This document shows positions 1-64,000 of a stretch of DNA of 64,000 nucleotides, piece after piece. The position numbers were made by a program, and so were the translations under genes. The DNA is from Gamarada debralockiae (taxonomy: Eukaryota; Ascomycota; Leotiomycetes; Helotiales; Hyphodiscaceae): positions 1 to 64,000 of the forward strand of contig NXFV01000012.1 of NCBI GenBank assembly GCA_002803225.1, written 5' to 3'. A model generated the notes under the pieces. The model was not told the origin of the DNA, ran no database searches, and was given only the letters and a program-made list of their open reading frames with translations. Positions within the stretch are counted from its first letter, which is position 1. Each line of letters starts with the position of its first letter.

Positions 1-2
1 CA

Positions 3-164
3 TTCAGTGGATGCTGGACGTGTAAAAGGAGGAAGAGAAAGTGTGATGAAACGAAGCCTTCTTATGAATCATTTTCCTTTCTCCAATTGGTCGCCTTAGA
101 TTTTGCTCACGTGGATTAGGCACAACCTGTGACAAAAGTAATATTATATGCGAAGGATATTCAA
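3..164 (+). pseudogene. Broken Zn(II)2Cys6 zinc-cluster fragment
   Basis: Reading from base 3 gives GCWTCKRRKRKCDETKPS, the first half of a fungal binuclear zinc cluster (three of six cysteines). The second half, with a glycine-rich loop, TTCDKSNIICEGY and the last cysteines, appears in another frame from about base 109 to 160 and then meets a stop. The frame breaks between the halves where a cysteine pair is expected, and I see no GT donor early enough to spool the gap out as an intron. A Tyr codon (TAT) stands where a Cys (TGT) is usual. The zinc cluster normally binds DNA in transcription factors. The upstream part of the gene lies outside the window, so intactness there cannot be judged. 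A pseudogene or an unusual exon junction is the likely reading. Confidence 0.6.
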
Positions 165-254
165 AATAAAAAAAATTAAAATAAATTTTTTTTTGGTGGT
201 TTGGAAAGGCAAGCAGGAAATGGCTAACGACGGTATGACGATATGAACATGATA

Positions 255-316
255 GGACTGAATAGAAGGACTGAATAGAAGGACTGAATAGAAGGACTGA
301 ATAGAAGGACTGAATA
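255..316. repeat. 13-bp tandem repeat, about 4.8 copies
   Basis: The unit GGACTGAATAGAA is repeated four times perfectly (255-306), followed by a partial fifth copy ending at 316. It is a short minisatellite just downstream of the zinc-cluster remnant, with no evident function. Confidence 0.95.
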
Positions 317-1215
317 TATCAGCAGTTCGAGAGCATACAGCAGTGCCTCCCCACTATGCAGCTACGCAACGTGTCAATTCATCTGATGTAACCTCCGAAG
401 ACCGGATTCCTATAACGATTCCTTCTTCGCCACCACCAGATGTTGAAATTCATCTCATATACAAGCGTAGCAATCGTAGCAATGTTGATAGAGTGGTCAC
501 AGTTCCTTCTACTAAGCTCTCTCTTGATGGTAAGTTTTCTTCTGATGGCTAAGAATAACGATTTTAACTGAAGTGGCGTCTGAAGGTGAAATAGAAGCCA
601 TGATGAACCGAAATTTCTCGCCTAGGGGTGCCGATACCGATGAGGATGATCCCCTCTTTCTGCGCTCAGGTTCGCGACGCAATGGGAACAAAGTTGTCCT
701 TGATCATAATGCGTTTGGCTATACAGACCTCAACCCGTCCCTATGATTCTGCACTCTGGATTTTGGAGTAGAGGCATGGCGAAGTTTAGCAATTGGAAGC
801 CGGCAGTCCCTGGTATACCAACGTACTGGATGCGGGATAACGGGACGGGCCGCAAAGCTCATCACAAAGTCTGGCACTTAGTCATTATCTTGTGACGCTT
901 ATTTTGTCTCCTTCATCAGAGTTTCATAGTTTTAGGTCGTGTATGTTATAACATTTATCTTATGCCAATTCTCTTTCACAGCAAGTCTCCCGACAATCTT
1001 CTATCCCCATATCCAGCCCAGCTACCCACTGCTCTACCACCCTAAACACTTTACGACACCAAACTAACCCCCAAACCCTGTTTCATACACTCCTCTTTCA
1101 AGCCTCAGCGGGAATGTGGTGGGTGTTACCAGTTACCAGACGATGGGTTTGTTGAAATACATTAAGCCCTGACATCAATAGCTTTGCCATCCAAGGGCCA
1201 GGTACGCGTGGTATC
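317..1215. other. Gene-poor stretch with weak coding-like remnants
   Basis: A 69-codon frame (343-552, plus) and a frame near 580-747 have protein-like composition, rich in Ser, Pro and acidic residues. I recognise no family and see no consistent exon structure. They may be the decayed remainder of the zinc-cluster gene at the left edge. Confidence 0.4.
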
Positions 1216-1279
1216 GACGGTCACGGCCCTGCTTCCGCGGCAGTCGAGATTTCCGTATGCGGGCTTGCCGTCTGGTCGT

Positions 1280-2250
1280 TTACTAATTTTTTTTTTAAAA
1301 AAAAAAATAAATTTATAATAATTAGTATTACAGAATTAGATACACTAGAAAGTAAGCAAAGGCTATTCTTTATATAACTATAGAGAACCCTACTATATAG
1401 GACAAATACCATGTAATCTACTATAGTTATATTATTAATAGGCACTTTTTAATGCGCCTGTATTCAGGCTTTCTTTATACTAACTTTTTAAGTGACTTAG
1501 GATGAGTTAGAGTAGGAGTACTATATTACTACCCTTTAAGGCTAGTTACAGTATAGTTAAAGGGAAGATGTTATTAGATTATCTTGCTTGAAGGCTAACT
1601 ACCTTTAGCTTATGTCCTTTTATCTTAAAAGATAACCAATAGAAACTATAGATGTGACAGCGCTAGCGTACAGCATGCTGCGGTATGTGTCGGCGTTAGG
1701 GGTCACCCTTATATAGTAGAATAGCGAAGGCTCCAACCTTATTCTTGTGCCTTTTGGCCGGTTGGCGCAATGGTCAAAGCTATTCACACCGCTGCTTGTG
1801 TTTGCCTAGTTAGCAAACCGTCAAAATAGACTTTTAAAGGCTATCTTGGGATATAACTTTCTTGGACTAGTTAAAAGCTTTAGAGGAAACCTGGTTTTAA
1901 TACTCTATTATAAAGAGTACTTAATGAATTTTAGTATAATATAATTTTTCGTGCTCTATTTTAGATAGTACTTAAGTATTTGGAGTGCAAGAACATTTTT
2001 GGTACTAGAGTTTAGATGGTATCAAGCTTGTGATCTACCGTACTATCTATCATAAGGTCAAAGAAAGCTGCAGAGTTACACGGGATGAGGCAAACGAATC
2101 ACTTACGTAGACTTAAAACAGTTAGTGGTGATAGTTAAAATAAGTGAGGCGACATTAAAGCGGCTGAATCCATTAATGATGTCATGAATAACAGATTATA
2201 ATCTCAATCTAAAAATATACAACTAAATTCCAATCCACTACACTCCCCTG
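1280..2250. repeat. AT-rich island, probably RIP-mutated transposon remnant
   Basis: Base composition shifts abruptly to A/T after about 1280, with long A and T runs, many TA dinucleotides and no sustained reading frame. A GC-richer patch at 1755-1800 contains a tRNA box-A-like sequence. Such blocks in filamentous ascomycetes are usually repeats mutated by RIP. No terminal repeats or transposase remains could be seen, so element type is unknown. Confidence 0.6.
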
Positions 2251-2327
2251 TCATGAGCCCTTTCAATATTCAAGGATATAAATGCCTAACTTCACCTCGA
2301 GCTTAAGCATGCAGGTCAATTCCCCGA

Positions 2328-5064
2328 TCAATGCTGAGGACTCCCAACAGGCCTCCGTGGCAGCACACCCGGTGAACTGGGCACCAAGTACGGTTGCGGC
2401 TGTGGCAATCCATAGCAAGCAATATCGCCCTCTGATCTCTCCCTCGAATGATCAACACCACCCATTAAAACATCTCCCTCAGCCGAAATATCTTCAGAAC
2501 CTGACCGTTCATACGTACTAACTCTTGCGCCCTTTTCCGGAGGCGGCATCATCATATCACCAGCCACAGGAAACTCCCCCGAGAGATCAACATCCCTTTT
2601 CCCAAGGGTTTTCCCCCAATCTTTACTTCTCATCGTCATGCCTCCAGGCCCCGGGTACAGGAAAGTAGTGTAAATCCGCCCGGGAGAAACCTGCTGGAGA
2701 TGCAAACGCATCCTACTAATGCCCGCTCCCCCAAGACACGCCTTAATAAACGCTATTAGCGTAATAACAACCAGCAACAATGCAGCGGCCAGCGCCGGAA
2801 TCGCGAAAGGATAATGATATTTGATCCTCGAAACCGAAGGCGTAACCGGCAACGCAACCAGATTCTCCTGCGCCGAGTTTCCCGGCCCAAGAACGCCCTT
2901 CGTGCCTACCACTGCTGCTGCCGCGTAGTCGGTGAATATGAGATTCGGGATCTTCGCCGCGGTGATAGAAGAATTCGTGAGTGTTTGCCAGCGTGTCCAC
3001 ATTGCCATGTTCGATGTACCGCTATAATCAGGGCCAGTACTTAATCCCGTGCCGCCTACGATGTACGCTGAAGCTAAGGCACCAACACTGAAATCGCTAC
3101 CGGGGAGGTTCTCCCAGCTTTCAGGGAGCATGCCTTGGCTTGCTCCGACGTCGCTTTGCCAGCCTGGAAGGTACAATGAAGGTTGTCGGACCGTGGATAC
3201 GTTTGGATGATTCTCGTATTCGTCGGACACGAGTCCCCAGATCAGATTCATGTCTTGCGTATAATATGCGTTGCCAGTATTTTCAACGCCCCAGAGCGGC
3301 ATGCTTTGCGTGTCAGGGTAGGTTTTATCTTCGATATGTGTTACGTTTAGACTTGAGAGTCGATCATCGGTGCCGTTGTAATTGAATGATACGGTTTTTA
3401 TGGTTGCTTTTATGGCGCTGGCGCATACGTACATGGGTTGTGACCAGGTGCTGCCGCTGTCAAAGACGAGCTGCGATCCAGGACTTGTGCGTCGGGGTAC
3501 GCCTCGCATGCTCCCGCAATTCACGAGGATGTTGGTAATGTTTGCATAATCTCCATTGCCAGCACCGGTGCACAAAATATCTACATCTGTAAGAGATACT
3601 TCACGGGGAGGGTTATTGGGGGGCTTACTGATATCACTGAAATTATTGCTCGTGATTCCAAATGGATTCGTGGCCGAAGACGGGTCTGAGTAGTTTGATA
3701 TGCCACTCATTGAATCTGATAAGTAGGACCCATAGGTATCACCACCGATAACAAGAGAATCTAAACCTCTTAAGGAGGAACCCATGGAATCCTCTGTTGG
3801 TATAATGAATGTTGAGTTGATTTCCGAATTGAGGTAGCTGAAAGAGTGGGTGCCTGCGCTGGCATTATTTGCATCGGTAACGTTATACCACAGGGCCGTA
3901 TAAGCATTGTTAAGCCATGCCGCTTTGTATGCTCTTCCCCACAAATCTGGGTTTACCTGAGGATTGGTGAGATTAGGTTCTGGGTATGTATGATTCAGAT
4001 TAACGAATCCGCCTCGATCAGTCAAGACGACATTTGTCCAGCCATTCGAATTGTTTTTGTCCATGTGAAATGTGTAATCGATCGTCAGGTTTGTGTCCAC
4101 GCAAACAGTCTCCGGTTCGATAAAAAGCAAATCTTCTTGCCAAGTAACGCCGTACTGGAATCCTGGGGGAACGGTATGGTTTCTGAAGCCGATTCCTCCA
4201 TTTTTCATATCTACGACGAGACCCTCCACGGGTTGCACTGCGTCGTTCAAGACTAAAGCATCGTAGCTTCTGAATGTACCAATGAGATATGCGGAGCCGT
4301 TGTTAAACAAATCATCTGAATACGTCGTGTAACGTCTCCATTGAATGTCAAAGTAATTCGAGATGGTGGTCTGATTATTGGTGCCACTGGAATAGATATC
4401 CCAAATCACTTGAGGAATGCTCACGTTCACACCATACGGATAATCGTAAGAGATGGTCCCATTTGGGAAGTCGGTAACCGTTGAAACTGTATCTGAGAAT
4501 GGGCATGGCTTTACATATCCCTGCAAAGGACTACCGTCACCGCACATCCGGTTGAAAGTGTAATTGCTTCGAGGTGGGGTTGCATAGCCAAAGGAGGATG
4601 AATCGGCCAGGTACTGAAATGGTGTTTGGATGTTGTCGGATGGCAGTAATGTCTCATACAGCCCAAGTGGTGTAATCACTCCGGCAATGGCGATCAAAAC
4701 TCCCAGAAAGGAGATCATTTTGGTAACAAGGAGGATATCCTTTCGAACACCATGGTTCAAAACACTATCAGTCCGGAGAACATCGGGCCAATGTGATCGC
4801 TGAAAAGCTCTTGAAGCGCGAGTCCTTGTAAAGTCAGTACAGAACTGTAATGACAAGGCAATCTCTAACCATGTTGCGGCTGAGTTTCTGTCTCGGAGGA
4901 GTCCAGAAAGTATGAAAGTCAATGTATTTGGACCCCATATTCTGGCTAGAGGTTTCGATTAGTAGCGACTCCAACGATCGTGAATGGGTTCAAGAATTAA
5001 ACATACCGACAAAGGTACCCGCCGCGATGATACCAGCCACATACCCAACAGTGAGTTGAACCAT
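2328..5064 (-). CDS. Large membrane protein with extracellular domain, unknown function
   Basis: Two exons: complement(5007..5064) and complement(2328..4945), joined in frame across a 61-bp intron (GTATGT..TAG), giving 891 aa. The ATG at 5064 adds a hydrophobic N-terminus of about 20 residues. A second hydrophobic stretch near residues 95-115 (FLGVLIAIAGVITPLGLYE) and a third near residues 725-750 (FAIPALAAALLLVVITLIAF) flank about 600 residues rich in Asn, Ser, Thr, Tyr and N-glycosylation sequons, so this part is probably extracytoplasmic. The tail is cytoplasmic and Pro/Gly rich. This layout is common in large, poorly characterised fungal plasma-membrane families. No enzymatic motif was seen. 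The remnant at 7192-8658 has a comparable layout, but clear homology was not established. Confidence 0.75.
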
Positions 5065-5733
5065 TTTAGCACATCAAAGTAGGTTAGGCGTCTGAAACTT
5101 CCAAGTTGCTTTGAAACAAAACTCCAGGAAATATTTGAAGGTCAACGAAAAGAAGAAGATCGCGTGCTTCGATGTTAGAATAAAGGCGACATATAGCCAC
5201 AGCCGCTCTCAACGCCTGTTTATCAACGGTCACACAAATTCAGGGCAAAGGGGTATACCCCGACGATAGATCTGCAACGGTGTGACAATTCACCGTCTTA
5301 CCTCCACAGCTGAGAAAAAGCTCGGATTAAAATCAGTCCGCCCCCAGAAACCATTTTGGTAGTGCTTGGAAACCCAGTTTCAATTTGATTTTCGGATGGT
5401 TTTTGAATAACGAGGCGTTCAAAACAAAATATTACTGGACTGCGAGACGGGGTGTGGACGGTGGAGCCTTTAGCGAGCCCCTGAAATAGAAAGCAGAGCT
5501 GAAGATCAACGGGCGGAAATTAAGCATAACCACTAAGTTTCTGGGAACACCCTTCTGTAGCCTAGGGTTCCCGGATCGGCTTTCTAATATAGGCATCTTT
5601 AGCTGTCTTACAGCGCTAAGAACGCACGACGTTACAAAAGAGGATAAACTGAAATTGGGGGCGGAAAGCTGAAGCTTGGAGAACCCTTGTAAGTAATACG
5701 GCATAAGATATTTATTTTCTTTACGTCCCAAGG
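5065..5733. other. Intergenic region
   Basis: Divergent promoter space between the membrane-protein gene (minus) and the GPI-protein gene (plus). No additional gene could be supported; frames on the minus strand here overlap the neighbour and look like noise. Confidence 0.6.
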
Positions 5734-6613
5734 ATGAAAGGACAAAAGTTCGTAACGAAGCACTTTCGGTTTCTCTGGCGTGAAATGTATTTTGGAACTC
5801 TTTCGCTCCTCTCTTTCTTGTTTCTGCAACATGCATTGGCAGAAAAAGTAATTCGGAATTTACACCAGCGGAAGGTCTTGGGACGCCAACTCGATGGCGA
5901 CCTATCATTTTGCTATGGAGATGGTTCCATCTGCAGTGTTTCAAACGATCTCTACTCCAAGTGCGGGACCTGGACGGGTGATCAAAATACCAAATGTCTC
6001 TGTGGGAATGGCTACGTGACCTCCGAAACTGAGTAAGGAACCTGAGACTCTTCTAATTCCCAAACTTTGCAACCTATACTGATGGGCAATTTATTATAGC
6101 TGCTACTGGTGCCAGTTGGCTTACAACTTAGACATAACTTGGGATGGGCCCTTACTGTCAGCCGAATGTGCCAGCGTCGGAGCCACTATCGCACCTCTCC
6201 CCTCTAGCATATTGGCACAGGAAGCTTCCTACAACGCAACTTATACTGGGATCATTTCAGGTGCCGGTCCTGCGAGCACTGGTTCTCCAGGCTCTGCTTC
6301 GGCAACTTCAACGGGCTCTGCGCCACTAGCGGTGACCTCCAAGAAAAGCACGTCAACACCACAGACTACGGGGGGATCTTCAAATCATACGGCTAACACC
6401 AACACCTACAATGGGGGAGTTACCAGTGTTATTTCTTTGAATGGAGGAAATACTGCGGTTCCGACTTCTTCGAATGCAGGAAACTCAGAATCGACAGCAA
6501 CTAGTACGCCGAAGGCTGGCTCGAGTTTTGGGGGCGCAAATGGGTTGGATATGAGAGTGGCTGTGATGTTCACTGTTGTGGCTTTTGGGTTATCAGTTTT
6601 GTGTTTGCTTTGA
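5734..6613 (+). CDS. Secreted cysteine-rich GPI-anchored protein
   Basis: Two exons, 5734..6032 and 6100..6613, around a 67-bp intron (GTAAGG..TAG); the split codon becomes Asp. Two starts are possible: ATG 5734 (270 aa) or ATG 5785 (253 aa). The second places MYFGTLSLLSFLFLQHALA at the very N-terminus as a standard signal peptide and is preferred. The mature part has eight cysteines in about 90 residues, with a CYWCQL stretch across the splice site. A long Ser/Thr/Gly-rich linker follows and then a C-terminal hydrophobic segment (VAVMFTVVAFGLSVLCLL) after a small-residue site, the classic GPI signal. Eight cysteines recall CFEM proteins, but the spacing was not matched, so I do not claim CFEM. 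Location would be the cell wall or plasma membrane. Confidence 0.8.
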
Positions 6614-7191
6614 TCTGAGAGTCAGTTGGTAGTTTTGCACGTAGCCATGGAAAGCCTTGCATGTCCTTTGTGGAATTCAGAATCATCTTCCATGCACCCT
6701 TCTGCTCCTCTCGCCCAGCTTTCTCCTCGAACAAGTCCTCCATCTCACAGTATCATCTGCTATCCCTCCTTCAAAGCCCACCTGAACCAAGCCAAGCATA
6801 CTTATTCTCCCATCCAATCCTCTCGCTTCTGTCGAAATGGAACATGGTGCCCACACGGCCAGCCCGACTCCCCCCCCCAAAAAGGAAAACAACAGGTTAC
6901 AACCGACCAGATTAAGCAGCGAAGCTTTCGAGACTCGGGTGACAAGAAACTCACTTCTCGTCTGCTCCTCAATATTGGCCCTGCTATCGTACGCGCCGGC
7001 AAGCAGTGACAGCGACATGAAGCTAAACGAGCGAGCGACAAATTTGCCGGCTCCGTTGCGTTATCATGGACGCCTGCGAGATTGACAGCTTGGCCAAGAG
7101 CCGAGGTCTGCTCGTCTAATGGGGCGAGAAAGTTCACAGCTACGGAGCCGTTTATTAGGACTTACGTAATCACAGAGACGCTATTATTAAG
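6614..7191. other. Intergenic region, nothing recognised
   Basis: Several overlapping frames on both strands show no signal peptide, domain or splice logic. I see nothing in it beyond a short poly-C tract near 6870-6880. Confidence 0.5.
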
Positions 7192-8658
7192 TCATGAGTA
7201 TGTAAGATTTACTGTCGAAATAGAGCAACCTAGGACGAAAGAACTCCCTCCATGCTCGGGATGCACAATCTCACTGTCATTGTAGAGAAATGTAAACTCT
7301 GTGCCCTGAAACGTGGCCACAACTCCTAGATAGAATGGGTCGGGAGAAGGTGAAACTATACTAGTAGAAGACAAGCTGAAAGGTTCAGGACCATCGTTCA
7401 AATCGGGATCCGTGTATATAGCCGCGACGAATTTGATTCCCCCATACCCGAAACTTTGCCTGCAGGTCACCGAAAAGAGCCATCACAATAGTGAAATGGC
7501 GTTCTTATGCCGATTGGGGCTGAAAGGTTGCACTTCTGGCTGATCGCTGAGCAAGATGTCATAATTCCAACTGTGGAGGCCTGAAAACCCACTAGTGGGG
7601 AAGTCTGACTCAACGATGTGCCGAGGTAGAAGAAATCTCCTTCAGAGGTGTTGGTATTGGTAACTCTGAATACCTGGTTCTCATTAGAGAGGTTGTTGTA
7701 AGTTTAAAAGATCTCAGTGCTGTAGGCCAGGATGGTTGCCATCGCAAACGACGCCATCGTGTATGGCAATCCATTATTGTCAGAGGCATTGAATATCAGG
7801 CAATGCTCTGTTAACCCTTTTCTATGTGCATTTGCCAGAAACGACTCGGTGTTGATTTGAACGAAGGGAACTGTCTGCACAAAGTAAATCAGGACCATTC
7901 AGTCAAGCGTGGAGGGCAGCGAGCGCTTACCGAAGTGGTGATATGCAATACTGTATCCGCAACAACGACGAGAAGTCTTTTTCGTCAGTTCCCATCTGTA
8001 ACTGAAGATCTTACAAATTGCTTACGATAGCAAAGTAGCTACAATGAAGATAGTAATCGACAACTTCTGTCCAGAAAAGCTTCGAGCACCATTTGTCCAG
8101 CGCGAATATTTGAACACCTTCCACAACTCTCCCAACTTGCCACTCGAGAGCTCAAGAAACAGTGCGTACTTTGAGTCATGAGTATTCCATAACTCTACTT
8201 GAATTGAAGAGCGTAACTCATTTAATATGGAGTGGGTATCCGACGAGTTCCGGTTTGCGACTTTGAGTTACTAAACAATTCTCTGCAGCAGGAAACAAAG
8301 ACAGAGCCATGACAAGGCCCACTTGAGTAGGAGCAACACTGCTACTCCATGACGCAATGAAGACCAACCTGATGGCAGAGAAATTGGCGTAGTAGTATAA
8401 GCTGTCATTTTCACCCGTGTCTAGTTGTTGATCTGGAGATGGCGAGGTCGATTGGGTGACTTGGTATTTGAAGACCAGAGCAAGAACTCCGAAGAAAATT
8501 GTCAAAGGAACGGAGATAATGGCAAGCGAAAGCAAGATACTTCCTACCCCCGAAGATCCGAGGGGTCGCTGAAACGAGATAGCTGGGACTGTTTGGACCG
8601 GCGTCCCAAGCTTGTCATATTTGTATGGAGTTTGACTCGGATTTGACGTGAGAGACAT
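7192..8658 (-). pseudogene. Degraded membrane-protein gene
   Basis: Translation from ATG 8658 starts MSLTSNPSQTPYKYDKLGTP and contains a transmembrane segment (GSILLSLAIISVPLTIFFG) and an aromatic, N-glycosylated region, then stops near 8218. Coding continues in other frames: ELSSGKLGELWKVFKYSRWTN, then after a probable 49-bp intron (CTGAC branch site) LLVVVADTVLHITTS, then after a second intron (GTAAGC..CAG) TVPFVQINTESF, and a final segment at 7192-7470. The reading is interrupted by at least two frameshifts. TAA codons at 8222-8224 and 7704-7706 stand where a Gln (CAA) would fit the context. The order of parts fits one ancestral polytopic fungal membrane protein. It is not likely to be functional. 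Confidence 0.65.
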
Positions 8659-8709
8659 TGTTGACTGACAGAATACCACACGAATCGTTGATGCGGTTGG
8701 AAACCTCAT

Positions 8710-9382
8710 CCAGAACGAAGGGCACCAGACACAAAGGGCGGATCAATGACACCAAAATATATGCGCATAATTCAAGATCAGTTCAGCTGAGATAACTGCG
8801 TCTCAAAGTATTGAAAGTCTAGAATGGTTAGGAAGACGCGGAGGCTTCAAAGAGTTTCAGGAGAGCCAATCAATTTCCAGCGCAAGCGAGTGGCTGTCCT
8901 CAACTGGGCGCCACAATTGCAGAGCGCCCCTGCCTCTTCAATCGGGCTGGAAGTCAAAATTATTTGGAAGCCTGATCTCGGATTAAGTGAACCGCAAGCC
9001 ACAGAAAGAAGGTGGCAGAAAAAGGAGCCCGACTCTGCGCTAGTTACGAATGGCCCGGCCGTGGAGTCAGGCGCCCCACGAACTTCGACCACGTGACAGT
9101 GAAGCATTGAAGTGAATGAGACCGGTGGACTTATGAATTGAAGTACCGGTATCGTTATCTCTTGTATTGTCAATTAGCCTGTCAGCAACTCCAGCAATGT
9201 AACTCTTGCGAGCTGTGATGTTCTGCTTGGAATTCATTGAACGCAGTTTCCCAACCGTTACAAAAAAACCACCATTCAATTCTCAATACGCCATCTGAAA
9301 CTGTATTGAATTTGTGCTTCGGGCCACTTGCAAGTTTCTTGTTACAAGCTCAGGCCAACGCAATCGCCCTAATGTCCTGATC
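8710..9382. other. Intergenic region, nothing recognised
   Basis: Both strands carry frames of 60-110 codons, but none has a recognisable domain or signal. It may include promoter sequence of the decayed membrane-protein gene. Confidence 0.5.
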
Positions 9383-10547
9383 CTAAACTCCATGCACATC
9401 ATGCTCTTCGTCAAGTAATACGGGCATCCACTTGTTAAGCCAGTCTACACTGTCTGCAGTCCACCTTGATGAAGCTGCGGTCTTGCAGTGCTCCCAGTAA
9501 TGTGGACACCATCCAAAATGCGCCCAGTCTGTTGGCAGGTCTGTAGTACGGTAGAAGGTACGGTAATATCTGGTGAGACGTACGAGCTCCGAATTCGGTG
9601 GCCGAGACGTCATCGGAGACCGAAACGCTAGATTCAAGCTGTAGATATAAGGGAAGGGTTGAACTTCATATAAAAGGGTAGAGATTTTGAATTGAAGCTT
9701 TTGAACTCTATTTTAGACTAGCGTTATATGCACCTCAGTATTAGGGTACTCATAACAACACAGTCAATGATTGCCACTGTGGGAGGTGGGGTCGTTGAGG
9801 AAATGATGATGTTGCTTCCATTCATGTCCCTATGGGTCAACCTGATGGGTCCGTCGTCTGCAAAGGGTTCTCTGCGCGGAACTATAATAACTCGACCGTT
9901 GGAAAACCCTTGACAGTGAAGTCGTGAAACCAGCTGTGAAAGTCTTTGACGATAGGGGATGGACCACCGTGCGGTACAAACTCGAAAACATTGTCCAAGA
10001 GGTGGCTGCGGTTGATCGATCCTAGAGTGACATTAGCGATCCGTAGCATATTTACTTGCTCATGTGCTTCATAGCTTACCAACAAGGAGTCCTCACAGAG
10101 CTATCGCTTGACAGAGCTGATTGCAAACGGCAGTTTTTTTCTTCACCTTGAGTAAATCCCATCGATCCCAGAACGCGCCGTAAATAAGCTCCATGTACAG
10201 GAACATATCCTCCCATTCCACCCGCCAGCCGAAAGACTTGTGGTACGGGAATGTCATCGCCAAAAACCTTTTTGATGAACTCGAGAGCTTGGGCTTCAGC
10301 GATTTTGACTCGGGCACCGAATTTGACGAGGAGGTTGAGAGATTCGAATCGCACCGGTAGTATGTAAAGCATCATTTGGTGGTCTTGAACTGTCAAGGCT
10401 CGAACCCCCGCTGGAGATGGCAGAGTTCGATCTGGTCCGTTGCCTTTGAAGAATGATGTCGAGAAAGTCCATGGCCGGTTTTGTCGTATCCGGTAGTACT
10501 GCGGCCAGAACTTGAAAGTTTGGTGACATTATTGATAATCTGGGCAC
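9383..10547 (-). pseudogene. Aminoglycoside-phosphotransferase-fold (APH) pseudogene
   Basis: Four fragments lie in order on the minus strand. 10396-10076 gives SLNLLVKFGARVKIAEAQAL, the lysine-containing nucleotide-binding lobe. A one-base shift near 10235 moves the frame to GWRVEWEDMFLYMELIYG, the hinge region. After an in-frame TGA and a probable intron (GTAAGC..CTAG), a segment gives SHLLDNVFEFVPHGGPSP. Then LTHRDMNGSNIIIS supplies the catalytic loop (H-x-D..N), AIIDC has Cys where Trp is usual after the DFG-like Asp, and 9637-9383 gives GWCPHYWEHCKTA, the C-terminal APH signature. The family phosphorylates small molecules or protein substrates; most fungal members are uncharacterised. 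A frameshift, a nonsense codon and further frame changes make this a pseudogene. Confidence 0.75.
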
Positions 10548-10978
10548 TGATGTTTAGTTTTGATGACCTGTAAAAGTGAAGATAATATTCGGAATGAGTT
10601 TTCGGAGGGGGGGTATTGTTGCCAAGGGAACACTTACAGCGAAGGAGACGCGACGTGAATAAGTGAGCCGGTGGCAGTGAATAGCGAGCTACGACGCGTA
10701 GGAAAGAGGATTGAGGCGGCTCTAGAAATGTAGGTTTGTTTGGGATACCGCGAGAAGATCAGATCCAAGAGCTAGTAGAGAAGCTTTATTGATATAGCCC
10801 AAAGAATAGCTCCTCATATTTCCTACTATATTCACTTTGCGGTGATCTTGAAACTTTCAAAGGTGAAATCCGACTGATCACTAGGCCATATAAAGCGGTA
10901 CAGAAACTCAACTCACTATTCATTCACCTTTTACCATTCATGGCCTACAACTTCCAAATTTTGAGAATTAATTAAGGG
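10548..10978. other. Intergenic region
   Basis: Non-coding space between the APH remnant and the stop codon of the sedolisin remnant. No gene, repeat or RNA feature was recognised. Confidence 0.5.
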
Positions 10979-12915
10979 CTAAGTACTATTCCCCATCCCC
11001 ATAGCCAAACTCAAAAGCATCCCCGCATTAGGCGTCCCCAATCCCGCCATCGGATCCCATCCAACTGTCGCATTCCACCCAGCACAGCCAGCAACGGTTG
11101 GCCCGTAAACGGGTTCGAGCCTGTACAACCCAGATCCGTCTTGCACGACATCGTTCATGCTCGTATGACCGGTGCTGTAAAGCCAGGGATTGAGGAAGCC
11201 AAGAGGTGTCTTGTTCTGTGCTATTAGAGCACCATGCCTATGAGTCCAGGCCAGGTTGGTGATGCCGCGCTTTCCAATCTGTTAGCTACCAGATTCTTTA
11301 CGAATACGGAGTATATGGGTGATGGAAAGATTAACATACCTCGTCCCGGCAACCCCCACAACCTTCCCCTTAGTAACGAATATTAAGTTAAAGCTCTGCG
11401 CACTAACATTCCGGAAGCCCTCCCTTCCTTACTAAACAACCCATCAAACTGCTTTCCCAACCCCGTAAATATCCCAGCACAGAATCATTCCGGTATGCTG
11501 GTCTCGTAAACTTACCCAGATCCCACCCACCGAGAAACTCGTCGCTATCTCAGGGTTAACCCCCTTCACTCCTCCGACCGCTGCAACATATGGGTAGGAT
11601 CCAGGGAAGATCGACGTGAATCTTGTGCTGTTTGTACCGTCGTTGGTAACGCAGGCAGCGCCTAGTCCGCTGTCTCCGCTCGCGGATATCATACTCACAC
11701 CTCTCACACCTCTGGCACCGAGATTACCGAATTAGTTGTATACTTGCTAGACGTAGCCATTAGGCAGATTTTGTTCGTTCTCGCCGAAAGATGTGGTGAT
11801 TGTGTGGGGAGCTGGTCGTCTGGGAGAGCGAGGATGGCATCGAGCCACTGCAACCAAGGTTCTGTTCCATCGCCAGGTTGATTACCGCTTTCAGGCTGGA
11901 TGGGACCTTGGCCGCCGACAGAGAATATGACGTTAGGAAGGAGAGGGCGGCGGATTATTGCACGTCGAAGTTGGTTTCTTGGTCGCTGTCTAGGATGTCG
12001 ATTTGGTCTGTTATGCCGCCGTTTACGGAGAGGAAGCTGAAGTTTGCCTGTCGCACGAGAGTAAGTAATTGTCATAGTACTAGAAGTTGGAAAGGAATTG
12101 GAACGTACTCCAGATACCTCGGGTGCGACGTTTGCACGAAGAAGTTGAAGTCTTTGAATTTCGTAACCTGATTCTGTGAAGCGTAGCAGCCCGATGCCTC
12201 TTGCTTTGCTTAAAATCAAATTGGTTGGCGCATTGTAAAGTGCTCTCAAAACAAGGGGGCGTGATTGTCCTATTGCACGACGGATCAACCGCAGCTCGCT
12301 TTCCTTCGCGATATGGTTCCCTTTTCCGCTTTCCTACATTGGTTCTTTTGATCCCTTCGTGCTGGAAGTGGGATTTGGCCGCCATCTTCATAGCGAGAAC
12401 CGAGTAGTGAGGTGGATGATGAGATGTCTCTGTGAAGAACCCGAGGAACGGAATACTTCAAAGTTCGCAGCACTTCGACTTTGCTGCCAGAATTTTGATA
12501 CCACGCAAAGTTTGCTGCCCAGCATGCGATTAGCTTGTGCGACGGTGGCATTAAACAGTATCCAGTATCCGTCTTTGCTGATATCGGATGGAGAGACTTC
12601 GCTGCGCTGAAGCCATTCCAGTATCTGTTGGTGAGAATAAACGTCAAGACTCAGAAGAGCTTGTGATACCGATTGGCTGAGCTGCTTGCGATATTGGGAA
12701 TGACTAGGTGTAGAAATTTGGTAGAGGACATCTTCAATGTGGCTCTCTTTATGCACAGTAATCGATAGTTGGAAACGGTGAGATGGTGATGCTCGGCGTA
12801 ACTGATGCCAAGGGGTTGAGATCGTTTTGACGTCTTCGATCTGGATGCAACCTTGACAGGCCAGAATTGAATTAAAGAGAAAGAAGAGAGCAAAGACAGC
12901 TGATGACATCAGCAT
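10979..12915 (-). pseudogene. Sedolisin (S53, tripeptidyl-peptidase-like) pseudogene
   Basis: ATG 12915 opens a signal peptide (MLMSSAVFALFFLFNSILA) and a pro-kumamolisin activation domain (WHQLRRASPSHRFQLSITVH). The catalytic region follows in other frames: EPWLQWLDAILALPDDQLP, then SFGENEQ, then [14 protein letters not shown] with the SGDSG serine motif, then SVGGIW before an intron (GTAAGT). The C-terminal part (LGFLNPWLYSTGHTSMNDVV, WNATVGWDPMAGLGTPN) ends at a stop at 10979-10981. Sedolisins are secreted acid serine peptidases with a Ser-Glu-Asp triad. A frameshift sits before SFGEN, and TAG (11747-11749) and TAA (11732-11734) interrupt the segment before the SGDSG motif, both readable as mutated Gln codons. 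Not expected to encode active enzyme. Confidence 0.8.
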
Positions 12916-13553
12916 TTTGAATATAGGACTAGCCTAGAGAATGAACGTGGAAAAAACTGCACTGATCATCAACTGAAGTCTGACGCTGGACCAAAGAAAC
13001 CTTTCCGCTGATCCAGCATTCAAAAGCTTAGTTTGCCTGCTTGCACATGGAGACGTGTCGAATCGGAGCGATCATCTTCTCGAAGCGCAGGAATTCCGAA
13101 TACGAAGGTTGGCTTTATGAGTTTGACAAATACATGAATCAAAAACACAGCAAAGCTGAATGCACTGGCAAGCTTTCGGGCTTTTCGCTGGATTGATGGA
13201 CCATAGCCTCTCACGTAAAAAATTTACGGTCTGCAAGCTACAATCGTGTAACTTGACAACCGACACCACACGGACCATCAAGATTGTTTCAAAGTAAGCT
13301 TATTTGTGTTTGAGTTTGTTTTGCTCGTCTCAAAGCAAGCGTGGTCTGGACCATTCGCAACCACACTACATTCTAAGCGGCCCCTATTCTGGAATGGGCC
13401 ACGTGACAATTGCTGGGCAGCCTCAAACGACCGTAGAAGTAGGAACCCGGAGCATGGATATTTCTGATGACCGAGGTGTCAGCGACATGCCAATATCCCA
13501 TTCTGGGCTCCTATTTGATGACTGTTGGCGCTGGCGCATTCCCAATAACGGGC
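12916..13553. other. Intergenic region, nothing recognised
   Basis: Upstream of the sedolisin remnant and downstream of the P450. Frames on both strands are short and lack domains. Confidence 0.5.
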
Positions 13554-15401
13554 TCAGTTGAGAATGTTGGCAAGTAGCATTTCGACCTGCTTCGAACGGG
13601 GCTTGAAATCGCAATCGAAATGAGCTGGATGGCTGCCACACAGTCAGCACCCAAGGATTCATCGATCAAATATCGTATTCTTACCTAGAAAGACCAGTAC
13701 TGAACTCCACGATTGGCTCAACTTCCTTCCCGTCTGGGCCAATCGGCTTGCTGATATCCATGGTTGCAATCAGCGTCGCCAGTGCAATCCAGACGCTTGC
13801 TTGTGCAAGATGTCGACCAACACAGATCCTCCTGCCAAACCCGAAAGGTGCCTGAAGGTATGGTTCACCATCCCCACCTTCTTCCATCGGGCGAAAGCGA
13901 TCAGGGTTGAACAGTTCAGGATTTTTATAGACACTCTCGTCCCTGCTCATTGCCCATGCATTAAAGAAAATGTGAGATCCTTTGGGAATTCGCATGCCGT
14001 TATATACATCATCTTCGAGTGATTTGTGGGGGATCCCAACTGGGGAAAGCGGTCGCCATCTAACAGTCTCCTCAACTAAGTATTCGAGGTATCGCAATTT
14101 GGGATTGTCTCGATCCTTCAGTGTTGGAAGGCGATCAATTCCGATGACTTGGTCGATTACGGCTCTGGCTTTTTTGAATACCTCCGGGTTGAGAAGGAGA
14201 TTGAGGATCCCAACCAAGGTAGTTGTATATGTAGTGCCGGATCCGGCGACGAAGATGGCAGCAGCGGATCCATTAATGTCCGCCATCGAAAAGTCATTGG
14301 GAATGCCTTTCTTTTCGTTTTCTGCATGTCTCTGCAGCAGTGGATAGACGTATGAAGAGGTTTGGGCATTTCCTGCCTCCTGCAACAAAATCAGTTCTCA
14401 ATCATCGACAAAGAGCTCAAAGATTGCATACGAAATCTTTTCTCGTAGCTGCGAAAGGAACATCATGGAGCTTTTGAATAGCCCAACCCCAATCCCGGGC
14501 ATGCTTTAGACTCTCAGATCGAACGATCCAATTTGGGAAGTTGCGCAAGAATGGGAAGTAATCAACGATGCTCGACCCAGGGGACCCACCTCCACCTGTA
14601 ACCTCATTCGCATCCGTGGCAAGTTGAATATATGGATCGTCGTCTCGAGTCAAGGTTACTCCGAATCCGATGCGGAGAACGATTGCAGATGCGAATCTGC
14701 AGAATTGGCCAGTCATTCCTGTGAACTCGAGGGGTGGAAACTCATGGAAACGCACCTCCTCAGATATTGCTCCCATTCCGCAGGATTGTGTACAATGCTG
14801 GAGGCCGCTTGACGTGCCTCTTGTTCCTGAAGTTGTTGGTACTGAATGACATTTGTCTTCGTAAAGGCCTTCTGCATCAAAGCTCTGTGTGCCTTCCATC
14901 GTGCTCCCCATGGTAAAAATGTCAAAGTCAATCCCCATCCCATCCTATGTATTCGTCAGCCTCGTAGCCTTATCCAAGAGGGAATCCACGAACACCTCGA
15001 AGAGCACAAATCTTGGTCTATCGCTATAATTCGCGCCCCGTTTCGACAGCAATTCCTCCGCAGCCTTCACTGTATTGAGAACGATGACCGGAGTTTGCAA
15101 TTGTTTAAAGTAGAGGATGTCCGTGTCTGCGAAGGAAGATGGGTCAGTGTTTCTGCCGTTTCTCTGGGGAGAGCGTATGAGCCTCACTGTATTCCTTCGA
15201 TAACTTCTCATAGTATAGCTCAGGTCTTTCTGTGGGAACTATCCGCAAATGCCCAAGAATTGGCTCGCCCGACGGTCCAGGAGGCAGTGGGTACGGACTA
15301 CTCTTTCGAATCAGCCGCGAGGCTGCGAAAAGCACGGCGACGAGGCTGAAGAGCCCAACTACCAACCCACCCCCAAACGGGTATTCCTGCATCAAACCCA
15401 T
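13554..15401 (-). CDS. Cytochrome P450 monooxygenase
   Basis: Six exons rebuilt in frame: complement of 15188..15401, 14994..15126, 14756..14944, 14432..14696, 13685..14379 and 13554..13632, giving 524 aa. Residues about 10-30 form the ER membrane anchor, followed by the proline hinge PYPLPPGPSGEP. The I-helix motif AGSGTT is near 312-317, ExxR (EETVR) near 371-374, and the heme loop FGFGRRICVG has its ligand Cys near 453. Intron 2 uses a GTTCGT donor, unusual but giving the family-like join FEVMGWGLTLTF. All other introns have GT..AG ends and 51-61 bp lengths. No stop or frameshift was found. The sequence resembles O-methylsterigmatocystin oxidoreductase-like (OrdA-type) P450s; the substrate is unknown. 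It is the only gene that looks intact between 7 and 19 kb. The ATG at 15392 is an alternative start. Confidence 0.85.
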
Positions 15402-16009
15402 TCCAATCTCGAGGAAGAAGGTGTAGGAAGTTCCACTGAGCACGTCGTAGGACCTGATGGAGATCGGAGTTGAGTTGAGGAGTCGGTTGTCGATGCTTAT
15501 CTATCCACCGGAAAAGAGTGGCGACGTTGTCATATGGGGACGAGACCCTCGTACTTTCCCTTTCCCGTCATCCAGCTCATCTATCCATAGCTGTTACACC
15601 AGCTCGTCTGCAGGTGCTGCAGAAGTGGGTTGATGCCGGTGAGTTGTTGCGGTGAAGAATACGGTGACCATGATCTTCGTGCAGGAGGCGATAAGCTAGC
15701 CGCCCGTTCACTACATCAAGATAGGGAGGGCATGCCCCACTTTTGGTGTACAGCTGTGAAGTGGGATGTGGACGCGTGCGTTCTCCGGCAATGAAATATC
15801 ACAATCAAAATCGGCGACCCTAGTGGTCGGCATGTAACCGTATGAAGAGACTTGATGGTGAAGGCGGGTAAGTTGGATTCAGGAACTTATTTACCTCCGA
15901 AGCTGTCCCAGGAGCTCTTCGAGAGGGTTGGCAGAAACGTACCTCAAAGATGTCCCTAAGATGTCCCTACGATCTCTAGTCTGAACATTGATTGCACTTC
16001 CTTCATCTC
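15402..16009. other. Promoter space of the P450
   Basis: Lies between the divergent P450 gene (minus) and the dioxygenase remnant (plus). No gene was recognised; some of it may once have held the first exons of the dioxygenase. Confidence 0.5.
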
Positions 16010-17771
16010 ATCACGCGCTACAGTCCAGAATGTATGGATGTATCGAATCCGGCCGTCCGTAGCACATTTATCCCCTTAAACCGCCAAGAATGCAACTCCC
16101 ATATTGAAGCGTGTTTCTCGCCTCATAAACGCCCTTGACTTATACCTGGAGACCTCTGGAGATGCCTTCGCCTACAGAGAAAGTCAATTTTGTCGAGGAA
16201 TGAAACCTATTGGTAGACACGGAGATCCAACGCGGAAAGAAGGAACAGTGGTACATATGTATGCTGCCAATGCTTCTATGAGGAACCAAGCCTTCTGCAA
16301 CAATGATGAGAATCTCCTCGTCATACCTCAAAATGGAAGATTGGATATCCAAACCGCGACGGGAAGGATGATCCGGCCGGGCGAGATTTGTGTTATCCAA
16401 AGCCGGTATTCGGTTCAAAGTCTCTTTACCAGATGGTCCAGTTCATGGATCACCAGGGGTTGACAAGTCTGCCCGGACACTTAAAAAGTACAGCCCCGTT
16501 TTAACTTTTCAACACAGCACAAATTAAAAATTCTGAATCGAGAGAATTATTCATTGCAATTTGCTCTACACTTCCATCTACTTTCAACTATTTAATTGAT
16601 GTGGCTGGTAGAGAAAATACGGGTGCAAATTATTCGAGTGTCCGGACAGACTTGTCAACCCCTGGTGGATGTAAGTACTTCAACTCGTCGGTGGAACTAG
16701 AACTCATCTGTTGGCAGATATCAATCAACCAGATCTTCGGGAGCCACCTCGAGCTTCCAGATCTAGGACCAATTGGAGCTAACGGAATAGCTCACCCGTG
16801 AGATTTTGAAACTCCTCTCGCGAGCTTCAATCTTGACGAGACTTCTTGGACTGTTGTTCACAAGCTGACGGGTGAACTTTACCATTACAAACAAAATCAT
16901 ACTACATTTGATGTGGTTGCCTGGCATGGAAAGTAGGTATCATGAATCTTTCGGTTAGTTAAAGCCGACATGTTGGCAGCGACGCACCGTACAAATACGA
17001 CCTGGAGAAGTTTGTGATTTTAGCTTACGCCATAAAAGAGCAGACCGATCCCACAATATGCTGCGTGCTCACAGCAAAGTCCAAGAATCTAGCGTTTCAT
17101 TATCCGAATTCTGTGTCTTCTCGCCGAAAATGGTTGTCGACGACCAACATATCGTTCTCCTGTATTAATCTCCATTTCGAGTGCGCCTTCTGAGGAACTT
17201 CACACAGATAGGCACGTAGTACTACCACCGAGCAACGGCAACTGAGATCCTGGGAATGATCTACGGCCAATACAAATGCAGTACTCGAGAGCTGGGTCCT
17301 GGTGGCTTGAGTTGTGAGAACAGCTATACCCCACATGCATGTTTGTTTCCCGTCACGATTCTCATTCCTCTGAAATCCCGACTCTAACAGTCCCCCAGAA
17401 TCGTACGAAGCATGGCGTAACGCTAGGACCAAGACTTTGGAAACCGAGATGGCTGGAGCTGATTCTGGGCTTCCTCCCCCGTTCCTCTTCGAGGGAGATA
17501 TCTCTGGCTAAAGCCAGGTCCACGCTCCATCTTACCACTCATTTCGCACTCACGAACTTTGCGCTAGGAATACACACAAGAATCTCGAGAGTACATGGCC
17601 CCTCTTCTGCATACTTCTTCATTGCTGACAACGTCCATAGCCAAGAACATAGGATTTTGGGATAACGTCCAAGGACATTTCTTGGACCATCTTGAAGAAG
17701 TGAATCAGAAGCTAGCTAGAGCGGCAAGGCCACCTTTGGGTCCACCTTTTGAAAGAGAAGACAACGGATGA
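16010..17771 (+). pseudogene. Homogentisate 1,2-dioxygenase-like pseudogene
   Basis: Fragments follow the family order. WMYRIRPSVAH is near 16030. MKPIGRHGDPTRKEG, MYAANASM, QAFCNNDENLLVIPQNGRLD and RPGEICVIQ lie in 16190-16400. IRFKVSLPDGPVHG follows after a one-base shift, and SHLELPDLGPIGANGIAHP lies at 16740-16797. DFETPLASFNLDETSWTVVH and FDVVAWHGK follow. After an intron come YKYDLEKFV and DPTICCVLTAKSK, then YYHRATATEILGMIYG near 17225 and a tail ending at 17771. Homogentisate dioxygenase opens the ring in Phe/Tyr catabolism; fungi also carry paralogues in secondary or aromatic catabolism. Inactivating features are a frameshift at about 16402, a transposon insertion at 16451-16666, a 4-bp insertion near 16724, stop codons and further frame changes. 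I see no intact copy in the window. Confidence 0.8.
16451..16666. mobile_element. MITE-like insertion with terminal inverted repeats
   Basis: The left end (16452-16480, ACCAGGGGTTGACAAGTCTG then CCCGGACACT) is matched as reverse complement by the right end (16638-16666) with a single mismatch. The copy GGAT occurs directly before (16447-16450) and after (16667-16670), the likely target duplication, although TGGAT or a longer imperfect duplication cannot be excluded. The 216-bp interior has no coding potential. The insertion lies between the last base of a dioxygenase exon and a GTAAGT donor, so removing it restores a normal exon-intron border. Superfamily is uncertain; the CAGGGGTTG end recalls hAT elements but the duplication looks too short. 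Confidence 0.85.
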
Positions 17772-17896
17772 GGTACATATTGAAGAGTGGCAATGCGCTG
17801 TCGTTGAGCCCAGGCCGGTGGCATCCTCCTGAACCTCGGCCCGTACGCCCTTGATTACAGATCTTGGTCAATCGAAATGAATCCTAAACAGAGATT

Positions 17897-19132
17897 TTAA
17901 ACCCCAATTTCGCACTTCTTCTCGGGTGTATTCTCCCCAAAGACAGTAATAATATCTAAAATCAAAACCTCACCTCCAAGGTATTCCCAAGCAGCAAGCG
18001 CATGCGTCTTAACAACAACAAACTCCTCCACATCAACGCTCTCATCTACAGCCGCCATACTCTCAGGACTGACCCCAAAGCCATAAGCCAGCACCCCCTT
18101 ATACCTCCCAAACTTACAATCCGTAGCACCAAGCGACGGAATAGCCAGGGGTTTCTTGCCCGTCACCTCCTCCGCCTTCCTCGCCAAGATCGCCACCATA
18201 GGATGATCATGCGCACACGCTGCTGCAGGATTACTGCCGCTTCTTGAACCGCCACTTCAGCTTCTGGGAATTTTGATAAAACCCCATGAATAACGTCCAG
18301 GACTTCGTCGCGTTTTAAACCAAGTGGGAGACGGATGGCTGGTTCGAAGACACATTTGCCGGGTATCATATTGACCACCATGGATCGTGCCAATATTTAA
18401 CGTAGCCTTAATCATAACATTCGCTGTTCCCTTCCCCATGGCTGCATCCACAGTACCTATAACATCTCGTCTTTTCATATACTCCTCCAATCCCTTATCA
18501 ATCTTAGGCACAATTCGTTCAACGGCAGCCAACTCCTCAATCAATTGCGCCGCAATTCTTGTCGCGCTCCTACTCCGATGCAAATATGCACTATGCACGC
18601 CCTCTGTTCTGATAGTAAACGTCGACCTCAAAGTCCCCTTGCCTCCAAGTCTGATGGTCCCAAGACCACCGGGCTCAGCATTGATCATGCAATCACCTCT
18701 CCATCTGCTCCCTTGCTCAAGAAGGAACTTCGCGCCGAACTTCCCGCCCGTTTCTTCGCCAGATACGGCACAGAGTCCGAGACTGTCTTTAGATGCGAGC
18801 GATATTGGTGAAGGTAGGTGCAGACAATAATAGAGGCCGCAATCCCGGCTTTCATGTCGACTCTCCCGCGGCCGTGGAGACGACCGTTGGATGCGTCTCC
18901 GGAGCAGGATTCATGTGTCAAGTCTAGCGCGGAGTCACCGACAGGGAAGACCGTTGAGTATGAGAGGTGGATCTTCAGAATTCTCGCAGTTGAAGTCGTG
19001 GACCACATTTGGCATTGTTGGTTGAGGAGCAATGATTTCCGGAGTGATTTCTTTGGTCTGGAGATAATTGGTGATGATATTTACAGCTGCGCGAGTGTCT
19101 CCTGGTGGATTGGCAGATGAGTAATCTGCCAT
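17897..19132 (-). pseudogene. M20-family metallopeptidase pseudogene
   Basis: From ATG 19132 the reading starts MADYSSANPPGDTRAAVNII and continues APQPTMPNVVHDF and LILNG. About ten bases appear deleted where the metal-binding H-x-D belongs, and the next frame resumes at VFPVGD, followed by LHGRGRVDMKAGIAAS. Another shift leads to SGEETGGKFGAKFLL (the EE catalytic/metal motif), INAEPGGLGTIRLG, MKRRDVIGTVDAAMGKGT and NIGTIHGG. Two more shifts give NMIPGKCVFEPAIRLPLGLK and then VSPESMAAVDESVDVEEFV, ending at 17897. M20 enzymes (ArgE/DapE/ACY1/CPG2) are zinc amidohydrolases acting on acylated amino acids or peptides. At least four frame changes and the missing ligand make this a pseudogene. Confidence 0.8.
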
Positions 19133-19397
19133 TTTCCATTACTAGCCAAGCCCAGGCGGACTGTATGACAGTCTGGGAAGACCTTCAGTGTCATGGAGCT
19201 AGAAAAAACTACAAATTTGGAAGTGGGGTGACAGTGAGAGGCCTAAAAGGTCCACAGTGCGCACTTGCACAAAGCATAGAGGGGAAATAATCTGGCATAG
19301 GATATACACGAAGAGCACATAAAAATCTGCATTGCAAAATCATAAAGCTCGCTGGTATTGGTGAAATTTTGATGCTATGCTACCTTATGCAACGCCA

Positions 19398-22117
19398 CTA
19401 CCTAGGCTCCGACCAATCTACCTGATCCGTGACCTGCCCTGCAGAAGGATGTCCATAAGAGATCTTCAATCGTAACCGCAATGGAGGCTGAAGAAATCAT
19501 ATTAGCATGAGGTCTCATACGCGACAAAAAATGATTCAAGTTTTTACTTACTCCTTTGCTTCCCGTAATTCTCATAGACTGCGCAGCCTCGCCTCCCGGC
19601 CCTAATTCAGAATTGGACATAGCGTTCAATTGAAGCTTCTGGGTCTTTGGGACAGCAGCTTGTAGGGCGACCGTAGATAGTGGCTGGTGCATTGAATTGT
19701 TCCTGAATCGAGCCATGACTTGTACTGTGCCTTCTGCGTTCCGTTGTAATTGTAGAGTGATATTGAGGTCGTTCTTGTCGTAGCAGGGATGTGTAGGGAT
19801 GCTTGGCGCGGCTGGTTGAGGCGGAGGCGAGGACATTCCACCGAAGAGTTCGGTCGAAGGGGGCTGTGCGCTTTGCATAGTTTGTGATGGACCAGGGGCA
19901 CCGAAGAGATCCATAATAGAGCTCATGTTTGATTGTTGAGGAGTGGATGAGGTTGCTGGTGGTGGTGAACTCCCCCCAAGAATGTCTGCCAGGAGATCGG
20001 TGTTGTTGGTGGAACCGTTTGGTGAGGTGAGATCTGCCGCTGGCATGCCACCATCGCCCATGAGGTCGAACAACAGATCTTGCTCAGCAGGTTTGACACT
20101 CTTGGACTTGCGATTTACGGCCTTATTTGGTTTCTTGGCTGCTTCACCAAAGACTCGAGATTCCTCCTTGATCTGTGGAGGAGGCATTTTCTCCAAAACG
20201 CCTCTTCGAATTGCGTCGTACCCGAACAGATTCCCATATTCGACAGCTCTTTGTTGTACCTCGATGTCGAGACTAGCCGAGTTCCCTTGAAGTATCCGTC
20301 GGATCCTGTCGATCTGGGCGGGGTCTGAAAGTCGAGTCGTAAGCTTCATCAGTGATGTGATGATATACTCGGTCGCAATTTGGGTTGCATTACTGCTGTT
20401 CAGAATCGTTGAAAAGAGATCGACGATCTCGTGCTCCTTGACCTCTTGCACCAATTCTTCCTCTTCGTATTGTCCGCCTCGCAGAAGGGCATCACCAAAT
20501 TCACCTATGCACCATGCACCGGCCAATGTTAGACTTTCTTGTGTAATATCCTTCTTCAGGCCAGCATACAGCTTCTGCACGGCGTAGGTTTGCAATTCCG
20601 GGGTTGTAGCGATCAATCGGATGAATGATGACAGGATCTGCTCCTTGACATAATTCCCAGCCAACGATAAAACCCTCAACATTGTGTCGATATGCCATCG
20701 CTTGTTGGGAGAGAACCTGTCCGCCGCGATACCAATCTGACTGGTCATGATTGGCTTGAACTCGTTGTCTGCGACTTCCAAGAACGCCAATAGCTCCCGA
20801 ATCAGGAGTCTCACGTTGCTCTCATTGATGAGTGTGAAACTCAAGTCCAGAGCTCGCCTCCTGATACTAATATCCGGATCGCGCAGACATTCGAGGATTG
20901 TATTGCGGTGTCGCTGCACTGCATTCGGCTCGACTGCCACAACTTTGATCAAAGTATTCAATGCGACGTAGCGGATGTTGTTATCCCTGTTGCTGAGGAA
21001 TTTACCAAGAATATTGACACCCAGCACTCGTAGTCCAGAGTCTGCCTCGATATCGAGAATCGTGAGGACAGCTTCGTAGAGAATGGAGTTTCCAACATTC
21101 TTGGAGGAGTCGGTATTTGTTGCGACTTGTGCCAAGATATCGTTAATTTGCTCACTCGTCTGGGCATCTCCACGGCCAAGGACTCGAAGTAATTGTAGAA
21201 TCTTGACTTGGAGGAAGGGGTCCGTTATGCCCGTCACATCATGCTCTGGGGCATATCCTGAACTGGCCAATCCTTTCAACGTCCGGACCAGGCCTCCAAC
21301 GAAAGGTCTGAATTTCTCTACAACTCCTTCCTCGCCTCCTTCAGCCTCGTCAGCTTCGCAAAGACTTGTGACCAATGTTAAGCCACAGAGTAGGACGCCG
21401 TGGTTTCGATCAGAGAGTAGAGAAGCTGCCTTTTCGAAGAAGTGCTCTTGGAGATCCGGTACTTTTCTACATATTCGCATGGCGCACAGTGCAGCTTTAC
21501 GTCGAATGTAGGGGTTCGCGGTGGAGAGGAGGGTTTCGATTTCGGGGAAGAGATCTCTTGACATTTCGACGGATGCGATGTTTCCGAGAGTACAAAGGGC
21601 GAGTCCGACAATATATTGATTCGAGTGATTGAGATCACTGCGCAGATGTTAGATGCACCCTGGCCAAGTTTTCAATATCACACGTACTTCTTCAACGAGT
21701 TTGTAACCAAAGTCAGCACCTCCTGGTTCTCATCCAGCAACAGCATTGTGCCTAAATATCCCAATCGTTTGTCTGCGAATCGAGGTGATGCCAAGAGCTT
21801 GAGGCATTCTATTTGGCCGAAATGTGTTCGTTCTCCAAGCGTGAAAAGATATAGCAGCTTTGCGACATTGTTCCGTCTGCATTACCAACATCAACTTGTG
21901 CTACTGCTATCTTCTTTTGTGGCCGCCCTACCTGACGTTCGAGTCTCCACTCTCCTCCCTGAAGCTTGCTCTAATCGCAGCGCTTTCCTTCTGCACAACT
22001 GCACGTTCATCCGCGATTGTCTTCGAAGCCCGCACATTGCGAATAAACTGCTTCACTGGAAAGGAGTCCGTCAGCTTGGCTATCGAGGGGCATTTTGGGC
22101 GCCTTACAGGAACTCAT
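19398..22117 (-). CDS. AP-1 clathrin adaptor complex, gamma-adaptin
   Basis: Five exons in frame: complement of 22108..22117, 21932..22055, 21688..21876, 19552..21637 and 19398..19487, giving 832 aa. The start is a 10-base exon (Met-Ser-Ser plus one base). It joins [20 protein letters not shown], the highly conserved gamma-adaptin N-terminus. The alpha-solenoid trunk follows ([59 protein letters not shown]), then a flexible hinge with [11 protein letters not shown] and other clathrin/accessory-binding-like acidic motifs, and a gamma-ear domain near the C-terminus ([20 protein letters not shown]). The last exon encodes 29 residues that complete the ear. The protein sorts cargo between trans-Golgi and endosomes. 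Equivalent yeast gene is APL4. It marks the end of the pseudogene-rich zone. Confidence 0.95.
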
Positions 22118-22614
22118 TCTGGCGGTCTATCGGCCCGCAATGGGCCAAACTTGGAGTTCTGACCAGTTCGAGAGATATTTAAATCAGCCCTCCTTGATGA
22201 AGCGCGAAATGTACTGCCGTAGACTTTTTCTCTGATCATGTACTCCTGGCGTTGATCAAAGGCCAGAGAGTCTCGCTTGCGCTTTTGTGTTTGGAGAAAC
22301 CGCGTTGAAGCCTTAGAGTGCGCATCTCGTTTAAGGCACGAATATTTCCGAGTGACGAGTGTGGCTTACGTCTCGGATTGACTGCTGCGCCACCGAGCAT
22401 CGCATCAAAATCCTCAAAGCTTGTTTGAATCGAGATACATGAATCATTGAATAGGGGGGAGTGCATATTGGATATGATCTGCCTTTATATTTTAAATGGA
22501 CATCCTCTTGATATTCCATATCCCTAACTATCTCGCTCTACAAATCACCCAAAGAACTCCAAGGAACGAAACCTCGATGAACTGTGTTTGAAACAACCTC
22601 CAAGCTCCACCAAA
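22118..22614. promoter_or_regulatory. Divergent promoter, gamma-adaptin / sterol acyltransferase
   Basis: About 500 bp separate two head-to-head genes, so both promoters must lie here. Short frames on the minus strand have no recognisable content. Confidence 0.5.
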
Positions 22615-24385
22615 ATGTCCTCAACAGATGTCCACATAAACGGGAACGGCGATGCGAACCATGACCATATTCTCCGGCCTCGAGCTGTTAAGCCCTCGAA
22701 TCCAGCTGTACTTCGTGCGATGAGTAATGATAAACTCTTTGCAGCAAATGGCAACAAAGAACTACTGTCACCAGAGACTGGAACCTCGACAGGTCAAACA
22801 AGGTATGGCTTCTTGGAAGTTTTGCATTGGACATAACTAATGATAGCAGTGGCCGTTCAACTCCAATTCCTGCAGATGCGCCGCCCTCTGTTCAATCGAT
22901 ATCATCGGCGCGGAAGCAGCTGCGAGCTGAGCAAAGACGAAGATTATTCCCTACAATCGAATACGCCTCGAGAGTTTCCCACTTCGATCCCAATAGCGAT
23001 TATCGAGATTTTCAGGGGTTCTATATACTCTTCTGGATAGCCCTTACAATTATGGCTGTAACGACGATGCTGCGGAATGTTAAAGATACTGGATATCCTA
23101 TGCGGGTGCAGATTTGGCAACTATTTACAGTCAAGGTGTGGGAATTGGCTTTGGCAGATGCTCTTATGGTTGCAACTACAGCTGTCAGTTTGCCTTTGCA
23201 TAAGCTCTTTAGAAATAGGACTTTGGGGCTGCGCTGGGCTGGCACTGGGATGGCAATACAGAGCATTTATCAAACAGTGTGGTTCGCATTTTGGGTGATG
23301 TGAGTGCTGTCCACTTCCTGCATGCAAGTCCTGAGCTGATTCTCCTCAGTGTACCCTTCCATCGTGACTGGACTTGGACCGCCCAAGTTTTCCTTACCCT
23401 CCATACACTGGTTCTTCTTATGAAGATGCACTCCTACGCCTTCTACAACGGGCACCTCAGCGAAACAGAACGAAGACTCCAAGCTCTAGACAATCCATCA
23501 ACAGCCTCCAAGGCGCCGGCGTATCTGTATCCAAGTGCTGGACATACACCGACTTCAGAGGAGCGAGAATCCGCTCAGAGAGACGCAGACGAGAAATCAA
23601 GCCTAGCGCGTCTTCGCGAAGATCTGGCTATTGAGCTCACCTCTCCCATGGGCTCAGTAACCTATCCCAAGAACCTAACCTGGGCAAACTACGCCGACTA
23701 TCTTTTGTGTCCAACGCTCTGCTACGAGCTTGAGTACCCACGAACAGCAGGAATCGTCTGGACAGAGCTCGGGTACAAGATTCTCGCCGTCTTCGGCGTG
23801 ATCTTCCTTCTGACTATCACATCCGAAGAGTTCATCCTGCCCGTGATGATCGAGTCCGCCTTGCGCCTAGAAACCGTCACCTCCTTCTCAGAGACGGCTT
23901 TGATTCTTGCAGAATCTATCTCCATGCTTCTCTTCCCCTTCATGATCACCTTCCTCCTCGTTTTCCTCGTGATTTTCGAGTACGTCCTCGGCGCCTTCGC
24001 AGAAATCACCTGTTTCGCAGACAGGCACTTCTATTCCGACTGGTGGAACTCCACCGACTGGCTCGAGTTCTCGCGGGAATGGAATATTCCCGTCCATCAC
24101 TTCTTCCGCCGTCACGTCTACTCTGCCTCTCGGCCTCACATTGGACGACCCATGGCAACGTTGATCACTTTTTTGATCAGTGCGATTGGGCATGAGATCG
24201 TGATGGCGTGTATCACGAAGAAGATTAGAGGGTACGGCTTCATTGCGCAGATGAGCCAGCTGCCGATCGTGATGTTGCAGCGAACGAAGTGGATCAAGGG
24301 CAAAAGAGTCCTGAACAATGTATGTTTCTGGTGCTCGATGATTTTGGGACTGAGCATGATGTGTTCTCTCTACGTTCTATGTTGA
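22615..24385 (+). CDS. Sterol O-acyltransferase (ARE1/ARE2-type, MBOAT)
   Basis: Three exons, 22615..22802, 22847..23299 and 23350..24385, join in frame to 558 aa. ATG 22615 has a good context (CAAAATGTC). A cytosolic N-terminus of about 100 residues precedes multiple membrane spans. Diagnostic ACAT/DGAT motifs are HFYSDWWNSTDW, followed by WNIPVHHFFRRHVY and the presumed catalytic His in ISAIGHEIVMA. The enzyme esterifies sterols with acyl-CoA in the ER, feeding lipid droplets. Intron 1 is only 44 bp and ends TAGCAG, offering two acceptors three bases apart. The hydrophilic segment near residues 270-320 is a cytosolic loop. A diacylglycerol acyltransferase role cannot be excluded by sequence alone, but ARE-like features fit better. 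Confidence 0.9.
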
Positions 24386-24711
24386 ATCACTCATTGCATT
24401 TGAAGGATTGTTGGCGAGCATAGTACACCATAGTCACAGATACCCATAGATGATTCGTTGAAATAAGTTTAAAAAGATTCGTTTATTAGTCGCATATCTA
24501 TGTGTAATGTGAACCTGGATCTAAGTACAAGTCCTGTATCCCCGAATCGTTCAATCAAGTTGAAAGATTCGAAACCCTGGATCAAGCCATACCCATCCTC
24601 GAGTCCGTATCATTCGTTCAAATTGAACGATTCCAAAACGCCCCATATCCATGCATATCTATCGCACCCTCAGCCCAATCGCTCATTCGAAACGAAAGTG
24701 TGAAAATCTCT
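24386..24711. other. Convergent intergenic region with imperfect palindromes
   Basis: Between two convergent genes. Two related sequences, near 24549-24570 and 24614-24632, each contain CGTTCAA followed by TTGAA and GATTC. They could form small stem-loops that assist transcript termination; this is only a suggestion. Confidence 0.4.
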
Positions 24712-26472
24712 CTATTCTTCCAAACCCACCAGCCCAAGCCCAATCGCTGGTGCAGCTTGGCTCTTTGAACTCTCACCTTTCAACTTCATCTCCGCATCCC
24801 AGAAGTGCATGAAAGGCGCGCTGTACCCATTCAACTTGCCCATCAAGTCTCGCTCATACTTCTGCGTCTTCCACTTAGGCTCAGGGAAGTTGCCACGTGC
24901 GCAGCTCTCAGGTGCTTGCTCATGGTGAAGATCGCGCGAGTCCCAGTCATACTCCATACGGGCTTCATCATTCTCCGGTGGCGAACGCTTCTTGCTCTTC
25001 TCGAGATGGGGAGAGTGGAAGTAAGGCTTGCCTTCGGAATAGTAGTATCCTTGCGGAGGCTTCTTGTATTTGGCAGGTTCGTAGCGGGCGCAGTTAGGGT
25101 GGCGAGTGACTCTCATCTCAGCCTCATAGAACGCAGCCATAGCAAGCATGTCTTCCGCGTTTGTTCGTTCCGTCACTTCAACTGAATGATCGTCCTTGAC
25201 CTCGTGTCCAGAATCCACAGCACTCTCCTTTCCCTTTCCCTTGATATCCTGCTGAACCTCAACGGTATCATCCCCACCACGTTCCTTCCCCTCGGCCTTA
25301 ACATCCTGCTGGGCCTCAACTGTATCATCCCCACCCCGTTCCTTCATGCCGCCCGGATGATTTTCCTCGACTGCATCACCATCGTCAAAAGACCGACCCC
25401 CATATCCGTTTGTCTCCGGAAGGTCAGCACCAAACTCTCTCTTCCAAATAACTTCCGAAAGTGGGAAATTTTTGTTCTCCTTCCCGAACAGAAGCTTCTT
25501 CCAGTGAGCGACTGAGTGAACGCGTGACTCGATGGGGGCCTTAGGCTCTCCAGTGAAGCCCCTCTTCTTGTTATGCTCTCTCTCCTCGTGTGCGTGCTCA
25601 GCCTTGGTTAGAACCTTTGGCTCCATCCAGCTTCCGTCCTGTTGGAAGCCCCAGATGAGTTCAGGGGAAGCTTCTTTGGCGGGTGCGGGTGCGTTGTCAG
25701 CGGCAGCTTTGTGCGTTTCAAGCGCCCTGGGGGACAGCTTTTTGGCTCGCGTTGAGCTGCGTTCTGGTTCCCGGAGGCCCTTAGGAAGAGTAATCGTCTT
25801 AGGAACGGGAGTGCGGACCTTCTTGGCTGGTGGGGAAGTTGATGGATCGATGGTTTCCGAGACTTTGCGCCTAGGAGGTGCAGCATCCACTTTCTCGATC
25901 TTGCGCTTCTCGGGAGGTCTACCTCTACGCTTGGCTGTAGCGGCCGTGAATGAGTCGTTCAAGTCAAGTGAACGTTTGAGGGTGTACTTCGTGGACTCAA
26001 CTATGATGCCCATTGATGAATTGTTCAACTCGGTTGAGGGATTGGCTTCGATGGTTGTGGACACCTCCTCCTTGGGCAGAACGTTCTTGCGTGGACGACC
26101 CCGCTTCGCGGGAGGCTTGGTGACGGACAACAGCTTCGACAAATAGTTCAGTTGAGTTGAACTTTTGCAAACGGATGCAACGTTGATGCCCGGGAAGACT
26201 GCACCATCATTCGAAGAAGAGCTGCCACCAGAAGCAGCCTTGGAGGTGGGTTTGACCTTACGAGTGGAACGACGCATAGCAGCAGTCTTGCCTTTGGCAG
26301 TAGGAGGAGTAGATGCAGCGATAGGGCTGGAAGAAGCTGGAGCGGCAACGCGAATAGTGTCGGAGTCGGTGCTGAAGGATGCGAAAGAGGGAGAATCAGG
26401 TAATGGAGGCGTACGTGAGAGGGTGCTCAGAGGACTGTCGCCGCCGCTCTCTGGGCGCGTGGGAGATGACAT
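24712..26472 (-). CDS. AT-hook-containing nuclear protein, unknown function
   Basis: Single exon of 586 aa starting at ATG 26472. The N-terminus is rich in Ser, Thr and Pro. Two AT-hook-like cores, KRGRPRKN (about 123-130) and KRRGRPPEKRK (about 181-191), predict binding in the minor groove of AT-rich DNA. Many short basic patches (PPAKKVRTPVPK) would act as nuclear localisation signals. A charged region near residues 375-420 contains two copies of ERGGDDTVE followed by AQQDVK/VQQDIK, an internal duplication. The C-terminal 120 residues are Tyr-, Pro- and Trp-richer and may fold (HLEKSKKRSPPENDEARMEY). I cannot name a family. Disordered chromatin-associated proteins like this are common near housekeeping genes. 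Confidence 0.75.
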   Translation of the reverse strand: MSSPTRPESGGDSPLSTLSRTPPLPDSPSFASFSTDSDTIRVAAPASSSPIAASTPPTAKGKTAAMRRSTRKVKPTSKAASGGSSSSNDGAVFPGINVASVCKSSTQLNYLSKLLSVTKPPAKRGRPRKNVLPKEEVSTTIEANPSTELNNSSMGIIVESTKYTLKRSLDLNDSFTAATAKRRGRPPEKRKIEKVDAAPPRRKVSETIDPSTSPPAKKVRTPVPKTITLPKGLREPERSSTRAKKLSPRALETHKAAADNAPAPAKEASPELIWGFQQDGSWMEPKVLTKAEHAHEEREHNKKRGFTGEPKAPIESRVHSVAHWKKLLFGKENKNFPLSEVIWKREFGADLPETNGYGGRSFDDGDAVEENHPGGMKERGGDDTVEAQQDVKAEGKERGGDDTVEVQQDIKGKGKESAVDSGHEVKDDHSVEVTERTNAEDMLAMAAFYEAEMRVTRHPNCARYEPAKYKKPPQGYYYSEGKPYFHSPHLEKSKKRSPPENDEARMEYDWDSRDLHHEQAPESCARGNFPEPKWKTQKYERDLMGKLNGYSAPFMHFWDAEMKLKGESSKSQAAPAIGLGLVGLEE

Positions 26473-28496
26473 TGTGAAGAGTAGCTGACTTCAGCCCTGT
26501 ATGTGTTTGAAATGTATGTGTATGATTTGTATATGTTGGCGTGAATTCGTGAATGTTCGCAAAATGTGCGCGATGAGGCTCAACTTTGAAGACTTGGAAA
26601 CGAACGTAGTTCAGAAAATAGCGGAGGTGCGAAGGAGAAAACGCAATCTCTACGAAGAGAGAGAAAGCATCTGTAGGTAGCCACAGCGAGAGCTAAATGC
26701 GAATGCTATTGTTGTGATATATTGTGAGTCGATGGGCAATGGGGGACAATACTCGAAGCAGGAGGCTTTTGTTGAGCGTTCTGGACGACCTTCTCGCTTA
26801 GCAAGCCTGATTGGGGAGTAGGGCCCCTTTCACGCTTCACTTGCCTAACTGCTCAGGCTGGAAAACTCCCAACCTCCTCGTTGACAGAGAAGTTGTGCCT
26901 GGTTGAGCGAAAAAAAACTAAATCTCCTCGTTTTTGAGGGCAATATCAATGACTGAAAACTTATCTTGATGAAAAGCTTAATTGAAGAAATAATCTAATT
27001 TCCCTAGTTTAGAGGACTTTGGCCATAAGATGGGTCGCATAGGACTTAAACTGAATATTACGAAGTGAATGATAACTCGATGCTGTGAGTTTGCTGTTAA
27101 TCTGTTCTTTTGACTTTAGGGAGCGAGGTCAGACGAGTGATATCGGAAGCAGGAAAAGAGAAAGTATGAAAAGAGCGACCAGGTAAAGTGATAGCCTTGA
27201 AGTAGATGTCCTTCAAATTGAGGATCTTTAGTTTCCATAATCCGTCAAGTACAAGGAAGAATTCGTCGTAGTTTCGAACACCTTGTGCCCCTCCATCTTC
27301 ATGATAATTCGACGATTCCAGCAGCCCCAAAAATCGCCGTTCGAAAGCGTAACCACTCATGTACACATTCATTTCAACACTTGATTCATGTATTTACGAA
27401 GTATTTACAGCAGGTATCCTCGCATACATCTATGAATGACACTTTTCGTCATTCGCATCGCAATTCAGCCTCGTCCAGACTCCTTCATCACTAGACCAGA
27501 CCGGTCAAGAAATCTAGAACCGCCAAGCAGTCATCCCAGCCACGAACCAAAGGTCGTTCTCCCAGATACTTGAACCTGGAAAGAACAGCTTGGGAATAGT
27601 GTTTAAGACAAGTGCATGCAAAAGGAGAGGGCAAGATCCCCCAGGCATCACCTGGTGCTTGCAATCCAACCGTCCGCAAGACCTCGCGGGGCAATGAAGA
27701 CGTCTGGACGGCAAAGCAAAGCTGCGTGCGATAGCATCCACGAAATTCAAAGCTCAATCTCTCAGACACCTGAGCCTGAAAGGAAGGGCTCAGGGATCTT
27801 TGTTTAATTACGCAGATGTTTAAAGCACGATGAAATTGTGGAGAGCAATGCAAAGGAAAGGGGCAAGATCATCTCATATCATTCAGGGCTATGGCAGCTA
27901 TCATTCATCAACAATCAAGCTATTAAACTCGGTTTATGTTCAATGCTTTCATGATCGTGAGATTCATCAGCGTCGTCATCAACTGCTACTCTTCTCCCTC
28001 ACGTCCCTAGTCTCCACTCAACTACATCCCTCGCCACCCTCACGTTAACATCCTTAGAGTCAAAGCTCAGCGAACATACACTGCTCCACCCACTCCAACC
28101 CCTCAAAGAAATAACCCATCCATCCCATGTATGCCCCCCTTCCCACCCCATATATCCATCCGGAATGAGTGTGCAATGTAAAATACAACAACGAACGTCG
28201 AGCCAAACGCAACACAGCAAAAGAGCGAAAGCCAAGACAATGAAAATGGAAAAATCTCATCCCCACTTCGCACCTCCGCTCCCTCCATGCCATGCTATGC
28301 TATTGGCGATTCGTTCGTAAGAAAAAAACGAGAAAAGAAACTGAGACGGAACCCATCGTAGCTCGTGAGCGTGTTGTCGGTCGTTACTGCCATTGGTTTC
28401 GGTCGTAATACGGTACAAGAATCAAATTAATGTGCAAACTCCACGCCTCCTCCATGCTCTCCCAAAAGTCAACGCAAAAGCAAGGTTCGTGTCCGC
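26473..28496. other. Intergenic region, no confident gene
   Basis: Upstream of the AT-hook gene and downstream of the J-domain gene. Frames of up to 120 codons occur on both strands near 27.1-28.3 kb but have no domain, signal peptide or splice-compatible partners. The stretch probably holds promoter, long untranslated leaders and trailers. Confidence 0.5.
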
Positions 28497-30554
28497 TCAA
28501 GCAGCATAAACTCGTTCACCTCTCGGTGGTGGCGGCGGAGAATAATAATCTCTCACGGTGTGTGGATGATGAGTTGGGTCACTGCCTCTCCGATAAACAT
28601 CATTGTAAATGACATCCTCGGGTCCATATGGGGTCGCATATTTGATTTCCCCAAAAAATGTCCCGCCAGGAGCAGGAGCACCGCCACCTCCACGCGTAGC
28701 ACCCCTGCTGTGACCATGACCTGATTCTCTCGGTGGCATCTTGGGTCTCGCATCACGGATGACAGGTTCGGGAGCTTCAGGTGGCGGCGGATAATACGCT
28801 TGTGAATGGGAGCGAGCTGGTGCCTGGCGAGTTCCGCCACTTCCTGGGCCACGGGCCATGGGAGGACGTTCGCTGGCTCGTGGGTGGCGAGTTGTGCCGT
28901 GTGGTGACTCTGACCGTTCGCGATCACGTGGCGCGTATGGAATCCCATCGTCGATGTTGCGCATTTCTGAGCGATGGGATGTCCGGGATGCTATGGGAAC
29001 GCTCCGGCCATTGTCGATGATGTATCTCGTTGGTTCGGGGGCTTCGCGTCGGCGAGATGGTGGAGGGCTGTGCGAGTGGCGATTTGAGGCATATACTGGA
29101 GAGTCGGATTCGGAATCAGAGGAATAGTCCACTTTCTTCTTTAGGCGGCTTCCCCGCGCAGTACCTCTGTCTGGTTCTCGATCTCCGGATTGGAAGGTTG
29201 CTGCTCGTGGGAGTGGCGGAACGGCTGCATCTTTACTGCGAGGGTAGTCTTGGGTTTTTGACCGACTGGGCTCCTTTCTCGTAGCGAATATGGGTGGTGC
29301 GGATTGGTGTGTCTGAAGAGTAGGCTTCTGCTTCAGTGGTGGAGAAGGTGGTTCAACGATGTACGCATCTCTCGATCGAGACCGGGGTGACTTCTTCTTA
29401 TCCTTCTCTCGCTCTTTTTCCTTACTCAAAGATTTCGGAGCATCCTTACTTCGAGACGTCGGTGGCGTCTCCGAGGTTCTTCTCGAGGTCCGATGGGCAG
29501 AAGATCGTCGAGGAATATCATCATCGCTAGGGGGGTATGCTACTGGCGCCTGAGGAGGGACAGCATATCTGATATTGTACTTCATTTCCGGCCCACCAAA
29601 CGTCTCCGCTCTTTGCGGCGGTCTTGGGTGGAACTCTTCGGCTGGAGCTACTTTTCGGCGTGCGGCTTGCATGTATTGTGCAGCGAACTCCTTATGGTCA
29701 TCCCATTTCGATGTAAGAGGTGCTTGTCGAGTCGCCTCCGTTTTTCGAGCAGCTTCTCGTGCAGCCTCAGCTCGAGCATCTTCATTTCGTATCCTAATCT
29801 CCTCCTCCATGCGATGTCTCTCCTGTCTTGCCTTTTCCTTTGATCGCGCAGCCCGATGATCATCAGAATCATCTTCCTCGACATAAGCAGCCCGACTGCT
29901 GTACTTCTCCTCAGCGCCTCTCTTCTTCTCCTTATCGCTCCGCTTCTTCTTCTCCCCGTGCGCAGCCCGCTTGCTCTCCTTCTCCCATTTCGCTCTCGCT
30001 CTCTCATCTTCCTCATGTCTCCTCATGTCTCGTGTTCTATCCTCGTCCCTCGTTCTCGATTTTCGATCTCGATCCGCAGACTCGTAACTCGCCGACTTCT
30101 TGGGATGTCTCATCGGCTCATACGCAACGTCCTCGTATGAATTCGGGCGCTGCTGTTGGGGATAAACCTTCGTCGTTTCTCTCGGCATCGGTTTCGGTGG
30201 AGGTCGAGTATATGTCGTGTACGTCGTAGCTCGAGGCTCTGCAGTCTTGACTTCGTACTCGAAGGGATTACTCCTAGGCGTCGGATTGCCTCTCCCCATC
30301 TCCTTCCTCAACGCATATAACTTGACCTGCTCGTCATATTGTAACCGGCGATTGTCGTCACTGAGAATTTCGTACGCTTGTTGCACTTTCTGGAACTCAT
30401 CCTGCTTGATAGCTTTCAGAGCGGTGTCCTGCACCTTATCCGGATGGCACTTCAGCACCAGCTTCCGATGAGCGCTTCGAATCTCCGACAGCTTTGCATC
30501 CTTTGATACACCAAGCAATTTGTAGGGATCGGGAGGCAATTCGTCGAAAGCCAT
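28497..30554 (-). CDS. J-domain (DnaJ/Hsp40) protein with long disordered tail
   Basis: Single exon of 685 aa from ATG 30554. Residues about 8-76 are a J-domain: PDPYKLLGVSKDAKLSEIRS, the HPD motif inside KCHPDKVQD (37-39), and FQKVQQAYEILSD. J-domains stimulate Hsp70 ATPase. No Gly/Phe region or zinc finger follows, so this is a class-III (type C) J-protein. The remaining 600 residues are highly charged and low complexity, with Arg/Glu/Lys coiled-coil-like stretches (RKSRTRDEDRTRDMRRHEED) and many Pro/Arg/Ser segments. Such proteins are typical of Pezizomycotina, and their clients are unknown. RS-like and RGG-like bits hint at nuclear or RNA association, an inference only. Confidence 0.85.
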   Translation of the reverse strand: MAFDELPPDPYKLLGVSKDAKLSEIRSAHRKLVLKCHPDKVQDTALKAIKQDEFQKVQQAYEILSDDNRRLQYDEQVKLYALRKEMGRGNPTPRSNPFEYEVKTAEPRATTYTTYTRPPPKPMPRETTKVYPQQQRPNSYEDVAYEPMRHPKKSASYESADRDRKSRTRDEDRTRDMRRHEEDERARAKWEKESKRAAHGEKKKRSDKEKKRGAEEKYSSRAAYVEEDDSDDHRAARSKEKARQERHRMEEEIRIRNEDARAEAAREAARKTEATRQAPLTSKWDDHKEFAAQYMQAARRKVAPAEEFHPRPPQRAETFGGPEMKYNIRYAVPPQAPVAYPPSDDDIPRRSSAHRTSRRTSETPPTSRSKDAPKSLSKEKEREKDKKKSPRSRSRDAYIVEPPSPPLKQKPTLQTHQSAPPIFATRKEPSRSKTQDYPRSKDAAVPPLPRAATFQSGDREPDRGTARGSRLKKKVDYSSDSESDSPVYASNRHSHSPPPSRRREAPEPTRYIIDNGRSVPIASRTSHRSEMRNIDDGIPYAPRDRERSESPHGTTRHPRASERPPMARGPGSGGTRQAPARSHSQAYYPPPPEAPEPVIRDARPKMPPRESGHGHSRGATRGGGGAPAPGGTFFGEIKYATPYGPEDVIYNDVYRRGSDPTHHPHTVRDYYSPPPPPRGERVYAA

Positions 30555-33500
30555 TATGTGATTAATGAAAGGTTGATCTAAGGGGGGAGGGGTGGCGATC
30601 AGTAAGTGTTGTCGAGGTTGCTTGCTCGACGTCCTGCGAGTTGGTACCCAAAGAATCTATCGCATGGTAACAGATCGCAGCGGTGAGGAATTGGACGTCG
30701 AAATGACCCACGTTTCGATTGATGCGATGCGATGCAATGCAATGCTCAGTATGGCATGTATGTGTTCATGTAAAGGAGTGAAATGTACTGAGAGAGAGAA
30801 AAGGTGAATGGTTTTATCGCGCAGAAGCGGGATGGCGATGTTCCTGGATTGATTGAAGGCCGCTGCCAATCGAGAAGTATGAGGTCACGGGTCTTTCCTT
30901 AGCGAGGCGAGAGAGGGATGTTGATTCGTTGAGAGGTCTGAAATCTTTGGTGTCAGTTTATCAGCAGGCCGCAGTCAAATCTTCGTAAGCTAGATTGCCA
31001 CTTACAAATTTGCCTTCAAATGCAAATGCAACGTCGGAACTGAAATTCACAAAAAGCAAATAAGGGGAAGATTCCAGAGGAAAGGGATAGATCGGATCGA
31101 GGGGCCAGAGCCTCGAGTTGGGGGAAGCTTGGATTTCCAAACGACCAGAAGGAGGCGGTGAAGTCCTGTGAACGATTCGCGAGCCTGGCTTCGTCGCGCG
31201 TATCCTAATGCCTGTTGTGCTGTTGGGAATCGTTCTGTGCTTGGCTCTTCTCGAAGTGTCCAGCCTTGGACTCGAAACCTTGGATTACGCGGTATATGGA
31301 ATTATTGGTACGGCAACGGTAGAAGCAGGGCGAATTTGATGCGCAAGAAGTGACAGATTTATCGTCGTGGACAGTTGATACCGGGCAACTTGGAGATGAT
31401 CTTGATAGAAGTCGGGCCCTGCCTGATGACTCGTGATGAAAGCTGAAATATGGATCGAGAAGGATTCGAGAGGAATTCGAAGGACACGATGGTCTGCGAG
31501 ATTTCGGGGGAGCCTGACCAGAACGTTGCAAAAACTGATGTAAAGCTTCAGAAGACAATCTCAGCGCGCCTCACAGATAAATGGGTAACCTGAGCGAGTA
31601 AGTGCTGAAATAAATGAGCCGGCCGATGTCAGCGCGCAGGTTGCGATATCCGACTTTCCTTTTGGATACCAATGAGTTTCGTCCGAAGTAGCTGAGTTGG
31701 CTGAAGACTACTGGATCTCACATAAAATCCACTCACGCATCGAGAAGGCAGACCAACATCACTACTTATCGAGGGCGGACATCCAAACCAAGTAAATAAC
31801 ACCACTCTTTTGCGTGCTCGGGTCAGATCACAGTAGTCAAGGTAGGACGCGCACCAAGAGGCCCAAGGATTGTTATTGGCGGAGGACAGCCAGTCAGGGC
31901 ACGATGAGGTCTTTTTGTGGAGAGTCGTGGTGGTCTCATGCACCTCGTCCATTTTTGCGCTGCCATGATTAACGCACTACTTACTCACTACAAATGGCAT
32001 AGATCCGTTTTCTATCACTGTGAACCGTAACTTTGTTGCCGCCGGTGCGACCCTTTTCATAAAAATCTAGCAGCCTCAATTGTGATATCTATGTGATGAG
32101 ATCAATGTATGGCGGCCGGCAAATATACCAGCACACCCTCCATTTCTCAGCCCCTCGAAGGGCGATGGGACGAGGCCCTACCAAGAGCAGCGATATCCTG
32201 GATAACGCATTCAGGCCCAACCTCCTCTTCCCCGTCCAGTGAGATGGTGGTGGTGATTTAAATGGCTGCCTTTCTCACCACCAGCGTCTACATGTTCCTG
32301 ACTCTCCAATCGGCAGACCTCTCCTTCGCCGATGTTCCGGCCCTTCCACCAGTTCCATTCTGCGGTGAAGGCTTCTTCTGCAAGCCTTTTTCAGCATCAC
32401 TTGCATTTGACCTTGCGTTATGGAACGTGCCGCTTTCCCTACCGGCGAATCTAAAAGCTAGCTGTCTGTAACGCAACCCGCATCGAATTGCTGTTGACAA
32501 CGGACGAACCGTCAGGACACAAAACTCTGTCTCGTGAGTGATTTGTAGGTACTGACGAATCTACTCGACTCGAGCTGCTTATCCAACGATCAAGCTATTC
32601 AAAATCCAGCAAGCACTCTGTATCACCCAAAACCCATCCCATCCAAGAACTCACCTCACCCCCAAATCTGCGCACTTCGTAACAAGACTACTGTACTTCA
32701 CCTTCTGTACGGCAGATCCTCTCCTCATTGCCAAACGCGGGAGCATCTCTCAAATCCGCCATGCACCAGTCCTTTATCGGCATCCCGCACTCACGCACTG
32801 GTCCCCGCTATCCGTTCAGGGCCTCAGATGCACGAATGCGGGGCAAAGTTTCAGGCCGAACCCACTGTGTCCACTTGTCGCCTTCTGTGTCGAGGGCATG
32901 ACCTCTCTCTCCTTAGATCTCCTGTCCAACCACTAAAATACAAACATTGAGTGGGGGAACTGGGTCAGATCGGAGGCCTGACGGGGTCTCTCCTTTGCCG
33001 TGAGCTCTCTCTCCTTGATGTAGCTTCCAAATCCTGCGATGCTGCCTCTCGCAGCTCCAGGCCACAAACATCGAAGATCCAGTTCTCCTGAACTCGAAAT
33101 CCAAGGAAGTCCCAGAAAGTGCCTGCATGGTCCCAGCGCACAGAATTTCCAGTTATTGGGTCTCATCACGGCGCTTTGCAACGTGGCTGGCCTGTGAGGT
33201 AAGTGAGGTGCGTGAGGTGCGGGGTCGTGTGTGGCTCGAGAGCAAGACAGACGAGGCTCTCGATGTCGTGTCACCCAAGCCTTCCCAATCATGAAATTGA
33301 AAAGGCTGGAGAAATCCGAAGCTCGTTTTGCAGCTGAAGAGATACTCCGAGTTTCTCATCGTGCGCGTTTCAGCTGCTTGGGGCTCAAAGTTGAGCATCG
33401 ATAAGAGATTGTCATGTGATTGAACACGTGCGATTCACGTTGTGAGTCACTAGAAGATGTATTCAAAGTCGATTGAATCGAGAACACTGGTGGTTTATAA

Positions 33501-34107
33501 GTGCATCATGATAAAGCTGTAGCCTTTCTATAGATATATACTCCTCATAAAATAGACTATTTTCTTCACCCACTTTGCATTCCGATTCCGTCTCACTTTC
33601 ACAACTTCTCTATTCCGAAAGCAACAAGAAGCCTTGAGACTTTGCGAGCGCAGCAACAATACATTCAAGATAAACACACGGGATTATATTCCAAGGTGAA
33701 GCGTTCGCAATGCCAAATTTTTATGGCTCGTGGCCTTCGGCAGCGACTGTTGGCTTCCTCCTTCCCTCCCTTGCAGTCAGAGTTGAAGTGTCGTCCTCTT
33801 TGTACCTCCTCAGGCTGGTATGCCCCACCCAGAGAATCATTCATAAAATCCGTACTATTAGCGATCACCGATACCTCCTCTCCAGCCCTCGTGTGGCCCA
33901 ATTTACATATATGCCGCTTACACTTCTCGTGATGGTTCAGAGAAAATGGCAAGACAGTATCAATATGCGTCTTCTCATAGTAAAAGATCTCCTTCGCAGT
34001 CTGAGAACGGTGATCATGGCAATCACAGAAGTCTCTGTTCGCCTCCTCTTCATCCCCGCCATCATACTTCTTAGACAAAGTCTCGTAGTGCGAATCAGTC
34101 TGCCCTA
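30555..34107. other. Long gene-poor region
   Basis: About 3.5 kb with scattered frames of 60-120 codons on both strands, none showing a domain, coherent exons or a secretion signal. The GC content is normal here, unlike the AT-rich islands, so it looks like ordinary intergenic DNA with perhaps an unrecognised small gene or non-coding RNA near 31.1-33.4 kb. Confidence 0.45.
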
Positions 34108-35407
34108 TTACTGGTCGCAACAGAACATCACCCTTCTTGGTGCTGGGCCGGCGTATTCGCGCCTCACAGTAGGTCGGGAAATCGCATCAAAGGAGGAAGT
34201 GTCGAATGTTCTCTGGGATGACGTGTTGAAAGGTATCCTTTGCGTCCTTGTGGATCCCGTGACATTGTTGAATTCATTGCCACTGTTAATCAAACCCATG
34301 ATGTTAGTTATCAAGGACAACCTTATATCCCTCGGAAGAGAGATACGATAAATTTCTTCAACTTGGCTGAACGAACGAAATTCCCATCTACTCGTCCAGC
34401 ACCAATCCGAGCGCAAGCATCGTTTTCGTTGCCATTTATCACATAAGGACTCATATCAAAGTCATAACCTGCAAAGCTTAGACCGTCCTCCAGTCGGCTT
34501 TCTCTCACTGCGTCGACAAGAACCGCGGCCACTGAGCCTATATCTTTGTACCCCTGCAGTCTGGTGACTATTGCCTGGGCAACTTCTGGTTCAAGGTATT
34601 GTATCGCCATCAACGGATACTGCCAAGCTGTTTCAAAAATTCCTTTCATTATTTCGCAATTTGCATGGAGGGCTGGATCTGCTTGCAGGGTGAACAGGCA
34701 GATAATATTGTCAACTTGCAGTCCAGCAGTCAACTCTGCCACGGAGAAGAGATTCTGGAGATCGACTGGCCAGCACCTCAGCTCTTCGGATCAGGAGTAC
34801 TACGCGATTTTAGTTGTTCATTTGATTTAAGTGAAACAGAAAGGGTAGCCAGGGAATGACACGCCGAAACTCTCAATTGGACTGGCTGATTCGGTATTCA
34901 CCCGCGTGTAGTAAAGGCGGTTCATCATCTCTTCGATCATCTGCAGCGAGGACTTGATCCGTCTCGCTTCCTTCAATGAGTTTCAAATCGTCTCATTCTT
35001 CCTATGGTACAGTACATGTTCCACGATATCCTCGCAAGGTGGCAGCTGCTTGCACCCTGTCTATTCGATGCCACACCGAAAATCCGCATCATGGGACGTG
35101 TACTTCGAAAAGAATGTGACCTCACCCATACATCTGTAGTCCTCAGGGACTAGATGGGCTTGTGCTTAAATAAACTGCCCATACCATTCCGCGGACCGTG
35201 ATTCGGCCAGGTGTTCGGGAGTCATTTCGAAGAAGTTTGTCTCGCATTTGCGGCGTTCGTGCCATACCCGATAGCGTATTCAATGGAGTTGTTGTTGTGA
35301 TGTGGGAATGTGCGGACTTCTTCATCCGGTAAATTGACAGCGGCGAGAGTAGCTGCATAAACAGAAGTCGAATCGAGACTCAGCGCAACCCATGCAGAGA
35401 ACCGCAT
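34108..35407 (-). pseudogene. Probable decayed secreted-protein gene, family unrecognised
   Basis: From ATG 35407 the reading opens MRFSAWVALSLDSTSVYAAT, resembling a signal peptide. Frame breaks and stops follow: segments such as CGIE, TGCKQLPPCEDIVEHVL and KEARRIKSSLQMIEEMMNRL are in one order but interrupted by in-frame stops. A longer open part at 34323-34742 carries ADPALHANCEIMKGIFETAW and DGLSFAGYDFDMSPYVI. The last pattern weakly recalls the tail region of large fungal secreted proteins with class V chitinase or killer-toxin-like architecture, but I cannot establish that. It may be a pseudogene or several exons with introns I failed to resolve. Confidence 0.35.
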
Positions 35408-36960
35408 CCTGCCTCATTTGTTTAGCTCTCGTGAGCGATTGGTAGATCTCTTGATTCTATGAAAGGCCATACAATCCTCCAATCCTCCCTCTCAACCCAG
35501 ATCGCGGAGATTATGAGCACCATTGGGCCACTCTAATTGCTGTAATACCTGCGTATCAAAAATTCCAATGCCCTAATCTTTCAATCGTGGTGGTTGGGCA
35601 ACGTCTCCTTCAATTTTGCGATGTCTATCCAAAGTAGTGATATTTCAATGGTTCAACTCCTATTGGGGATTGAGAATCTGAGAGGATACTTTCGAAATCA
35701 GATTACTTTGTACGTTCCAGTAGTTCTAGTCTTTCCCATAGCGATTGAGAAGTTTTGTATGGGCAGAGAGCGAAAATCCTTTTTTCCTCGACGTTGAGTT
35801 CAACAGTTGCCATCCACCCCGTCACGGTTGGGCGAACTGATTCATGGTCCATGAAAGAGCGGTACCCGCATGTCAAGCTCAAGCATACCATACAAGACCT
35901 CAGCTGTGACCCACTTCCAATAGCATTATGACCCAAGTAGTCCGTAATAAAGAAAAGGAACCGTAATCTCACATCACAGCAAGGGCCGACATACTGCCCA
36001 AGTGATTGCGACACCTCACAAGGTCCAGAGTCACTGGATGTGATACTATAAAGGGGACACTGGTCAGGATATCCTTTTGGTAGGAGCGTGGTATGTTGTA
36101 ATCAGCCTTGTTTGATATTGGAACCTCACTTCTGATCATCTCGTTTCTGTAAAATCACAGCAACAATGGTTTTGCTGCAGTCCAGAAACATCAGCACACT
36201 ATTCATGCATCACCATCGCTTCATAATTCCCAATACTATAAAAATAAAACACTTACGTCTTTGTAGAGGATACAAATGAAGCCGAAACGTTCCAGAATCT
36301 GTAACTTTGAAATGTTGCCGTCCAAGACTCCCGCGAAGCAAGCTCTGGATGTGACATTAGCTCATTATTCATGGGATTCGAAAGACCATTGGAAACCCAC
36401 CCTGGTCCTCTTACCATGAGAACAGGAAAAGATCACCCACCATCACTTCATCATGCAACGTCCCCCATCACCATCCGAGTCCAAGACAGTCCTCTCACTA
36501 CGAACGATCTCAAAATCGCCTTGAACTCCAATACACAAACGCAAACCCGTACCCAGCCTTGAACTCCTCCCTGAACCTTTCGAATCCGGCCAAGTGGTCA
36601 TCCTTCCGCTCTCTTCACCATCATCAGTGATTCCAATCAATATGAGCCAAATCTTCCATTTTCCTGCCCTTCTTCAGAGCGTGATCGAAACGATCACACC
36701 TAATCTTGTGATTTGGGAGAGGGGGGCCGATATCAACGAAAGGACGCTCGCGATGGAAGATCTAACGCCTCTCTCGCATGCAGTTGCAGTAGTATTTATT
36801 GGCTTCTTTCGCGGACATGGAAGCAGTTCTGTTCTTAACGTTGTCGCAATGAGGATGTGACCCCATCCGCACCTTGATCTTTCGCCTGGTTTTGGGATCC
36901 AAATTCCAAGCTCGCAGACAGCGATGAAATAGTTGACTAGAGGGAATTGTTGTAGATCTG
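35408..36960. other. Gene-poor region, nothing recognised
   Basis: Short frames on both strands (for example 35703-36014 minus, 36594-36860 plus) lack domains. Composition becomes AT-rich at the right end. Confidence 0.45.
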
Positions 36961-36989
36961 TTCAAAGTCCATTAGTACATAGGAATAAA

Positions 36990-37580
36990 GATACTAGTAG
37001 GAGCTAATACCTGTTCTCATAAATAAACGATGATACTACTATTAGTATAATAAGAATATATCTAGCTAAGGATATAATAAACCGCGCTATGTAATTTATA
37101 GTATTAAAAATTCCTACTTGATTGAACTTAATGTAATAGGATAAACAGGGAAAACATAGAAAAACCGGGATTCGATATTGAGGCCACGTTGTATTACTAT
37201 ATTATTCGAGACTTTATAAAAAATCGGTTATATATTTTTCGTCTTTTGCCTTACCCCCCTTTTTCCTTATAGGAGAAAAAGGATATTTTAAATACAGATA
37301 GAAAGAGAAAGAGAACTAGGGCACGTGATCCGCAAAGTGTTACATGTTTCCCTAGTATATTACTTTAATAGCTTTAAAAGATAATAAGTACTTAAAAAGG
37401 TAATAGAAATATAGTTAATATATAGGCATTTTAAAGTATAGCTTATTAATAGTGGAATAAGTTATGTAGTGCCTTAACTTACCCTATTTAATCGTTACTT
37501 ATTATATATATATAATTTTTATTATAATAGTTCTATACTAGAAAAAGAGACGAAGTCTGATAATTCATTTACTTCTTCAG
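36990..37580. repeat. AT-rich island downstream of the gasdermin-like gene
   Basis: Strongly A/T-rich with many TA steps, no sustained reading frame and only short GC patches. It begins about 700 bp downstream of the gasdermin-like stop codon. It looks like a RIP-mutated repeat, of which no coding remnant is recognisable. Confidence 0.6.
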
Positions 37581-37682
37581 TTCAATATACTTGCACTTTT
37601 GATTCAGTTGCCCAAGGTAGGTACACGAAGGTAATAAACTGTAGTTCCCAGAACGCTATCACTAGGGAGAAATAAGCTGGCC

Positions 37683-38624
37683 CTACTCATAAACAACAAG
37701 CATATCTCTGTCTCCAGTATTCAGCAGTAGTTCGTCAGTCTCTATCCCGGAAATGATGACGTCCGCGTCAATACTTTGATTCCTCTTAACTGAGCCAGCT
37801 TTGAACTGTTCTACCGCGTCGTCAGAGTCCCAATCAATCTCCTCTTCCTCCTCCTCTTCTTCATCATGCCCTAAGGCAAGGTGATAAGCTTTGGCCCGCT
37901 TGGGCGGGCCAATGGTCGGGTTTGAGGTGAAAAGTTTCTTCGACGCTGATGGCTTGTACGAGAGCCGTGCAACCGAGTACGAGACTGCAAAAATCTCTTC
38001 CTCGGCCACGGCTCTTTCGTCGCTTTGCTGGGATGAACCCGAGCCACATAGGCCTCCGCCAATGTCCACTGCTCCTGCTACGGCAGCCGGGAGTACAGTG
38101 GAGACGGGCACGGTGACGTTGAGCGCCGTTTTGCTATTTTGACTTCCATCTATCTTCCAGGCACTTTTCGTCGTAGTGAGGAAGCCCGTTACGAGGTAGG
38201 CATGACGGGGCCGGACTTTCTCAAGCAACGCGCGGACATCTCGCGAGTAATTTTCGTTCTTCATGAGCTCTTCGAAGTAGTGCTCAGGGTTTGGCAGAAT
38301 ATAGCGCTTCACACTCTCACTTTCTAGCGTCCTGCTTTGTTCCTCGTTGCGGGTGACGTGAAAGCCGACAAGGTTGGCAAGTTTCACGGATACTCCTCGC
38401 TCGCGCGCAGCATTTCGGAAAGCTTTAATCGAGGTAGACAAGGACGGTTCCGGAAGGATTGAGGGTATAATGTCGTCGGTGTTGTGGCTCGGTGTTCCAG
38501 GAAGTGAAAAGGGCGCGAATTGCGTGAGAGGCGACGTCGTCGAGACCACCACTCGACACAAAAAACTCTTTATCTCGGTCGCCGAGATTGGTTGGTCAAG
38601 AAGAAAGAAACTCGATTGGGCCAT
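37683..38624 (-). CDS. Gasdermin-like pore-forming protein (candidate)
   Basis: Single exon, 313 aa from ATG 38624; the in-frame upstream codon is TTG, so the start is clear. The N-terminal 225 residues alternate beta-like and amphipathic stretches. HAYLVTGFLTTTKSAW (141-156), a hydrophobic Ala/Val/Gly-rich stretch (about 166-193) and EEEIFAVSYSVARLSY (208-223) follow the order of gasdermin N-domains, where a YVVT-type strand, a membrane-inserting hairpin and an 'I-AYRV-QL' type strand occur. A short tail follows, with a basic patch, a Glu run (DEEEEEEEEIDWDSDD, 254-269) and a terminal hydrophobic piece. It would be the autoinhibitory segment, released by proteolysis. Fungal gasdermin-like proteins (HET-Q1, RCD-1) trigger heterokaryon-incompatibility cell death. 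Divergence from a CHAT-NTPase gene supports the call, but sequence similarity alone is weak. Confidence 0.55.
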   Translation of the reverse strand: MAQSSFFLLDQPISATEIKSFLCRVVVSTTSPLTQFAPFSLPGTPSHNTDDIIPSILPEPSLSTSIKAFRNAARERGVSVKLANLVGFHVTRNEEQSRTLESESVKRYILPNPEHYFEELMKNENYSRDVRALLEKVRPRHAYLVTGFLTTTKSAWKIDGSQNSKTALNVTVPVSTVLPAAVAGAVDIGGGLCGSGSSQQSDERAVAEEEIFAVSYSVARLSYKPSASKKLFTSNPTIGPPKRAKAYHLALGHDEEEEEEEEIDWDSDDAVEQFKAGSVKRNQSIDADVIISGIETDELLLNTGDRDMLVVYE

Positions 38625-38961
38625 TTGAACAAAACTGAGTGAAATGAAATAAATGCCCAACCCGGCTCCGCAAGGGCTGCCGTCATTACATATATGCGGA
38701 GGCTCCCCCGATACTGCAGCACGTCGCCATTTCGGCGTACAGCACGCTCCTGTTTCAAGTGCGCCATCCTAGGTATGAAACAGCATGCAGGGTGGTGCGG
38801 CACAGCCATCGCTAATAACCAACAACAGTTGCCACCCCTGTGCACTGGAAGAATTCGAAATTTTGGGAGTGATCAAAATTGTACAAGTACAAAACGAACC
38901 TCTGATCTCTTCTTCTGACAGTATGCAGAAGCTATAGCGTCTTAAGAGTAAAATAACTACC
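38625..38961. promoter_or_regulatory. Shared divergent promoter of the cell-death pair
   Basis: Only 337 bp separate the two start codons, so both genes must share regulatory DNA. No long palindrome or canonical box stands out; an ACATATATG sequence lies near 38687. The arrangement suggests co-expression of pore former and protease. Confidence 0.7.
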
Positions 38962-41900
38962 ATGCCTAATCAAAAACGAGTGTCCCTCCGGCTCATTGCA
39001 CGACAAGCTATCGATGGGTGGGCGGTGGAGGTCGTCAAGGACGGCACAATTGTACAGCGTGGTGTCCCCGTTAGAGACCCTCTCAGTCCGGATCAAAGGT
39101 CGACCTGCCGTTGGTACCTCGAACAATACGTCGAATGCTTGCCCTTTTCGGTAGACAGGGCTAAAGAAGCCGAGCTTCTGTTGGAGGGCTACCCCGAAGA
39201 TTTGCTGCGTCAGCTGTCCCTCCGGGAGGTTTTGGCCTCCGACTTCAAAGACGCTCCTTCTAACCTGGATTCGGTTTTGCTGTCCATCGAGGTTTGTCAC
39301 GGCAGCGACGAGGGAGGGTGCTCAGTCGACACCATCCACGGACTATTTTGGGAATTGTTGGAAGACCCAGAGCTCTGGTGCCACCCAAGATTGGCGGTCG
39401 TCGTCGAGCGATCTGTATCGTCACCTCACAGTGATCGGCCCTCGCAGACCGACAGGTTGGACTGTTGGAAACAACCTGATGGCACGCTCACACTCAATGT
39501 GCTCGTGGTAGTAGCAAGGAATATAACCCAAACGCCATCCATGTACGACGACATCAGCCCATTCCTCGCAACAGACGCGCTTATCAAGGTCCAGAAGATT
39601 CTGGCAGACACTAGAAGCCCTATCCAAATCAGCCTGGAAATCGTCCGGCCGGGAACCTTTGCGTCATTTGTGAACCACTTGGAGCGCGCGAGAACCATTC
39701 ACGGAAAGCACGGCTACTTTCACGTTGTGCACTTCGACATGCATGGGAAAATCGGTACTCGAAAGGGGAAATTAAACAAGTACGGCTTTCTCTACTTCAG
39801 CGATCCAGCATCGGACGGCACCACGTTAGTGCCGGGACACTTTGTCGGCGAAATTCTGGAGAAATTCAAAGTCCCCTTCGCCGTCCTGAACGCATGCGAA
39901 TCTGCGAGGGCATGCCTTGGTGATGATGCTAATATCGCCCAACAATTCTTGAAGCACGGTGTTAGAAGCGTCCTCGGCATGTCGTTCAAAATAGCTTCCA
40001 GCGCCGCCGCTATCTTCCTCGAAGCCTTCTACCATGCCTTGCTAGTTCGTGGGGGTTCCTTTTCCGAGGCTGCGGCTGTGGGCCGTAGGATCTTGCGGAT
40101 GAATCCCATGCGGCCAGCAAGGTATAATCGGCAGCAGCGGCGGCAGGACAGCTTTGTTGCCGTCACATATGGACCTGGTTTGGACTGTGTACTTGCACAG
40201 TCGACCAACTCTTGGCAGCGACCATTCATGCACCACACGATCCTCCTCCCGGCCATCTGCAGTGCGTCCCCTCCGACTCCGGTAACAGAAGGGCTATATG
40301 GCCGCGATTTTGACCTCTTGAGACTCGAAAAGCGGCTGTTGCAAACTCACTCTGTATATCTGTATGGATTGGCTGGAGTTGGGAAATCTGTCTTCCTTAA
40401 CCGTGCCGTCTCGCTGTGGAAATCAACAAACTTTGTCGACGCTGTTGTCGCGATTGATTTCTCTAAAGACCTGGTTTTGTCTGGCGAGGATGTGTCGCTC
40501 GCCATACTCCGCCAACTGTTGTCGCAAGTCAACGTTCCCAAGTATCAATCCCGCTTGTGGACCATACCTTCTCGTTCTCTCCAGTCCTACAACAACGTTA
40601 TGGTGGATGCGATCGTGGCCGAAATTCTCTCCGAGATAGAGTCGATCCTCATCTTCGATGGCCTGGACATTCCGCTCATGCCTCATCCGTCACATTTAGC
40701 TCCACCACTGAACGAAAGTTCGGTCGCATGTTTATGCCAACTTATGAACTCCCTGGTAGCACTCAGCCAAAATTCCAACAAGAAGAAACCTCGCCTAGTG
40801 TTTGCTGCTAGACGGGGTGACGCACAGTGGCTAGAGACACTGATTGGTCGCCAATTTCGGCCTCTCCTGCACGAGCTAGAAGAGTTGAACCTAGCCAGCG
40901 CTATCGACCTCTCCCACCAAGTGCTACAGACTTGTGGCGAGGACACTCATCAATGGAGCTATGAGGATGCCGATCACTTAGTGGGCATCGTCCAGTTGCT
41001 GGTATGCAACCCTTCGGCCTTGCTGGGCGTCCTGCCGCTCCAGCGAGCGCTCAAGATAGAGTGGCGGCTCTTCTACCGTGGCCTTCACCACGGCCTTTTT
41101 GCATCGGTAGCCGACCTGGAACGAGTGGATTTTGGCGCTTCTCGCTTTTCCCGAGAGATTCGTCACGCTTCTATCAACCTCCGCCAGGGTCATTTCTTCT
41201 TCATCTGTCTCTTTGCCTTATACTGGGATGAGGCAGTTTCGGTGGCAGCACTTCAATCCATCTTCTCTGAGACGGCAAATGCATCGCTGCGCCAGGACTT
41301 CCACGTCCCAGGCCGCTCCGAGCTCTACGACCAATGGCCTTTGATTTTGCTGTCGTTTGCTTTGGATCGTGGTTATGTCCGCGTCGGTGATGGCGGAGCC
41401 TGCCTACATATACACCCTTTGCTTACAATCGTGGGACGGGCGTATCTCTCCGCCTTCATCACGCCCGCGGACAGGAAAAACCTGAGGACTATGTTTTGCT
41501 CCTCGCTAGAATCTCTACATTCCCTTTTTGTCCAGCAGAAGCGGGGGCTCAGGATTGGAATCGCGAATCTCCTCTCGTCCGCTGATTTCTGTTTGACAGA
41601 CGTACCACCCAAAAATTGGCCCTTGAGCCTCTTTGCCGCTCTCAGCGACCCGACTCTATCGAGTGCCCTACCGCTGACAACACGTTCTGTGCCGCAGGAA
41701 CGAATCTTCCAACTCCTCAAGCTGCTCTCCGCTAAGTTTGATGAAGTCGAGCAGAAAGAACGATACGTAGCATTTTTCGTCCTAGTCCTCCTTCGTATCG
41801 TCTCGACTCTCGAAAACAGCAGTCAGAGTTGGGAGCGCGCTTCCGAGTTTTCATCCATTGGTCTCCGTCTCCTCCCATCGCTGGATCAGCAAAACCTCGC

Positions 41901-43869
41901 CCAGAACACTCAGGTTTACCAAAGCTGTCTGCTCTTGGTGCAGTTTCTTTCTTCTTTCCCTCTGGAAGATGATGCTGGGCGCCAGAGAAGCTGGCAAGTT
42001 TTAATATCACTCAAAGATGAATTGTGCGAGAGGCTCAGCCAGAAGGGCTCACCACTCCCAGACCTACAACATCTGGACTTGTTATCTGCCGGGATAGATG
42101 GCATTCGCAGTATGGTCAGAGATATCCAAGATGCTCAAGGTCCTAATATGGAGCTCTCAGACTCATGCAACTTTGTTCTTGCCATTGCTCTTCGCTTGAT
42201 CGAAGCGGACAAAGCAGGGCTCCTAGCCGCAGCTACCCCGAGGACAGAGACATGCCAGCAACGCACGGCAATCTCCGAGCAACAGGCGCCCGAGCTGTCT
42301 GTAGATATCGACATCGACCAATTCAAACGAATGCTCGGTTTTGACGAACGGAACCTCCAGTCGATTCCGATGGCAAATACAGAAGCCGATACCACTCGGA
42401 ACAAGGCTCTCGAGAATTCTTACGAGACGGGCGACTGGATGCAATCCTTGGAGCTTCACGAAAGAATGTTCATAGAGGCATCGAACGAATATCGGTTTAA
42501 GGAAGCAGAACAACACATGGAGTCAATGCGAGTTATCCTGACCAAGGTCTCGGCGCCTCGCAAGTTATTCGACGCACTGGACGACCAAAAAAGGGTTATG
42601 CAAGCAAAATACAAAAGCTACTTGGTCTTGTGCACTTTATATCAGTCGACATCGGAGGACGGAGGGCACACGGCTGAGGACCCGCGGCCTGAGGACGCTT
42701 TGGGAGAGCCGGAGTCGACTCATAAGAGCCAAATGCCCCGTCCGACTCGCCAGGCTATGCAGGATATGGCGGTAGCTATGAAAGAGTACGAGGAGAACCC
42801 ACGCAAATGGTGGGAATGGTGGGAAAGGGGCTCAAGCCAAGGCTCCGGATGGATTGCGCAGGTATATGATAACTCGGTCAGATACAAAGAGGAAGCCAGG
42901 CTCATGAATGAGGTGCACGGCGCGTGCATGGCCAAGGATATGAACACCGCACTATCTCTAATACACAGACTGGATGCTCTTTGCAGAGACGGCATCTTTG
43001 CAGACTATGGCCTGCGCCCCTCGCCCTTGCGGCGGGTCAGAAATTACTTCGAAACTGCGCTTTGCCAGTCTCAGATCCTCCATGACTGGCAGGCTGCGTT
43101 GGCAAGCGACGATTTCAAAACAGCCAAAGCACTCCTGGACAATTTGAGTGCTAGCGTTCGGTTAAATGGTACCTCCCTCAACCCCAGTAATATTGAAGCC
43201 CTTTACGTGACTACCGATCGAGAGCTTTTGCTTGACTTTACGCTGCAGTTCAACGCAGCAGCGAAGGCTGGGCAACTAAGCAGCTGTCAGAAGCTCTACT
43301 GTGGGTTTGTGGAGCTCGTGGACAGGGGTGAACTCAGCCGCATCAAGCCAGAAGAAATAATGGTCTTAAAATCCGAGGCTCTGGGGATGCTGATGCAACA
43401 AACAGTCGAAGACAAGCAATGGAATGCCGGCATCTCATATTGCGATGAGTTCTTGGTGCTGTGCAACGGTTTGCGGAAATGTGATCTAGAGGCACGAGAC
43501 TCTTGTGTCCAGGTCAAGTTGCGTTGTGAATGGGGCCTTGCTCAGGAAGAACTCACGGCGGCAGAGACCAGCCTCAACTTTGACAAGTGTCTTGAACTCG
43601 TTGATGCCATGGAAAGTCTCTATGAGACCCAGAAGGCAACACCCGGAAGAGTTCGATCCCTGTTCGTCTTTCTGGGGCCGAAACACGTGGCATTCTTGAA
43701 AGGGTCGTATCGCGACCGATGCCTCTGTTGCGCGCGCTGGAGCCGCCAAAGAGTACCGGGTGATTGTCCGTTCCCAAGGGGTAGGGGGCCGAATCATAAC
43801 CGATCTATCTTTAGAGCACCTTTCGGATGCTCGCATCATTGTAAAGGGGGATATTGTTGGTTCATGTGA
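38962..43869 (+). CDS. CHAT protease-NTPase-repeat (NLR-like) protein
   Basis: Single open frame of 1635 aa from ATG 38962 (good context). Residues about 140-410 form a CHAT (caspase-like, HetF/TPR-associated) domain: HVVHFDMHG puts the catalytic His at 261 and VLNACESA the catalytic Cys at 312. A STAND-type NTPase follows with P-loop YGLAGVGKSVF (469-476 core) and Walker B SILIFDGLD (Asp 566), and FAARRGDA as a sensor-like segment. From about residue 730 the rest is alpha-helical with TPR-like repeats (KALENSYETGDWMQSLELHE, FKTAKALLDNLSASV). The last 75 residues (after about 1560) are Cys/Arg-rich and unlike the rest, as if translated out of frame. The true protein may therefore end sooner or be truncated by the transposon remnant that follows. 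CHAT proteases act as effector domains of NLRs; the adjacent gasdermin-like protein is the obvious substrate. Confidence 0.9.
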   Translation: MPNQKRVSLRLIARQAIDGWAVEVVKDGTIVQRGVPVRDPLSPDQRSTCRWYLEQYVECLPFSVDRAKEAELLLEGYPEDLLRQLSLREVLASDFKDAPSNLDSVLLSIEVCHGSDEGGCSVDTIHGLFWELLEDPELWCHPRLAVVVERSVSSPHSDRPSQTDRLDCWKQPDGTLTLNVLVVVARNITQTPSMYDDISPFLATDALIKVQKILADTRSPIQISLEIVRPGTFASFVNHLERARTIHGKHGYFHVVHFDMHGKIGTRKGKLNKYGFLYFSDPASDGTTLVPGHFVGEILEKFKVPFAVLNACESARACLGDDANIAQQFLKHGVRSVLGMSFKIASSAAAIFLEAFYHALLVRGGSFSEAAAVGRRILRMNPMRPARYNRQQRRQDSFVAVTYGPGLDCVLAQSTNSWQRPFMHHTILLPAICSASPPTPVTEGLYGRDFDLLRLEKRLLQTHSVYLYGLAGVGKSVFLNRAVSLWKSTNFVDAVVAIDFSKDLVLSGEDVSLAILRQLLSQVNVPKYQSRLWTIPSRSLQSYNNVMVDAIVAEILSEIESILIFDGLDIPLMPHPSHLAPPLNESSVACLCQLMNSLVALSQNSNKKKPRLVFAARRGDAQWLETLIGRQFRPLLHELEELNLASAIDLSHQVLQTCGEDTHQWSYEDADHLVGIVQLLVCNPSALLGVLPLQRALKIEWRLFYRGLHHGLFASVADLERVDFGASRFSREIRHASINLRQGHFFFICLFALYWDEAVSVAALQSIFSETANASLRQDFHVPGRSELYDQWPLILLSFALDRGYVRVGDGGACLHIHPLLTIVGRAYLSAFITPADRKNLRTMFCSSLESLHSLFVQQKRGLRIGIANLLSSADFCLTDVPPKNWPLSLFAALSDPTLSSALPLTTRSVPQERIFQLLKLLSAKFDEVEQKERYVAFFVLVLLRIVSTLENSSQSWERASEFSSIGLRLLPSLDQQNLAQNTQVYQSCLLLVQFLSSFPLEDDAGRQRSWQVLISLKDELCERLSQKGSPLPDLQHLDLLSAGIDGIRSMVRDIQDAQGPNMELSDSCNFVLAIALRLIEADKAGLLAAATPRTETCQQRTAISEQQAPELSVDIDIDQFKRMLGFDERNLQSIPMANTEADTTRNKALENSYETGDWMQSLELHERMFIEASNEYRFKEAEQHMESMRVILTKVSAPRKLFDALDDQKRVMQAKYKSYLVLCTLYQSTSEDGGHTAEDPRPEDALGEPESTHKSQMPRPTRQAMQDMAVAMKEYEENPRKWWEWWERGSSQGSGWIAQVYDNSVRYKEEARLMNEVHGACMAKDMNTALSLIHRLDALCRDGIFADYGLRPSPLRRVRNYFETALCQSQILHDWQAALASDDFKTAKALLDNLSASVRLNGTSLNPSNIEALYVTTDRELLLDFTLQFNAAAKAGQLSSCQKLYCGFVELVDRGELSRIKPEEIMVLKSEALGMLMQQTVEDKQWNAGISYCDEFLVLCNGLRKCDLEARDSCVQVKLRCEWGLAQEELTAAETSLNFDKCLELVDAMESLYETQKATPGRVRSLFVFLGPKHVAFLKGSYRDRCLCCARWSRQRVPGDCPFPRGRGPNHNRSIFRAPFGCSHHCKGGYCWFM

Positions 43870-44400
43870 GGATCCGGCCCTCGCAGACGGCGCCGGCCGG
43901 TGAGAGAACATCAGGTTGCACCTGAGACAATCCAAATCAATGGAGTCTCAGAGGCCTTCCCCTCTTGCTACTTCTCTGACATACTATAATCCCTCCTGCT
44001 GCCCTCCTGCTGCCCTCCAGCTACCTGTAGCTGTTATAACTCTCAAGCTTCTACCCACAGGGCCGATTGCACTACGTCGGAACAAGCAGCTCTTAGTGGT
44101 ACTAATACTGCTGCATCAACCTCAGGAACCAACCAGGAAGTCAATACCGCGGCTGACCTAGCTAGGCTTCAAGCCGAAGGCAAGGTTCTTACAACTCAAG
44201 AGCTTCAGGAGCTCAATACTAGGGTTAAAGCCCTCGAAGACATGGCCCAGCTCGAAGAGCGTCTCAGGAACCTTGAAATCAGAAATGCACTAGCAAAGCT
44301 ATTGAAGACCTCATTAGTTAGGCTGCTAGTCCCCCTGTATCTTAGTCAAAATATCTACCTAGTCACTGCAGTCTCCGTACTCCGCAATAGGTCCGCAGCC
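43690..44400 (+). mobile_element. Gag-like transposon remnant (tentative)
   Basis: Downstream of the CHAT gene a plus-strand segment reads TAADLARLQAEGKVLTTQEL and QELNTRVKALEDMAQLEERL near 44150-44270, a coiled-coil Gln/Leu-rich pattern like retrotransposon Gag proteins. A second segment (EYRVIVRSQGVGGRIITDLS near 43755) lies just before it in another frame. The assignment is by composition only; no reverse transcriptase, integrase or terminal repeats were found. Boundaries are approximate and overlap the end of the CHAT open frame. Confidence 0.35.
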
Positions 44401-44558
44401 GATGTTTAATAGCTTGTTGATATACTTAATAGAATGCATCGCCACCTGCTCGTTTAGGTGTAGTCGAAATTTGGATTATGCTAATGTAATCATACGTTGT
44501 AAATAATTGCAGGCCTCTCTAGTTATGTAATCCTCATCTTTCAAGGAAGTTCATGAAG

Positions 44559-44837
44559 TTACGATAGAACTGTCCAGGCTTGGTTGGATTCATCGAGGTT
44601 CTTTTGGGTCATTTCCATGAAGCGAGGATTATCACCGCAAAAGTCGTCCCATTTCGCCAATGCAACACTTTCATTTTGGCGGAATAGACCTGGCATATTA
44701 TTATAACCGTTAAGTTGAGGGATAGTCCAAGATCCGACATTGTGACTTGTTTGAGGAAGGCGCAAAGCTGTGACTTCGTGGAGGGGAAAGACAGAACATA
44801 AGGCGAATAAGAATGTTGCCAGTGAAAGTAGCCCCAT
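44559..44837 (-). CDS. Small putative secreted protein (possibly truncated)
   Basis: ATG 44837 opens a hydrophobic leader MGLLSLATFLFALCSVFPLH followed by 65 residues containing one Cys (DDFCGDN) and an Asn/Trp-rich body. Length 92 aa. No homology recognised. It may be the first exon of a longer gene or a relic beside the AT-rich island. Confidence 0.4.
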   Translation of the reverse strand: MGLLSLATFLFALCSVFPLHEVTALRLPQTSHNVGSWTIPQLNGYNNMPGLFRQNESVALAKWDDFCGDNPRFMEMTQKNLDESNQAWTVLS

Positions 44838-45754
44838 GGATCCTTGAATTCAAGGTCAAGTATCGCAAGGTCACTTTGAAATCGAGCTCTTGGGATAGTG
44901 ATGAGCGGGAAGAATGTTGAAAAGAGCAGACAAATTTTGAAGTAGAAGGAATGAACAGCACTGTTGGAACGTGACATCTGAGTCATAACCAACGTGACTC
45001 ATGTCACTAGGTTCACTACACTGCATACCGTAATAATTGCTTCACAAGACCCTGTCTCAGTATAAGACCCCATGCTATATAAGAGCTGGGTTTCCCAAGT
45101 CAGATGGAGTCAAAATATATAAGATTTTAAGATAAGGGGTAGAATATTCACGTTGTAGTACTCGTTTATAATTTAATTCACTTGAAAATTAAGCCTAGAA
45201 GGGGTTAACTAAGTATTTATAATGGATTTATTTTAAAAGAGACCCTCGAAATACATGTAAGGTTCGATTGAAAGGTCGAATTCAAGTCTCTGTAATGAAT
45301 GGTACAATGCCTCTTACAGTACTCTATTCCTCTGATAAGATCTGATCCCAAATCACTAAAGTACTAATAGTTGAACTGCAAGACAGTGTCTTGTTGTGCA
45401 ATTGATATGGTATATAGCCCTTGGTCACTACTCTCTAAATGTCAAGCTGCTTTCACATTCTACAAATCTGACCTCACAACAAGCACTTGCTGTAATGCCA
45501 TCCTAGTTGACCTCAGTTCTACCACTTCCTACGTTGACCGATGATTTTGGTAGAGGCTGCAAATCCAAACGTCAAAGTGTTCCATAGAGGGCGTTTGAAA
45601 CTCCCGCTCACTAACGTAGGAAATGCGATCACACGAATCGCTCGAGCCGTCCGAAGAATTGGATGGATAGATCGCAGATTCTTACAGTCGGACAGAAAAT
45701 CCTCTCATAGAGTGATCCAAGTGTCCAAGTTCCGAATCTGAACACCGCCCGAGG
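44838..45754. other. AT-rich intergenic stretch
   Basis: The part from about 45.1 to 45.4 kb is AT-rich (TTTAAGATAAGG, TTTATAATTTAATTC) and lacks frames. The remainder is ordinary spacer leading to the metallophosphoesterase stop codon. With the island at 37.0-37.6 kb it brackets the cell-death locus. Confidence 0.5.
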
Positions 45755-46992
45755 CTATCTCTCCCAGACAGGTAAATCGATATCAACCACAATTGGCTTA
45801 TTGAACTTCTTCCCACCTGCTCCATGCGGCCAACTCGAAGCCATGATAGCGGCATTAACAACGCATGTTTCGCGCCGTCCTAGTCTCCCAGAAAGTGCCT
45901 CCAAATCGCATCTTTGTGACGGAGGAACACCTCCTTGCCCTCGAGTCGCTACAGGCATAGCTTCTGGTGGGAAGGCTAGGATTCTGTTCGTGACCCGGGA
46001 AGGGCCTAGTTTTGCAGTACGCTTAGAATCGACCATCGATCCTTCTAGCATTTGCGTTGGAAATGTAGGAACGATTTTAGGAAGCGAAGGTTTCGAGGTA
46101 CTGGGAATACCTGTACTGATGTCATCCGTACCGTTGTAGACGGAACCATCGTTATCAATCGCAGTTCCCGATTTCCTCGTGAGATCCACCAAAGACAATT
46201 TTTTGTTTCCAAGCCCAGGATCAACCCATGGCTCGACACCGCTTTCCTTGTATTTGACGTTGGGAACTCCTAAATCCCAACGGATCCGTTCAGCACCTCT
46301 GCCTTCATGAACATGCCCGCATACTGCTAATCGAGGCCGCACCCTCCACAATGCTTCACGCAAAGCTGGGCATCCTACTGCTCGACGTTCCCTTGATTCA
46401 TCGCAATGATACTTGGGAGGGGTATGTGTAACCACAATGTCGGAGTCGAGAGGTATTCTGTCCCAAATCTGCGAAGCCTCATCTGGCCCATATCCAAATG
46501 CCCACATGCCTTTCGCTGGAGAAAATGGGGAGCCAAATATATTGAACGTTGTGTGAGGGCCGGTAGGAGAAACGAGATCGATGGTCGCAGATTCGTGCTT
46601 GAGCCATAAGATCGAGGGAGACTGGTTGAGCAGTTCTTGGCATTTCTTGGGATCTTGAAGCTCTTGATTGTGAAAGTGCAATCCATACTGAGCATAGAAA
46701 TCGGTATCAAGGGTAATATCATGGTTTCCTGCGATGGTCAGTTTGTGGCTTCACTTGTAGTAGTGATAAAGTGGGACATACCAGCAATGACAATCTTTGC
46801 CTCGAAATCTGACTCCTCCATCCATCTGATGGTCCTCTGCAGTTCCTTGAAGCTCCCTTGATTCGTCATATCACCGGCATGGATCAAGACATCTCCTTTG
46901 GGAAGCTTGAAAGCTCCGTCTGGAGAGGCATTGTGAGTATCGGAAAGGCAAACGAAGCGCGTCTTGCGCATAGCTGGCTGTTGTTCGGCCAT
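45755..46992 (-). CDS. Calcineurin-like metallophosphoesterase
   Basis: Two exons, complement of 46782..46992 and 45755..46728, joined across a 53-bp intron (GTATGT..CAG) to give 394 aa. ATG 46992 has a good context (GCTATGGCC). Metal-binding motifs occur in order: CLSDTH (D-x-H), HAGDMTNQG (GD), GNHD spanning the intron, VVTHTPP (H) and VCGHVHEGRG (GHxH). The family hydrolyses phosphoesters and includes the Ser/Thr phosphatase-like 'rhamnogalacturonase' group in fungi; the substrate is unknown. A long Ser/Pro-rich insertion lies near residues 260-310. It is divergent from the TeaR-like gene with about 790 bp between start codons. Confidence 0.85.
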
Positions 46993-47785
46993 AGCTGCGG
47001 ATGCGGACGCTTTTATGCATGATTCCTCGAGGGGAAGTGAGAGAAAATTGAAGTGATTATGGTTCACGGAAAGAGCTCCCTGCCTAATTGCCCGTCGGAA
47101 GCTGGTGATAAATTGTTCAAGGGTAGTTAATTGAGAAGCAAACGAGCATTTAATGAAGAATACTATATCAGATATTCGCGGTAAGAACCCGTATTTAAAT
47201 GATATACTTGGATTTGAACTGAAGCTTTGCTGAAGACATTCCTCGGCTTCAGCCTCCTTCCTTTGTTTAAGCGCGGTCGCTTCGAATTTCCGCGCAGCAA
47301 CATCAAAGCTCCCCTTTCGCATCGGATTTGAAGATAATACGAACCACTGTCACGTCCAACCTTCCGTATCACCACCCTTCAGCTCGCCACTTCCAGCTGA
47401 GCCCGACTGCAGATACGTTCCTTACCACGACTCGATTCTATTTTCTCAATTGTTCGCACAATCGCGTGGTCACTGGGAGTCCCAACGCACGCCCTTACCA
47501 TCACTAGCCCTCCGCCATTCCTGTCAATTGTTCGTCGACGACGTTATAGAAGGGCCTCTACTTCAGTGAACCTCGAGAATTCATTCAGCGGCATTTATTT
47601 AGGCTGCAGACGTTGAGGCCTCGAGTATCTTATCGATCCGCAAAGCGGTGTCAATATCAAAGCGACTAGTTTCGACACTATCGACTCCGCGTTTGTAAAC
47701 GATCTTTCAGCTCCCAACCCCCTCAACCCTCTATCGACAAGACCACCAGTCTACCTACCTTGATCTCGAGATCAGCGAAGGCGAG
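46993..47785. promoter_or_regulatory. Divergent promoter region, phosphoesterase / TeaR-like
   Basis: The two head-to-head genes share this 793-bp interval. The minus-strand frame continuing upstream of 46992 has no conserved content, so it is treated as leader. Confidence 0.5.
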
Positions 47786-49449
47786 ATGGCTGCGGCCTCC
47801 GCGCCGCCTGCCCCAAGTGCCTTAACACCACCCAGCAGTTCTCACGGAGGCCAAAATTCCTGGAATTATTCTGTGCCAGCACAGACTGAGGTACGGCATT
47901 TCCCCGGGCATAAACAGAATCCGCGAACCTCACCTTGCAGATAAACATGTATTAATCTCCTTTTCTCTAGAATCCCTCACAAACAAAAATGGACGACTAC
48001 TCTAATCGACCTCCCCTATCACATACGAACGGCCACACCCTTGGTCACCAATCATCACGTCCCGACCTCTCGCAAAAACGAACGGATACATATGGCTCTA
48101 CACGCTCCGCGGAGTCAGGATATTTGGCCCCAGCCCGGATAAATGCACTTGGCCGTAAAGATAGTAGTATCAGTGAAAGTGGGAGTGCAGCGGATAGTCT
48201 GTTAGATCTGTATGGTGCAAATAGGAGTAACATCAACAGCGTGGATTACGGAGAGAGGAAAATTTCCAATGGTGATGTCTACGACGACGATGATGACGAC
48301 CCGGAACATTCGAGGTGGATACACAGGGACAAGCTTGCGAGGATCGAGAGCCAGGAGCTCCAAGCTGCAGGCATAATTCTTCCTCCTCTTAGAGCTACTA
48401 GCAAATCCAGCCGCCGAGATACGAGTCGAGACCAGCAAGGAAATGGAGTGAGAAGTGAACAAGCAGGACAAAAACGTCAGAGGATAGGTTCATTCCCCAC
48501 AGAGGAAGAAGAGATGCCAGAGAGTAATGGCTGGGATCTACGAACACCTGAAGAAGCGGCCGAAGATCCAGGAGACATCTACCAAGATGTTAGCGGAGGT
48601 GTAAAGGGTGTTTCACGAATTCCAGTTTGCAAAACAAGTCCAATCCCCATACCTTTCGAACATCTCGAGCGCGACACACCTATGCGGAGGAAGCAAAACG
48701 GCCTCTTGGGTGAAGAAGAAACAGCCATCAGCTACCCCAAATCCCGCGGCCGCAGCGACAGCGTAAAAGTCCTGCAAGAAGCAGCCGCGACACCCACTCC
48801 CGCCAAGCGTATTGTCTCCGAGAACTCATCATCCCCTACGAAGAAAACCGTTAAGAAAGGCACAACCCCCGCAAATCGAACCACTTCAGCCCAAAGACCT
48901 AAAACCCGCTCTGGAACCATTACTCGCGATACGTCAGGAACTCAAAGACCACCGACCCGTTCGGGTGAGCTGGGCGCACCAAACACCGCCAAGCGGCCCG
49001 AAGGCGATCCCCCGTGGCTGGCTACTATGTACAAACCCGACCCACGGTTACCACCAGACCAACAACTTCTCCCCACAGTGGCGAAGCGCTTACAGCAAGA
49101 ACAATGGGAGAAGGAAGGCAAATTCGGGACAGCATACGATACCTCGTTTCGACCTATCAACGACGAACAATTCCACCAGCAGCCGGATCTGGTACAACAA
49201 ACAATCGAGGTTGAGCAGGAGAAAGACGATGGTGGGAATGGGGAGTGGCCTTTGCGGGTCCCTAAGAGTCCTACGACGAGTACTGGACGGCCAAGCACCG
49301 CGGGAGGTTACAGCACGATGCCGAAGATCACGACTGGTGGGACACCACAGGGAGTGGCGCTGCCGAGTCCTAAACCTGCGCCTGTGAGGATGCAGGAACC
49401 ACCTGAAGATGCGAAGAACGGGGGATGTGGATGCTGTGTTGTGATGTGA
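47786..49449 (+). CDS. TeaR-like prenylated cortical polarity protein
   Basis: Two exons, 47786..47890 and 47971..49449, give 527 aa. Exon 1 encodes a 35-residue Ala/Pro/Ser N-terminus. The middle is low complexity with a Asp run (YDDDDDDPEH) and Lys/Thr repeats. A conserved block, PPWLATMYKPDPRLPPDQQL followed by LPTVAKRLQQEQWEKEGKF, is the part I associate with TeaR family members. The C-terminus GGCGCCVVM is a CaaX box (CVVM) with neighbouring cysteines for palmitoylation, so it would be farnesylated and held at the tip membrane. In Aspergillus nidulans TeaR is the membrane receptor for the microtubule-delivered polarity marker TeaA. No catalytic motif is present, as expected of a scaffold. 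Confidence 0.75.
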
Positions 49450-52400
49450 GGAAGAATCTTTGCTCCGGGCGAGCATAGAAATCAAAGATGGACCTGGTTT
49501 CTTTTGTGTGCATCTTCTTCAAAGTACGAAGTGGCTGTATGGATTGTGTTTGGCGCTGGGGCTTTGCTTGAGCGATCTTGCCTTTTTGTTTTATTCTGCG
49601 CATGGGCATGCGAGTCTTGAATTTGATCTCATGGATCACACCGCATTGAACTTTGAGAGGCCCATACGCCTCGTCTTCTTAAGTCTGGGGCCGAGCCAGA
49701 TTGGCTCGCACCCAAAAACGCAGACAGATTGGTCTCCATTTTGCTTCCTCTTTCGCGAGAAAACGAAGTCATGACTCTCCTTTTTACATTATATATTTCC
49801 TTCCTGTTTGTAGTTCTCAGATCCAATGATATCAGGTGGATGGTTGGCGCGATCCTCTTCGTTCTCAAAACATATTTGGAAGTTGACGGGGTTGTGACAG
49901 CAGGACGATTCGAGGAGCGAACGGAAATTCGATCCGATGATCTCAGATTCGAGATACACTCGTCCTGGATGTTGGAAGACGAGTAAAGTGAAAGAGTAAG
50001 CAGGGCATTGAGAGGGGAGAGAGGAGATAAGAAAGAGAGATTTGGCTACGGATTGGATGATACCTACTTGCTTTGTTGTGTTGTGAGAAGATTATTGTAT
50101 AGATATGTCATACCTGTACATACTTACCTTACCTCCCTCTGGATTGAGGGAGGTAGGGCAGGCAATTGAGACTTGAATATTTATCCTTTTCTTCTCAATC
50201 CTTACCTTTGTCTTAGCTTTCCAGCCCTATTCTTTCCCTGGGGCCATGGTCTCAGGAGAGGTACGTGACCCTACTCCAGAGTCTCTCCTCAAAGCATTGG
50301 ACTAGTCAACCTGGTATGGGACGTGCAACTTCCACAGGCTGAACTTACAAACCAAGCCCTGATCGTCTCTCGCTCTCCCGACCATCATGCCGGGTCTGGC
50401 ACACGTTCGGGTCCAGACCTCAAGTTCCAGGCTGAAGTACCCCTCGCTCAGGGCCCTCATCTCGTCCCGCTCTCACGACCGTCCGTCTGCTGCGTCTACC
50501 AACCGTCCCACAGTTCTGGTCCCAGACCTCAGGGCCCCATGCTCGTGCTCCGTGAGAGATGAGGCTGAACCTTCTTCACACCCTCGTCATCGTGCAGGAC
50601 CCTGGTCTTCATTTCCGAGGGTACTAATCAGTTTATGTGCTAACATACGGAGACGAGACGCGGCAGTTGGACGCGGGAGCGAGTACGAAGAATTAAGCTT
50701 GATGAACCAACCTCTGAGAAGCTCAGCCAAGCCATCAGGCGGTGGATTGTGGAGGATCGTCGTCATCCCGCATTTTACAACGTCATGGATTCGCTCGGAG
50801 AGATTCCCTGGCGACGGAAGATTTCTCGCATCCATCACTATGCACTCTTCCCTCAAAATTCTAGATTTCGGATCTCGAAGCACCTCGCTTCCTCATACCA
50901 TCCCGTCCTATCATACTACATCAAACCATACCCTCCCTTGACATGCATATTTCAAGCTGTGCTCGAACCTGCTGAAGCCCGCAAGATCTTCACATGACTA
51001 GGAGGCGCGATGATGTGTCCTTCGGATCGGCATCGAAACGTTGCTTCTAGACTCGTGTTAGATGTGCTAGCTCCCGTCTAGCGCTGTTGATCCCCTCCTC
51101 CCCACTTCTATCGATCCCCCAAGACGGACTAGAGTATGAGAAGAATCGGGAGCCTTAGTTTGCCTCGATGGGAACTTGGAATGTTGACACCGCTGTTGTG
51201 ACGGAAGATGAGGGCTGGGAAGAGAAGGGGGAGAGGTCTAGATCTTTCGAGTCCTGGAGATGAAATGGGAGTGGAGAACGAAGGACGGCATGGGATGGAA
51301 TCACGGAGGGGAAGGAAGGATGTGGATAGTATTTTCCGTGCCGGGAATACTCGGGATGGAAGGAGAGCACAACATGCTGCAGAGTGACCACATAGCCACA
51401 AAGATCTTTCTTCTTAGTCCCTCGAAGTCGTGTGTACGTACTCAATGACGAGTCCATCTACCTTCTCTCAACTTTACACACTACTGTGCTGCGCCTTGCA
51501 ATTGAAAAGTAAGATGGAGATGATCTAATCAGATAAACCCTTAGTGTATCTTTTAGCAAGCAGCTAATGTCCGCACGTTCGCAAACTCGGATGCATCCGA
51601 CGATTTGCAATGGAACTAGGCCCGATCTGTCTTCTTTTAATGTGGGAATCATTGAGAAACGGAACATACAGTATGACGTCGCCGTAATTGTATTTAGAGA
51701 CTATTCGGGGCGATGGGCAAAATGACGTCTTGGGGATTGAGAATAGAACCTTGAGAATGGAAACGTGAGAACGACGTCGTTGGCATGGATAGCAAAGCTC
51801 CATGATGTGGTTAGGAAGCGGAGAGAGGCATAGACACCGTAAGACGTCACCTGATATCGAAGTGTGGATGCTTTTTTGAAGATTCAAACCCAAGAAAGGG
51901 GAATGAAGGACAGAGGATAGACGATGGGTGGGTTGGATTAGGTTCTCACAGCTCACCGCAAGTTCACATGCATAGGCTGAGCGGAAACAAGTTTGATATG
52001 CAAGATACTTTTTAATTTCGCCACTAAGGGTATCAGTCCTATCCATCATCATACAATGAAGTGAAGCACAGCCCAGCTGTGTTCATTTCCAGCCATCGTC
52101 GTCGTATCATACAGCCAACGTATTCAAGAAAATGCAAGAAGCTTCAAAACAAGAAAGTGATCTTCAAGGGATAAATGAAACGCTCACACGCTTGCTCGCT
52201 CGCTGATAAAAATAGTAATCGGAAATGTACGCCGTACATGAAAGTATATGAAAGAATAGGAAAGTCCATCCACCTCGCTCGGTACAATCCGAATCCGAAA
52301 ATAGTATCTCCTCCGACTCATTCATGAAACTGCATATACAAAATGCATGCACTGCGCAACCCCCATATTCGCCAAGATATGGAAGTATACGTCCGTCGCA

Positions 52401-52911
52401 ATGACGTATTTGAAGCCACTCAATTCTTCGCCCAACCATATCGCAACGGAGGCGTGCTTCCGCTTTCTCAGAAAGTGCAACCATCCCTCCAATAAGAAAG
52501 GAAAGTTGGGTGAAAAATGGAGCATGTGGCTGCTTCTGAGTGGGCGCAAGAGGTGTCGCTTGCAGCCCGAGAATAAGCGAACTGTAGAGTGGTGAAGCAA
52601 GAGTTGGGCGTGCATGCATGCGGCCGATTTTCAGGAGGTTGAGCGCGGCGAAGTGTATGGGGAAGTGCGAGGACCGTATTTGGGATGGCGTTCGAGTTGT
52701 GGATAGGTGATGTTTGGTGCGGCCGAGGTTTCGTTGTGAACGGTATCGTGATGCGGAGTTGGAGTTTGATAATTCGAGTCGGAGCCCCCTTCAAGGGATT
52801 GCGAAATCGTTCGTGGTCGAGGCAGAGGTAGTGAAATCCATCTTGATGTTTCCTTCATGATTCTCTCTGGTATTATTGAGCAGTACTGTTGCCCTGACGT
52901 CCTCTCTTCAT
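49450..52911. other. Gene-poor region
   Basis: Several frames of 60-184 codons exist (for example 50387-50941 plus), but their composition is Pro/Ser/Arg-rich, they contradict each other on opposite strands and they carry no domain. The first 500 bp probably include the 3' trailer of the TeaR-like gene. No gene is claimed. Confidence 0.45.
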
Positions 52912-53274
52912 TCACTTGTAGCCCACTATCCTGGCGCATCGATCACAATAGTAGAGATTGTGGCCGAATCTGACCATCCCGCTTGCACTCGCATCATCAG
53001 TGCTCACCCTCCTTAAATCACCCCCTCTTCCACTGTTGACCATCTCCACGCACTTGGCGCATCGTGAGCAACGTAGAACCTCTACGCGCGGTTGTGGTGC
53101 GTCCATCGAGTACCGCATTTGCTCTTGGTAAGAGCTGTATGATGAGGATGAAGACGAGGAAGACGAAGACGACTCTGAGGATGTTCGGTAGCCGTGGCTT
53201 GTTTGAGATTTTGGGCGAGGAGAGGCTGATCGATACGCGGCCTCACTCTGGACTTGGAGATATCGTTGGCTCAT
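52912..53274 (-). CDS. Small CxxC zinc-ribbon-like protein
   Basis: Single exon of 120 aa from ATG 53274. The N-terminal half is Ser-rich (a long Ser run after SSESS). The C-terminal half has CSRCAKCVEM and LYYCDRCARIVGYK, two cysteine groups about 35 residues apart, suited to bind one zinc ion. The C-terminal block is the part that seems conserved in related fungi from memory. The function is unknown. Confidence 0.7.
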   Translation of the reverse strand: MSQRYLQVQSEAAYRSASPRPKSQTSHGYRTSSESSSSSSSSSSSYSSYQEQMRYSMDAPQPRVEVLRCSRCAKCVEMVNSGRGGDLRRVSTDDASASGMVRFGHNLYYCDRCARIVGYK

Positions 53275-56200
53275 ATTGACTTTGTTGCGAATGTTGAAAT
53301 AAGGTTGAGTTCAAATATAGAATATCGTACGATATCTACAATATGGCGTTTCGTTTTGGTACGTGGTGATGTGGGATGGGAAAGAAACAACTCGAGCGGA
53401 GGAGGTGAAAAAAATAGGGTGTGACGGACCCCTGTTATCGTGATGTCGTGTGCAAATTCTTGGAATATCGTCCGGTATGGAGATTTGCAGAACGGAGGGG
53501 TAATATTCTCAGGACAACTGGCTTCAGGATCACGGTCGGTGTGCAGGAGAGAAGGCCGACACAAACGCGATTCTGAAAATTCGCGATGCACTTCTCCGAA
53601 TCCGATCTCGATAGCTAGACCTGAGATGGGGGGATCAGAGGAACCAGCGATCAATGCCCGTTTGGTGATTGGGTATATGGGATGACGATATGTCAGTGGA
53701 TCGAGGGAAAACGAGACGAGTTGATAGGATGGGTTGTTCCTCTGGAAGTTGTACGAGTGACGAATAGGAGGCGAGTATCAAATGTCGTCGCTGTTGATCT
53801 GAGGCAGCAAGGAATTCTCGAAGCGCGTATGGAAGTATGATGCCGAGTAGTTGTTGGTCCAGCAAAAAGGTCGACGTCAGGAACGGTTATCAACTCCTTA
53901 GATCGAAAACTTTAAAAAGGTTCCTCGAGGCGGGAGAGACGGGGTGATTAAGTATTTCATGTGGTCTAAAGTATCGTAAGACAACTTTCACTAACGATGA
54001 GTAAGAAGCCGCGCATTCCCTTAGTACGGTATACGAGAAGCATGAGCACATCCGCAGCATTTGCAGCAAATCTACGGCGCCGGGAAGCATGGAAAGAGGA
54101 AGGTTTAGGCCTCAGCGTTAGGCCACCAACGAAAATGAAAGGTCAGCCAAGCAAGCCCTGAAATTTAATCTTTACGGGCCTTTCTCCCACATCCACATCC
54201 ACATCTAGAAGTAGTGCAGGCCAATGAAAAGGCCAATCTTTGGCTTGTCAAGCAAAAGTCAGGCGTTGGCTGCTGCCCAGGAAGAAATTATCAGGCTGCA
54301 GGTTTGCCCGGCCGTGCAGCGTGCTGGGCACTATGAACACCTGAAAGTCTCGTCGCGCGTTGTGGTGCACAAGCCACCATATAGGATCTTCCGGCCGATG
54401 GCACTGGCGTCATGGATCAGGACTCTAATTTTGCATTCACGGAAGCAAAGACGCGCGTGTACCGGTACAGTAGATGTACGGAGGGCACAGCGTTGAACCT
54501 TATTTGAGGGAGGGCCATATGGCGGGACTCGGCAACATAACGGTTCCTTGATTCTGAGGAAAGGGGACGAGGCTGTGTGCAGATGTTTCAATAAAAAAGT
54601 TGTAGTGGGGAGTTTCAGGAACAGAAATGATCGACTGATTGTCAAATGTTTCACCTATCGTTCACGAGAAATGCAGGGCTGACATTTTGTGCAGGTCCCT
54701 CAAAATAGCTTCGTGCAGAGAAGATACAGTACAGATCGTGTGGTTGCAGTGAACACAGTCAGTCTCATTCTCATTCTCATTCTCTCATTCTCTCATTCTC
54801 TCATTCTCTCATTCTCTCATTCACGGATCATTTCCACGTGTTACAGTACCTTTGTGTGTATGCGTGTGCACAGTAAGGAAAAGCTTACCTCAGGCCGCTG
54901 CGTGTTCCTCAATTCGGAGGGCAATTCGCTCCGATCCACCGTCTGCACCTTACTGAGCTTTGCTGAGTCACTGGCCGAGATCGAACAAGAGGAACCCTTG
55001 CGTCCACTGAGAAATCCTCCGCAATTCAATCTCGAGAAATGGTACGTACCTGTCGATCAGGTTCTCGCGGATCAGGGACATATCATTTGATCGTCACGAA
55101 TTAGCCTGAACAACACCTGATAAAACGCTCCGAGGGAAAACAAAAATAAAGTCCCGCACCAAAACACAGAGGTTGGAGGATTTCCACCGGTCAGATCCCG
55201 AAGCCACAATCTGGCCGTCATCTGCCCGTTTCAAGCCACAATCAACCAATTATCGAACAGTATCCATTATTTTCAACTTCACTTGTTTGAAACTTATCAA
55301 AATCCTCAAATAAACAACCATACGGAGTAATTTACTCATAGATATCAGGGGTAGGAAAGCTCTGACCGAAGTGCTCCATTTCATGCACGTTTACACCGCA
55401 AGAAGCCACAAATTACCCACATGGAAGTTTGCCAAGGTTTCTGGAAGATTGCCGGATGCGGTGGACAGAGGCGGAGTTGAGCGGGAAAGCGGGGCTGCAT
55501 GTACCGTTTCTTCCACCAAACGAGCTACGAATCTGCATATCCCGAGGTCGGCTACCTTGTCCGGCAACGCTACGTTACAGTATCACGAGAAGCACGACGA
55601 GGAGTCATCGTTCGTGAGCATGCAGGTTGTCGTTTAAACTTCCTTCTAGAAGAACGAGAAAATATGCGACGAAGGCTTGGCGTCTCCATGCATCAGTCAC
55701 CGGGTCCAAAAGTCGCGTCGTCTTGAGTTCCGGTCCTCCCCGGAGTCTGGACGTTCTTTTATTACAATATCGTGACTCTGTCATATGTTCTAAATCTTCA
55801 ACTTTCGAGCGCACGACTCATTTCCAGCTCGAGACTGAACCTGAGGAGGGGAGGAGTATTGTGATGATTTGTATTCCACGACAAATCGTCTTCTGTTTTA
55901 AGGTTTTTGGGTGCAGTATCGTGAGACATTCACGGACCTGGGGTTGCTCTCTTTGGTTCTTTACTACTAACGAATGATTCCGAACCTTGAGATGCCGGAA
56001 TGGAACGCTTCCGGCACTTAGACATTGTGAGTTCGCGATCAAGGATACTACTGTAATCTCCCCCCTCTTCCCAGTTCCCACGATAACTCGGAACAAGTCA
56101 GAAGGGCCTCTCGGCGTCAACTCATCAGCTGAGGTCCGAGACGGTATCACGAGCTAAACGGCCAAAGCCTCAAAGATCCATCATCACTTCGCCTGCGTTG

Positions 56201-57700
56201 TGGCACGTCGATCTCAACTCATCCCAAGACTCTCATGTCTCATCATATTTACCCGCGCAGCAAATCAACATGATTCCAAGCCGAAAATGGCATCCATACC
56301 TAGGTGGGCAAGGATTCTCGACTCCAAGCCCAAATTTTCCCCTCCCAAAAAAACAAACTCCTGAGAATTTTCAACGCAACCTCGTTGTCGCCACAGTAGC
56401 GACGTGTTAAGCCTTTTGAAAATGAAGCTCACGATCTCCACCTCCCTCTAAACTTGCTCTGGGAATCGACGTTTTCAAAGGTGCTCTCAAGTTATCGAGA
56501 TCGAGTGATCGGCAGCGCCAGGTGGAGGCTAGAAGGTTGAAAGTGTTCTAGAAGTTGAGCATGGCCTCCAGATTCAGCCTCAAACACGTGAATAGTGTCT
56601 CCAACAAGGTTCAAGTCTGCCTTCGCTGGTCATTTCTCTCCGTCTCCGTGTACTATGTTTATCGATCGATTATCTGTTTCCCCATTTTCACTCCCATTCA
56701 AGATGCTCTCAGTAATCATATCGCTGAAGCCTACGAGGTACACTAGTGCATATCTCGTCGGCGTCACATCGAGGACATTCTCCAACTCGAAGAGTAAGGA
56801 AAGGAAAGATCAAGTTGATCTTCGACTGTTCAAACATCTAGTTGCTTTATACCATATCCTTGTTATCCCAGTATCAGCTATACGAGTCCCCGATCCTCAT
56901 TCCAAACCAAAGAAAAGAGAAATCAGGTCGGTCACGTAGCAGCCCGGCTAACCCTTTTCTTTCAACCACGGGAAATGCCAAGCTCTTCTCTTATCCAAGC
57001 ATTTCAGCTCTTGCAGCAAGTTCAGCTCCCCCACCGCAAGCTTCGTATAGGTACGCAGTAAACCATCGCCGATCCTTTAGGCCTTACTCCCATGTCTTAT
57101 TTTTATTCTTCTTTCCGGCTACCCGAAAACCTCAATCTCTTCCTCGCCAACTACCGCCGGCAGTTGTATTCCCTGCCATGCCTTAAATTAGTACCGGACT
57201 CCCCTTCCACCCCGTACGATGATCTCGATCTCTTCATTCACCCTAGAAAGCCACGTGGCAGCCAAGCGACGCAATCCCCGAAATGGGTGTCTCGATGATT
57301 CAACCATGCATCAACGTCCGGAAGACCCTTCGTGCATAATACAATTAGAAGCTTGGGGCTCGGGAATAAGGTAAATGTGACGTTACAATAGAATACAGAG
57401 GGCTTGCATTGTCAAAAAAAAGGTGAAAATCCGGTGAAAAGGGAACGACTCTGGTCACGTGCTTTATCGTCTCCGACACCTCGTGGGCATGACCGCTGGG
57501 AAGCTGTACAAAACATCAGAACAAAACAAATAAATACTGCAAATATGACTCACCTTCATATCACCATCCCAAGTCCACACTCTCAGCTTCTCCCTCAAGG
57601 AGAGAGAACTAGTCACGTGCCAAACCGCATGACACACCACGCCTCCGGCAAGGGTACTGATTCGCTCCTCAAAATTCAAAGTTCAGAGTTCAGAGTTCAA
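53275..57700. other. Gene-poor region with a CT-rich microsatellite
   Basis: No convincing gene. Short frames on both strands lack domains or signal peptides. A microsatellite lies at 54765-54823 (separate entry). The first part is promoter space of the CxxC gene. Confidence 0.4.
54765..54823. repeat. CATTCT / CTCATTCT microsatellite
   Basis: Units CATTCT and CATTCTCT alternate through this stretch (several CATTCTCATTCT copies followed by five CTCTCATT copies). It is a typical slippage repeat in non-coding DNA. Confidence 0.9.
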
Positions 57701-57721
57701 GTTTCACTTCCTTACTTTTTT

Positions 57722-59224
57722 CAGATGTGCAACAAAAGCCTACACACTTCCGCAAATCGACCTTCTCCGGTATGAATCCACTTTTCCACGGCAAGCCAAC
57801 CATAGTTGGATACCAGTGGAAGAGGTGTTTTTCAAGACTTCTTTCATCGATTCCAGACGTGCAACAAAACCTTTCCCTCCTTCTGAGTTTAGGAAGAAAT
57901 AAAGTCATGACTGTACTATAACATGAGAATTTTTCTTGGGGTGTTAGTCTTGGGGGCTTTCGAGTTTTGAGTTTTGAGAATTTGAGGCTTAGCAAGTCGT
58001 TTGAGATTTATATTTTGAATTCGGCCTCTGTCAGACGTGCAACAAAACTTCTAGGATCCGTTGAAGAGGGGTTTGGGATAGCGGAGTGAACCACGAAACA
58101 AGACGCATGGGTGAGCGAATCATGTTGAATATTCGGGAGGGTGCTAGGCGGTTTTGCAGATGTGCAACAAAACGTTGGCAGTCACTGCCCACTGGAGGAT
58201 GCGATTCCACTGTGCTATCATACCTTCATCCCCCTTTGTAATTTTGGTCGAGGTGTAAGAGTCTAGCTTTCGACTTGCGACATTTCAATTCCCAACTTCA
58301 ATCTCCCAACTGCAAACTCCCAACTGCAAACTCCCAACTGCAAACTCCCAACTGCAAACTCCCAACTGCAAACTGCCAATTACAAACTACCAACTGCCAA
58401 CTCCCAACTGCAAACTCCCAACTGCAAACTGCCAACTGCAAACGGCCAACTGCAAACTCCCAACTTCAAACTGCCAATTACAAACTACCAACTGCCAACT
58501 CCCAACTTCAAACTGCCAACTGCAAACGGCCAACTGCAAACTCCCAACTTCAAGCTAGGACCACTTCGTTCGACGTGCAACAAAACTTTCCTCTTACCAA
58601 AGAGAGCGGTTATGGAAGCGAAGTACCCCTTTGACACGTCATGGCAACCACAGTGACTGGGTGAGCCGCGTTGAATTTGTACACCTTGAGCTGGGCGTTA
58701 ATTCAGATCTGCAACAAACCTTCCACCATTCCCAGGAAGGAAAGTTGCAACCTCAGTCATCTGCTCACTATAACAATACCGATATACTTCGTTACTGGTA
58801 AACATGATTCATATTCGATCAATAAATTCAGATCTGCCACAAAATCACCACGACTGCAGTCAGACCATCAAGCTTTCTATCACGGAAACCACAAGATTGA
58901 AGTGGTGATGCGTGCGTAGATGTGAAACAAAACCTCTTGCCCCGGTCACACAGACTGCTATAGATGGCTTGGTCGTTCACAGCATAGCTCTCTCTTGATT
59001 GATGGAACCGTACCATAGAATGACCGGAGTAGCAAAAGGAAAGTGGAGTGATAGGTGCGTATATGCGCAGCAAAACCTCTTGTACAGTTTGCACCTGAAT
59101 TTAGACCCTTATTGGTTGACAGGATCGCTGGCAACGTAGCTTCCTCTTGATTAATGGGCGGTAGCATTGAAAGACAACGCAATAAGTGGAGCACAACGGG
59201 TGCGTAGACGTGCAACAGAACTTC
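57722..59224. repeat. Dispersed motif array around TGCAACAAAAC (about ten copies)
   Basis: A motif near CAGAYGTGCAACAAAAC occurs, with 0-4 changes, at about 57722, 57854, 58032, 58157, 58570, 58704, 58829, 58917, 59059 and 59205, all on the plus strand. Spacing varies from 88 to 413 bp. The last three copies lie in longer direct repeats of about 142-146 bp that share GTGCGTAGA-type flanks and a TTGATTRATGG-type inner segment. The stretch has no supported gene. It is a degenerate tandem repeat array, or a cluster of protein- or RNA-binding sites. Confidence 0.75.
58287..58555. repeat. 14-bp minisatellite with 98-bp higher-order unit
   Basis: Copies of CCCAACTGCAAACT and near variants run for about 270 bp. 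The variant block GCCAATTACAAACTACCAAC recurs 98 bp apart (58375 and 58473), equal to seven 14-bp units, showing duplication of a composite segment. A 119-codon frame across it (QLQT/NCKL repeats) reflects the 14-bp repeat (14 x 3 = 42 bp, no frame preference) and is not a gene. Confidence 0.9.
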
Positions 59225-59299
59225 TTTTTGTTGAAGTGATGGATCTCGTTGGAGCACTGTGGGAGTTCTATATGCAAAGAAGGGTAAGGCTATGGAAGG

Positions 59300-59825
59300 T
59301 GATAATGGTCGTCATGAAGACCATGAGAATCAATGTACAGCTATCTTCATAATCATCACCACTTTTCAGCCTTCAAAAGAAGCCTGAATGGCCATAAGCT
59401 GAATCTGTTGACTTGGCAGAGAAATTGCTGAGCTCCTAGAGATGGATGGGAGGTGTCCGTTGGTGGAGATTTGGATTTGGCCTATGAGCCAAACGTGGCG
59501 GCCATTGTTGCGGCGCTAAATCCCTCCAGATGGAGGTAGGGAAATAGTGGGATCCAGAATGTGTTGAAGAAAAGAGACTCGAGCGCTCGCTCGCGATACA
59601 ACCCCCGCCTTCCCCGCCATGACATCACATGCCCTTCACATGGCTATACAAGTCCGAGGCTCATCAATTCGCATTCAATTTCTTAATAAATTGTGCAGTC
59701 GACGAAGCTTTCCCTATCATCTATTCTCCCACTTCTTAGATTTCATACTGTCACTCAGCTGCCTAAAATCTCGCTCGCAGCTTAGCTTCCCTGGTCTTCA
59801 CGCGAGACCAACAGAGCCGTAAATC
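59300..59825. other. Intergenic region
   Basis: Promoter-length spacer upstream of the DUF4185-like gene. A TATA-less, pyrimidine-rich stretch lies near 59700-59790; no gene was seen. Confidence 0.45.
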
Positions 59826-61265
59826 ATGCAAAAGATTTTGAATCATTTTAAGGGCTTGAAACATACATCAAACCAGACTCAGCCAGCTTTCCAGAGTCCA
59901 ACGGCTCCAGTTCAGAGTAAGTGAGCGGTTCCTCGATGTCCCCAACTGTCATTTTACCAATCTCCACGTCCGCAGTGAAAAATGCTCACCATCCGCAGAT
60001 CCAGTAGACCATCTTTTACCAAGACCACAACCTCCGGGCCCAGTAGAGCAAGTCTCAGACAAAGGCCCAGTCGCCTCAGTACAATTCCTCGGCGAAGTCC
60101 TTAGCACAAATGCAGAGCTCATCCGCGATCTCGGTTTCTCGGGACGCATCGGAGATACCTGGATAAACTCTTATGGCGATGTATTAATATGCGGCGACGG
60201 CTCACCAGAAGCTCGCATGAAACAGAGCGATCCCTGGATTCTGGCTAGCAACTGTGGCGCTCTGGGTACCGAGGATCCCACTCGCGTCACGGACTTCAAC
60301 TTGGCTCCTGGCCGTCGAGCACAAATGTTTTGCCCTTTGTTCCCGGATGAATTGCCGGCGTGTGATTATGCTATTGGTATTACCAACGTTATTCCTACGT
60401 CGGAAACCACGGGCGTTATGTACTTTTTGAAAAACTATCGACAAGGGGGGATAAATAGGATGGTTGGGGCTGGCGTGGCTGTTGTAGATATCACTGGAGA
60501 GTTTCCCACCGCTCGCCGTCTAGGAGAGTAGGTTCTTTCCTCAATACTTTGGTACCCAAACCTCACAGCTCCTGAAACTGACACAGTGTAAGATACTGGT
60601 GGGATGCTAAGAACGAGCCGTGGTATGGTGACCACTCTGCAGTGATTGGCCAAGACAACTGGACGTATGTGTATGGTGGTGTTAATGAAGACAAGGGAAA
60701 CCAAAAGTTTTATGATGGAATGTATCTTTGCCGCGTGCCCCACGGCTCAGAGACAGAGTTATCAAAATACGAGTATTGGAATGGGGAGGCGTTTACTCCA
60801 GAGAGGATCTCGCCCAGCGAGAAGACCGCAGTTCTAGGCCCAGGAAGTACGGGAGGAATGGTGACTTGGAACCCCTATCTGAAAAAGTATCTTTATATCT
60901 ACACAAGTGAGTGTTGCTCTCCTTGTTGCCCAAGATTTAGAGGGAAATAACATTAATACAGCTTTCAACGTAATCATCGCACGCACAGCAGACAAACCAG
61001 AAGGTCCATGGAGCCCGCATTTCAAAATCAAGGCTGTTGCAGATAGAGCGTTTGTGTATTGCCCCTCGCAGCAGTACAGATATGACCCTTCTGGGAAGAC
61101 GCTGGTGATTTCTTATACTGCCCACCCAAATCAAATATTTGCGTTGAGAATTGTAAGTGCAACCTGATACTCACGAGCCATATACTCTCGTTGTGACAGT
61201 ATCAAGGAGAAGGTACTTTGACTAATGTGGTCTGCAGACTTTTAAATGAGGGGCGGAGCCTTTGA
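59826..61265 (+). CDS. DUF4185-like beta-propeller-type protein
   Basis: Five exons in frame: 59826..59916, 59999..60527, 60587..60906, 60962..61152 and 61200..61265, about 398 aa. No signal peptide is evident. Repeated short beta-type motifs match the DUF4185/glycosidase-like fold: GRIGDTWINSYGDVLICGDG near 85, WYGDHSAVIGQDNWTYVYGG near 225, GGMVTWNPYLKKYLYIYT near 300 and FVYCPSQQYRYDPSGKTLVI near 345. Function is unknown; relatives are found in bacteria and fungi. The first intron has a nearer CAG acceptor giving an in-frame stop, so the later one (before 59999) was chosen. The last exon is short and its end is tentative. Confidence 0.65.
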
Positions 61266-62498
61266 TAGAGTCGGAGTAGCGTTCAATAAGGCTGGTTTGT
61301 TATCATGCACCTTTATCGCTAGTACGTCGTCGGTCGATCCTCACGCAAATGCCTCGTCTCCTGAGGAATATCACCTCTTTCCAGGAACATTGAAACTTCA
61401 AATGTCAAAGACAACTTATCTGTATGGTACCAGAGCGTTGACGAATGTAAAAATATCGCAGGCTGGAAATGAGAGGTCGTCAGTTCAAGCACACTGATCT
61501 TCTCGGCTGAGCAAGCCTAAGTTTGTGTCTTAATAATGCCACGTGCACGCCATAAACCCTGTACTTCACGTAAAATTTCGCAACGTCCCTTGATAACTCA
61601 GCCGAAATCCTACTTCATCCCTCTCGAGAGCCCAAGAGATTGGGATTAACCTTCAAGAGAAAGTCAGATTGAGTGCCTTGCATGCTACCAATTTCATCTG
61701 ATGTGTACTCCAAATTCACCGTCTGATTGATCCTTAATGAGAAGCGTTGGGGCTTTGAAGTCAGAGTCTCATCCATCAGATCTGCAGCGGTACGGCACAG
61801 GATCAGTGGCCGAACTTCAACAGTCACCCAAGCGGGGCGTACTTGTGATCGCAAGATGGTTCCTACAGATGAGGCGCTTCCCCCTAATAAATGTCACGGA
61901 ACGTTACACTCAAAACTTGATTAAATTCTTGGGTTTCCCTGCTTTGCCTCCTGACGCATCGCTTTCTGCTGCAGATTGAATCTCTTTCTGCGACGCAATC
62001 TTACCTCGTGCGACGCTACGCATTAGTGAGTGCTTCGAAAGAAGGGGAATGACCACCAAGTGATCAAGTCCTAGGTGTATTGATTTCGTCCAACCTAAGG
62101 TCAAATTCTGCTAGAAATCTCATTTCTTCAGTGTGAGTCTAGTGCTTTTCAATCCTTGTACCTCGACGTTCTTGTTGGTTCCTTGAGGAAGTCACGTTGC
62201 AGGATGCGGTTGGATTCAAAACTTCGATCCTAACGCTCTCTCCTGAAAAGATGAAGGTATTCCGCAGCGTATCTCAACAGAAGAGGGGAAATTCGGTCAT
62301 TTCATATCCTTTCTATTTCTGATCCTTCAGTTCTATTAAATCTCTTGGCCTGCTCGCCATGTTGTTCTTGCGTTCCATTTCTAGTCCTTTTTTCCCATCG
62401 ATTCTGCTTCCACGTCGCTCCTTTGCATCGTCTCTTTATATTTAGCGTTATACCCCAATTTGTTCGAAATCTGTTCTACGTGCATATAACGTTTCAAA
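61266..62498. other. Intergenic region, one weak frame
   Basis: A frame at 61246-61497 plus (ASPEEYHLFPGTLKLQMS) might be a further exon of the preceding gene, but no acceptor compatible with it was found. The remainder is promoter space of the secreted protein. Confidence 0.4.
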
Positions 62499-63312
62499 AT
62501 GCTCTTCTCCTTCTCCCAACTTGCTGCCGCCTTGAGCCTCCTGGCTCTCGGTCATACTCTCCCCACTACTACCTCATTGTATGTCACCATCTGCCATTAC
62601 CTCTTCTCTCTGCTAACCAAAGTCCAGAACCCACCCCGTCTCAAAGCGCACATTCGATTGCACCAATCCAGTCCAAGGTCTAAACCAAGCAGACTGTAAC
62701 CACATGTCCGATATCGGAATGTACGCCCAAGGTGTGAACTCCTATTCCAACAACGGCAACATCTGGATCGGCGGCGACGGACCCAACACCTTCACATTCA
62801 CCGCCAATGCCGGTGTAGACGTCACCCTCATATTCTGGGCGAACCCCACAGGCGATTATTCGTCCTCCTTCATGGACGTCCGCCAACCTCAGATCTCATA
62901 CTCCATCGCCGACGGACATCAAGTCACGGTTTCCATGGCGAATGGTTTGAGTGGTGGCTGGGCGGGGCTGTATAACAACATCACGATTCTGAGCCAGTAT
63001 GGGCAGATCTATAACACTTGGGGCGAGGTCACAACCGGTGATTCTGCCACTGTAGATGTTAGCCGCGAGGTCAATATGGGTGGGAATGGGATGAGCATTA
63101 CGCTCGGCTCCGGTTGTGTGTCGGACATGAATAGATGTGTATTTCAGTGTAATTCCGGAAATACGTGTGGGGATTCTGGAACATATAGTTTGGTGAATTG
63201 CGATGCGGGGGGCCAGCCAGGTGCGAGTTATGGTCTCTATGGTGGGAATCCGAGTGGTGGGTGTCAAGGATTCAGTAACGGCGGTCATGTGAGTGTTTCG
63301 TTTACGCATTAG
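62499..63312 (+). CDS. Secreted cysteine-rich protein (candidate effector)
   Basis: Two exons, 62499..62578 and 62628..63312, joined over a 49-bp intron (GTATGT..CAG) to give 254 aa. The signal peptide MLFSFSQLAAALSLLALGHT is canonical. The mature part has eight cysteines (FDC, ADC, SGC, RCVFQC, TC, NC, GGC), is Gly/Asn/Ser-rich and has beta-strand-like composition with no lysine, features typical of apoplastic fungal proteins. It resembles 'effector 5-like' or allergen-type families from plant-associated ascomycetes, a weak identification. No enzymatic motif is present. Confidence 0.75.
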
Positions 63313-63948
63313 TCGAGCGATTGGGTTTAGATGTTGGAGAATGGTTTTATTCTGAGTTGGGGTTTTTGCATGTTAGACGCCTAGGCTGTTTGTTATACAT
63401 ATATATCGATGGGAAAGCGGTGCGAACTGCGGATTACCCTGATTCTACTCTTCACGAATCAATATTTCAAATACAAAAGAAGATGAGCATTAAACGACAT
63501 ATATTTGAGGGCTTTGCACTTTGAATTGTTTCTCCGTGAAAAGAAAACTTACAATATGAAATTCGTTGCTGTCGATTGGTGTTTGCACCAGTTGAACGCA
63601 GACCAATGGAAAGTCTGCAGGTCGAGGCGCAAGGCAGCCGCATCGTTAAATATTTTTGCTCGTCTGCACCCTGCACCCTGCACCTCAAGCAAAGGTTGAA
63701 CAACGAATTACGAGTTGCTTACGGACTTGCTCGAATTGAAAAGTTAATTAACTGGCTTTAAACTATTGTTTGCTTGTCTTGGCGATCACGAGTAGAGCGT
63801 AGACCATACTTGGCCAATTCTTGGACGATCGAGGACGTCGGATGCCCGACCGATGACTATGGTCCAATCGCGGTTTCACGGAGCATGATTGTTGAATCCG
63901 CTTGAACAATTCCATTTCAATACTTTGATCGATCAGTATTTTAGCATA
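63313..63948. other. Intergenic region
   Basis: Trailer of the secreted protein and promoter space of the partial gene at the right edge. Short frames near 63.5-63.8 kb have no recognisable content. Confidence 0.45.
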
Positions 63949-64000
63949 ATGGACCCCATTACAGCCTTAGGACTAGCTGCAAGTATCATCGCAGTCGTCC
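63949..64000 (+). CDS. Partial STAND/NLR-type protein N-terminus
   Basis: ATG 63949 opens MDPITALGLAASIIAVV and runs off the window. This is the stereotyped start of fungal NACHT/STAND and ankyrin-repeat proteins with the 'GLAAS-I' N-terminal helical domain. A second NLR-like gene would lie about 20 kb from the CHAT-gasdermin pair. Only 17 codons are visible. Confidence 0.6.
   Translation, partial: MDPITALGLAASIIAVV

Follow-up and report, generated by a model that had tools for sequence, protein, structure and literature searches.

The locus is a divergent gene pair within a 64,000-nucleotide stretch of Gamarada debralockiae DNA (contig NXFV01000012.1; hereafter the window). A gasdermin-like protein of 313 aa is encoded on the reverse strand at positions 37683-38624, and a CHAT-NLR protein of 1635 aa on the forward strand at 38962-43869. 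Both open reading frames are uninterrupted, and 337 bp (38625-38961) lie between the two start codons, as a preliminary description of the locus had stated. The small gene is assigned from its frame, 65 homologues, an AF2 model and matches to gasdermins in the PDB, and the large gene from its frame, the Pfam match to CHAT, its homologues and its conserved C-terminus. Taken by itself, the identification of the two proteins, one with a gasdermin fold and the other a CHAT-NLR, is in our judgement nearly certain. The possibility that an intron or a frameshift interrupts the CHAT gene near its 3′ end, suggested by other-frame ends in the annotated relatives P0071, P0072 and P0073, was considered and rejected; the frame is taken as intact to 43869 because it is kept in P0076 (44% identity) and P0081 (39%).

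The CHAT caspase-like protease domain covers residues 214-378 of the large protein (39601-40095, forward strand) and scores 44.4 bits in Pfam against a cut-off of 24, the match spanning profile positions 113-266 of 289, which is the second half. At least 80 CHAT homologues were found (scored among the 7988 candidates sharing most words), and alignments A2 and A3 used 46 and 41 of the 80 listed. Residues H257, D259, H261, N310 and C312 are invariant in a 47-row alignment, and these columns place the predicted catalytic Cys312 at codon 39895-39897 and His261 at codon 39742-39744, in agreement with the CHAT domain proposed earlier. Weak PADLOC matches to BovA (4e-6) and SAVED_CHAT (0.0013) were read as the shared CHAT domain, and a PDB sequence search with the 1635-aa protein returned nothing at E<=10.

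Residues about 440-890 (40279-41631, forward strand) are predicted to form an NLR-like (STAND/NB-ARC) NTPase and the helical domains after it, based on the AF2 model and its fold matches. The P-loop, GLAGVGKS (40366-40386), is present as previously claimed, with G474 and K475 invariant in the 47 rows. The NACHT and nSTAND6 scores of the protein lie below the Pfam cut-off. In Foldseek and VIA-align, the best fold matches of the model are NLR and related STAND NTPases, including plant NLRs, CED-4, apoptosomes and archaeal ATPases, and the NTPase part is thus predicted to have an NLR-type (NACHT or NB-ARC type) fold with a P-loop. Residues about 891-1599 (41632-43758, forward strand) are all-helical in the AF2 secondary structure and presumably form the sensor. 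This region had been called a repeat domain; Pfam gives no repeat match (TPR, ANK or WD40) in the 1635-aa protein. In VIA-align the NTPase part filled the list, in which the helical sensor had no fold match of its own.

The protein ends in a Cys/His-rich stretch (residues 1581-1635; 43702-43866, forward strand) with the elements CxxC, C, GPNHNR and PFGCSHHCKGGYC, a possible metal site. A strict pattern for the last part of this end is found within the last 150 aa in 17 of the 80 listed homologues. The last part is retained in distant relatives even where the stretch preceding it is not; P0077, P0078 and P0085 are among these, and the preceding stretch may be a read-through intron.

All named homologues of the 313-aa protein are fungal, the nearest being from Halenospora varia (Helotiales, Leotiomycetes) at 95% identity, and alignment A1 (53 rows) took 52 of the 65 (13 were dropped, mostly short, extended or partial). 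Searches of the sequence against Pfam, PADLOC and PDB sequences gave nothing relevant, nor did the 53-row profile against PDB sequences or the 53 members against Pfam, so the gasdermin assignment rests on the structural model. Confidence in that model is moderate (mean pLDDT 61.9, with the tail and one loop below 50). Its predicted pore-forming N-domain (residues about 1-225; 37950-38624, reverse strand), delimited by AF2 strands and helices, could be aligned with RCD-1 and with bacterial and animal gasdermins in comparison against the PDB (TM 0.40/0.51 for RCD-1), and MACPF/CDC-type pore proteins rank lower in the match lists. The predicted structure thus fits the gasdermin pore-forming fold, the absence of which had been named as grounds for abandoning the idea. 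Alternating hydrophobicity of the kind expected of pore hairpins exceeded shuffled sequences in none of the eight predicted strands.

Behind the N-domain lies a conserved linker, PKRAKAYHLA (residues 241-250; 37875-37904, reverse strand), picked out by column conservation in A1: L249 is present in 53 of 53 rows, and P241, K242, R243, H248 and A250 in at least 90%. It is followed by the acidic C-terminal tail that the preliminary description had noted (residues 251-313; 37686-37874, reverse strand), with a net charge of -18 over its 63 residues. The feature runs through the aligned family: beyond residue 250 each of the 53 rows carries a net negative charge (mean -14.2), while the part in front averages +2.9. 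By analogy with the published HET-Q1 case, in the portion of PMC12881547 covered, we infer an inhibitory role for the tail and regard the linker as the candidate region at which cleavage or control may occur. In P0051 and P0054-P0061 (Beauveria, Cordyceps, Lecanicillium and others) the tails are shorter and less acidic (-6 to -10); no CHAT gene was matched to these members on a contig of the same size (see below), and they are possibly a differently controlled branch.

Linkage in relatives was assessed by comparing the longest contigs of the 65 small-protein clusters with those of the 80 listed CHAT clusters and counting those of exactly equal length in bp. Ten of the 65 matched, with about 0.045 expected from near misses, and the matching sizes include 6,595 and 9,975 bp. 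All ten pairs agree in data source, the four species-named pairs are each from the same species, and two carry consecutive locus tags. Of the small-protein clusters, 39 lie on contigs that reach 6.5 kb; for 29 of these, Beauveria and Cordyceps included, there was no equal-size contig among the CHAT clusters listed, in a test that sees only the longest contig of each cluster. Pairwise distances across 12 linked pairs are strongly correlated (r 0.90, reached in 0 of 5000 permutations), which points to co-inheritance, not contact, and would also follow from joint vertical descent.

The same arrangement recurs within the organism's own 54.3-Mb genome, in which we detected at least three gasdermin-like genes, each divergent from a CHAT gene; these searches ignore introns and score best candidates only, and further gasdermin-like genes may exist. 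Besides the pair in the window, one lies on contig C452 (G000:C452:52000-61999; CHAT 1981-6768, gasdermin-like 7114-8097; frames of 1595 and 327 aa). When aligned, its proteins are 22% (CHAT-NACHT) and 33% (gasdermin-like) identical to those of the window. The other lies on C869 (G000:C869:1-9999; TPR-CHAT 674-4270, gasdermin-like 5387-6307), and its small gene is weak by single-sequence search (E 0.03) and clear by profile. Four of the seven CHAT places in the genome (C422, C446, C707 and C872) have no gasdermin-like ORF in the 10-15 kb examined. The C707 match contains internal stop codons (6 TAG, 3 TAA). Adjacency, whose absence from all relatives had been expected to count against the module, therefore recurs both in the ten equal-size contigs and at a paralogous locus. 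The 65 homologues and the recurring linkage place the observation far beyond chance, and it is confirmed as real. A gasdermin-like gene adjoining a CHAT protease gene, the mark of a fungal fGSDM-protease two-gene cluster, is what we find here.

The 285-aa protein beside the TPR-CHAT gene on C869 belongs to a second family, whose alignment (A4) used 30 of 33 homologues. This family matches the 313-aa family in hhalign (98% probability, E 2.8e-13, 159 columns) and in a local hmmsearch (E 1.3e-12), and has a comparable layout, in which the conserved segment RLSKVRQWSS precedes a DEEDGEDD-type run. It has no Pfam match and no PDB sequence match. Its N-terminus presumably resembles published fungal gasdermins; this is our impression. 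The hhalign match points to a shared CHAT-linked superfamily, not to gasdermin identity. We rejected it as independent proof of the latter because the A4 family came from a similarity search and has no established tie to a known gasdermin.

Two-gene fGSDM/Q2L clusters with CHAT or S8 protease genes were described by Clave et al. 2022, as cited in the parts of PMC10197012, PMC12881547 and PMC9815663 covered. The locus shares with them the two genes, a gasdermin-fold protein with a short tail, and a CHAT domain within a large multidomain receptor. It differs in that its gasdermin subfamily matches neither any Pfam family nor any solved gasdermin in sequence, and in that the conserved Cys/His motif closing the partner protein is not mentioned in the literature covered. 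That literature, too narrow in coverage to call these features unpublished, likewise holds no mention of the 313-aa subfamily or its linker. The preliminary description had presented the locus, if confirmed, as a fungal case of an activating protease that is itself a large NLR; as a claim of novelty this fails because fungal NLRs carrying CHAT beside gasdermin genes have already been reported, as seen in the available portions of PMC10197012, PMC9815663 and PMC12881547. The gene pair adds a well-supported example to a published arrangement, the principle of which is not new. A CHAT protein has also been linked to incompatibility in Aspergillus fumigatus (PMC11138114, in part). In PMC12258605, on fungal NLRs in Sordariales, the words CHAT, gasdermin and caspase are all absent.

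The closest solved fold to the model is RCD-1 of Neurospora crassa (PDB 8JYZ, 8JYY), although the top chain, 8jyz_A, is only 14-15% identical in two structural alignments; according to the part of PMC12881547 covered, RCD-1 is triggered by the meeting of two allelic variants and not by cleavage. HET-Q1 of Podospora anserina, a fungal gasdermin, offers a likeness to the control proposed here: a protease removes a short C-terminal piece of ~5 kDa from it. That protease, HET-Q2, is a subtilisin-like serine protease. The earlier statement that HET-Q1 is cut by a neighbouring protease needs changing in one detail: a single locus carries either het-Q1 or het-Q2, which are different genes (idiomorphs), so HET-Q2 is not simply a neighbour (PMC12881547, same portion). 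The predicted NTPase fold of the receptor is shared with CED-4, the Apaf-1/Dark apoptosomes and plant NLR resistosomes, but here the protease lies inside the receptor itself. Bacterial gasdermins, which occur with clustered proteases, bear an N-terminal lipidated Cys. This is not evident here, because 52 of 53 aligned rows lack a Cys among their first ten positions.

We consider it probable that the pair is a two-gene regulated cell-death module in which the CHAT-NLR cuts the gasdermin tail to free a pore former, and the data fit such a model of proteolytic activation. The interpretation in the preliminary description, which would put the cut near the Glu run, is thereby supported in part. A signal would be bound through the helical sensor of the 1635-aa protein, which would then oligomerise via its NTPase and so activate the CHAT protease. 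This would cut the 313-aa protein in or just behind the PKRxxxxHLA linker and take off its acidic tail, releasing the N-domain, which is mildly basic and would oligomerise in the plasma membrane as a pore, leading to death of the cell or hyphal compartment. Such a pathway would be inflammasome-like, compact and testable, with sensor, caspase-like protease and pore former in two adjacent genes. Cleavage of the tail need not be the means of control, given that sequence cannot prove a cleavage site and that RCD-1, the closest solved structure, is reported to act without proteolytic control (PMC12881547, in part): the CHAT-NLR could bind or relocate a genuine gasdermin, or allelic variants could pair as in RCD-1. 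We judge this unlikely, as the pairing with a CHAT gene recurs and none of the 47 aligned proteins departs from the CHAT His and Cys, suggesting selection on protease activity.

CHAT might instead cleave another substrate, with the gasdermin kept nearby by co-inheritance (clustering of immune genes) and not acted on directly. The four CHAT places without a gasdermin-like ORF within the 10-15 kb examined indicate that CHAT does not need such a neighbour, and shared descent can produce the distance correlation. Against this, all three gasdermin-like genes detected adjoin CHAT genes in the same divergent layout, which would arise by chance with a probability of roughly 2e-9 if placement were independent, and a clustered CHAT protease has been reported to activate a gasdermin (PMC12881547, portion covered); this alternative is quite improbable. 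That the 313-aa protein merely resembles a gasdermin in its model and has a different function is very improbable indeed; in its favour are the missing Pfam and PDB sequence matches, the moderate pLDDT and the presence of MACPF/CDC-type pore proteins, if lower, in the match lists.

Within the preferred reading of a cleavage-activated module, the 313-aa family goes unrecognised by the profile libraries tried, and its conserved linker and the Cys/His end of the receptor offer handles on two questions about fungal gasdermin clusters, the position of the CHAT cut and the kind of signal to which the receptors respond. A more specific version, in which a distinct gasdermin subfamily with a control code of its own has its PKRxxxxHLA linker read by CHAT for cleavage or docking, its basic membrane-binding face masked by the acidic tail, and its NLR partner sensing metal or redox state through the Cys/His end, seems doubtful to us. 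If true, an NLR would fire a gasdermin upon metal or redox change.

Other Pfam matches in the window are a pro-kumamolisin activation domain (12391-12933), P450 (13684-14397), adaptin (19405-21648), MBOAT (23219-24382) and DnaJ (28500-30656); no second cell-death gene was found among the 10 ORFs of the window scanned with Pfam. A transposon origin of the pair was considered, and no direct or inverted repeats of at least 40 bp were found within 33000-45500. The pair is flanked on both sides by AT-rich DNA (36500-38000 and 44500-45500), at 36-40% GC compared with roughly 45-55% around it.
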